Positions 1 through 40,384 of a stretch of 40,384 nucleotides of DNA are shown one piece after another. The notes under the pieces are model-generated. The model saw nothing but the letters and a program-made list of their open reading frames with translations. It did no database searches and was not told the origin of the DNA. The position numbers and the translations under genes were made by a program. The DNA comes from a virus, in IMG/VR virus record IMGVR_UViG_3300037010_001054, positions 1 to 40,384 of that record; one strand, written 5' to 3'. Position 1 is the first letter of the stretch, and the number at the start of each line of letters is the position of its first letter.

Positions 1-42
1 CATTAAATTATTATTTAGGTCTATATTTCCGTAGTGTTTCAT
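1..42 (-). CDS. N-terminus of a further fibre-like protein (partial, runs off left edge)
   Basis: An ATG at 42-40 is preceded by a good ribosome binding site (minus-strand GGGGA, about 6 nt before the ATG) and stays open to the window edge. The visible peptide is MKHYGNIDLNNNLM. It resembles the start of the next gene upstream (MKINGNLTLN), a beginning often seen in phage tail-fibre and fibre-associated proteins. The gene lies just downstream of the fibre terminator at 97-123, so it probably has its own promoter or depends on readthrough. Only 14 codons are visible; the fibre assignment is an inference from the N-terminal similarity and the neighbourhood. Confidence 0.5.
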   Translation of the reverse strand, partial: MKHYGNIDLNNNLM

Positions 43-96
43 AAGAATCCCCATAAACATTGATGATTTTTAAAAGAATCTTGAAAAAATTCCTTT

Positions 97-123
97 AAAA
101 AAGGCCCTCCTTACAGAAGGCCT
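97..123 (-). terminator. intrinsic terminator after the tail fibre gene
   Basis: On the minus strand GGCCTTC and GAGGGCC form a 7-bp stem with one G-U pair around a 6-nt loop, followed directly by six T. It starts 14 nt after the fibre gene stop codon, so it very likely ends the fibre transcript. Confidence 0.85.
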
Positions 124-136
124 AATTCATTACTTA

Positions 137-2758
137 TTACGCACCAACCGGAGCAACACCCATTACCACAACTTTACAAGTGATGGCCACATTAAATGTG
201 ACTGTCAAGGTATAGGCATCATTGAAAACAATGCTTTGTGGAATAATAACTTCATCAGCATTATCTACAACAGTTACGTTACAATATTTCTGACCGATGT
301 TATGATTTATTGTGTGTACTGTTGCTGAGTTTGGAGTAGTAACTGCATCATACAAGAAGTAACTATTGGACAAACGATTATCAACAGCGATACGTGCCAC
401 TGATTCATTGTATATTGCATTATCCAATGCAGTGTCTACTTGAAATAATGAATTGGTATCGCCGAGGTAGTGTGACTCAATATGCGGGACAAATTCACCA
501 GCTTCTGTCAAACCAACAGCATCTTCAATCGTATTAACTTCGCTTAGAAGATTTTCATCAAATGTTTGGATTTTTGCTACGCTAGCTTGAACTTCATCGA
601 TTGCATCTTGAACATTAGTAGCAGATAAACCAGATACTTCAACGCTGTAAGTAATTGCAGAGGCAGCATGGATGTGATCACCAGGAGCAGCAGTTGTTGA
701 TGTATTACCTAAGGCTACACCAACTGTATCAGCTGTTATAACTAATTTACCGACACTTTCTGGAGTACCTATAGCAGATACCACCGCCAAAGCTGAACCA
801 GCACCACCCGTCAAACCGTTACCAGCAACAGAAGCAGTTAACTCAGTAGGAGAAATAGTATTTGCAGCTACTTTCACACCATTCGCACTTTGTATTAATT
901 GACCAGTACTACCAAGATCAAGCAATAAATGCAATTTTGATGAAGTAGTTGTTGCACGTGTGTGACCATCATCTGTCAGAATGATAGCACTAGTTGCTGT
1001 ATCGTACAAGTCGATACCAATTTCATCTGTAGGCAACGCGAATATACCAGCACCCAAGTTTACATTCAATACATTACCAGAATAGGACAAACCAACACCA
1101 TCCCCGATTGCACCAGGACCAGCAATTTCAACCCAGCTGTGTGTGGTTGCATCGTATAAGTATGTATTACCATAGTCAGTTGACGCATCGATGCTATCTA
1201 GAACAGTGATACCTTGAGCCATCGCAGGACTACCACCAGCAGTTGCGACACCTTCAGGTTCGGACCAGCTAGCTGCCGAAGTAACAACACCACCTAGGTA
1301 TTGAATTAAGTCAGCTTTGCCTAATGCAGAACCACTAACAGTCAAACCAGTAATTGATGCATCCACTGTACCAGCTGCGCCATGTTCACCAGCGATAATG
1401 AAACGATCGCCAACAGCCAAAGTTTTGATTTTAACCCAAGCACCACCAAAATATTCAACTACATCATTAGCAGCAACTGGCAATGTACCCCATGTTCCAG
1501 CTGCAGTTGCCACATATGTGTAACTTGCTACTGGAGATGTTGGAGCAGCAGCCAAGAATCCCATCAAATCAGGAGATACGATAGGGTTACGCCATGTAGC
1601 GCCAGCAGAAACCAATGCATCAACATAAGCCTTTGTAGTAGCATCATTTCCGTATACTGGAGTTCCCATATTTGATACGGTAAAACCACCCATGTTCAAT
1701 GCATTTGCCATTGCGTGAGTACCATCTACACGAACATATTCTGCATCATCGTGAATAGCAATATCACCCAAACCTAAACTTGTACGTGCAGTAGCACCAC
1801 GCTGCAGAACCCAACGGGAACCTTCAGCAGTACCAGTACCAACCATAAAGTCGTATTGTGTTGTACCAGTGTGACCGTCGCCTGTTGAACCAGCCAGAGG
1901 AGCAAAATTACCGATTGTGGTTAAGTCAGCATCATACGCTTGTATGGTTGAATTGATAACCAAACCGAGCTTGCTAGCAGCACCAGCACCACTATCATAC
2001 GTGAATGTTACGCCATCACTTGTGAACAATAAGCTATTAGTAGCAGTAATACTACCCAAAGCTGCGATACCTGTTAAAGTACCATCTAGAGGTTGTTTAC
2101 CATCAATCTGTGTTTGTATAGCTGAAGTAACACCATGAACATAACCAAGTTCTGTAGCAGTAACGAGGGTACCGGTAAGAATGTTAACATCTGCAGCAGA
2201 TGCTGTAATACCATGCAATTTGATGAAATCAGATTGAGTGGCACCAGCTAAATGTAATTGATTAACTTCAGTAGATGTAGTGGTAACATCAGTGATATCA
2301 GCTAATACTAAAGTGTGGTTATTCCACTTTCCGGTAGAAGTGTTATATGAGATGGTTTGACCATTTGATAATGTTCCTAAAAAAACGTCATCCAATTGAG
2401 ATAATGCATCTTTACCAGCCGCAGCAGCAGCAACTTTATTGATAGCATCTGTGAAACTAGTGGCGCCAGCAGCAAAACCAGTAAATACAGCAGGTACCAA
2501 GTTACCATTACCGTTAATACCAGCACCTAATGTAACTTCGATGGCATCAACTTCTGTTTGCAGAGCAGCAGCGTTTCCACCCGTTGCAAATGCTGTCCAT
2601 GTAGTACCGGTGTTGAAGTAGTATGTGCTACCATAGAACACGATACGACCAGCTTCACTAGCAACCGCAGTAGGCAACGCTGCAACACGTTCGATGATCG
2701 CGTTTTGTATCTCTGATGTTCCACCAGCATTGAGTGTAAGATTACCATTAATTTTCAT
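137..2758 (-). CDS. tail fibre protein, 873 aa
   Basis: Large, low-complexity virion protein rich in Ala, Thr, Gly, Ser and Val. The N-terminus (MKINGNLTLN, then a short region ending in a W-containing strand near residue 55) looks like a fibre attachment domain. Residues about 165-235 carry a widespread fibre repeat type (T.L.LHGIT.SAADVN.L, then TELGYVHGVTSAIQTQI). The C-terminus (about 812-873) is the HNLG-type beta module (TINHNIG) also found in three other genes of this window. The start has a strong AGGAG site. A perfect late promoter box lies 62 nt upstream and a terminator follows the stop, so it looks like a monocistronic late gene. Host receptor binding is a family-level inference. 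Confidence 0.8.
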   Translation of the reverse strand: MKINGNLTLNAGGTSEIQNAIIERVAALPTAVASEAGRIVFYGSTYYFNTGTTWTAFATGGNAAALQTEVDAIEVTLGAGINGNGNLVPAVFTGFAAGATSFTDAINKVAAAAAGKDALSQLDDVFLGTLSNGQTISYNTSTGKWNNHTLVLADITDVTTTSTEVNQLHLAGATQSDFIKLHGITASAADVNILTGTLVTATELGYVHGVTSAIQTQIDGKQPLDGTLTGIAALGSITATNSLLFTSDGVTFTYDSGAGAASKLGLVINSTIQAYDADLTTIGNFAPLAGSTGDGHTGTTQYDFMVGTGTAEGSRWVLQRGATARTSLGLGDIAIHDDAEYVRVDGTHAMANALNMGGFTVSNMGTPVYGNDATTKAYVDALVSAGATWRNPIVSPDLMGFLAAAPTSPVASYTYVATAAGTWGTLPVAANDVVEYFGGAWVKIKTLAVGDRFIIAGEHGAAGTVDASITGLTVSGSALGKADLIQYLGGVVTSAASWSEPEGVATAGGSPAMAQGITVLDSIDASTDYGNTYLYDATTHSWVEIAGPGAIGDGVGLSYSGNVLNVNLGAGIFALPTDEIGIDLYDTATSAIILTDDGHTRATTTSSKLHLLLDLGSTGQLIQSANGVKVAANTISPTELTASVAGNGLTGGAGSALAVVSAIGTPESVGKLVITADTVGVALGNTSTTAAPGDHIHAASAITYSVEVSGLSATNVQDAIDEVQASVAKIQTFDENLLSEVNTIEDAVGLTEAGEFVPHIESHYLGDTNSLFQVDTALDNAIYNESVARIAVDNRLSNSYFLYDAVTTPNSATVHTINHNIGQKYCNVTVVDNADEVIIPQSIVFNDAYTLTVTFNVAITCKVVVMGVAPVGA

Positions 2759-2820
2759 TGTGCTACTCCTTTATAATAAAAGTATATTGTTTGTACTACA
2801 TAAATCACTTATATGAATTA

Positions 2821-2828
2821 TATTTATA
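2821..2828 (-). promoter_or_regulatory. T4-type late promoter box for the fibre gene
   Basis: Perfect TATAAATA on the minus strand, between the upstream gene stop codon and the fibre gene start (62 nt from the box to the ATG). It matches the T4 late -10 element, which needs no -35 element. Confidence 0.6.
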
Positions 2829-2831
2829 AAT

Positions 2832-3071
2832 CTAACCCATTCTTCTTACGGAAGTTGTTAACTGCTTAATTGCATTATTGAAATTAACAGGTTCTACTAA
2901 AACTTTACCTAAATCGTACTGAAACAAGTACTCCTCAGATACATTATTAAAAATAAATACACCTTTGCCATTATCCGTTTTTTTGATTGATTCAAGTTCT
3001 ACCCCACTCACTTTAAGACATGCCGCTAAAATTATATCACTGGTAGAAAATGTTTTGTATCCATTATTCAT
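2832..3071 (-). CDS. small DUF5659-like protein, 79 aa
   Basis: Short soluble protein beginning with a K-T-F-S-T-S-D-I-I-LAA-LK pattern, followed by a strand-rich middle (GVFIFNN) and a helix with Asn-Asn-Ala-Ile-Lys near the C-terminus. This layout resembles DUF5659, a small family common in phages with no known function; the match is from pattern memory and needs a profile search. It sits between fibre-related genes with a ribosome binding site AAAGGTAAC and is probably co-transcribed with the gene at 3135-3440. No membrane segment or signal peptide is seen. Confidence 0.55.
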   Translation of the reverse strand: MNNGYKTFSTSDIILAACLKVSGVELESIKKTDNGKGVFIFNNVSEEYLFQYDLGKVLVEPVNFNNAIKQLTTSVRRMG

Positions 3072-3134
3072 ATTTGTTACCTTTATTGGTTGAAAACATG
3101 TCCAATATGTACGACGGTCGACTATGTGAACTTA

Positions 3135-3440
3135 TCATGCCGTTTTGAACATTATGATGTGAGCAAATCCATCTTGTGGTGCTCCAAATAGAACTTCTAT
3201 TGTATTTATGTCAACTATACGGACTATATCAGATAATATTAATTCGTTGTTCATATCATATATTTGACATACAGTATGCATAGTGCCTCCGTTATGAACT
3301 ATTGTCCATGTATCACTAGCAATAGTTTGTAGATAATAGTAACCATATGCACCACCTATAGGAATATTACCGAGTGCTTTATCACTAGCAACTATTTTAC
3401 CAGTTTCTTTGTCAACGTGTAATGGTACAAGATTACTCAT
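3135..3440 (-). CDS. fibre-associated protein with HNLG-type module, 101 aa
   Basis: Residues 1-33 form a short lead with a GNIPIGGAYGYYYLQ segment. Residues 40-101 form one beta module of the HNLG type (WTIVHNGG at 45-52, ending in FAHIIMF). The same module ends the fibre protein and the plus-strand protein at 30651-31067. In known phages this module occurs in tail fibre and decoration proteins, so a small virion or fibre-tip protein is likely. The start is 4 nt after the stop of the upstream gene, with a weak GAGG site about 10 nt before the ATG, which suggests translational coupling. Confidence 0.65.
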   Translation of the reverse strand: MSNLVPLHVDKETGKIVASDKALGNIPIGGAYGYYYLQTIASDTWTIVHNGGTMHTVCQIYDMNNELILSDIVRIVDINTIEVLFGAPQDGFAHIIMFKTA

Positions 3441-3444
3441 AATT

Positions 3445-4410
3445 TTAAGCCTCGTCCAATATTATCTGGTCACCAATATCTATGTATATTGTATCAGAAG
3501 ATATTATCATTCCTACTCGTTGTATAGACCCAATTTGAGGGATGACTGTAGTTAATTGCCCAGTCAACCCACAAAATAGTGATGTTGAAGGTGGTTCAGT
3601 CCAATTCCAATTATTATTTGTGATATATCCGGATGTATAAAAAGACCCACATTCCCCGGCATACAAATCTTCATACACTAATCCAGCAACTGGATGTATT
3701 TGGTCCAGGTACGAAGCCAAACCAATCCTATCTTGCCCTACATAACTCACCAATGACCAAGTTGGTATATTTTCAACTGCTTCAGCAACAATTTGAGCAG
3801 CTTCCAATATAATAGTGGACATTTTTGATGAATGTGTGATTAATTTTGATTCAGTAGTGATAAATGATCCGGTTTGATCCCGTTTCCACTGTTTAATTGG
3901 CTTTTCGTCCACATCAAAAATCAAATAACCAGCATATATTGTTTGGTTGATGCCTACTTGAGTACCAGTATTGTATGGTACAATAATCGACCCACCTACA
4001 TAACTACAAGCAAATACTCTGATTGCTTCTATCCATTTACCGGACCATATAAATGTTTTTGTATTGATTGTATCAAACCAATGCTGATCGTTAGCTGGTT
4101 GTTGCGGTGCTGTGGGTGAGTATATTGGAGCTAATTTGGTAAAACCAAATGTACGAGCTCCTGTTAACATATCTATATCCCAATAAAGCCAGTAATCTAT
4201 ACCAGATGTGAATGGACCCCAGGCCTGTGGTACTGTTTTACGTTCTTCGAACAAATAATCAGTAATTCCGTGGGCAAATGTTATTATTGTGGGATCTGGA
4301 GAACAGTATAAATCAATATTTGCACCACCGTTTGATTTTTGCAAAAATATTGGGTTTGCAGATGAATCAGTTTGGTATCTGACTATCCCTTGCCTAAATG
4401 GTAACTTCAT
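3445..4410 (-). CDS. virion structural (tail fibre/baseplate-associated) protein, 321 aa
   Basis: The protein begins MKLPFRQGIVRYQTDSS, has aromatic-rich beta segments (ITFAHGITDYLFEE, DYWLYWDIDMLTGARTFGF at about 75-95) and a W-containing presentation motif (QHWFDTINTKTFIWSGKWIEA at about 128-148). This resembles a family of structural proteins in large myoviruses located beside the fibre genes. No enzymatic motif is seen. It has its own start region: AAAAGGAT ribosome binding site and an AATAAATA box 25 nt upstream. The function within the tail tip is inferred from position only. Confidence 0.6.
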   Translation of the reverse strand: MKLPFRQGIVRYQTDSSANPIFLQKSNGGANIDLYCSPDPTIITFAHGITDYLFEERKTVPQAWGPFTSGIDYWLYWDIDMLTGARTFGFTKLAPIYSPTAPQQPANDQHWFDTINTKTFIWSGKWIEAIRVFACSYVGGSIIVPYNTGTQVGINQTIYAGYLIFDVDEKPIKQWKRDQTGSFITTESKLITHSSKMSTIILEAAQIVAEAVENIPTWSLVSYVGQDRIGLASYLDQIHPVAGLVYEDLYAGECGSFYTSGYITNNNWNWTEPPSTSLFCGLTGQLTTVIPQIGSIQRVGMIISSDTIYIDIGDQIILDEA

Positions 4411-4435
4411 TGGGTATCCTTTTTCTGTATTATAG

Positions 4436-4443
4436 TATTTATT
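4436..4443 (-). promoter_or_regulatory. candidate late promoter box (AATAAATA)
   Basis: Minus-strand AATAAATA, one mismatch from the T4 late box, in the 52-nt gap upstream of the ATG at 4410. The wider context (GTATTTATTATAAT read on the plus strand) is repeated exactly upstream of the gp25-like gene at 18570, which supports a shared element. Confidence 0.45.
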
Positions 4444-4462
4444 ATAATATATTTAACCATAA

Positions 4463-5896
4463 TTATTGATCATATGCACCAACGTCAAATTGTGGATAAT
4501 CAAACGCTCCGATAGAATTTCCTGATACTGTCAAACTATCTATGATAGATGCGCTGGCAATAAGTTCTACCCCAGGACTTTGTATCATTTCGATGAATGG
4601 CGGCCTCCAATTAGCATTTGCTGTACCCAAATCCCACTCGAACCCTTCTGCATCATCCCAGACAACTTCATCCCATCCATAATGACTATCATTCCATGAT
4701 ATGCCACCGATAGGTTCATCCATGACAATGGATATTGCATCACCGATGTCAATGCCACTCGCTATTATCTGCAATGAATCTGTTATTGATGACTGTACAA
4801 TATTGCCTATTGTACCAACCCCAGGAGAAACCAATACCAGTGATCCATCAATAACTAAAGAATCTCTGATTGAAGTTGATAACACATCTGCCTGTGTGTC
4901 TTGTAGTGTGACAAATGATGGATATACAGTATTCCATCCACCGATATCCCACCCATATAATCCACCACTCCATGGTATAATGCCTGATGGCTCAAGTACA
5001 GAAACATTGATATCATCTTTAAAGTATAATGTAGATCCTAATACAAATTCGATATTTTCGAAGAACGTTGTACGAGCAGTATTTGGAGCTATAGTAGGAC
5101 ACTCGGTTGGTAAATCGAAATTGGAATATTCAAATACTTGTATATAACCATCTGTGGTATTGTATGTGGTGGTGTATATTGGAGTGGTGTGAGTGGTTAT
5201 TGATACAAATTCAACACTTAATATTGTAGCATCTTCTAATGCGTGGTAATATGATGAAGCAATAATCCAAACACCATCATTAGCAGTAGAATTCATTACC
5301 GTAATAGTACCGGATAATGATGGTATATTTCCAGGTATTGCAAATAACTTATTTGTGGTATCAACCCTGACTATGTCATATAATTGGGTACCACTATAGA
5401 TGTTACCGTCTGCTACATCACTCATTATATGAGACATAGGTACAGTAGATATATGGGTAGTGGAATCATATACTATATCGTCAGTTATGAACCAATTACC
5501 GTTTATACCATGTGTAGAATTTTGAATAACGAAACTGTTGCCATTATCAAAAAAGTGGCGAGCATCACCAGCTAATAAAAACTTTGATGTTTCTGTATCA
5601 ACGGCTAATACATTGATATCTATTGGATATGATTCTGTAAACCATTCAGGATCAGGAGGTAGGCCATATCTATAATAATCTCCATATGCCTGTACGCCAT
5701 ATCCGGCTGTTGGACAGTAATCCAATGCATAATTCATATCGAATAACACATTAAATCGTATCTTATCAGATATAGACACACCTATAAAGTCACTGTGTAC
5801 GTAACTGACTAAAACTTCCACTATTTTACTGTGGTATGGTTTAACTTCTAGTGTGTAATCCACCAGCCCTTGGACTGGATCTATTTGATTAGTCAT
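4463..5896 (-). CDS. virion structural protein with internal repeats, 477 aa
   Basis: Begins with a helical segment (DPVQGLVDYTLEVKPYHSKIVEVL) seen at the start of structural proteins in several large phages, followed by a beta-rich body. The C-terminal half holds two kinds of repeats: a YGWD..-WD type motif (twice; also once in the giant protein at 7839-14606) and three copies of an I-x-DSL-x-I/V motif (DSLVIDG, DSLQIIA, DSLTVSG). There is no catalytic signature. The start codon overlaps the end of the upstream gene by 8 nt, so both are translated from one message. Probably part of the tail tip or fibre network. Confidence 0.6.
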   Translation of the reverse strand: MTNQIDPVQGLVDYTLEVKPYHSKIVEVLVSYVHSDFIGVSISDKIRFNVLFDMNYALDYCPTAGYGVQAYGDYYRYGLPPDPEWFTESYPIDINVLAVDTETSKFLLAGDARHFFDNGNSFVIQNSTHGINGNWFITDDIVYDSTTHISTVPMSHIMSDVADGNIYSGTQLYDIVRVDTTNKLFAIPGNIPSLSGTITVMNSTANDGVWIIASSYYHALEDATILSVEFVSITTHTTPIYTTTYNTTDGYIQVFEYSNFDLPTECPTIAPNTARTTFFENIEFVLGSTLYFKDDINVSVLEPSGIIPWSGGLYGWDIGGWNTVYPSFVTLQDTQADVLSTSIRDSLVIDGSLVLVSPGVGTIGNIVQSSITDSLQIIASGIDIGDAISIVMDEPIGGISWNDSHYGWDEVVWDDAEGFEWDLGTANANWRPPFIEMIQSPGVELIASASIIDSLTVSGNSIGAFDYPQFDVGAYDQ

Positions 5897-7823
5897 CTGT
5901 TACCCTATCAGCTGTTTCAAATAATCTAACACCATGTAACGCAATCATTGAGGTTTTAAAGATATCAGCATAATCTTTTTTTAGTGTTAATGCATCATGT
6001 AACACAGAGAAAAAGATTCGGTTGATATGTTCATATGGAAATGAGTTATATATGTAATCCATTGCTAGTTTGGTATTATCAGCCGTATCGAATGAATATG
6101 TATCCAAAAAAACTTCTCTATTGATTGGGTATAAATCGTAGTTAGGGTTTTGTATTTCTTCTAATATAGTATTTATTGACATCTCCTTATCAGAAAAAGC
6201 CTGATCGGGTCCCAAACCTATTCGCGTAACAGTTCCATGTAATGTATCATAGTGACTTCGTTCCAATGAAGGGATTGGAGTAATGAGATCCATGTTATAG
6301 TGATTATCATCAACTCTTATCAGAGGATGACCTGTAACAGCTTCAGTTAGTTTATTCCATAGTTGTATAGGAATGCGTGCTTGCTGTTTTTCACGGAATA
6401 CAGCCCATTCGTGGTGTATATTTTTACGGGCAAACGTGTTGTTTTTTACACTAAATTCGTCTCGTAATGAGTAATTCTTGGTAAATCTAACGGTATATCT
6501 ATTATCTTCAGCAATTTGATTTGTTACACCACGTATGATTACTTGCGAATAATGGTTTGGCATACTATATGTAGCAGGTACCAGATTTTGAAAAAACATG
6601 TAAGCAACACTTGGTGATTTGTATTGAATAGCTGCCTCATTAATAGAATATAAGCGATTTGCTGGCTTTGAAGTTTTATTTTCTACCCAGAAGTAATATT
6701 TCCTGTCAGTAATGGTGCCCGCATTATTAATTTTTGTTATCTCAGTATATGGTGTATCATACATGTACTGTATTGTATCAGTGGACGAGCTTAGTGGTAC
6801 ACCATACAATTGTTCCGTAAGAATATTCAATTCCTGTATAATATCAATAGTATCGTAATTGTTGATGGTTGGTATAACACTACTAAAATTTACTTGTGGA
6901 AAATTAGCAGCATCAACCACAATCCAAGTAACACCATCTGAGCCCAATTCTACAGTCGTTCCAGCAGGAAAAGATGCCCAACTACCCGTACCTGTACCAG
7001 CTACTGTGTATACATCACCCACATGAACCGTTGCGGGAGGTTCTGATAATGTATTGTCTATAATATTTTTTATTGCCTCGGTTCCTTTATAAAGACCATT
7101 TAAAAATATTTTAACTTCTGTCCCATTAGTCTGAGTAAATTCAGAAGGTATTACAAATGTGGTATCGTTGATATAACCATCTTCTGAAGTAATTTTATAA
7201 CCATGAATTATTTTGTGAGGATTGTTTACAGCTTTCCAACCCCCCCAGTCAGACGTAGAATCAGCTCTAGTACTAACATACAACACTTTTCGAGGAGTAC
7301 CTGATATTTTATCATCCTGCATTATTGACGAATCTGACGCCTGAGTCGCAACTAAATCATCCCATTCTGATGGTAATACAGTTGATTCTGTCCATTCGTA
7401 TAATTTAATACTGCTCCAATCAGCCAACTGACCCCACAGAATAGTTCTGTCGTTTATATTAGGAAATATTATTTTGTCATGATATGGCACGTATTTTAAA
7501 TCGTTGGTATCTAACCAAACTTTACCTACTTGTGAACTATTCCAATTGAATAATGGGTTATATCTATCACTAGATGTATCCAAACAATCAGAGTAGAATG
7601 CCGTATCAGAGTTGTTATATAAATCTATAATATTAGCAGCATAATGGTAATGGTGTCCGTGTATAGGGTCCCAGATAGGTAAATCTGCCAATACTGATTT
7701 AGTTTTAACATCAATTAATTTACCAGTATTCTGCAACTGCTTTGCTGGATTGATTGTGTATACAGTTAATGTACCAAATTCGGATGTAGATGGTACTAAT
7801 GGTTCGGTTGTGGTTGTTGACAT
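5889..7823 (-). CDS. virion structural protein, 644 aa
   Basis: Large beta-rich protein without enzymatic motifs. It contains a presentation-type stretch (VGDVYTVAGTGTGSWASFPAGT at about 268-290) resembling a segment in the 873-aa fibre (AAGTWGTLPVAAND), a W-rich region near residues 120-155, and a more helical C-terminus (PFEHINRIFFSVLHDALT-like, about 600-630). It lies between the giant protein and the 477-aa protein, with an 8-nt overlap with the latter and 15 nt after the former, in a late structural operon. Ribosome binding site AAGGAT. The tail-tip role is inferred from context. Confidence 0.6.
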   Translation of the reverse strand: MSTTTTEPLVPSTSEFGTLTVYTINPAKQLQNTGKLIDVKTKSVLADLPIWDPIHGHHYHYAANIIDLYNNSDTAFYSDCLDTSSDRYNPLFNWNSSQVGKVWLDTNDLKYVPYHDKIIFPNINDRTILWGQLADWSSIKLYEWTESTVLPSEWDDLVATQASDSSIMQDDKISGTPRKVLYVSTRADSTSDWGGWKAVNNPHKIIHGYKITSEDGYINDTTFVIPSEFTQTNGTEVKIFLNGLYKGTEAIKNIIDNTLSEPPATVHVGDVYTVAGTGTGSWASFPAGTTVELGSDGVTWIVVDAANFPQVNFSSVIPTINNYDTIDIIQELNILTEQLYGVPLSSSTDTIQYMYDTPYTEITKINNAGTITDRKYYFWVENKTSKPANRLYSINEAAIQYKSPSVAYMFFQNLVPATYSMPNHYSQVIIRGVTNQIAEDNRYTVRFTKNYSLRDEFSVKNNTFARKNIHHEWAVFREKQQARIPIQLWNKLTEAVTGHPLIRVDDNHYNMDLITPIPSLERSHYDTLHGTVTRIGLGPDQAFSDKEMSINTILEEIQNPNYDLYPINREVFLDTYSFDTADNTKLAMDYIYNSFPYEHINRIFFSVLHDALTLKKDYADIFKTSMIALHGVRLFETADRVTDD

Positions 7824-7838
7824 TATATTATACTATCC

Positions 7839-10800
7839 TTATCCTATTAACGAAATCATTTTTACGATGTAACTATTTACACGTGTATAATGTATACCAG
7901 CTATGAGAGATATTGGTTGTTTGATGATATCCATCCTAATATTGCCCAATGATACTAACTTTATAGAAACATTTTCGATAGTTACTATGTATAATGATTT
8001 ATCATCCACGACGACTCCATCTACAGTAATTTGAATGTTTCGAGCAGAATTAGCGTATTTACCTAACATCGACAGAGGGAGAGGTGTCGTTGATGTAGCA
8101 TCATATGATGGCAGTGTGTATAATATATCATAATGCTTGGTATTATCATTCCATATACTTACAGTAACAACGCTTGATGCAGATGTACCAAGTGGAGATG
8201 TAATATTAACAATTCCGTTAATGTATTCGTTATAATCTGTTCCTTGTAATAGTTCTGTATAAGTTCCAGCAATATCGGTAAACACCTTGACATGATTCAT
8301 ATTAGGAACAAATGGATATATTATTTCTGGTCCATATACACTCACTGCTGGTTCAGCGTTGCAAATAATACTTACTCCATCACACGAATCTGGGAGTACA
8401 ATGTAACCATTGTTGTCTATATTTGTATCATTAGTTGTATCAACTGTTAACTGTGAAGTATATTCTGCATCAAAAAATAAGTTTTCTATTGCTGGGAATG
8501 GTGAATCCCACTCTAACCCAGTCAGTGTATCCCAAACAGGTAAATCCCATCCATATATCATTTTACGATATACTTCCAATGCTGCTTTAAGATCAGGTAA
8601 ATCTACCCACCTACTCTCATCTTCAAATACTATAGGCGTAAATGTATTTTCTAGTAAATCAGTAGATGTAGTGAAGTGTAGCCTCATTTCGTGTTTATGG
8701 ACATCATCCATAGTCAACTTGATTTGTGGATAAACACTTGAATCCACGTTACCATATTCTGCGACTTTATATGCCCAAAATTCATCAACCTTTGCATCCA
8801 CAAACAATTTCGAATTAACATAAGCATTAATAGAGTTAACAGATCCTTTGTATTGTAACATACCCTTCCAAAAAACAAACTTTGATTTGGCGTTTACTTT
8901 TAATTCATCTAAGTAGCTAGGGTTTTCGTATCCTAATAATGCCCGTGCATAATCCAGATAATCAGCAGTTTCATTGACGATATATGTATCATAATAGTAT
9001 TTCATATTATCGATACTATATTCTATATTTTGTACCAATTGGTTATCATTTAAAAAATATCCACCAACGTTAGGTCTAAATGTCTGTGCTGTATGTTTTT
9101 CGAAATCAATATGTAATTTACTTACATTCAAACCAATGAAAGGATCATATAATAAGTTATTATCGATTGTATAATTATTAAACATTATAATATGTTCAAA
9201 GGTATCCACATATAAGTGTACACCACTCATATGAAAATCGTTGTATGGTCTTGGTATAGCATCTTCTCCGTCGTATACACTACCACTCAAACTACTTAAC
9301 GTGATGCGACATTTAGAATCCTCTCTAAATATAAAAATATTATCTGTAAGTATGTTGGTACCAGTATAATCGTATATTAATGGTACTTGAGATATATCAT
9401 CATATGCGCCAGATGATATATTGGACACTACTCCTATTTTGTTATTAAACCAAATATTGTTACGGAATGGATTAACTTCATGATATTCGGTGATATTATT
9501 TTGTCTTGTAATCCAGTTGGAACTTCCTGATACAACATATGGTCCACCATCGGGTTGGTCGTAACTGATTGTTTGTCCAACAGCACCAAGACCAGTGAAA
9601 ATCCTATTGATAAGTCTTTCTATCTCTACTTGCCAAGATAAAGGAGTGCCAGTATCAATGTCAATTTCGGTAATATCTTCAGTATCGTTGAAGATAAATC
9701 CCTGATCTCGATAAAATTCAGCATATCCGTCTATGAAATTTATTAGTTTTTGAATACCTTTAATAACAACAGGAGTTCTTATGGTGTTAATGTGTCTTTT
9801 ATCGTATTTGTAATGTTCCCATGATACGTTTACAATATTACCACTGGCTACAAATGTTTGACGAACTTCACAAACAGATAGCGTACCAATACCCAAATCA
9901 GTCAAATCAATAGATAAACCAACCTCAGCGTTTGTTGCAGAATCTGCTAACTTGAATGTATTATTGCTTACTTTAATAATAAAGTATACCCGTTCATCGT
10001 TAATACCTTTGGGATTGGATCCAGTAGACCTGATAAATACTGCTGTTCCGGTATTCCAGGTATTGGTATCTCCAATAGGGTGGTCATAATTGGTCGCTTG
10101 ATCATCCCACGGTAAACCTTGAACAGAAGTACATATATCTGTGGCCAGGTCTATAGTAAAATCGTAATTTTTCACATCATAATATGATATATCTCTACCT
10201 ACTGGTGAGGATATCTCGACACGGAACTCCCAATCGCTTCCATTTCCTACTGGAATTTTTGTGTTATTGAAAGTATTCCACGAACCTACTGTATGAGTAG
10301 TGACAAACAGTGAATCTACCCAATAATCCGCAAATCCTGAAGTTTTTTTGGTAGTTACTGTATAATCCTGTTTGGTTATCGGGAAGTACTTGGAACTCAA
10401 CTGTAACGATTTTGCATTAATAAATGATGCAGTTTGGTATGTAAGTTTTGGGTCCCATGTTACCCACAATGTTTTAAAGTCTGAAGAATTGACATCATAT
10501 GCACTATTTCTTACAAAATTTGTATACCATTGACTTAATCCATGCGATTGATACACTGTATTATTAACCAAATCACCATGAAATACCATATTTTTGTGAC
10601 TTAGAACCTGTTTAGATATCTTTTCCACTTGCAAACCGGCAACGTCATAAAAGTCAAACCCCATTGTGTAATGTAAGAATCTTACTGGTTGCATTTTGAA
10701 TGCGATTTTTACAATATCGTACATAAATTCAGTTGAATCTCTCCACATTTGTTCAACAGGACCGAAATCCCCAAATGCATATGGACTGCTGATTACCACG

Positions 10801-13800
10801 TCTGTAGAATCAACCTTGGTTACCGGAATATAATTATAATCTCTAATGAGCGATTGTTGAGTTAACGTGATATCGTTGCTATAGAATGGAGGAATTAATG
10901 AATCTGGTGCATATCCATCTATGGTATTGTTATATATATTAACGCAAAAATGTGTATACGTTTTGGGTGCAACCGATGGTGGTATCATTCCTGTTGGAAT
11001 AATTGCACCAGCTATATTACTCCACATGGTTGCTGTCCATTTACGTGTTCCATTTGTATCGGCATACGTAATATCCCACCACGATGGTTTATCTGTATAT
11101 CCTTGTAATACCCACGGTTCGAGATGTGGATATTGTGTCCCATATATTTCTTTGTATATAGCATCCCATCTAGATCCCCATACTTTATTGGTGGTAGATA
11201 TAACAGTTGGATACTGTACTACCGCTGTATCTACACCACCATAGTTCCAAGTAAATGCGTTTGTAATATCATAATCGGTTGTAAATGGGTTTAATTGATG
11301 TTGTTGGATATAATCAAAATATGCCTTTTTCATATAATCAACAAATACTGGAGATTCTTCAATGATCATGTTGTAATCAAACGAAAAAGATGCGAATGTT
11401 GGCACTGCTCTATATAAACGCATCTCAGATTCCAAAACAATGGAAGCCACTATATGATTAATGTCGATAACCTTCCAAGCATCTGTTATAGGTCCTGAAT
11501 ACACACTCCATCCAGTATTTGAGTTGTCTCGTACATACAGCGAATTAGTGTTTGTATTTAACCACAACGATCCAATTGGATTTATTACACCAGGTGGTGA
11601 TGCTGCTACACTAACCACATTAAATCTGTATAATTTATTATCATTGGTATTCTTCCAATATATTCCAGGAGATAGATTTGATGTTGGTGCACTGGTCCCT
11701 ATTAAACCGTTAGTTGCAGTTATCAACCGATCAATAATGCTATATACAGTCTTTGTTGGCAATTCAATGTTTACTATATGCCCATCGTGACACCGAACCT
11801 GCCTAATTCCCAATGCAGCATCTGTAAATATTATGGGTTCTACTGCTCTAGACAACCTTAGGAATGGTAGTGTCGCTATCCAATTTTTAATACCAATCTT
11901 CTGTCCGAAGGAATCAACAGTATTTTTTGCATCATAAACTGTAGTATCACCAAATGCAAAATCGTTAGCTTCGTTAAATTCAAACGTTGTTATTATATCA
12001 TCTGATATGTAATATTGTTGGTCCCATATATATCTAACATCACTAGGATCCATGCCTTTTTTGAGGAATGTAACAGAATCGTGTATAAAGGTTTCCTGTA
12101 ATTGTTGTGTGTTGATTGCGTATTGGTTAGCAGCAAACTCAATAATACCTATTGGATCGGTGTTATTCTGAAACATTGCTGACAAGAACATATCAAAGCT
12201 ATCGTTAAATTCTTTAATACTTCCACCCACTCCGAAGTTGTACTCATTTAGACTACCAACTATTGCGCCCTGGTCAAGAAGGAAATTCATCATGTTATCA
12301 GGTTGCTGGGCTGCGATTATAGTGTTGAAATGCGACACTAAGTCTGTTAACGATAACAATTTTCTGTTATCGTGATTTGCATTGTAAAATAATTGATCAG
12401 CAACCTCCCAATCACCTGTAGTATTATAATCAGTGTCGCTTACTCCAGCTGTAACATGTGCAGTCTGTAAGGTGTTGGTTGCATCTAAATATTGATCCCC
12501 ATCGGCTAACCGATACTGATTTACATAACGTGGTATATATTGTTCATTATTAATTCCATGCCTCCATATAGATTGCAATCCAGATGGGTTAGAGGAATCA
12601 GCAATAGCAGAATCGTGATAACAGTATAATACATCATTATCATAATCTAGTAATTGTTGGTCAAAATAAAACTCCTTACCATAATTTCCTATGACAATGC
12701 GTTTATTGATCCGTGCGTCAACAGGATACTTGGATGATTCTTGAAACACAAATATAGAATTCGCCCGATAAGCAGGAGTCCCATCAACGTTATATATGTT
12801 AAATATTGGATATTGGTTTGTATCTGTTTTAACTTGTTCTACTTTTCTGTATGTAATCAGTGTAACAGTTTCTGGTACAAAACTATCCGATGTGGTAGTA
12901 CGGACCAAAACCTCTCCATGAATATCATCGCTTAGTGCAGCAGGAGATACCTCTATACGAACTGTATCGGAGACATTAAGATCTTTAAAGAATTGAATAG
13001 CATTAGCGTGTACGGATGTGGATCCAGCTGTAAATGTGGATATGTCTCCGTTTATAATTGTACCTTCGAGATAATTACCAAATTGTCTAATATTATTAAC
13101 ATACACACGAATTACATCACCACCATACAAATAATTAGGTGCTTCAAATATTGTTTTGTTGGTGGTGGTGCTCAAGGTTTCTGAGAAAACCAGGTTAGTG
13201 TTGATAACCTGATTTGTGGTAGGAACGGGTTGGTTCGATCCATCATATACCCAGTGATAGAAGAAACCATTCCATTTATCACCGATGCTTGTTGTTGATA
13301 TAGGAGCAATGTTATATGTTTGGTCTATGTTAGCAACCGATTCTTTAATACGTAATATCGTATCGTTACCATCAAAACCATTTAACGTCACAGTAAGTAA
13401 AGTATTATCGTATGTAATAGGGTTTTCTACAGCAAATACTAATCCTACAGGAAATACAGATAACAAATCTCCTTGGAGATGAATTTCATTATTAATAAAA
13501 TCAATGCTACTAATTTTATACCGAATTATTGATTCTGCATCTGTCGGACCAGTAGATGACTGTACCCAGCCAGATACATCATTTGCTCGGTATTTCCAGT
13601 TATATGAAACTTGAACCCATTCATTTAATTCGATTGATGCATTATATTCAATGATCGGCATTGTTGCCCGGCGTGCTAATCCACCCAAACTGTCATTTAT
13701 GGTACTTTTGTGTATCCATTTATTTTGCTTAGACCAAGGATCTGTCTGAGGATTGCAATTTTCGGACGAATCCCACGGAAAGGTACCCACTGGTTGCGTT

Positions 13801-14606
13801 GCAGGTACCCAAGAGTTTGTATCTATAGACCAAACCATGACCAGTTGAGTGGTAACATCATAATAAACGAAGGTATTATCCGGTTGGGTTACATCAGGAG
13901 GTGTATGAGTTGGAGCTTGTGGTAAACTTGACCACCAATTTCCATTATTGTCGTCCCAAGATGAATTATCCCAACCTACACTACCGTTGGATGAAGTTGA
14001 ACACGCACAAAGTGTTTGTGCATATGCTGCATTGTATCTTTGTTGTATATCATCGATATCAGCAGGTGTAGATGTAGGATCAGCTAATACAGCTGCCAGT
14101 TGTACAGATGTTTGATATAAGCGATTCTCTGCAACATTACACATACTTTGTATGGTTATATATTGCGGTGGTGAACTTGGATCAACCACATCATACCAGT
14201 AATAATCTTGGTAATTAATTAATTTATCAATATTTATTGGTGGTATGAAGTTGAATTTAAGTGAGTTACCCCATTTCGGCAACCTTGAAATATCTATGCC
14301 TAACCGTTCTGCTTTACTAAGTATATCATTGTAATCAGCAATATGTTCAGCTGTAGCGATTTTTGTGTATAGTAGAGGCTGTAGTTGCCAGGCTTGGCGA
14401 CTAACTGTGGGTTCATGTAACCGATCATCGGATACAACCGAAGGACTTCTCTTTCCAATAGAACCCGTAGCTGGTACCAGTTCAGATTTTGTCAAAAATC
14501 TATTACAGACATTGTCCGTGATAGATTGGTTAACTTTTGTCTGTAATACTGCTGGTAATAATTTAAACAGATCTGTTCTTGGTTTATTATAATCCGAATT
14601 TGACAT
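7839..14606 (-). CDS. giant virion structural protein, about 2255 aa
   Basis: The start is placed at the ATG at 14606 because minus-strand GGGGAA lies about 9 nt upstream; a TTG at 14633 has no such support. The N-terminus (NSDYNKPRTDLFKLLPAVLQTKVN) and the YQDYYWYDV motif near residue 140 resemble very long structural proteins of large T4-related phages. W-type presentation motifs occur near residues 250-300 and 990-1060, and a YGWD..VWD..-G-EWD motif shared with the 477-aa protein lies near residue 2020. No protease, lysozyme or nuclease signature is seen. Between the gp6-like wedge gene and the fibre genes, it is likely a baseplate-periphery or fibre-network scaffold. The function is inferred. 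Confidence 0.65.
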   Translation of the reverse strand: MSNSDYNKPRTDLFKLLPAVLQTKVNQSITDNVCNRFLTKSELVPATGSIGKRSPSVVSDDRLHEPTVSRQAWQLQPLLYTKIATAEHIADYNDILSKAERLGIDISRLPKWGNSLKFNFIPPINIDKLINYQDYYWYDVVDPSSPPQYITIQSMCNVAENRLYQTSVQLAAVLADPTSTPADIDDIQQRYNAAYAQTLCACSTSSNGSVGWDNSSWDDNNGNWWSSLPQAPTHTPPDVTQPDNTFVYYDVTTQLVMVWSIDTNSWVPATQPVGTFPWDSSENCNPQTDPWSKQNKWIHKSTINDSLGGLARRATMPIIEYNASIELNEWVQVSYNWKYRANDVSGWVQSSTGPTDAESIIRYKISSIDFINNEIHLQGDLLSVFPVGLVFAVENPITYDNTLLTVTLNGFDGNDTILRIKESVANIDQTYNIAPISTTSIGDKWNGFFYHWVYDGSNQPVPTTNQVINTNLVFSETLSTTTNKTIFEAPNYLYGGDVIRVYVNNIRQFGNYLEGTIINGDISTFTAGSTSVHANAIQFFKDLNVSDTVRIEVSPAALSDDIHGEVLVRTTTSDSFVPETVTLITYRKVEQVKTDTNQYPIFNIYNVDGTPAYRANSIFVFQESSKYPVDARINKRIVIGNYGKEFYFDQQLLDYDNDVLYCYHDSAIADSSNPSGLQSIWRHGINNEQYIPRYVNQYRLADGDQYLDATNTLQTAHVTAGVSDTDYNTTGDWEVADQLFYNANHDNRKLLSLTDLVSHFNTIIAAQQPDNMMNFLLDQGAIVGSLNEYNFGVGGSIKEFNDSFDMFLSAMFQNNTDPIGIIEFAANQYAINTQQLQETFIHDSVTFLKKGMDPSDVRYIWDQQYYISDDIITTFEFNEANDFAFGDTTVYDAKNTVDSFGQKIGIKNWIATLPFLRLSRAVEPIIFTDAALGIRQVRCHDGHIVNIELPTKTVYSIIDRLITATNGLIGTSAPTSNLSPGIYWKNTNDNKLYRFNVVSVAASPPGVINPIGSLWLNTNTNSLYVRDNSNTGWSVYSGPITDAWKVIDINHIVASIVLESEMRLYRAVPTFASFSFDYNMIIEESPVFVDYMKKAYFDYIQQHQLNPFTTDYDITNAFTWNYGGVDTAVVQYPTVISTTNKVWGSRWDAIYKEIYGTQYPHLEPWVLQGYTDKPSWWDITYADTNGTRKWTATMWSNIAGAIIPTGMIPPSVAPKTYTHFCVNIYNNTIDGYAPDSLIPPFYSNDITLTQQSLIRDYNYIPVTKVDSTDVVISSPYAFGDFGPVEQMWRDSTEFMYDIVKIAFKMQPVRFLHYTMGFDFYDVAGLQVEKISKQVLSHKNMVFHGDLVNNTVYQSHGLSQWYTNFVRNSAYDVNSSDFKTLWVTWDPKLTYQTASFINAKSLQLSSKYFPITKQDYTVTTKKTSGFADYWVDSLFVTTHTVGSWNTFNNTKIPVGNGSDWEFRVEISSPVGRDISYYDVKNYDFTIDLATDICTSVQGLPWDDQATNYDHPIGDTNTWNTGTAVFIRSTGSNPKGINDERVYFIIKVSNNTFKLADSATNAEVGLSIDLTDLGIGTLSVCEVRQTFVASGNIVNVSWEHYKYDKRHINTIRTPVVIKGIQKLINFIDGYAEFYRDQGFIFNDTEDITEIDIDTGTPLSWQVEIERLINRIFTGLGAVGQTISYDQPDGGPYVVSGSSNWITRQNNITEYHEVNPFRNNIWFNNKIGVVSNISSGAYDDISQVPLIYDYTGTNILTDNIFIFREDSKCRITLSSLSGSVYDGEDAIPRPYNDFHMSGVHLYVDTFEHIIMFNNYTIDNNLLYDPFIGLNVSKLHIDFEKHTAQTFRPNVGGYFLNDNQLVQNIEYSIDNMKYYYDTYIVNETADYLDYARALLGYENPSYLDELKVNAKSKFVFWKGMLQYKGSVNSINAYVNSKLFVDAKVDEFWAYKVAEYGNVDSSVYPQIKLTMDDVHKHEMRLHFTTSTDLLENTFTPIVFEDESRWVDLPDLKAALEVYRKMIYGWDLPVWDTLTGLEWDSPFPAIENLFFDAEYTSQLTVDTTNDTNIDNNGYIVLPDSCDGVSIICNAEPAVSVYGPEIIYPFVPNMNHVKVFTDIAGTYTELLQGTDYNEYINGIVNITSPLGTSASSVVTVSIWNDNTKHYDILYTLPSYDATSTTPLPLSMLGKYANSARNIQITVDGVVVDDKSLYIVTIENVSIKLVSLGNIRMDIIKQPISLIAGIHYTRVNSYIVKMISLIG

Positions 14607-14643
14607 ATGTATTATGTTCCCCACAAATAACAACTTTTCATAT

Positions 14644-14651
14644 TATTTATG
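14644..14651 (-). promoter_or_regulatory. candidate late promoter box (CATAAATA)
   Basis: Minus-strand CATAAATA, one mismatch from the T4 late box, 37 nt upstream of the giant gene ATG at 14606. It fits the spacing of the other candidate late boxes in the window. Confidence 0.4.
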
Positions 14652-14702
14652 TGGCACACCTATTTGTTAAATTCCCCTTATTCAGCAAACCACCCAGACT
14701 GA

Positions 14703-17700
14703 TTAGATGTTATATGATCCTTGTTTGATGTTTACTCTATTCAACGAAGTCACTATTTCTATATCATTTACTGTTATGCTCGGTAAAAACAATTCATCTT
14801 CTCTTGCATTAACTTGGAACATATCCCCAAAGAAGTTTTGTGCATTGATTGGAACTAATACTACAGTATCTATCTCAGTAGGTAATGATGCATGTATAGC
14901 AGCAGCTAACTCAGTAAAGTAAAATGTTTCTCCAAATTCCCATAAATTAATATCGAAATATGAGTTAATAACATCAATAATTTTTAATTTAATCTGATTA
15001 TCCGTTGAAGATGTACTAGCAGATCTAATTACCTTGATTGTCCCCCTTAATTCAGGAATAGCGTGAGATCCAAATAAATACTTGAATGCACCAGAGTGTA
15101 ATATTACTGTATCTGATATCATCTTGTTATCTAACAGATCTGCATAACTAGTACGTAAATCAAGTGGTGTTGGGGCTGCGGGTTCCGATGGAAGCAATCC
15201 TGCTAACCACTGTCGAACTGTTATATAATATCCTCTTGTTATTATAAACGTATCATTAATATTACTAGCAGCTGGGTCAATCAAATTCATGTTTGTTGAC
15301 TTATGTAACCACATAAAATTAAGACCGTTTCTACCATTTTCTCGTTTGAAATTTGAATTATTAGTATCAGTAGCATATGATAACATGGTAGTATCTGAGC
15401 TATCTGTGATTGACCAGGCATCACTTACCATCAGCCTGGTAAAATATACATATTCTTTAACGCTAATAGATATAGATGTAGCATTTGTCGAGTTAGCTAA
15501 TATAGTAATTTTGTTTGTAACTTCTCCAATTGAGGTGCTCGTATCTCCTTCTATCCAATCTGTTCCATTGATGCCAACAACAGCAACATCTCCACGACCT
15601 TTGATAAATGAAATTGGTACACTAATATCCGATACTGGAACTGGAGATATGGTTATTGTTGGATTACTAATATCATACAACGGAATGTTGTTAGTACCAA
15701 AATCTGGTACCCCATCCCCGTTCAAATCTTCATTTATTAAACTCAATTGATGTATATTAGGTAATCCTTGATCTGGTAAGCCAGCATCATATGATTCTTG
15801 GTTGAGAATTATGAAATTTGTATTAGTTGATTGTAACCCACTGTAATTTTTGTTTGGGTTTGCTTTTAATAATACTATTAAATCATTTCCAGGGTTTTTG
15901 GAATCGTAATTTACAACTCTACCCTTGGTAGTGAACCAAAACCTAGTTGTGGGACTTTCCGCAATGATTCTTGTTCCCTTAAATGATACATTCCATACAC
16001 CACCACTTGTCTGGTTAATCAATATTAACCAATTATCAGCATCAGCAGCGGCCTGAGAAGTAAACACTACAGGTACCCAGGCAGATGGGGTTATGGTGAT
16101 GTCGTATTTCAGATATATTGGCCATTGTACTGTCTGATTCAACATGTTAATTATTGCTGTTTTTTCGTTATACGTAAATCTCGTTCTACTGGCATCTGTA
16201 TTACCAGTTAGTGATCGGTTGATAAACAAATCAGCATTAGATAATAAAGGTTCTAGATAATCAGTAACCAATGTCGAAGAAGTAACATCTGCTGATATTG
16301 CTGGTAACACATTGATTAATTGTTTAAAATATATGGCCATATCGTCGCCAAAAATTCTGACATTATCATACGTCTCACTTGGATCGTTCCATGATGTATA
16401 TTTTGAATCACCTGCAAACGTGCGATTAACCGACATCATCTTTAATATAGACGAATCTTGTAGCATATACGTATTATAATCTCTACCATTCACCATACGA
16501 TCCTGCGTATAATAAACCGATGGTGCCATACGACGAATATGTTCAATATCCTCCGTTGGCGCAGCATTTTGTATAGTGGTGGTTGCAGAGAATGTAAAAG
16601 CAAATGATTGGTTGTTACCACTGCTATCTTGGTAATCTAAGCTGGAAGATATATTAGTTATAGCACTTTGTGGTATAACTAAATCTGTATTGGTTGATGT
16701 TCTGTACCATATTTGAAACAATCCCTTTGGTATATTAGCAAATTCCCCATCACCAAATATAATACGAACATTATCATCAGTTAAAGTTTCTACTTCATAC
16801 TTATTGCGTATCGTGTTTGTATTAAATATGATATTCTGGGAATGAGCTACATCCACCGGCACCCATTCCCCGTCCCGCATAGTCGATTTAACTGACGGAA
16901 TCGTGACAATTTGATATCCATTGTTTGGATCTACATTATTAACCCATAAATCAGTATCGTTGATATCTGTATCACCGATTTCTATCATTTGGTTAGGTGT
17001 AATACCATCAAATGTATAGTCTTTGTGTTTTAAAATACCTTGCTTTGTAAACATGAAGAAACCAGTGGTATTAGAACTATCCCCTAAACCATCAGATCCG
17101 TATAGCACAGTAAACACTGAATTTATTTCCGGACGTTTTTCGAATGGACCATCCTCATTCAATGAGGATGGTACCAATTCCATTGGAACACCCTGTCCAG
17201 ATACAGATACAGAATATGGCAACACCCCATTTGTTACAGGTATATTATTTAATGAATATAGCTCAAATAACACATCTTGTACTTGAACGCGGTCATTAGG
17301 TGCTACAGTACCAAAGTTCTGCTTTGATATCCTATTGATAACTAATAAAAACTGTTCTTTCCAATCAGGATTTGTATTATCATTCCAAACAATCTTTTTA
17401 TTTGCTAAATTTCTACCCTGCGAATCATACACGACCTCAGTTGTGCGCACTGAAGTTATTTTAACCAATGATCTTGCAGGTATACTGCGAGCTGCAGTAT
17501 ATGATATTAACTTTGCCAATCTCAGTACAGAATCTTTGCGTTGAGCTGTTGGTAAGAAGTTCTCGTGTGAAGTCAAATCTATTCTATATGCTAATAACTC
17601 ACCTAGATATGCAAATAATTCCAATATAGCAATGAATTCGGACGACTCTATATAATCATTAAAAGTTTCAGGAAAATATAGTTTGATATAATCTAGCATA

Positions 17701-17804
17701 CTAGATTTTATAGTGTCATAATCGAAAGCAGCAAAGTTTATATTTTTAAATGCCTCGTAAACATGTTCCCAACTTTCTGCTTTCGAAATTATTCTTCCGC
17801 TCAT
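14703..17804 (-). CDS. baseplate wedge protein, gp6-like, 1033 aa
   Basis: The N-terminal 110 residues match the gp6/J-type wedge pattern: FDYDTIKSSMLDYIK..FPE.FNDYIESSEFIAILELFAYLGELLAYRIDL, then RKDSVLRLAKLISYTAARSIPA. In T4, gp6 dimers knit the baseplate wedges together and transmit the sheath-contraction signal. This protein is much longer than T4 gp6 (about 660 aa), with a beta-rich insertion in the middle third, as in several jumbo or marine T4 relatives. Ribosome binding site AGAGGTAT. It precedes the giant structural gene and follows gp25-like and spike genes, the order expected for a baseplate module. Confidence 0.8.
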   Translation of the reverse strand: MSGRIISKAESWEHVYEAFKNINFAAFDYDTIKSSMLDYIKLYFPETFNDYIESSEFIAILELFAYLGELLAYRIDLTSHENFLPTAQRKDSVLRLAKLISYTAARSIPARSLVKITSVRTTEVVYDSQGRNLANKKIVWNDNTNPDWKEQFLLVINRISKQNFGTVAPNDRVQVQDVLFELYSLNNIPVTNGVLPYSVSVSGQGVPMELVPSSLNEDGPFEKRPEINSVFTVLYGSDGLGDSSNTTGFFMFTKQGILKHKDYTFDGITPNQMIEIGDTDINDTDLWVNNVDPNNGYQIVTIPSVKSTMRDGEWVPVDVAHSQNIIFNTNTIRNKYEVETLTDDNVRIIFGDGEFANIPKGLFQIWYRTSTNTDLVIPQSAITNISSSLDYQDSSGNNQSFAFTFSATTTIQNAAPTEDIEHIRRMAPSVYYTQDRMVNGRDYNTYMLQDSSILKMMSVNRTFAGDSKYTSWNDPSETYDNVRIFGDDMAIYFKQLINVLPAISADVTSSTLVTDYLEPLLSNADLFINRSLTGNTDASRTRFTYNEKTAIINMLNQTVQWPIYLKYDITITPSAWVPVVFTSQAAADADNWLILINQTSGGVWNVSFKGTRIIAESPTTRFWFTTKGRVVNYDSKNPGNDLIVLLKANPNKNYSGLQSTNTNFIILNQESYDAGLPDQGLPNIHQLSLINEDLNGDGVPDFGTNNIPLYDISNPTITISPVPVSDISVPISFIKGRGDVAVVGINGTDWIEGDTSTSIGEVTNKITILANSTNATSISISVKEYVYFTRLMVSDAWSITDSSDTTMLSYATDTNNSNFKRENGRNGLNFMWLHKSTNMNLIDPAASNINDTFIITRGYYITVRQWLAGLLPSEPAAPTPLDLRTSYADLLDNKMISDTVILHSGAFKYLFGSHAIPELRGTIKVIRSASTSSTDNQIKLKIIDVINSYFDINLWEFGETFYFTELAAAIHASLPTEIDTVVLVPINAQNFFGDMFQVNAREDELFLPSITVNDIEIVTSLNRVNIKQGSYNI
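17148..17172. other. strong hairpin inside the gp6-like gene
   Basis: Perfect 11-bp inverted repeat (ACCATCCTCAT and ATGAGGATGGT) with a 3-nt loop, inside coding sequence. There is no T-run, so it is not an intrinsic terminator. It may form an mRNA structure within the wedge message, or it may be chance. Confidence 0.5.
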
Positions 17805-17837
17805 GTATAATACCTCTGTATGAATTAGCTATGAATC

Positions 17838-17861
17838 TTTATGACTAAATACAGTCATAAA
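17838..17861. other. hairpin in the leader of the gp6-like gene
   Basis: Perfect 9-bp arms TTTATGACT and AGTCATAAA with a 6-nt loop, about 34-57 nt upstream of the gp6-like ATG. A further direct copy of TTTATGACT lies at 17885-17893. If transcription starts near the CATAAATA box at 17883, the hairpin lies in the 5' leader and could affect translation or stability. Confidence 0.45.
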
Positions 17862-17874
17862 ATAATGAATTGAT

Positions 17875-18130
17875 ATGCAACTTATTTATGACTCAGGCAA
17901 CAATATGATTATCAAACAATATACCAATATTAACTGGGTCAAAAAACAAATATTATCAGGAAATAATATACATGATGTAGTTCGGTTGTGTAATATATCA
18001 ATATTTACTACATCTCGATATTATACTAAAGGAATTTAATCCCACTCATACCGAATGGGAGAATATGGTTAATAATGGATATAACCACATATGGGATTGA
18101 GTAAATGATGTATGGATATGGAAGAAATAA
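17875..18130 (+). pseudogene. possible decayed small plus-strand gene
   Basis: This is the content of the only gene-free stretch over 300 nt (17805-18133). An ORF from ATG 17875 to TAA 18037-18039 encodes 54 residues with a helix-turn-helix-like segment (ILSGNNIHDVVRLCNIS, then SRYYTKG). Shifting by one base near 18030 extends the reading as EFNPTHTEWENMVNNGYNHIWD to a TGA at 18098, and past this TGA the same frame continues VNDVWIWKK to a TAA at 18128-18130. Tryptophan-rich sense on both sides of the TGA suggests a former TGG. There is no convincing ribosome binding site. This reads like an eroded gene of about 85 codons, but chance coding cannot be excluded. Confidence 0.35.
17883..17890 (-). 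promoter_or_regulatory. candidate late promoter box (CATAAATA)
   Basis: Minus-strand CATAAATA, one mismatch from the T4 late box, 78 nt upstream of the gp6-like ATG. It overlaps a copy of the 9-mer TTTATGACT that also builds the downstream hairpin. Confidence 0.35.
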
Positions 18131-18133
18131 TAA

Positions 18134-18547
18134 TTACTGGAAATCTATATGTATATTGAGATTTTGTGTGATATTCAATTCTATATACAACAAAGTAACT
18201 ACAACAGAAATACTTAGGTTATCATAATCAGGTATAGTTGTCATATTAATCAAATCAACTCGAGGATCATAAGTCACCACTTTAAGCACCTCTTCTTCAA
18301 CTAGAGATATTGTATTATCATCTAATGGTTCAAATACCAAATCTGGAATAATAGTGCCAAATGTTGGCATCATGACTCGCTCGCCTGGACGAGTAAATAT
18401 GTGATTCAATAAATCTCGGTTAACCAAATCTACATCAACAATGCTGAAATTTGTAACAGTAGCAGCTACTGCACTCGTAGGTGTTGATGTATACGTATAT
18501 ACACTCTTTCCGTAGTTGTGTGTTGTAAATCCTTTATATCTTACCAT
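18134..18547 (-). CDS. baseplate wedge protein, gp25-like, 137 aa
   Basis: Length and motifs fit the gp25/GPW family: FTRPGERVMMPTFG at 51-64, then FEPLD and YDPRVDL at 93-99, the family's conserved acidic-Pro-Arg-Val core motif. In T4, gp25 joins gp6 and gp53 in the wedge core next to the first sheath ring; the family was once called lysozyme-like but acts structurally. Ribosome binding site AAGGTG about 6 nt before the ATG. An AATAAATA box is 23 nt upstream. The order spike, gp25-like, gp6-like is a typical baseplate block. Confidence 0.88.
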   Translation of the reverse strand: MVRYKGFTTHNYGKSVYTYTSTPTSAVAATVTNFSIVDVDLVNRDLLNHIFTRPGERVMMPTFGTIIPDLVFEPLDDNTISLVEEEVLKVVTYDPRVDLINMTTIPDYDNLSISVVVTLLYIELNITQNLNIHIDFQ

Positions 18548-18570
18548 TATTACACCTTCACTCTTTCGGG

Positions 18571-18578
18571 TATTTATT
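18571..18578 (-). promoter_or_regulatory. candidate late promoter box (AATAAATA)
   Basis: Minus-strand AATAAATA in the 48-nt gap between the spike gene stop and the gp25-like start, 23 nt upstream of the ATG. Its 14-nt surroundings are identical to those of the box at 4436. Confidence 0.45.
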
Positions 18579-18595
18579 ATAATACACGAATATCA

Positions 18596-20020
18596 TCATC
18601 TGCGCCAATATTCGTTACGTATTTTGTCATCTCGTCCCATTTGTGGATCATCGTACTTATATTTGGGATCATGAGTGAAATCATTTGCTGTAATACATCT
18701 ACCATATGGTTCGTGTGACGGTAACTTATTAGTCCAGAATGATACCAGCTCTCCAGCATCACTGGCAGCTGCTGCAGTACTTGCGGTTGGGCCATTGAGG
18801 TGTATTTGACTACCAGTTTCAAGTATTTCTGAACCTGTTAAATTTAATGTACCACCTGATGTGATTTTGCCTGCTGCTCCAGACATGATGTTAAACTCTG
18901 ATCCAGCATCTACAAAGATGCTACTACCTGCTTTTATGTTAACATCAGCATCAGATTGTATATTTGTATTACCACTGGAGTGGGTATGTAATATTCCACC
19001 TATCTTCATATGTGTATCACCAACTGATTGTAGCCGTATTTCACCACCAGAATACATATGGATACCTTCGTTTCCATACAACCTAACAGTTTTATCAGAT
19101 GTTAGGTTGATATCAGATTCGGACCGTACAGATACTCGCTTTGTTGCGTATATATCTATATTACCATCCTGATCTAACTCTATCCAGTTTCTACCTTCCG
19201 CAGTATTAATATATATCCGCTCGTTCGTATCATCAAGTAAGATCTGATGACCAGCTGATGTACGGAGTTTAACACGACAGTTTTCCTTCCTATCATCCAT
19301 CGAGATAGAGTGAAACCCTGGCGAAGTCCATGAATAAACCTGAGGATCGTATCCAACATTGTTGTTCCCAGCTGTTTGATTTTTTGCATATCCTTGTCTG
19401 ATAATTGTAGTATTACCATCTTGTGCCGTGAATGATATATCAACATCATCTGCTTTGCTACTAATAATATTATGCTGGTGTGGATTTACGGCACAAGTGC
19501 TATAGTCTGCTCCACGTGTTCTCCATTCATAATTGTGGGTGCGGGTAGAAAATGCATTAGTTAAGTTGTCATATAACGGCTGTATTGGGTGTTCCTGTGA
19601 AGATAGTGGACCATCCGGTTCACTACCATCAGACAACATGAATCTACCATGCGGTAATGTATGACCTAGCATTTCCGACTGCAAACATCCTAGCCATATT
19701 CTAGCCATTGGATCACCATCTATACATGTTACAGCTACTGCTGCACCAACCTTTGGTATATTAAACATTCCGTATGCTACCGGACCTTGCGAGGTTTTTT
19801 GCTCAGTTCCACGAGTAGCGTTATCATTATTTAATACACCTCCAAATGGAGCAATATACGATGCCCACGGAATATCCTTTAACAAACTGTCAGATCTATC
19901 CCCATATGCTGGCACCAAAATACGCAAACGACCTGTCTGCTGAGGGTCATTCGTGTCAACCACTGTTCCTATAGTGATTGATGTGTATACTTGGTTGGCC
20001 TGTTGTTTTGGTTTGTACAT
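18596..20020 (-). CDS. baseplate hub/spike protein, gp5-like, 474 aa
   Basis: Residues about 12-110 form a gp5/VgrG-type OB fold (SITIGTVVDTNDPQQTGRLR, then PWASYIAPFGG and a GAAVAV..DGDP..ARIWLG stretch). Residues about 250-410 form the repetitive beta-prism spike (KLRTSAGHQILLDDTNERIYI, then short repeats ending with IGGILHTHSSGNTNI). It is the membrane-piercing spike at the tube tip. T4 gp5 carries a lysozyme domain between these parts; here residues 110-240 are too short and lack a lysozyme catalytic pattern, so cell-wall hydrolysis must come from another protein. The stop of the upstream gene abuts the ATG (TAAATG). Confidence 0.85.
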   Translation of the reverse strand: MYKPKQQANQVYTSITIGTVVDTNDPQQTGRLRILVPAYGDRSDSLLKDIPWASYIAPFGGVLNNDNATRGTEQKTSQGPVAYGMFNIPKVGAAVAVTCIDGDPMARIWLGCLQSEMLGHTLPHGRFMLSDGSEPDGPLSSQEHPIQPLYDNLTNAFSTRTHNYEWRTRGADYSTCAVNPHQHNIISSKADDVDISFTAQDGNTTIIRQGYAKNQTAGNNNVGYDPQVYSWTSPGFHSISMDDRKENCRVKLRTSAGHQILLDDTNERIYINTAEGRNWIELDQDGNIDIYATKRVSVRSESDINLTSDKTVRLYGNEGIHMYSGGEIRLQSVGDTHMKIGGILHTHSSGNTNIQSDADVNIKAGSSIFVDAGSEFNIMSGAAGKITSGGTLNLTGSEILETGSQIHLNGPTASTAAAASDAGELVSFWTNKLPSHEPYGRCITANDFTHDPKYKYDDPQMGRDDKIRNEYWRR

Positions 20021-20641
20021 TTATGCAAACTCTCTAAACCATGAAGTATAATCACCTGGAAAATCTGTTGGTTGATATATGAATGGTTTTGTGGCTGTAA
20101 TCTGGATTCTGGTCTGAAATAAATCACCATATATTATCTTTGAATTAATATTTATAAAATGCGGATCACTAGGAAACACTATCAGAGTACCACGTTGTGG
20201 GTTAAAACCAAATTGATGTTGGGGAAATTCAAGTTTCCCGCCATATACTTCGTATAGCGAATCAAATGGGACTGTTTCTTGGTAATCACATAAGAATATT
20301 ATTCCTGTTAAATCACGCTCTCTGGTACGCAGCCATTTATTGCGTAGAAATGAACTATTCTCACAGATAGGTGAACTAACAGAATCTTGTGGTAACCACT
20401 CAAATGTTACAGATTCAGTACCTTTATATTTGATATCATAGTGGGTTTCGATGACTGGGATTATTTCTTGCATTTTTTCGAAAATTACCATCTCATACCG
20501 ATCATGTTTACGAATTGACTTAACTGGCGTCCCTTCTGTATTGACATCGGGTTCGTAGGCTCCCAAATTATCAACGATTTGTTCGCATAATAGGGGTGAT
20601 AAAAATTGTTGAAATACCAAAAATGGTGATTTTTCGACCAT
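20021..20641 (-). CDS. 2OG-Fe(II) oxygenase-fold protein, 206 aa
   Basis: The C-terminal half has the double-stranded beta-helix pattern of prolyl-4-hydroxylase-like enzymes: RDLTGIIFLCDYQ, YGGKLEFPQHQF at 133-144, FNPQRGTLIVFPSDPHFI at 146-163, and FQTRIQI with an Arg at 178 suited to bind 2-oxoglutarate. His161 could be the distal metal ligand. The usual HxD pair expected near residues 103-110 is not evident (RTRERD instead), so activity is doubtful. Homologues are common in T4-like marine phages with unknown substrates. It is translated just before the spike gene and has a strong GAGGAG site. Confidence 0.65.
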   Translation of the reverse strand: MVEKSPFLVFQQFLSPLLCEQIVDNLGAYEPDVNTEGTPVKSIRKHDRYEMVIFEKMQEIIPVIETHYDIKYKGTESVTFEWLPQDSVSSPICENSSFLRNKWLRTRERDLTGIIFLCDYQETVPFDSLYEVYGGKLEFPQHQFGFNPQRGTLIVFPSDPHFININSKIIYGDLFQTRIQITATKPFIYQPTDFPGDYTSWFREFA

Positions 20642-20691
20642 ACTAAATTCTCCTCGGTTCTAATAATATATATTAGCTATATAGAATGTAT

Positions 20692-21606
20692 TTAGTATTG
20701 CAATCCTTCAACCATCCTAAGGGTATCTGTCTTCATGTGCTTAATAATGTCGGCGAATGTTACTGTAGGACAACTATAGATAGCTTCCAATAAATCACTC
20801 AAATGTTTTTCGTTTTCGTTGGATGTGTTATTATCTGCTTGTTTAGCTGGTAATCCTTCTACCATTGTTTTCATCCAATCAACATCAATAGATTCTTTTT
20901 TGGGATCGATCAAATAATCACTCTTTGTTAGAAAGGTTAACCCTAGTAGCACAGGATCGGGCATATCACTACGATCGTTTAAATTGAATAATATTTCACT
21001 GTATACATGTCCATCTGCTTTGATGCTTAACTTGATAACTGGCCGATATGTTATACCAGCATCAGCTGTTTGTACTGTTTGTTGTTGATATAGTGGAACT
21101 GTGTAGGTCCTATCCTGAAAAGTAAATCTAACCAATTCACCTTCTTCGTACTGATTAGGAATTATAGATATATTCTGAGCGTCTAACGAACACATTTCAG
21201 CACCGGTATCAACTTTGCATTTTATAGGTTGATTTCCGTTAATTCCCATCAACACTACATCCAAACTCTTGCCAATAGTACGTTCTTCATAATGACGTGC
21301 AATATCCCTTGTATCGACCTCGTTGATAACTGCTACATCGTGCACTAAATGAACACTAGTTGGTAGTACTTGCATATTATCATTCAGTGCCCACGCTAGT
21401 ACCAGGTATTGTTCACTGGTAATATCATTATATACAACAGCCATCTTTGCTTTATTATCAAGTGACTGCGATTCTATTAGTGGTATGTTAAACTCAGTAT
21501 TATAACTGAAAGTTGTTTCACCTAGTATAATTTCTGTGTTAAATGATGTTATATACCCATCAGTAAACTGTTTGGACAACTCATCAATGTCAGTAAATTT
21601 ATTCAT
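20692..21606 (-). CDS. retropepsin-like aspartic protease, 304 aa
   Basis: The core motif KCKVDTGAEMCSLDA (DTGA at 133-136) is the retroviral-type active site. It is followed by a strand-rich region, a DRSDMPDPVLLGLTFL stretch (about 211-226) and DYLIDPKK. The arrangement DTGA..SL, then DR..M..PVLLG..FL, matches the PF05618 family (named ATP-dependent zinc protease, but with an aspartic-protease-like fold). The N-terminal 120 residues and the C-terminal tail are extra to this core. One DTGA per chain means a homodimeric active site. It sits between structural and scaffold-like genes, so virion protein processing is possible, but no substrate is known. Ribosome binding site AAGGGA. Confidence 0.72.
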   Translation of the reverse strand: MNKFTDIDELSKQFTDGYITSFNTEIILGETTFSYNTEFNIPLIESQSLDNKAKMAVVYNDITSEQYLVLAWALNDNMQVLPTSVHLVHDVAVINEVDTRDIARHYEERTIGKSLDVVLMGINGNQPIKCKVDTGAEMCSLDAQNISIIPNQYEEGELVRFTFQDRTYTVPLYQQQTVQTADAGITYRPVIKLSIKADGHVYSEILFNLNDRSDMPDPVLLGLTFLTKSDYLIDPKKESIDVDWMKTMVEGLPAKQADNNTSNENEKHLSDLLEAIYSCPTVTFADIIKHMKTDTLRMVEGLQY

Positions 21607-21615
21607 ATTTTTCCC

Positions 21616-22275
21616 TTACAGTGAATTGTAAAATTCATCGATTCTTTTTTGTAGTGGTATTATGTATGGATTGATAGGTTTAATCCATACGAGTGGCATG
21701 ATACCACGTTCTACAGTCATTATAGTAACAATCTGCTTTACTTGTTTTCCTGTTAGTTCATAAAAAGCAAGTGCATAGAAAGTTTCCTGTAAAAGATAAT
21801 CCTCAATCATAGATTCTGTTTTGTTATTATTTGATGTTTTAAAATCTATGATAGATAACACCCCATCATATTCTGCTATACAGTCAACTCTACCAGCTAC
21901 CTTCAATACTTCTGAATATAGAGGAACTTCCTGTGCTTGGATGTTATTTATCTTGTTTTTTATGATTAACCGTATCTGATTAAACAGTTTGATGTTTTCA
22001 CGTGTCTGATCAACAAATGGATCTTCGTTATTGATAAATCGTTCTACCATCAAATGTACAGCAGTACCTCTATCAGCACAACGCTTGGTTTCTTTATCTG
22101 CTTTATCTTCACCTAGCATTTTACGCCAATTATCTAAGTGAGGTTTGGGTTTACTTCCCAATAATGTTGTTATAGATGGATAAAGGTCACCATTTGGTAT
22201 GATATACCAACGGTGTCCCTTGATTTCTTGTGTCTGTAATTCTGTTAATTCTACTGGGGTATGTATAAAATGCAT
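21616..22275 (-). CDS. PD-(D/E)XK exonuclease (RecB/Cas4-like), 219 aa
   Basis: Contains the ordered motifs of the RecB/lambda-exonuclease-like nuclease superfamily: RGTAVH at 69-74, GRVDCIAEYDG at 128-138 followed by IIDFKTS (DFKT at 144-147), and Q163xxxY167 (LQETFY). These place the catalytic Asp, Asp and Lys in the expected spacing. It is likely a DNA exonuclease for recombination or DNA processing. The ATG at 22275 is preferred over a TTG at 22305 because it removes overlap with the upstream gene; neither has a clear ribosome binding site. It lies 10 nt upstream of the aspartic protease gene, in the same transcription unit. Confidence 0.8.
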   Translation of the reverse strand: MHFIHTPVELTELQTQEIKGHRWYIIPNGDLYPSITTLLGSKPKPHLDNWRKMLGEDKADKETKRCADRGTAVHLMVERFINNEDPFVDQTRENIKLFNQIRLIIKNKINNIQAQEVPLYSEVLKVAGRVDCIAEYDGVLSIIDFKTSNNNKTESMIEDYLLQETFYALAFYELTGKQVKQIVTIMTVERGIMPLVWIKPINPYIIPLQKRIDEFYNSL

Positions 22276-22286
22276 AACGTATTTAG

Positions 22287-22625
22287 TTATACTATAACAA
22301 CCCAATTAGATCCATTCCAATATTTCATCGTACTATCAACTGGACTAGCATGTTCAGGTGTAGCCCCAACTTTTGTAATTAGCCCACGATATGTATCATA
22401 AAATGATGTACCGTTAGCCAGAATGAATGTTTTTGATAGATTCACTCCATTTGCTGTTGGTAATGGTCCAATAGAAGTATCCAATGCTTCTACGTCAGCT
22501 GCAATTGTGGAATCCATACTATATGCAGGTATCAAAAATTTATCAGTTCCATCAACTTCAAGAACATAAGATGAATATAAAGTACCGTTAAATTTTACAT
22601 TTTCGTTTGTGTAAGTTGCAGTCAT
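22287..22625 (-). CDS. small protein of unknown function, possibly virion-associated, 112 aa
   Basis: No known domain is recognised. The N-terminal half has alternating hydrophobic strands (VKFNGTLYSSYVLEV, KFLIPAYS). The C-terminus ends in MKYWNGSNWVVIV, a pattern frequent at the end of phage fibre or decoration domains. There is no membrane segment. Ribosome binding site AAAAGGAT precedes the ATG, and it lies 12 nt downstream of the QPNA-repeat gene, so both are co-transcribed. A structural role is only a guess from the C-terminal pattern and the neighbours. Confidence 0.5.
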   Translation of the reverse strand: MTATYTNENVKFNGTLYSSYVLEVDGTDKFLIPAYSMDSTIAADVEALDTSIGPLPTANGVNLSKTFILANGTSFYDTYRGLITKVGATPEHASPVDSTMKYWNGSNWVVIV

Positions 22626-22637
22626 TTATATATCCTT

Positions 22638-22925
22638 TTAACTTGTTTGACCAGTGGCAGCAGGCTGTGCATTAGGTTGTGCATTAGGCTGTGCATTAGG
22701 TTGTGCATTAGGCTGTGTAGCAGGCTGTGCATTAGGTTGTTTGGTTTGAGTAGCTAACATTTTCTGTTTCTGTGCCAATTGTGTCTGTAAATTGGCTATC
22801 TGCTGATCTACACCTTTGTTTTGATTAGCTTTTTTTGCCTGCAAGCTAGCAAGTTGTGTCTGTATGTTGAGCACATCAGATGCTAAATCCTCATTTAGCA
22901 GAAACACTTTAAATGTTGGTATCAT
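22638..22925 (-). CDS. coiled-coil protein with Gln-Pro-Asn-Ala repeat tail, 95 aa
   Basis: Three parts are visible: a short N-terminus (TFKVFLLNEDLAS) reminiscent of scaffold/capsid-targeting peptides of T4-like phages, a coiled coil (about 12-55, rich in Leu, Gln, Ala, Lys) and a tail with four-residue QPNA repeats (about 65-90). The tail is encoded by 12-nt direct repeats. The start overlaps the upstream stop by one base (TAATG), indicating translational coupling to the acidic protein before it. No enzymatic function; it may be a head-core or assembly partner of that protein, which is speculative. Confidence 0.6.
   Translation of the reverse strand: MIPTFKVFLLNEDLASDVLNIQTQLASLQAKKANQNKGVDQQIANLQTQLAQKQKMLATQTKQPNAQPATQPNAQPNAQPNAQPNAQPAATGQTS
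22663..22740. repeat. 12-nt tandem repeats coding for QPNA units
   Basis: About six and a half copies of a 12-nt unit, GGYTGTGCATTA on the plus strand, where Y alternates C,T,C,T in the first four units. The fifth unit is diverged (GGCTGTGTAGCA). The alternation suggests growth by duplication of a 24-nt double unit, probably by slippage or unequal recombination. Confidence 0.85.
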
Positions 22926-24283
22926 TATGATAGGTCCTCTTCCGCATTGTTAGCTAAATCGTGACGATATTTAGCTAGTTTCATTAATTTTCGTGCTTCT
23001 TTTTGTTCATCTGATTTGTGTTTGTAGAATGCTTCCATATCGAGAACTTCCTCTTCTGACTTAACACGTTGTTCCGCCATCTTACTAGCGTACTCAGCTT
23101 CTTTTGCTTTGGCTTCTTGAGCTTTAGCATTAGCTTCAGCTGTTCTCGCATTAGCATCAGCTTTTAACATATCAATTACTTTGTCCAGCGCACTACTAAC
23201 GGATGAGTCGGACGAATCGGATGAATTCGAATCTACTGGTGAATTGGTTGCGATATCCATATCATTGTCACCTGAGGTATCTGTTGAATCATCTGTCATT
23301 TCTAGATCAGTTGAAGTATCATCCTTACCCTCAGCTGGCGGCACAGTCTCTTCCTCATCTTCTGGCAGTGCAGGCCATTCTACGTTAATTATATCAAATT
23401 TATCTTTCAAATTAAATAAAATTTCCCCAATTTCCTGATTGTTCATCGCTGTGTCAACTACAATAGTATCCAAAACCTTCTGAAAATCACCAGCTTGCTC
23501 AGGTGGTACGTAAACTTTAACTATATTGCCAGAATCATCTTCTATGCCAAATGCGATTGATTTTCTATCAATACCAGTTTGTTTTTCTGCTGCTACCAGC
23601 TTTGATATTACATCTGCTGAGTTAAATTTATTTGTAGATGTAAATGCATTTCCAGTATCACTAAATTCTAATAATTCTGACATAAAACTTTCTCTGATAT
23701 TCCAATTCGCTCGGTTTGAGAATTGTATTCGTTGTACTCGTTCAGCTTTGGGAATTTTACGTTTAGCAACAACACCCCCAAATAATGATCCTCTAGCACC
23801 AGCCATATCACCAGCAGTTGTTGATCCTACTGCGGCATCTTCTCTCAACTTCTTAGTGAGCCAACTCGACATACCTTCGGTTTGGTGAATAGGACCCATT
23901 CGCAATTTATTTTTACTATTCTTTAATGCGGTGATAGCTTCTTCTTTTGTTTTAAAGAAACCTATGGTGTGTGTTCGCTTGGGGTGAGTTGCATCAACAT
24001 TTCCAGAATTTGCAGTCCATAACATCATCTTTTCATCATCGGCTTCAGTTACAGGTGTTGATGATGGTGCAGGCGTAAAATGTCCACCCTTACGGGATGT
24101 ATTGCCGTATTTAACAGAAAATGTATTACTATCTTTATTTGGGTAATATGCTTTCTTATTCTTATCAGCTTCAGCTTTTGTTTTATATGGACCATCAACG
24201 GCAGCATTATCATAATCATCGATTACGTAATACCCTAAACCCACGCTATCTGCCGTTTCTAATAAATTTTGGATAAATTTCAT
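22925..24283 (-). CDS. acidic, coiled-coil scaffold-like protein, 452 aa
   Basis: The N-terminus MKFIQNLLETA resembles the T4 capsid-targeting peptide. A short repeat-like unit follows (YKTKAEADKNKKAYY, and FFKTKEEAITALKNS near 108-122). Residues about 305-360 are very acidic and Ser/Asp-rich (DSNSSDSSDSS), and residues 365-445 form a long Ala/Glu/Lys coiled coil. The acidic plus coiled-coil layout fits a head-core or scaffolding component, but no family is recognised. It has an AAAAGGAATT site and candidate late boxes 20 nt upstream. The aspartic protease 1.3 kb downstream in the same operon is a conceivable processing partner. Confidence 0.5.
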   Translation of the reverse strand: MKFIQNLLETADSVGLGYYVIDDYDNAAVDGPYKTKAEADKNKKAYYPNKDSNTFSVKYGNTSRKGGHFTPAPSSTPVTEADDEKMMLWTANSGNVDATHPKRTHTIGFFKTKEEAITALKNSKNKLRMGPIHQTEGMSSWLTKKLREDAAVGSTTAGDMAGARGSLFGGVVAKRKIPKAERVQRIQFSNRANWNIRESFMSELLEFSDTGNAFTSTNKFNSADVISKLVAAEKQTGIDRKSIAFGIEDDSGNIVKVYVPPEQAGDFQKVLDTIVVDTAMNNQEIGEILFNLKDKFDIINVEWPALPEDEEETVPPAEGKDDTSTDLEMTDDSTDTSGDNDMDIATNSPVDSNSSDSSDSSVSSALDKVIDMLKADANARTAEANAKAQEAKAKEAEYASKMAEQRVKSEEEVLDMEAFYKHKSDEQKEARKLMKLAKYRHDLANNAEEDLS

Positions 24284-24303
24284 ATTAATTCCTTTTACAT
24301 TTG

Positions 24304-24315
24304 TATTTATTTATG
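24304..24315 (-). promoter_or_regulatory. candidate late promoter boxes (overlapping AATAAATA and CATAAATA)
   Basis: Minus-strand CATAAATA and AATAAATA overlap by 4 nt, 20 nt upstream of the ATG at 24283. A small inverted repeat (CATACT and AGTATG) at 24316-24330 borders them upstream. Confidence 0.4.
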
Positions 24316-24336
24316 CATACTCGTAGTATGGGCACA

Positions 24337-25848
24337 TTATCTATGAATTTTTTTCAATGCTACGCCATACAATACCGTTAATATACTATCTATATCCTTA
24401 GCATTCTGAATACCTAACAACAAATTATGCATTTCGTCTCTAACTTCCGCAAACACCATAAGAGTTCGTTTGTGGATTTCGTCAGTGTATGAAATTTCCT
24501 TACCTGATTTAAGTTGTAGACGATAATCCTTCCAGTTGTTATTATATTGTTGTAAACCCTTATCCAATTCAGATATACCAGATTTGATGGCTCTAATCAC
24601 CCCAGTTTTCACCGTATTTGGGTTTCTGACCGGTAAACTTTCTGCAAAATTCCGAACTGTCTCACTAGGTGTCGACCCAGCTACCTTTCCGATAATAGTA
24701 GATATTCGCGAATATCTACCTAATTCAGGTGATCCTAACACATCTGCAATCTTTTTAAGCATATTTCCAAATATATCACCATTCACACCAATGGTAGCAT
24801 TTCCCTTTGGTGATCTGGTGGGACCGGTATTTTTGATTTCCATTCTAACCGCATAATTGAATTGGTTTATAATGGTAAATACGTCTTTGTCTACTATCTT
24901 AAACTGTTGTAGTGTGTCCGGATTAAGAAATACAGCTCCTTCCACACCTGTATCTTCGTGAGAGTGTATCTCCACATCTCTTAGACTTGGAGATAATTTC
25001 CGAATAATACTATTTAATAACTTCTCTTTGATTGGTAATTTATAATGATGTTCTACGTATGACAATACGGTTTCTCTAGCAGTTTTTAAGTCTTCGCGTA
25101 TATGTTTGGGGACACTGTTTAATTTGACCAGCATAATTTCGCCGTTGGTGAGTCCCATATTACCAGCTTTATTAAGTGTTCCTAGAAATTTTCGCAGATC
25201 TGCTAATTCAGAATCAAGGTTTATGTCTTTGAATTGTTGGGTATCGATAAATGACGTTGATGTAAACTTCCATGTGTGTTCAACCTTCATTGATTTGATT
25301 TTAATACCATCATCAGTAGTAATATGATTAGTTACTACTGATACCACTTCACCTTCCATTATCTTTGCTAATCGTTTGATTTTGCCTTGGTCTGGTTGTT
25401 GTTTATTGTCACCTATAATCATCCGCAAAAAAGCGATGTATGAACTACCATATGTGATGGCATTTGGTTGTCTACCAAATAGCACTTCGCATTCTACCGC
25501 TTCACCAGGTCGTAATTCGGTACGTAGTAATGGTGATACCTTTTGTAGTGCCGCATGAGCACTTTTAAATCCATTCCAAGCCGCTTTATTTTCCCAATCA
25601 TCAGCACTATAAAACCTACCGCCCCGTTTCGCTTCTCGGCTAGTGTAGAATTTTCCATCTTCGTCAAAGCCAAATATCATATTAGCGCCATCTAGTTTTT
25701 CACTAGCAATGAATTTTGATAGGTTTTCAACAGCGTGCAGGAAGGCATCAATCGGCAGTGCCTCTATATGGTCGATGCCTTCATATAATTGAACTACAGT
25801 CCCATCTTTAGTTACTGTAGTATTTTTATAAAAATCTGCAAAATTCAT
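24337..25848 (-). CDS. ligase-like nucleotidyltransferase, 503 aa
   Basis: Carries the covalent nucleotidyltransferase motifs of DNA/RNA ligases: motif I SEKLDGAN with Lys51, a TSREAKRGGR segment (69-78), motif III ECEVLFGRQPN (119-129), motif IV EGAVFL (303-308) and motif V FKIVDKDVF (316-324). It is far longer than classical phage RNA ligases, with about 175 residues between motifs III and IV and about 180 after motif V. Presumably it forms a lysyl-AMP intermediate, but the polynucleotide substrate is unknown. The transcription unit is flanked by a terminator upstream; a candidate late box lies 24 nt before the ATG, with a CGGAGA ribosome site. Late expression beside head-type genes is unusual for a repair ligase. 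Confidence 0.7.
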   Translation of the reverse strand: MNFADFYKNTTVTKDGTVVQLYEGIDHIEALPIDAFLHAVENLSKFIASEKLDGANMIFGFDEDGKFYTSREAKRGGRFYSADDWENKAAWNGFKSAHAALQKVSPLLRTELRPGEAVECEVLFGRQPNAITYGSSYIAFLRMIIGDNKQQPDQGKIKRLAKIMEGEVVSVVTNHITTDDGIKIKSMKVEHTWKFTSTSFIDTQQFKDINLDSELADLRKFLGTLNKAGNMGLTNGEIMLVKLNSVPKHIREDLKTARETVLSYVEHHYKLPIKEKLLNSIIRKLSPSLRDVEIHSHEDTGVEGAVFLNPDTLQQFKIVDKDVFTIINQFNYAVRMEIKNTGPTRSPKGNATIGVNGDIFGNMLKKIADVLGSPELGRYSRISTIIGKVAGSTPSETVRNFAESLPVRNPNTVKTGVIRAIKSGISELDKGLQQYNNNWKDYRLQLKSGKEISYTDEIHKRTLMVFAEVRDEMHNLLLGIQNAKDIDSILTVLYGVALKKIHR

Positions 25849-25872
25849 TTGTCGTCTCCGATGTTGTGTTAC

Positions 25873-25880
25873 TATTTATT
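25873..25880 (-). promoter_or_regulatory. candidate late promoter box (AATAAATA)
   Basis: Minus-strand AATAAATA, 24 nt upstream of the ligase-like gene ATG and 11 nt downstream of an intrinsic terminator. This position makes a new transcription start here likely. Confidence 0.5.
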
Positions 25881-25890
25881 GTTTATTAAC

Positions 25891-25919
25891 AAAAAACCCA
25901 ATGCGATATTGGGTTTTTT
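25891..25919 (-). terminator. bidirectional intrinsic terminator
   Basis: Perfect 12-bp inverted repeat (AAAAAACCCAAT and ATTGGGTTTTTT) with a 5-nt loop, giving a GC core flanked by A and T runs on either strand. It separates the small genes at 25960-26548 from the ligase-like gene. Confidence 0.9.
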
Positions 25920-25959
25920 GTTTTATTACAGCTACATTTTATGTAAAAATTGAGTCAAC

Positions 25960-26262
25960 TCAAATCAATTTGATATTATGCACTTTAAACGCCCGCCATT
26001 TGATTGGCTGTGTAGCCGCAACATGTGAAGCATCTAACCAATCCTCATATGATAATATTTGACTAGTTTTGTGTTCAACATACATATCATACAATGTTAA
26101 TGATTCTACCAATCGATGAATTTCACCAGAATCGATATCCGTAACATCTATGGCTTTAACAGTGTCGTCGGCAGGAATAAATGTTGGCACAATAGTGCGT
26201 GTGGTGACCTTTCCGTTTTTACTGGTATACTGAATTGTTGTTGGATAATGGCGTTTTAACAT
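25960..26262 (-). CDS. small conserved phage-type protein, 100 aa
   Basis: Soluble protein with an N-terminal beta pattern (TIQYTSKNGKVTTRTIVPTFIP), then IDVTDIDSGEIHRL and a helical segment with W/Y residues (YEDWLDASH), ending in WRAFKVHNIKLI. The TRTI.P..I...-VKAIDVTD pattern resembles WYL-like or beta-barrel modules of small phage proteins, but this is a weak pattern impression and no function is assigned. There is no clear ribosome binding site; it starts 10 nt after the upstream stop and is probably coupled. Its transcript ends at the terminator at 25891-25919. Confidence 0.5.
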   Translation of the reverse strand: MLKRHYPTTIQYTSKNGKVTTRTIVPTFIPADDTVKAIDVTDIDSGEIHRLVESLTLYDMYVEHKTSQILSYEDWLDASHVAATQPIKWRAFKVHNIKLI

Positions 26263-26272
26263 ATGTATGATA

Positions 26273-26548
26273 TTACGCTGTTGTATCAGTTGCTACACTT
26301 TCTGTTGTATCTGGTGCCGGAGTAGCTTCAGCAGTCTCTTTTGCTGCTCGGTCAGCCCGAATGGATAGTACTAAATCATTTGATATTGTACGCATTGCTG
26401 CATTAAGTGTAATAATCTCATTCTCTAATGCAGTTTTCTTTTCCGCAGCTTCTTCGTATATGTGTACGAATCGCTGTTGAGCCTCAGTTAAATCACCGAT
26501 TGCTACTGTTGTACCATCCACATTTAATTCTTTAATTGTATCAGCCAT
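26273..26548 (-). CDS. small coiled-coil protein (DUF6447-like), 91 aa
   Basis: N-terminal strand segment (IKELNVDGTTVAIGDLTEAQQ), then a helix of about 45 residues (FVHIYEEAAEKKTALENEII) predicted to form a coiled coil, then a Thr/Ala/Asp-rich disordered tail. The layout resembles DUF6447, a small family in marine phages and bacteria of unknown function; this needs a profile search. Strong AGGAG ribosome site 7 nt before the ATG. It is the first gene after the promoter and palindrome at 26602-26661, so it and the next gene form a small regulated unit. Confidence 0.55.
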   Translation of the reverse strand: MADTIKELNVDGTTVAIGDLTEAQQRFVHIYEEAAEKKTALENEIITLNAAMRTISNDLVLSIRADRAAKETAEATPAPDTTESVATDTTA

Positions 26549-26601
26549 TGTAAATCTCCTATAAAATTGTTGGTTGTTGTATTATGTATATACTGGGTAA
26601 A

Positions 26602-26625
26602 ATGTTCGTACAGTTGTACGAACAT
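26602..26625. promoter_or_regulatory. palindromic operator-like element
   Basis: Perfect inverted repeat with 10-bp arms ATGTTCGTAC and GTACGAACAT around 4 nt. On the minus strand it begins 6 nt after the -10 hexamer, covering the expected start site and early transcript. It fits a repressor operator, or a 5' mRNA hairpin. Confidence 0.6.
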
Positions 26626-26631
26626 GTCTTT

Positions 26632-26661
26632 ATTATCTATACAATCTGTATTGATAGTCAA
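26632..26661 (-). promoter_or_regulatory. sigma70-type promoter upstream of the 26548 gene
   Basis: Minus-strand TTGACT (26661-26656), 18-nt spacer, GATAAT (26637-26632). Each hexamer has one mismatch to consensus. It would drive the genes at 26273-26548 and 25960-26262. Confidence 0.55.
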
Positions 26662-26720
26662 CACTTATTTTTATACGATTGTGGATTGCTGCGATATGTG
26701 ATTAATCAGAGTGAGTAGAA

Positions 26721-28031
26721 CTATAAATCCATCATATCCAATAGACTAGATGATGGATTGGAAGTTTCCGTATCTGGGTTAATATTCAATGGTGATTTTT
26801 TTGTTAAAACTAACGATGGTTTTGACGACTCATTATTTTCTAACCTTAACCAGGTCCTATTCCATTTCAAGTGTATCGTCTTACCTACTCCATCACTCGA
26901 TCTTGTTTTCAGGAATTGTATAGCCATCTCTCCAGCAGCTTTCATAGCATCGGTGAATATAATCGAGGCATATGTATCTGTCGTGTTTATCTTCGATATA
27001 CCACCGGCAATATGACTATGATTCAAGTCTGTAGCAGTTACTGCTCCGCGATTTTGTTGAGATGCAGTTATACCAATCATATCATAATCAACTAGAATTT
27101 GCCGCAGTTGTTCTGTAGATCGTTTATCTTTTTCAAAAACGTTATCTGCAGATACTTTTTCATTTGGATTCATCAAATCTAAATAATCTACAATAAGCAC
27201 ATCTGGAATGTATCCCCGCTTGAGCTCAAATTCTTTTAAAAATGCCCTGATATCATTAGGTGTAGATCCTACCGGCATCTGTTCGATGATGATATCTTCA
27301 ATAGTTTTCCCAGCACTGTTAATTTTTTGTATCGCTTCACTGGATCTTGCTGTTATGTCTCGTTGACTGATACCAGTTACCATACTCACGTACCGTCTAT
27401 ATATCATAGTCACCGGTAATTCCAGACTAATATACAATACTTTTAATCCACGTTGAGCGAAATTCAATCCGAAATTAGCCATTACCATAGATTTACCACC
27501 ACCAGAGTTCGCTGATAGTAATAACAGTTGTTGTCTATTAAGACCACCACCTAGTACATCATCAAATTCTGGGTACCCTGTTGGTATAGCCGGACTATCA
27601 ATTAACAACCGCATCATTGCTTCCGGATCTTCGAAAAAATTGACACCAAGGCTTCTATGTAACGATGTAGTTATAGCTTCCTTGATAATAGTTTCTATCT
27701 TACCATAATCACCTTTATCCAACAAATCGGGACATGATAGGATTGCTGACGAAATAGCTTCCTCTTTACAAAAAGATTCAATTTCTGTGGCACAATATTC
27801 TATTTTATCTTTGGTGATGATTCTTTTGGTGAGTTCTACATCAGATTCTGCGTATACCTGGTCCACATCCGGTGTTGTATTGTACAGTTCGTAGTAATTT
27901 TGTATGAATTTTACAGCATTTCGAAATTCCGGGTCGAAATACGCAGGTCGTATGATAGATGTCGTTAGTGCAAACACATCTGGGGATGATACAAGATATT
28001 CTATTAAAAGTTTTTGTTTTTCTGTTTTCAT
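26721..28031 (-). CDS. replicative DNA helicase, DnaB/T4 gp41-like, 436 aa
   Basis: RecA-type ATPase with Walker A SANSGGGKS (173-181), a catalytic Glu in ISLEL (201-205), Walker B DVLIVDYLDL (277-286), a glutamine-containing ITASQQNRGA sensor (321-330) and a C-terminal KTRSSDGVGK segment with a candidate arginine finger. The N-terminal 130 residues are helical, as in gp41/DnaB. It forms a hexamer that unwinds the lagging-strand template at the phage fork, working with a primase not seen in this window. Length is close to T4 gp41 (475 aa). A host-type promoter with a perfect TATAAT lies upstream, consistent with early expression; no strong ribosome binding site is visible. Confidence 0.9.
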   Translation of the reverse strand: MKTEKQKLLIEYLVSSPDVFALTTSIIRPAYFDPEFRNAVKFIQNYYELYNTTPDVDQVYAESDVELTKRIITKDKIEYCATEIESFCKEEAISSAILSCPDLLDKGDYGKIETIIKEAITTSLHRSLGVNFFEDPEAMMRLLIDSPAIPTGYPEFDDVLGGGLNRQQLLLLSANSGGGKSMVMANFGLNFAQRGLKVLYISLELPVTMIYRRYVSMVTGISQRDITARSSEAIQKINSAGKTIEDIIIEQMPVGSTPNDIRAFLKEFELKRGYIPDVLIVDYLDLMNPNEKVSADNVFEKDKRSTEQLRQILVDYDMIGITASQQNRGAVTATDLNHSHIAGGISKINTTDTYASIIFTDAMKAAGEMAIQFLKTRSSDGVGKTIHLKWNRTWLRLENNESSKPSLVLTKKSPLNINPDTETSNPSSSLLDMMDL

Positions 28032-28042
28032 TTTTATTTTTG

Positions 28043-28065
28043 CTATAGTTATAGTTATAGTTATA
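28043..28065. repeat. hexanucleotide tandem repeat in the helicase leader
   Basis: Nearly four copies of TATAGT (plus strand) lie between the -10 hexamer and the helicase ATG. The predicted transcript begins in or beside this repeat. Confidence 0.75.
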
Positions 28066-28070
28066 TTTCT

Positions 28071-28099
28071 ATTATAAAACCAACAATAACTATAGACAA
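28071..28099 (-). promoter_or_regulatory. sigma70-type promoter of the helicase gene
   Basis: Minus-strand TTGTCT (28099-28094), 17-nt spacer, perfect TATAAT (28076-28071), with the expected start about 33 nt before the helicase ATG at 28031. Confidence 0.6.
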
Positions 28100-28105
28100 C
28101 AAAAT

Positions 28106-29107
28106 TTAGCTGACTATTTTAATGGCAGGATATACAGATCTCAATATACTAGAGTTGATGTACAATTCACCGTCTATTTGATAAGATGAACCTATTGCAT
28201 TATTGATATCAATATCAACTATATCGAATACTTGACTTGTGTTTTTGTCAGTAGATTCATGTGGGTCATAGGACATTAAAACTAGTATATCTCCTTGTTT
28301 AATGCGATTATTATTACTGCCACCAACGGATATTGTGACACCACCTGTTGTTACTTGACTGAAGTAAAATGGTGATGCTGAATCAATCATCGAGCTGGTT
28401 ATATCATCAGCTATCACTGATGTACGTACAGTATATAGCTTTCCGTTGATGAATAATTGGTGTGTGTTCTTCCATGGAGACAAAAAAGATGCTTCGGAAG
28501 AGGCAAAGGTAAACCGCAGTATTTGCGTTTGGGTCGCAAACACAGGAGATATAAATTGAGTATGCAACACAATTGATGGTTCACTACTCAATGTAGCTAT
28601 AGTCAACACACGTCCACCTGTCAATAAAACCGGATTCGATAATAAGGCAGGTACATATTTTGGCACTAATTGGGATTGAGTTACAGTAGATCTAGCAATA
28701 CATTGTACCGTACCGGTAACAGCATCTTGAAATTCTACAGTAAGATTATATGGATCCACGAATGTTGTAGTAACGGGAACAACTTCTGTTAATACACCAT
28801 CAACAGTGTATATAAATGTTTGTATAGATGGATTCGTTCCTAAGTTATGGTGAATCATCCACTTTTTAGCGGCTATTGTTTGATTGTGATTGTAAAATAC
28901 TCGTCTAGGGGACCAATCCCCCAATCCTGTAGGATCTGGTGCTGGTAACTTTCCGCGAACATATGACGATTTTATTGATTGTTGTTTCAACATCCCCTTA
29001 CAATCACTCGTGATAATACAACGCCCTACTACCTCCAGCCCGAATTTGTTCTGTGGTATTTCTATAGATCGCTTGCATGTATCACATGTATAAACAACTA
29101 CCGCCAT
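28106..29107 (-). CDS. virion-like protein with N-terminal zinc ribbon and HNLG module, 333 aa
   Basis: Residues 1-40 hold four cysteines in zinc-ribbon spacing (C8xxC11, C30, C36). Residues about 80-140 form the HNLG beta module (KKWMIHHNLG at 81-90, ending TGTVQCIARS) shared with the fibre and two small genes. The remaining 190 residues are beta-rich, with no catalytic motif. Combining a metal-binding knuckle with a fibre-type module suggests a virion or host-surface-related protein, not a replication factor, although it sits upstream of the helicase. Ribosome binding site AAGGTGA. The exact role is unknown. Confidence 0.6.
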   Translation of the reverse strand: MAVVVYTCDTCKRSIEIPQNKFGLEVVGRCIITSDCKGMLKQQSIKSSYVRGKLPAPDPTGLGDWSPRRVFYNHNQTIAAKKWMIHHNLGTNPSIQTFIYTVDGVLTEVVPVTTTFVDPYNLTVEFQDAVTGTVQCIARSTVTQSQLVPKYVPALLSNPVLLTGGRVLTIATLSSEPSIVLHTQFISPVFATQTQILRFTFASSEASFLSPWKNTHQLFINGKLYTVRTSVIADDITSSMIDSASPFYFSQVTTGGVTISVGGSNNNRIKQGDILVLMSYDPHESTDKNTSQVFDIVDIDINNAIGSSYQIDGELYINSSILRSVYPAIKIVS

Positions 29108-29118
29108 ATATCACCTTA

Positions 29119-29403
29119 TTATAATAGTTGCAAACTTGATGTTTGCGAAAGATATGCTGTTTCCATTTCTTTACTAGCCGTTGCTGGCAATGCAGCCAAT
29201 GATTGTAATCTTACAGTAAATTCTCCGTCAGGATTACTTATGACCCAGGGTACAAAAGCAACACTAATTTGTCCATCTGGCATCCGTTGTGGTAAAATTC
29301 CTCTTGGTTTTTCAACTACTACAGTGTCAGTTGAAACATCTTCTGATAATTGTCGGGCCATAATTTCATCACCGTTTGCAAATTTTAATACAACTACTTC
29401 CAT
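29119..29403 (-). CDS. LSm/Hfq-fold-like small protein, 94 aa
   Basis: Begins EVVVLKFANGDEIMARQL, the Sm1-like pattern of a strand followed by a conserved Asn-Gly turn. It continues with TVVVEKPRGI and VAFVPWVIS, and ends in TAYLSQTSSLQLL. This order is seen in small phage LSm-like proteins of T4-like marine phages, whose function is not established. RNA binding is possible but unproven; the strand order and the C-terminal Y-x(5)-S pattern are the only support. AGGAGA ribosome site. It lies between the membrane protein and the zinc-ribbon gene. Confidence 0.55.
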   Translation of the reverse strand: MEVVVLKFANGDEIMARQLSEDVSTDTVVVEKPRGILPQRMPDGQISVAFVPWVISNPDGEFTVRLQSLAALPATASKEMETAYLSQTSSLQLL

Positions 29404-29416
29404 AACATTCTCCTAT

Positions 29417-29731
29417 TTAGATAAACTTTTCTATTATTCGAAACATTGGGTTTATGTACTCTACCAAATCAATATGAAATATTCTAGTGAATATCGTCAA
29501 TGAATCCCAGCATAAGAAAAATATTGATAGCCAAAACAACTGTTTGTTCTGTGTTATAGTACTATCAGTAATCCATATCAAGGCACCTATTATGTACAAT
29601 AACCAGGGTATTATAGACAATGCTGCAATTTTCGGACTAATGAGCAGTATTGTAGCAACTATTTGGCTACTAGTGGCTATCCACTTCATCACATTAATGT
29701 GTTTTATTATACATGCACCTATATTACCCAT
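29417..29731 (-). CDS. small inner-membrane protein with three to four TM segments, 104 aa
   Basis: The ATG at 29731 is chosen (AAGAG about 9 nt upstream; it overlaps the LysM gene by 8 nt) over a TTG at 29776. Hydrophobic stretches lie at about residues 14-31 (MKWIATSSQIVATILLIS), 34-54 (IAALSIIPWLLYIIGALIWI) and 64-84 (FWLSIFFLCWDSLTIFTRIF). There is no signal-peptide cleavage site and no holin-type hallmark beyond its size. Position next to a LysM protein makes a lysis or envelope role possible, but nothing in the sequence proves it. Confidence 0.6.
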   Translation of the reverse strand: MGNIGACIIKHINVMKWIATSSQIVATILLISPKIAALSIIPWLLYIIGALIWITDSTITQNKQLFWLSIFFLCWDSLTIFTRIFHIDLVEYINPMFRIIEKFI

Positions 29732-29954
29732 TAGTATAACTCTTTTCGGTTTGAGGCGTTCCAATAAATCCGACAAATATAGGAATTTTAACTCTATCCC
29801 CAGGGCGCGGTACCTGATTGTTATTGAGTGTGTTATACTTAACTGATAACATGTTCAATACAGATGTGCTCATCGCCATGTGATTATATTTTTTGATTAT
29901 TGCGTGGACTGTTTCTCCTGGGCCGAAGACGTGTTCGATGTGATCAATAGCCAA
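29724..29954 (-). CDS. LysM-domain protein, 76 aa
   Basis: A TTG start is supported by AGGAG 7 nt upstream; there is no nearby ATG. The whole chain is one LysM domain: FGPGETVHAIIKKYNHMAMSTSVLNMLS, then NNQVPRPGDRVKIPI. LysM modules bind peptidoglycan-type glycans; in T4, a LysM-like fold is part of the baseplate wedge protein gp53. A stand-alone LysM of this length might act as a tail or baseplate component or as a cell-wall-binding factor. It shares a message with the membrane protein that overlaps its end. Confidence 0.7.
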   Translation of the reverse strand: MAIDHIEHVFGPGETVHAIIKKYNHMAMSTSVLNMLSVKYNTLNNNQVPRPGDRVKIPIFVGFIGTPQTEKSYTNG

Positions 29955-29988
29955 TATAGTTCTCCTAAATTATACATATGATATATTA

Positions 29989-30585
29989 TTATTGTATTAA
30001 TGACAACAGATTGTTGTAATCACTAACTGACTTTTGTTTAATGGCATAATAAAATGGTATGTTATACAAAATAACTTCAGACCCACTAACAATGCCCTCA
30101 TGTAGGTCTTGGGATACGTAAGTATATTGTAGTAATTGTGTTACTATATCTACAGCTGTATTATCACCACCATCAAATTGTTCTAATAATTCATCAAAAG
30201 TATGTTTGAATTCTGTGTTTGAATTGACAACATTTTTGTTGTACATGAACTTGTATCCATTTATAGGAAATATGTAATATGGTTCAGTATTATCTTTTGG
30301 TCTGAATGATTTTTCCCCATTAGCAAAAATAGCCCGTTGATGCAGATTGGATACATTGCCGATATGTTCAAATGCATTATTAAACGTCTCAATGAATACA
30401 TCATGTCTACCATGAAAACGAACTTTGACTTTCGCAAAGTCGTTATAAGTTACTGATAAATTTTTAATTAATGGGTATCCATGAGATTCTGTTATGAATT
30501 GGCCGCATGAACTTAATAAATTGCGTTCGTATTGCGAAATTTGATACAAATCATATGATGGTTCTAGTATATCTGATATTCTCAT
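29989..30585 (-). CDS. unknown conserved-type phage protein, 198 aa
   Basis: No family is recognised. The N-terminus MRISDILEPSYDL resembles other phage proteins that begin with a short amphipathic helix. The middle has a charged strand region (KVKVRFHGRHDVFIETFNNAF) and the PYYIFPINGYKFMYNKNVVN stretch. The protein is soluble with mixed helix/strand character. It has a strong AAGGAG site and a perfect late promoter box 15 nt upstream, so it is probably a late gene. A virion or morphogenesis role is suggested by the promoter only. Confidence 0.5.
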   Translation of the reverse strand: MRISDILEPSYDLYQISQYERNLLSSCGQFITESHGYPLIKNLSVTYNDFAKVKVRFHGRHDVFIETFNNAFEHIGNVSNLHQRAIFANGEKSFRPKDNTEPYYIFPINGYKFMYNKNVVNSNTEFKHTFDELLEQFDGGDNTAVDIVTQLLQYTYVSQDLHEGIVSGSEVILYNIPFYYAIKQKSVSDYNNLLSLIQ

Positions 30586-30600
30586 AAAGGTCTCCTTAGA

Positions 30601-30612
30601 TATTTATAAATA
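30601..30612. promoter_or_regulatory. overlapping divergent late promoter boxes
   Basis: The 12-nt palindrome TATTTATAAATA contains a perfect TATAAATA on both strands (30608-30601 minus, 30605-30612 plus). It lies between the divergent genes at 30585 and 30651. The leaders would be about 9 and 33 nt. Confidence 0.65.
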
Positions 30613-30650
30613 CACTTATAAGTATTAAAAATATATGAGGGTAACTTATT

Positions 30651-31067
30651 ATGAAGATGTATGGCGTTGATGTTGCAGAAGGAACACATATAACAAACGC
30701 ATCTATTGCTGTTGGTGGGGACTTGCCATCTGCTGCTAATATAGGTGAATTATTTTATTATAGCACAGGAAACCCTGCTGTTGACGGATTATATGTATAT
30801 GGACCCACGGCGTGGGTAGCAGTAGCTGCACCTGCATTTAACAATACTACCACTTATCGGTATAGTCAAGTTGTGGCAGCTTCTACTTGGACTATAGTAC
30901 ATAACCTGGGAACAAAATACTTACATATATCTACATTTGTTGATAATGTCAACAACTCTTATGAAAAAATCATTCCGCTAAGTGAACAAATAATCGATGA
31001 AAATACGGTGGTAGTTACGTTCACCACCGCATATTCTGGTCAAGTTATATTAACAGGACTGGTGTAA
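30651..31067 (+). CDS. small fibre-like protein with HNLG module, 138 aa
   Basis: N-terminus MKMYGVDVAEGTH, then a presentation segment (DLPSAANIGELFYY, then LYVYGPTAWVAV at about 24-58) typical of phage fibre N-terminal domains, then one complete HNLG module (STWTIVHNLG at 78-87, ending GQVILTGLV). It reads as a miniature fibre lacking the long shaft of the 873-aa fibre. Ribosome site GAGGGTAA. It is the only plus-strand virion-type gene, expressed from its own late box at 30605. Perhaps an independently acquired fibre or decoration protein. Confidence 0.7.
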   Translation: MKMYGVDVAEGTHITNASIAVGGDLPSAANIGELFYYSTGNPAVDGLYVYGPTAWVAVAAPAFNNTTTYRYSQVVAASTWTIVHNLGTKYLHISTFVDNVNNSYEKIIPLSEQIIDENTVVVTFTTAYSGQVILTGLV

Positions 31068-31084
31068 CAAAAAAGGTTTTGTTA
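31065..31084. terminator. weak hairpin between convergent genes
   Basis: Perfect 8-bp AT-rich inverted repeat (TAACAAAA and TTTTGTTA, 4-nt loop). It includes the stop codons of both convergent genes. Its stability is low, so terminator function is uncertain. Confidence 0.35.
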
Positions 31085-31378
31085 TTTGTTTATACTAGCA
31101 ATAAACTCATTACATTCGGTAATAATTTTTGGGGCAATATATCGAGGTCCCCGCATAATATCATTAATCATATAACTAAACCTTACTTGAAGTTTATACA
31201 GCTCATTAGGTACTAAATTGGTTGTACCAGGACTAACTACACGAGCTGCACGTCCCATATCTTTGGTAGCTATAGCAAATGCGTGCCCCAGGTGATCGAC
31301 AACTCGTTGAATATCGCTGTATTGCATTTCCGGTGTCGGCTGTGTATTACGTTTGTATGGTTTGTTAGTATTGTACAT
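31082..31378 (-). CDS. unknown small protein, 98 aa
   Basis: Soluble, mainly helical chain with a basic N-terminus (NTNKPYKRN), a helix with VDHLGHAFAIATKDMGRAARVV at about 27-48 and a final helix (FIASIN). No family recognised. Ribosome site AAAGGAATT. It lies downstream of the RNA ligase and a 58-aa gene on the minus strand, so it may belong to that early unit. A nucleic-acid-binding role is conceivable from the basic residues but not supported by a motif. Confidence 0.5.
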   Translation of the reverse strand: MYNTNKPYKRNTQPTPEMQYSDIQRVVDHLGHAFAIATKDMGRAARVVSPGTTNLVPNELYKLQVRFSYMINDIMRGPRYIAPKIITECNEFIASINK

Positions 31379-31434
31379 GCATTAATTCCTTTGTATTTTA
31401 ATTAAAATGTGCAACAAGTGCACCCTTACTATGA

Positions 31435-31611
31435 TCAAGATGCGATTGGTGAAATCACTTCATCTAGATCATATAGTATATCATACATATCTTCTATTAT
31501 AGCGTCAACAGCTTCTAGTCTTATATTATTATCTTTAGTATGAACATCGATTAATAACAACAGATTGAGTTCCAAATACGACAATAGAGCATCCTTCTCA
31601 CCCGTATTCAT
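31435..31611 (-). CDS. small acidic protein, 58 aa
   Basis: A short gene directly after the RNA ligase: the ligase TAA (31614-31612) abuts the ATG at 31611-31609. The peptide is MNTGEKDALLSYLELNLL..., mostly helical and acidic, with an IIEDMYDILYDLDEV stretch near the C-terminus and no Cys. The exact stop-start junction suggests translational coupling with the ligase, but there is no separate strong ribosome site. No family recognised. Confidence 0.5.
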   Translation of the reverse strand: MNTGEKDALLSYLELNLLLLIDVHTKDNNIRLEAVDAIIEDMYDILYDLDEVISPIAS

Positions 31612-32586
31612 TTAAAATTCAGACATTTTCGAAAAGAAAAATGCTTTTGCTTTATTGTTGACCGATTTAGCAACGTCTGCCCATACGAAACCATTATCTG
31701 TTATAGTATCAACCTCCTCCTTCAAGATGTCATTTGCTATCCACTTGAGGTACGAACCTATATTAACTGGATCAATATCTAAATGCATTTGGTTAACTAG
31801 AACATCCATACCTTGTTCTAAGCGACCATTAGGTAGAATTGCCTCAACCAATGCATTAATGTTATTAACACGCTCGATATCGACAGATACTACCTTTTTG
31901 ACTTTAGAATTGCTGTGTTTAGTTCCTTTTGTTTTGAAAAACAACTCGGTGTCAGAAGGTCTCTCGATGCACCTCCATACTACACCTTCACCAATACCAA
32001 CCACACCAAACTTCTTACCCCATGGACACTCTTCTTCGACAGCCAAGGTAACTCGTTCAATTTCGGGTATAGCTTGTTCTGGGTTTTTGAAATCAACAGT
32101 AACTTTATATACCGGAAGTTCGTATATATTGTAAATATTCTCCGCATGATCCATAACATCCTTATGGTATATGAAGTCAACATATTGGTCATTTACCACT
32201 GCTGCAAATAGTACCCAATGTTTATCAAGTTCAGTAACGGCTACATTACTTTGAATACCTTTGCCAACCCATTCACCATAAAGTGTAATATCAGCATCGG
32301 GGTCTGTCGATATTTTATCAAAAATATCATCCAACTTTTCAGTAGGTATACGATGGATGAATGCAGCAAATCCAGCATTGTCCTTGTCTACTGAAATTAA
32401 ATGTTCTCTCGATTGTGCTTGATATACCCCTCCGACTCTACGCAACCCTGCATTTGTACCGTGGAGTTTAACTGTACCTACAAAGTTTAATGTTGGTAAT
32501 TTATGAAGTGCATTGATTTTATTGTAGTATCCGGTTACAGTTTTAACTACATTTCTGTATTGGCCGATTGATGTAAACTTTTTCAC
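31612..32586 (-). CDS. RNA ligase 2 (T4 Rnl2-like), 324 aa
   Basis: Nucleotidyltransferase motifs in order: motif I VGTVKLHGTNAG (catalytic Lys40), a YGEWVGKGIQ element (about 103-112, the Rnl2-type GE-x-G-KG), motif IV EGVVWR (about 201-206) and motif V FFKTKGTKHS (about 217-226). T4 Rnl2 is 334 aa and seals nicks in double-stranded RNA. The GTG at 32586 is preferred over a TTG at 32610 because AAAGGA lies 6 nt upstream and the N-terminus MKKFTSIG then aligns with Rnl2. A perfect consensus promoter lies directly upstream. The role is likely RNA repair against host RNA cleavage. Confidence 0.85.
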   Translation of the reverse strand: MKKFTSIGQYRNVVKTVTGYYNKINALHKLPTLNFVGTVKLHGTNAGLRRVGGVYQAQSREHLISVDKDNAGFAAFIHRIPTEKLDDIFDKISTDPDADITLYGEWVGKGIQSNVAVTELDKHWVLFAAVVNDQYVDFIYHKDVMDHAENIYNIYELPVYKVTVDFKNPEQAIPEIERVTLAVEEECPWGKKFGVVGIGEGVVWRCIERPSDTELFFKTKGTKHSNSKVKKVVSVDIERVNNINALVEAILPNGRLEQGMDVLVNQMHLDIDPVNIGSYLKWIANDILKEEVDTITDNGFVWADVAKSVNNKAKAFFFSKMSEF

Positions 32587-32617
32587 TGTAGATCCTTTGT
32601 AGATTGTCAATCTAGTT

Positions 32618-32646
32618 ATTATATGATAATGATACTATTTTGTCAA
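32618..32646 (-). promoter_or_regulatory. perfect consensus sigma70 promoter for the RNA ligase
   Basis: Minus-strand TTGACA (32646-32641), 17-nt spacer, TATAAT (32623-32618). The expected start near 32611 leaves a 25-nt leader to the GTG at 32586, with AAAGGA inside it. Confidence 0.85.
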
Positions 32647-32659
32647 CTTAATATAACGC

Positions 32660-32688
32660 TTGACTAATTAGATAATTATCTCTAATAT
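32660..32688 (+). promoter_or_regulatory. sigma70-type promoter for the deaminase-nrd group
   Basis: Plus-strand TTGACT (32660-32665), 17-nt spacer, TAATAT (32683-32688). It diverges from the RNA ligase promoter, with the two -35 elements 13 nt apart. Confidence 0.55.
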
Positions 32689-32745
32689 AAAGTCTGCTAA
32701 AAATAACACAAGAACTAATGGGTTATACCATCTCGCTCACCGCCT

Positions 32746-32753
32746 TATAAATA
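32746..32753 (+). promoter_or_regulatory. late promoter-like box just before the deaminase gene
   Basis: Perfect TATAAATA on the plus strand, 8 nt before the ATG at 32762. If used, the transcript would have almost no leader. It may be a real late promoter or a coincidence in AT-rich DNA. Confidence 0.3.
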
Positions 32754-32761
32754 ACTCCACG

Positions 32762-33172
32762 ATGAAGAAAAAATACAAAATAGCACATATGAAAGTAGCA
32801 CAGGTTTATGCAAACTTATCGCATTGTAATAGGCGTAAAGTTGGATGCGTCATCGTTAAACATGACAATATAATAGCCATTGGTTATAATGGGACACCTA
32901 CAGGAGCAGATAATTGCTGTGAGGGTTCTGATGGCACCACAATATCTACAGTAATCCACGCTGAAGATAATGCTCTCCGCAAACTTACCCGTTCTGCAGA
33001 ATCTGCAAAAGGATCTACATTGTTCGTTACTACGGCTCCATGTTTAGCCTGTGCAATAAGAATTGTTGACGCAAAAGTAAAAGCAGTGTATTATACAGAA
33101 ATATACCGCACTGATGCTGGACTCAATTATCTTGCTGATAGCGGAATAAAAACACATAAAATATCAGTTTAA
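32762..33172 (+). CDS. dCMP deaminase, 136 aa
   Basis: Zinc-dependent cytidine/dCMP deaminase fold: HAEDNAL (His66, Glu68) and TTAPCLACAI (Cys94, Cys97) supply zinc ligands and the catalytic Glu. The N-terminal RRKVGCVIVKHDNIIAIGYNG is typical of the dCMP deaminase/ComE family. It turns dCMP to dUMP for thymidylate synthesis. At 136 aa it is shorter than T4 Cd (193 aa). An in-frame TAA just upstream of 32762 rules out longer starts. First gene before nrdA and nrdB, so it feeds the same DNA-precursor pathway. Confidence 0.85.
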   Translation: MKKKYKIAHMKVAQVYANLSHCNRRKVGCVIVKHDNIIAIGYNGTPTGADNCCEGSDGTTISTVIHAEDNALRKLTRSAESAKGSTLFVTTAPCLACAIRIVDAKVKAVYYTEIYRTDAGLNYLADSGIKTHKISV

Positions 33173-33196
33173 TAATCATAATAATAAGGAATACAC

Positions 33197-35014
33197 ATGA
33201 CTGAATACATTTCACCCAACGGATACAAAATCAATATAGATTTAAATCGTGACTCACTACTGGACGTTATCGGAATCGACAGATTAAAAGATTCTTACAT
33301 GATGGAAAACGAAACAAGTCCTCAAGAACGATATGCATATGTTAGCGGTTTATTTGCTAATGATAACGATCATGCACAACGACTATATGAATATGCTAGT
33401 AAGTTGTGGTTTGGTTATGCAACACCTGTGTTATCAATGGGCAGAAATAATGCTGGTTTACCAATATCATGTTACCTAGTCAATGTACCAGATTCTAAAA
33501 AAGGTTTGGTTGATAGTCTGAGCGAAACAAATTGGCTTGGTATGTTAGGAGGTGGCGTTGGTGTTTACTGGGCCATTCGTGGACAAGATGATAAATCAGT
33601 TGGCGTAATACCACATATGAAAGTGTATGATGATGCTAGCCTTGCATATAAACAAGGTACAACTCGGCGTGGCGCATATGCAATGTATTTGGATATTAGT
33701 CATCCTGATATTATAGAATTTTTAGATATGCGTAAAGAAACCGGTGACCAGCGCCGTAAGTGCCTAAATTTGCATTACGGTGTTAGCATTCCAGACAGTT
33801 TCATGAACATCATCGAAAATTGCATGAAGGATGAAAATTACGATGATTCATGGGAGTTGCGTGATCCAGTGAGTGGTAAGTACCACGAGACGGTAAGTGC
33901 AAAAGAACTTTGGTCCAAATTGATCGAACTTCGTGCTGGCCAAGGCCGAGGCGAACCATATATTATGTTTGTGGATAATGTTAATAAAACTATTCCAGAT
34001 TATCTCAAAAAACATGGGTATAAAGTGTCTCAGTCTAATTTATGTAGTGAGATTACGTTGTGGACAGATGAATTCCGTACAGCCGTATGTTGTTTGAGTT
34101 CCCTAAACTTGGATAAGTGGGATATGTATAAAGATAATTATCAATTCTTTAAAGATATAATGATGATGTTGGATAATGTATTACAATACTTCATCGACCA
34201 TGCTCCTGCAGTAATTAGTCGTGCCATTAAATCAGCTGTTGAGGAACGTAGTGTAGGTCTTGGTGTTATGGGGTTCCATTCGTACTTACAACAGAAAAAT
34301 GTTCCGTTTGATGGCGTAATGGCTAAATCAATTAACAACAAAATATTTAAAACTATTCACGATTACTTACAAATCGTGAATAAGGAACTTGGTGCCGAGC
34401 GTGGGTCTCCGTTGTTACTTGAAGGTACAGGACTACGATTTGCTCATATGCAAGCAATTGCACCAACAGCATCTAACGCGTTGATTTGCGGTAATGTGTC
34501 ACCAAGTATTGAACCATGGCGCGCTAATGCATTCCGACAAGACACCATGTCTGGTACGTTTATTCAGAAAAATCGGTATTTGGATGATTTGATTAAATCA
34601 AAAGTTGAATCAGGTGAGTGCAAAGACTATGATGCTACTTGGTTAGAAATCGTTCAAGCTGAGGGTAGTATACAAAACATTAAATGCTTCACTGAATTGG
34701 AGAAAACAGTATTCCAAACAGCGTCAGAAATAGATATGATGTGGGCAGTGGAACATGTAACTGATAGGCAACAATATATTGATCAAGGTCAGTCATTTAA
34801 TATATTTGTGAGACCTGATATCAGCATCAAACGATTGCACGCTATTCACTTTGCTACTTGGAAGCGAGGAGGTAAAACGATGTATTATGTTAGAACTGAA
34901 AAGTTGGTTAACACTGAAAAGGTATCTCAGAAAGTATCCCGTAAGCGTATTGAGGATGATGTCGATTTAGCCGCGATCGTGAACGATGATGAGTGTTTAG
35001 CTTGCCACGGGTAG
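33197..35014 (+). CDS. nrdA: ribonucleotide reductase large subunit NrdA, class I, 605 aa
   Basis: Key residues are present: Cys92 in PISCYL and Cys298/Cys299 region in AVCCLSSLNL for the substrate-site cysteine pair, the radical Cys283 in NLCSE with Asn281 and Glu285, adjacent Tyr563-Tyr564 for radical transfer (TMYYVRTEK), and a C-terminal CLAC pair (600 and 603) for re-reduction. It reduces ribonucleotides to deoxyribonucleotides with NrdB. At 605 aa it lacks room for the N-terminal ATP-cone of E. coli-type enzymes (about 750 aa), so dATP feedback through that domain is probably absent. AAGGA ribosome site. Confidence 0.93.
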   Translation: MTEYISPNGYKINIDLNRDSLLDVIGIDRLKDSYMMENETSPQERYAYVSGLFANDNDHAQRLYEYASKLWFGYATPVLSMGRNNAGLPISCYLVNVPDSKKGLVDSLSETNWLGMLGGGVGVYWAIRGQDDKSVGVIPHMKVYDDASLAYKQGTTRRGAYAMYLDISHPDIIEFLDMRKETGDQRRKCLNLHYGVSIPDSFMNIIENCMKDENYDDSWELRDPVSGKYHETVSAKELWSKLIELRAGQGRGEPYIMFVDNVNKTIPDYLKKHGYKVSQSNLCSEITLWTDEFRTAVCCLSSLNLDKWDMYKDNYQFFKDIMMMLDNVLQYFIDHAPAVISRAIKSAVEERSVGLGVMGFHSYLQQKNVPFDGVMAKSINNKIFKTIHDYLQIVNKELGAERGSPLLLEGTGLRFAHMQAIAPTASNALICGNVSPSIEPWRANAFRQDTMSGTFIQKNRYLDDLIKSKVESGECKDYDATWLEIVQAEGSIQNIKCFTELEKTVFQTASEIDMMWAVEHVTDRQQYIDQGQSFNIFVRPDISIKRLHAIHFATWKRGGKTMYYVRTEKLVNTEKVSQKVSRKRIEDDVDLAAIVNDDECLACHG

Positions 35015-35025
35015 TAGTATGAACA

Positions 35026-35052
35026 TGGTTTTAGCCTAGCTAGACTAAACCA
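35026..35052 (+). other. imperfect hairpin between nrdA and nrdB
   Basis: Arms TGGTTTTAG and CTAAACCA pair with one bulge in the 86-nt gap, with a small CTAGCTAG palindrome in the loop. No T-run follows, so it may tune message stability or relative expression and is not a clear terminator. Confidence 0.35.
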
Positions 35053-35100
35053 CTAAACTCTGAATGTATATAAAATAACAAAAATAAGAAAGAACATAAT

Positions 35101-36102
35101 ATGGTAAAGCGCAAACTACGACTAACAGACCAACGGGACACATTTAAACCATTCACATATCCGTGGGCTTATAAAATGTGGCTTGAACATGAGCAGATTC
35201 ATTGGCTCCACAGCATTGTACCAATGCAACAGGATATTAAAGATTTCAAAAAACGGTTGTCTGATGAACAACAGGACTTTTTAACTCAAATTCTACGATT
35301 ATTCACACAAGGTGATATTGACGTTGCTGGTGCATATATCGACAATTATTTACCAGTATTCCCGCAACCAGAAATTCGAATGATGTTACTTGGTTTTGCA
35401 GCCCGCGAAGCCGTTCATATCGCCGCTTATTCGCATTTGATGGAAACATTAGGGTTTCCTGATTCTGCGTATGATGATTTTGCGAAATACAAAGAAATGG
35501 CGGACAAACACAATTTCTTCAAAGAGATTACTGGAACAGATCAAAAGAATATAGTACAACAGATGTGTGCAGTATCTGCATTCACAGAGGGTTTACAATT
35601 ATTCAGCTCCTTCGTAATGTTGTTAAATTTTGGTCGCAACAATCTAATGCCTGGCATGACTAAGATTGTGACTTGGTCTATCATTGATGAGAGTAAACAT
35701 GTGGAAGGAATGACTAAGTTATTTCGTGAGTTTATTAAAGAAAATAGAGATATTTGGACAGATCAACTCAAGGGTCAACTGTATTCTATTGCTGAGAGGA
35801 TGGTAGAACTCGAAGACGGTTTTATTAACTTGGCGTATGGTGTTATGGATGGATCAGAATTCAAATTACCGTTGATGAAGGATGATATGCACAAATACAT
35901 CCGGTTCATTGCAGATCGTCGATTGTTAGGTCTTGGCTTACGTCCAATATTTGGGCAAAAGAAAAATCCATTGTTGTGGGTAGATGAAATGTTGGTATTA
36001 CCTAGTCACAGTAACTTCTTCGAACAAGAAGAAAGTTCGTACTCAAAAGGTGCACTGACAGGTACTTGGGATGATGTATGGGGGACTGTACCAGCCGAAT
36101 AA
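35101..36102 (+). CDS. nrdB: ribonucleotide reductase small subunit NrdB, class I, 333 aa
   Basis: Di-metal ligands are complete: Asp72 in FTQGDIDV, Glu103 and His106 in REAVHIAAY, Glu163 in FTEGLQ, Glu197 and His200 in DESKH. Tyr110, seven residues after Glu103, is the expected radical tyrosine. The protein pairs with NrdA. The gene starts 86 nt after nrdA with an AGAAAG ribosome site and is followed by a strong terminator, so it closes the deaminase-nrdA-nrdB unit. Confidence 0.93.
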   Translation: MVKRKLRLTDQRDTFKPFTYPWAYKMWLEHEQIHWLHSIVPMQQDIKDFKKRLSDEQQDFLTQILRLFTQGDIDVAGAYIDNYLPVFPQPEIRMMLLGFAAREAVHIAAYSHLMETLGFPDSAYDDFAKYKEMADKHNFFKEITGTDQKNIVQQMCAVSAFTEGLQLFSSFVMLLNFGRNNLMPGMTKIVTWSIIDESKHVEGMTKLFREFIKENRDIWTDQLKGQLYSIAERMVELEDGFINLAYGVMDGSEFKLPLMKDDMHKYIRFIADRRLLGLGLRPIFGQKKNPLLWVDEMLVLPSHSNFFEQEESSYSKGALTGTWDDVWGTVPAE

Positions 36103-36117
36103 ACCATCGATTGGTAT

Positions 36118-36150
36118 AAAAAGGAGGTCAATAACATTGGCCTCCTTTTT
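36118..36150 (+). terminator. intrinsic terminator after nrdB
   Basis: A 13-bp stem (AAAAAGGAGGTCA with TGGCCTCCTTTTT, one G-U pair) with a 7-nt loop, ending in T-run. Because of flanking A and T runs it could work on both strands. Confidence 0.9.
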
Positions 36151-36165
36151 TATTTGCTATATAAT
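36137..36165 (+). promoter_or_regulatory. sigma70-type promoter for coaD, inside the terminator arm
   Basis: TTGGCC (36137-36142), 17-nt spacer, perfect TATAAT (36160-36165). The -35 overlaps the right arm of the nrdB terminator. The start would be near 36172, before AGGAG at 36179-36183. Confidence 0.5.
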
Positions 36166-36189
36166 GATTGTTTATATCAGGAGTTAATT

Positions 36190-36711
36190 ATGAGTCACAA
36201 AATTATCATTACTGGGTCATTCGACCCTCCGACTATTGGGCATGCATCAATAATCAAACGTGCGTCGATGTTATTAGGTGATGTGACAGTTGTAGTGTGC
36301 ACCAATTTAGACAAGGAGCATATGTTCACTCAAGAAGAGCGGGTAGAAATGGTATCCGGTATGGTTAAAGATATGCAGCACGTGATGATATCAGAATTGC
36401 CTCCAGGTGATATGATTTCGACCTTTATCAGCAACCACGATTGCAAAGTATTAGTACGAGGTCTTCGTAATAGTATTGACATGGAATATGAACGTCCGTT
36501 AGAAATGTTCATGAAGGAATATGGTATTGAGGAAGTTGTGTATTTGTTAAATGACCCTGATTTAGCGTATATCACGTCATCATTAGTGAGAAATCATTTA
36601 TTGGTGCTCAAATCTAGCAATAATATTTCTGATGTATGTACCTTAAATAAGTATCTGCCACAAGATGTGGCAGATATAATGCGGGACATTCTTGCGGTTA
36701 AATTTCAATAA
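36190..36711 (+). CDS. coaD: phosphopantetheine adenylyltransferase (CoaD-like), 173 aa
   Basis: Nucleotidyltransferase of the T/HxGH superfamily: GSFDPPTIGH at 9-18, MFTQEERVEMV, RGLRNSIDMEYE at 90-101 and YITSSLVRNH at 127-136 match the CoaD order of E. coli (159 aa). CoaD transfers AMP to 4'-phosphopantetheine in coenzyme A synthesis. The ATG at 36190 has AGGAG 6 nt upstream; a TTG at 36154 does not. The gene's end overlaps the convergent metallophosphoesterase gene by 14 nt. Close relatives include NMN adenylyltransferases, so substrate choice needs testing, but the RGLR motif favours CoaD. Confidence 0.8.
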   Translation: MSHKIIITGSFDPPTIGHASIIKRASMLLGDVTVVVCTNLDKEHMFTQEERVEMVSGMVKDMQHVMISELPPGDMISTFISNHDCKVLVRGLRNSIDMEYERPLEMFMKEYGIEEVVYLLNDPDLAYITSSLVRNHLLVLKSSNNISDVCTLNKYLPQDVADIMRDILAVKFQ

Positions 36712-37465
36712 TCAAGTTGGGGTCGAAATTAGGATTTTCATTCCCATATCCTTTCGGATTACAAACCACCCTCGTACCATTCAATACATAGTCAAAACTA
36801 TCATGTGTATGGCCGTGTATCACAAGGTCACAGTATTCGAACATATGCTCCTTATTCGATGTAAAATATGGATTGACTGGACTATTGGCAAAACGAGGGT
36901 GTATACTTTTCTCACTTGTGCAAAAATGTGTCAACAACACGATTTTGGTACCAGCCTGATGTTCAGTATTAAACTGTTCCGAAACGTAATTATCCCATTC
37001 TTTATGCAGCACCTTACAGTCTGTTATAGTAAACGGTCGGAAGGATCCAGTACATGCATTGTACGGGATTTCGATACTAGAAAAGTCATTAATTACACTA
37101 CTTGCGTATTTTTCAGCTTGCCACCCAGCTACATCACCCCATAACCCAAAATCTGACCACATCGTTCCACCAATAAACTTAACATCACCAAACTGAACAC
37201 TAGAGTTGTTGAGGAAGTGGAAGTTAGGACGCATCTCATTAAGTCCTGATAAAAAATCATTTACGGTAGTTATATCATTATGATAATATTCGTGATTACC
37301 AGCAACCATTACAATATTTACGTGGTCAGGTATCTGACTTATGAGTTCATAATGTCTGTTACGTGTGTGGATGTCCCCAGCTAATACAACTGCATCTTCG
37401 CCAATGTATTCGTAGTGGTATTTAAATCCTTCCATATGTAAATCTGATAACAATCTAATTTTCAT
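36698..37465 (-). CDS. calcineurin-like metallophosphoesterase, 255 aa
   Basis: Five-part metallophosphoesterase signature: DLH (8-10), GDIH (30-33), GNHE (56-59), LTHF, and GHTH (218-221) near the C-terminus. These residues bind two metals. Substrates of such phage enzymes range from nucleotides to RNA 2',3' ends; none is indicated here. A role in RNA repair together with the RNA ligase is possible but speculative. AGGAT ribosome site. It follows the 84-aa gene at 37474-37728 by 8 nt. Confidence 0.85.
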   Translation of the reverse strand: MKIRLLSDLHMEGFKYHYEYIGEDAVVLAGDIHTRNRHYELISQIPDHVNIVMVAGNHEYYHNDITTVNDFLSGLNEMRPNFHFLNNSSVQFGDVKFIGGTMWSDFGLWGDVAGWQAEKYASSVINDFSSIEIPYNACTGSFRPFTITDCKVLHKEWDNYVSEQFNTEHQAGTKIVLLTHFCTSEKSIHPRFANSPVNPYFTSNKEHMFEYCDLVIHGHTHDSFDYVLNGTRVVCNPKGYGNENPNFDPNLIIEI

Positions 37466-37473
37466 ATTAAATC

Positions 37474-37728
37474 CTAATATTCATCATCGAAGTATTGTTT
37501 TTGGTGCATATATTGGAAATCATTTCCCATTTCTTCATTAATTACCGATTCAGCCCATAACATCAATGTTTTATATGTTTTTTGATTAATTATATCATAC
37601 ACCGTGCCGTCAGATAGAATGTCAATTCCATGTACCGATAATCCGTCATCTTCTAATTGGGCAGCTTTAACTTCATTAACCAATCGAGTTATTTCAAAGG
37701 TTATGGAAGAATGGTGATGCTTACTCAT
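37474..37728 (-). CDS. unknown small acidic protein, 84 aa
   Basis: The ATG at 37728 is chosen because AAGGAGT lies upstream. Begins MSKHHHSS, followed by a helix (ITFEITRLVNEVKAAQLE) and a segment with GIDILSDGTVYDIINQKTY, ending in an acidic FDDEY tail. No domain recognised. It lies 4 nt after the gene at 37733-38053, so it is co-transcribed with the membrane protein. Confidence 0.5.
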   Translation of the reverse strand: MSKHHHSSITFEITRLVNEVKAAQLEDDGLSVHGIDILSDGTVYDIINQKTYKTLMLWAESVINEEMGNDFQYMHQKQYFDDEY

Positions 37729-37732
37729 TGTG

Positions 37733-38053
37733 TTACTCCTTACTATCAAAAAAATTAAATGCTGCTACTTGTCGTTTCCACCAAAATCTATTATACGTAT
37801 TAGCATACACCATAATACCTGATATCAAACTTAAATGCAACGAACTCACAATAATAGCAGTTACAGTAGTAGCTAATACACCTATAATATCTAAAAATAA
37901 TTGCCATGGAGCAAAAAACATTGATGTTGCATGTAGGGCCCATGTTGATGATGTCTGATTGTGGTCTTTTAGATATGCACGAGTTAACATTAGTACATAT
38001 CTATACCGATGAAATAGTAATAATGTTAATAATGTGAATTGAATCGATGACAC
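37733..38053 (-). CDS. small membrane protein, up to 106 aa
   Basis: Contains hydrophobic segments at about residues 3-15, 45-65 (MFFAPWQLFLDIIGVLATTV) and 66-85 (AIIVSSLHLSLISGIMVYAN), then a basic/aromatic stretch (RFWWKRQ). The start is uncertain: a GTG at 38053 lies 3 nt after the upstream stop, but an ATG at 37990 would remove the first hydrophobic segment. Neither has a clear ribosome site. The gene follows a single-TM protein and may form a membrane complex with it. No holin or antiholin family is recognised. Confidence 0.45.
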   Translation of the reverse strand: MSSIQFTLLTLLLFHRYRYVLMLTRAYLKDHNQTSSTWALHATSMFFAPWQLFLDIIGVLATTVTAIIVSSLHLSLISGIMVYANTYNRFWWKRQVAAFNFFDSKE

Positions 38054-38056
38054 GAT

Positions 38057-38254
38057 TTATTTAAAAAAATCTGCCCATACTACCAATCCTATGAGAGTAC
38101 TCAACAGAATTGTTGTAATAATGAAATATATTGTGTTTATGTAGGTAGATCGTTTAATTAATTGTGTAATATATAAATTTTGGGCAAAGAATGCCTCTTT
38201 GATTGCATGGTTTTGTACATCAGGTGTTACAATTTCGTTACTGAATGATTTCAT
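38057..38254 (-). CDS. single-TM small membrane protein, 65 aa
   Basis: Polar N-terminal half (about 1-35) and one transmembrane segment (about 38-60, YINTIYFIITTILLSTLIGL) followed by a short VVWADFFK tail. This is a tail-anchored layout. AGAAAG-type ribosome site. A candidate late box lies 36 nt upstream. It is of the size range of phage lysis accessory proteins, but there is no diagnostic motif. Confidence 0.5.
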   Translation of the reverse strand: MKSFSNEIVTPDVQNHAIKEAFFAQNLYITQLIKRSTYINTIYFIITTILLSTLIGLVVWADFFK

Positions 38255-38290
38255 TATAATATATTACTTTCTTTCTGTGTATTATAGTTA

Positions 38291-38298
38291 TATTTATT
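38291..38298 (-). promoter_or_regulatory. candidate late promoter box (AATAAATA)
   Basis: Minus-strand AATAAATA, overlapping the stop codon of the upstream gene, 36 nt before the ATG at 38254. A TATAAT at 38286-38281 lies just downstream but has no matching -35. Confidence 0.35.
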
Positions 38299-38554
38299 AC
38301 CAAATACTACTGGGTGATTGAACAGTTCTGATATTATTAGCTAGTACATATAGACTCATTAAATCACTAATCGCGTCATGAGGAAAGCCGAGTCTATGTA
38401 ATCGTGTATCATCGTTACCGTTGACAATCAATTTGTCTAAATAAGTTACTATTTCAGGGTATTCCCAAATTGATTGTATTCTACTAATGATATGTTGATA
38501 ATTCTCTATAGGAGCAGCATCTGTGGGAAGTAACAAAATATGGGGCGTGCTCAT
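38297..38554 (-). CDS. unknown small protein, 85 aa
   Basis: Soluble, helical chain: STPHILLLPTDAAPIENY, then a helix with RIQSIWEYPEIVTYLDKLI and a C-terminal ISDLMSLYVLANNI segment. No family recognised. Its ATG overlaps the upstream stop by 4 nt (ATGA), so translation is coupled. Confidence 0.45.
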   Translation of the reverse strand: MSTPHILLLPTDAAPIENYQHIISRIQSIWEYPEIVTYLDKLIVNGNDDTRLHRLGFPHDAISDLMSLYVLANNIRTVQSPSSIW

Positions 38555-38796
38555 TTGACTGCTCCAATTAATGCAGTAAGAAAATTAAATGCATCATTCA
38601 ACTGAGCCTTGTCTTCTATAGTAGTAGCTAAGGTATCAATACGTTTAATGTTCAACAAATCTGCTGATAAATCATCATACTCCTCACGATTAATGGTTCC
38701 GCTCTGCAAATTGTTGACTAGTTCTGTTGCAATAGTTGCAGTATTTTGTATTACAGTATTATTACTGGTTAATAACTCATCAATTGATGTAAACAT
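38551..38796 (-). CDS. unknown small helical protein, 81 aa
   Basis: The ATG at 38796 has AAGGA 8 nt upstream. Begins MFTSIDELLTSNN and is nearly all helical (NTATIATELVNNLQSG, then DLLNIKRIDTLATTIEDKAQ). No Cys and no TM segment. It follows the lipoprotein gene by 1 nt and overlaps the next gene by 4 nt, so it is part of a tight operon. No function assigned. Confidence 0.45.
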   Translation of the reverse strand: MFTSIDELLTSNNTVIQNTATIATELVNNLQSGTINREEYDDLSADLLNIKRIDTLATTIEDKAQLNDAFNFLTALIGAVK

Positions 38797-38797
38797 A

Positions 38798-39193
38798 TTA
38801 ATTAGTCCTTTTTTGAGCAATGGCCTGCAAACTTCGTTCTGCTTCAGTTGTAATTATGTATAATTTTTCTTTACAAAAAACTTCAGACATTCCTTGTTTT
38901 TGATGATTTAATAAATCCACAGCCTGATCCTTTAATATGACAGCTATATTATGTGTATCATCGTTATCCGGTATATATTTGGTGTATATTTCTAAAAACT
39001 TAGTGGTGGCAACTATTTGGTTAATGTAATCACTGGCATCAGGTTTACCACAATATTGCCCACCTTCTGTTGATATATACGCAACTGAAACAAATTGTTG
39101 ATATTCATTAATATCCTTTATAGCCCCAAATGGGCTAGCACATCCCATCAATGATATGGATAACAAACAACTAATGATTATTTTATTCACCAT
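38798..39193 (-). CDS. lipoprotein, 131 aa
   Basis: Signal peptide with a lipobox: MVNKIIISCLLSISLMGC, where Cys18 follows L-M-G and is the expected lipidated residue. The mature part (113 aa) is mixed polar with two further cysteines (QYCGKPD and VFCKEKL) and no known domain. Phage outer-membrane lipoproteins include outer spanins and superinfection blockers; the mature part is longer than typical o-spanins and lacks a proline-rich linker. AGGAAA ribosome site. It begins inside the end of the upstream gene. Confidence 0.7.
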   Translation of the reverse strand: MVNKIIISCLLSISLMGCASPFGAIKDINEYQQFVSVAYISTEGGQYCGKPDASDYINQIVATTKFLEIYTKYIPDNDDTHNIAVILKDQAVDLLNHQKQGMSEVFCKEKLYIITTEAERSLQAIAQKRTN

Positions 39194-39590
39194 TTAATTT
39201 CCTATTCATGTATAATTCAAATTCTTCCATAGTAGTGTCACTAACCTCAATTGCAGATCCCCCATATAATAATCCAAGTGGTTCAACTGAATTATCTAGT
39301 GTTGCATTACTGAGAAGTATAAATTTCCAAAATACATCTACTTCGATTTTACATATCCGCAATATATTTGTTTTGATCATAGATTCAATTGTACTAGAAT
39401 GTTTCAACCGTTTGTCAGCTTTGGTTGTAATCAATACAATGTATTTATTAGGATCATCCGTCCCAACAAATGTTTTAACATGACCTGTAATGTTGATGCT
39501 TTGTAAATATTTTTGAACGAAGGTAGCCACTAATACTTGTGTAGAAGTATCTGTGGTTGGTTGTTCGCTTCTTTTCAAAAAATTAAACAT
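39183..39590 (-). CDS. unknown protein, 135 aa
   Basis: Starting at the ATG 39590 (MFNFLKRSEQP), with a GTG at 39605 as an alternative that would overlap the topoisomerase gene stop by 4 nt. The middle has alternating strands (HVKTFVGTDDPNKYIVLITTKADKRL) and a helix (STIESMIKTNILRICKIEV). No recognised domain and no TM segment. It overlaps the lipoprotein start by 11 nt, consistent with one message. Confidence 0.45.
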   Translation of the reverse strand: MFNFLKRSEQPTTDTSTQVLVATFVQKYLQSINITGHVKTFVGTDDPNKYIVLITTKADKRLKHSSTIESMIKTNILRICKIEVDVFWKFILLSNATLDNSVEPLGLLYGGSAIEVSDTTMEEFELYMNRKLNGE

Positions 39591-39601
39591 ATCGAATTTT
39601 G

Positions 39602-40384
39602 TCACCCGTATTTTCTGAGCACATCTTTTAGTTCGGATATGTATATTTTCCTACGTCTTTCATCAGAAGTCAAGATATTCATATAATCATCCCTTGTAGC
39701 TTGAGCTTCCTGCAACTTAGCTTCGGTTTTGAGTCTTTCCTCGTCAGTCAATCGGTATATCGGAAGAGCTGATATATAATCGGTATGTACCACACCAATC
39801 TCAATCAGGAATTCTGTTAAATTTGAGCGATGTGGAGTATTCTTAGCAATTCCACCTATGTTATATTTAATGGCGGTAATAATGTCAGTATACCGTTGTA
39901 TATCAATATCTATCAATCGTAATAAGTTTTCATAACGATTTTTGTAATAACCTAACCGCCAGTTGGTGAATGTCTTGATCACTACTGGAAATGATGTGTT
40001 CATGATTGATGTTTGATCAAAATCTGTAAGATTCATGATTTCGGATTCTGTATGTGTCAATTCCAAGAATTTTAAAATTTCATCGTCAGACATTTTATCC
40101 ACTTGTCCGCGACTTGTTTTAATTACAATATTGATTACATCCTTTGATAAATCATCGCAGTTTGCAATACTGTAATTTTCTTCTAATTTTGTCATCTTTT
40201 CGATGAATTTAGAATGAACCGTACCATATGGTAGTTTTGTAATTTTTATAGTAGAACTATTAACGCGTTCAAACTCACCATGAAACACAAACCGCATGTT
40301 GCCAGATTTTGTATCCTCGAATCTATCGACAGCAGTTGTATTGAGTGGTGTAAACGTTGGAAGTTTGTCTTCAATTTTTGCATT
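39602..40384 (-). CDS. type II DNA topoisomerase, GyrA/gp52-like subunit, C-terminal part (partial at right edge)
   Basis: The reading frame stays open to the window edge, so the visible 260 residues are the C-terminal part only. It has the GyrA/ParC/gp52 pattern after the active site: SSTIKITKLPYG, then FIEKMTKLEEN, a DLSKDVINIVIK strand, NLTDFDQTSIMN, a long coiled-coil with RLGYYKNRYENLLRLIDID, and a C-terminal YRLTDEERLKTEAKLQEAQ helix. T4 gp52 (about 442 aa) provides the DNA-cleaving tyrosine, which here would lie outside the window. In T4 it works with the ATPase subunits gp39/gp60 to relieve supercoils during replication. No ATPase part is visible. Confidence 0.75.
   Translation of the reverse strand, partial: NAKIEDKLPTFTPLNTTAVDRFEDTKSGNMRFVFHGEFERVNSSTIKITKLPYGTVHSKFIEKMTKLEENYSIANCDDLSKDVINIVIKTSRGQVDKMSDDEILKFLELTHTESEIMNLTDFDQTSIMNTSFPVVIKTFTNWRLGYYKNRYENLLRLIDIDIQRYTDIITAIKYNIGGIAKNTPHRSNLTEFLIEIGVVHTDYISALPIYRLTDEERLKTEAKLQEAQATRDDYMNILTSDERRRKIYISELKDVLRKYG

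Follow-up and report, generated by a model that had tools for sequence, protein, structure and literature searches.

The closest described relatives of the protein presented here are the glutamate-cleaving proteases RimB and RloA. RimB needs about six contiguous glutamates and leaves an all-aspartate tail uncut, and RloA cleaved runs of 8-10 glutamates and none of six or fewer (PMC12239564, PMC11957791). In a model of RloA, residues K46, R114 and R137 touch the poly-glutamate chain, and activity was most affected by the exchanges R114A and R137A (PMC12239564). The head protease gp21 of phage T4 cleaves after L/I-x-E (PMC9026906). Neither a phage retropepsin nor a second head protease beside gp21 was found described in the literature searched.

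The window analysed in our study is a 40,384-base IMG/VR viral fragment of a T4-superfamily jumbo phage which does not contain the head module. Its open reading frame 20692-21606 on the reverse strand starts with ATG and comprises the following features:
20692-21606, reverse strand: retropepsin-like aspartic peptidase of 304 amino acids, with a lineage-specific N-terminal domain, a PF05618 domain and a variable tail
21289-21606, reverse strand: N-terminal domain, residues 1-106, missing from some relatives (forms of about 190 amino acids)
20893-21288, reverse strand: catalytic PF05618/retropepsin domain, residues 107-238, according to AF2 pLDDT and Z scores
21199-21210, reverse strand: DTGA active-site motif, residues 133-136, each residue conserved in 66 or 67 of 67 relatives
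21214-21216, reverse strand: K131, equivalent of the poly-Glu contact K46 of RloA; Lys in 63 of 67 sequences, Arg in the other four
21043-21045, reverse strand: R188, equivalent of R114, a poly-Glu contact needed for RloA activity; 69 of 69 sequences
20971-20973, reverse strand: R212, equivalent of R137, a poly-Glu contact needed for RloA activity; 68 of 68 sequences

The Pfam model PF05618 matches residues 117-240 of the product (E=2.8e-11; 43.9 bits) above its gathering cutoff of 27 bits, instead of PF03420 (S77), which has no match in this protein. The DTG active site and the R-P-V-I and N-L-x-D-R motifs of PF05618 were all found. The two elements from which a PF05618-like protease had originally been predicted, DTGA at residues 133-136 and DR..M..PVLLG..FL (DRSDMPDPVLLGLTFL, residues 211-226, from D211 over G222 to L226), are present as written. 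In the alignment, D133 and G135 are found in 67 of 67 sequences and T134 and A136 in 66 of 67. The NCBIfam models RloA3, RloA1, RloA2 and RimB match the protease as well, all of them far under their curated equivalog or exception cutoffs (47.3 bits against 210 for RloA3, 25.4 against 200 for RimB), and the sequence matches in the PDB are 9g58 (RloA), 9g59 (RloA2) and 2pma (Lpg0085).

An AF2 model built from eight relatives reached pLDDT values of mostly 80-93 across residues ~111-230. The original prediction had asked for a fold comparison with PF05618 relatives and retropepsins, and this comparison bore it out: the model aligns with 2pma_A at Z 16.4 (rmsd 1.9, 120 residues), with 9g59 at Z 15.8, with 9g58 at Z 15.4 and with HIV-1 protease at Z of about 9, so that the RloA and RloA-like structures lie at Z 15-16. 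Since retropepsins fold into the acid-protease barrel of clan AA, the “double-psi barrel” named beforehand is the wrong test for this protein and the match to solved retropepsins the right one. Due to the confident model, the occurrence in 79 IMG/VR loci and the invariant D133, 20692-21606 is not a chance reading frame. Judged from sequence and model, it encodes a PF05618 retropepsin-like aspartic peptidase, with fold and family well supported, and this phage retropepsin is a variant of the RimB/RloA kind. Each chain carries a single DTG, consistent with a retropepsin-type homodimer. K131, R188 and R212 were equated through the 9g58 alignment with the RloA residues at offsets of -2, +66 and +89 from the catalytic Asp, and because all three are conserved, the phage family appears to retain the acidic-peptide pocket. 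The linker ahead of the protease domain is Glu-rich in the relative L073 and not acidic in the window.

Relatives of the gp6-like protein of the window occur in the phages XacN1, RAS14, GAP32 and PA5oct and in 39 IMG/VR loci; PF05618 was present in ten IMG/VR records of these relatives and in none of the five cultured phages tested. A wider scan for the protease family gave 79 IMG/VR loci with 69 different sequences. In the phylogenetic tree, 62 of 66 phage protease rows form one deep clade (support 100/100, stem 1.2) apart from cellular RimB and RloA. Two sequences from contigs assigned to Gammaproteobacteria and Heimdallarchaeota MAGs (L170, L171) sit within this clade and are probably mis-binned phage contigs. 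RimBK-like fusions of other giant phages group among cellular sequences; three of them (L159, L161 and L165, from G046 and others) are fusions of 493-503 amino acids with PF05618 that resemble the bacterial RimBK hybrid, and the G046 fusion also carries a RimK domain (E=5e-43).

The neighbourhood of the protease gene in the window consists of:
14703-20020, reverse strand: baseplate genes gp6, gp25 and gp5-like, adjoining the protease block
20021-20641, reverse strand: 2OG-Fe(II) oxygenase-like protein, third gene of a conserved trio; PHROG_61 match weak in the window, 2.3e-7 in the relative L070
21616-22305, reverse strand: PD-(D/E)XK exonuclease (PHROG_298), first gene of the trio, by profile match and alignment of relatives
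22638-22925, reverse strand: small protein with PNAQ repeats (“targeting-like”), with homologues in some relatives only
22925-24283, reverse strand: acidic helical protein (ACID), candidate substrate, from 45 aligned relatives and an AF2 model
23840-23848, reverse strand: L-R-E (residues 146-148 of ACID), followed by DAAVGSTTAG, gp21-type L/I-x-E site; [LI]xE in 39 of 48 relatives
23348-23377, reverse strand: WPALPEDEEE (residues 303-312 of ACID), candidate site of cleavage, where a disordered linker begins

The trio order exonuclease, protease, 2OG-like protein is kept beside the baseplate genes and also where the block lies near DNA polymerase, at a distance of tens of kilobases. Among 99 unique loci of the 2OG-like gene, 96 have a protease-family gene directly upstream; 94 of these carry D[T/S]G, and in the remaining two the gene runs off the end of the contig. 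The exceptions are XacN1, RAS14 and the short contig L368, in which an unrelated protein of 192 amino acids (1088-1666, forward strand) takes the place of the protease ahead of the 2OG-like gene. The ACID gene lies upstream of the protease in 52 of the 79 loci, many of the others being short fragments. Thus, the operon with a scaffold-like and a targeting-like protein that had been proposed from the window stands as far as same-strand neighbours are concerned, but the conserved unit is exonuclease, protease and 2OG-like protein and not a head or scaffold unit. A scaffold and baseplate operon was likewise rejected because gp5, gp25 and gp6 are adjacent in just 14 of the 79 protease loci.

The exonuclease frame was called from a TTG at 22305, and the alignment with relatives suggests an in-frame ATG near 22275 as the real start. 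In the 2OG-like protein the HxD...H iron triad was not found: the HxD position reads CEN, CDN, ADN or CDS, and C93 (51 of 58 sequences) and the distal H161 (50 of 58) are conserved in an alignment in which the triad was placed by eye. The protein is probably catalytically dead, with HxD replaced, and, being strongly conserved without HxD, could serve as a pseudo-oxygenase in a structural or regulatory capacity. Elsewhere in the window, three reverse-strand proteins (137-2758, 3135-3440 and 28106-29107) share a PHROG_21918/28944-type module and also match virion and HNH families. The gene at 31612-32610 (reverse strand) is a clear PHROG_548 RNA ligase, and 24337-25848 (reverse strand) is divergent and RNA-ligase-like, with RNA_ligase just below the Pfam cutoff. 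The large subunit of ribonucleotide reductase at 33197-35014 (forward strand) aligns at only about 22%, and along just a part of the protein, with the reductase of close relatives at the same place, suggesting that it was replaced by another type.

According to the original prediction, the aspartic protease could stand in for gp21, and PF03420 was indeed not found within the 40-kb window, which is a fragment. The search for a gp21-like protease, named beforehand as the observation that would speak against this role, gave a different picture in the relatives. S77 was detected in nine of ten tested trio-bearing records of at least 90 kb (G024, G036, G005, G025, G041, G042, G043, G044 and G047), the sole record of the ten with no match being G045, a 92-kb fragment. 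In G041 (379 kb), the largest of these records, the genes for portal, S77 protease (PHROG_207, 2.9e-59), scaffold-like protein and major capsid protein stand together as a canonical head module. A second, shorter S77-like frame of 168 amino acids lies beside the main gp21-type protease of G041 at 66817-67137. Due to these results the replacement of gp21 was rejected; in the relatives, the protease works beside a gp21-type head protease and not in its place. An additional enzyme for one virion protein is now the leading hypothesis.

None of the 691 called open reading frames of G041 has at least six Glu in eight residues, so a phage-encoded poly-Glu substrate was rejected and the acidic neighbour was considered as substrate. 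ACID begins with L-x-E followed by AAxGATxAGxxAG, resembling LLNETAATGSTDTTAIAG in the major capsid protein (gp23) of G041. Because of this similarity and the known T4 gp21 site, ACID probably belongs to the prohead proteins that gp21 trims, in agreement with the earlier view of the acidic neighbour as a plausible virion protein. It is not gp22, as a separate scaffold-like gene adjoins gp21 in G041. The fold of ACID gave no PDB match (best E 0.44) and no convincing PHROG match. Its AF2 model shows a folded domain (residues 222-302), then an acidic motif, a disordered linker and a helix of 90 residues; pLDDT falls to about 51 by residue 311 and is below 50 across 319-360. Among 45 relatives the motif W[PG]x[IV]x[EG]DEEE is strongly conserved (W303 in 44, D309 and E311 in 43 each), and it is acidic in every readable protease-bearing locus. 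The motif as a gp21 site was rejected, since L/I-x-E matches it in a minority of sequences by a rough regular-expression count with some mis-hits.

XacN1 and RAS14, which carry S77, show the order acidic protein, small protein, 2OG-like protein, small gene, DNA polymerase. The gene in the protease slot of XacN1, RAS14, L401 and L402 has no DTG. When compared by hhalign, the slot profile aligns with the protease family along its length at 64% (P 6.6e-5) with two sequences and at 56% (P 1.1e-4) with five, against at most 0.5% for reversed or unrelated controls; as single proteins among 264 unrelated phage proteins, the XacN1 sequence ranked first and the RAS14 sequence ninth. The slot protein is, by these profile comparisons, probably a degenerate protease homologue. 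A scan with it revealed no more DTG-less slot genes, and three further DTG-less slots were reached through the 2OG-like gene. In the same four loci the acidic run of ACID is replaced by FPKIPTDVVYN or FPNIP(D/E)D(I/V)VYN. Since all five degenerate loci group together as a single clade in the tree of the 2OG-like protein (99/97), the joint loss of DTG and acidic motif counts as one event, which is suggestive, not proof. Due to the presence of S77 in XacN1 and RAS14, the motif loss does not follow a loss of gp21, and gp21 is an unlikely reason for the motif.

We propose that the protease would act as a homodimer in which each subunit supplies one DTGA aspartate, and that its basic pocket, conserved with RimB and RloA, would grip glutamate-rich peptides. 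ACID would enter the prohead, have its start trimmed by gp21, as its L-x-E/AAxGATxAG sequence implies, and be cut by the protease at W[PG]x[IV]xEDEEE, where the small folded domain meets the flexible linker to the long helix. The cut would free the helical from the folded part during head assembly. That a homodimeric protease beside gp21 cuts ACID in this way is the best-supported mechanism, which we nevertheless consider somewhat less probable than its opposite, and the assignment of ACID as the substrate is likewise tentative, at about the same level. The case is made by the identity of the enzyme, its pocket, the gene linkage, the conserved motif at the linker entry and the co-loss in the XacN1 clade. 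Because EDEEE is shorter and mixed in comparison to the known glutamate runs of RimB and RloA, the specificity would have to differ. A weak point is that some ACID-bearing contigs, all of them fragments (e.g. G014), show no protease in the stretch available.

The main rival to ACID is a host target: like RimB, the protease could strip glutamate tails from proteins of the host, ribosomal protein S6 for example, or cut another host acidic protein. We regard such a takeover as rather unlikely. It would agree with the family and pocket shared with RimB and RloA and with the lack of glutamate runs in G041. PF08443 (RimK) was not found in G024, G036, G041 or other trio phages and occurs only in the RimBK-fusion phage G046, the window's own genome being incomplete for this test. 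For this reason a RimK/RimB poly-glutamylation pair was rejected, and any poly-glutamate would be made by the host. Against a host target, the protease is tied to a fixed phage neighbourhood, forms its own deep clade with a stem of 1.2 and scores far under the RimB and RloA cutoffs. It is unlikely that the protease cleaves a different protein of the phage (the exonuclease, the 2OG-like partner, an uncharacterised virion protein or its own N-terminal domain) and that the ACID motif serves binding or another purpose. In favour of this reading, no gene is linked more tightly to the protease than that of the 2OG-like protein (96 of 99), and the L073 linker is Glu-rich. However, the partner alignment shows no outstanding acidic run, the linker of the window is not acidic, and such a target would leave the co-loss in the XacN1 clade unexplained.

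A mainly non-proteolytic role in binding or regulation appears improbable. RimB itself is bifunctional and also stimulates RimK (PMC11957791), and, since the XacN1 clade retains a form without DTG, the role may in part be independent of catalysis; yet D133, T134, G135 and the pocket residues are very strongly constrained in all other members. We give hardly any weight to a takeover of gp21-type head maturation, which could appeal to the 40-kb fragment without S77 but conflicts with the S77 genes of the larger records and the full head module of G041. Returning to cleavage of ACID, we speculate, as a broader picture that we hold to be doubtful, that head maturation in this large T4-superfamily jumbo lineage depends on two proteases of unrelated origin, gp21 and a RimB/RloA-family retropepsin aimed at an acidic switch site of one internal head protein, and that the XacN1 clade lost enzyme and site jointly, so that a pseudo-protease now occupies the slot.

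If ACID is indeed the substrate, both the target and the cut site of the enzyme can be named, and culturable phages belong to a clade that would be a natural case of loss of function. A testable function is also offered for the many viral proteins named “ATP-dependent zinc protease”. Short proteins of uncultured Caudovirales in BFVD with the name “ATP-dependant zinc protease” (A0A6J5Q7E0 and others) match the predicted fold (E 2e-10), and we know of no functional or neighbourhood work on them.

Compared with the structurally described relatives, the phage protease is like the periplasmic RloA and RloA2 of Pseudomonas (9g58, 9g59) and Lpg0085 of Legionella (2pma) in fold (Z 15.4-16.4 over 118-124 residues), and it shares DTGA and the equivalents of K46, R114 and R137 with the RloA family. 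In contrast to RloA, most phage members have an extra N-terminal domain, the phage protein has no signal peptide evident by eye, the distance from the catalytic Asp to the Arg of RPVI, the flap region, is 55 instead of 66 residues, and the scores lie under the curated RloA cutoffs. PF05618, DTGA and the pocket residues are also common to RimB and the RimBK fusions; the differences are the lack of RimK in the large trio phages tested, the separate deep clade and the lack of a poly-Glu run in G041. The T4 gp21/S77 protease is likewise phage-encoded, and a prohead protein is the hypothesized target of the retropepsin too, but the two are unrelated in fold and chemistry, S77 being a serine protease, and are encoded by separate genes in the same phages. 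HIV-1 protease shares the clan AA half-barrel and likewise has a single DTG in each chain (Z about 9), whereas the phage protease is far closer to its bacterial-type relatives and stands outside any polyprotein. If ACID is the substrate, a retropepsin would take part in the virion assembly of bacterial viruses, in parallel to the role of the retroviral enzyme.
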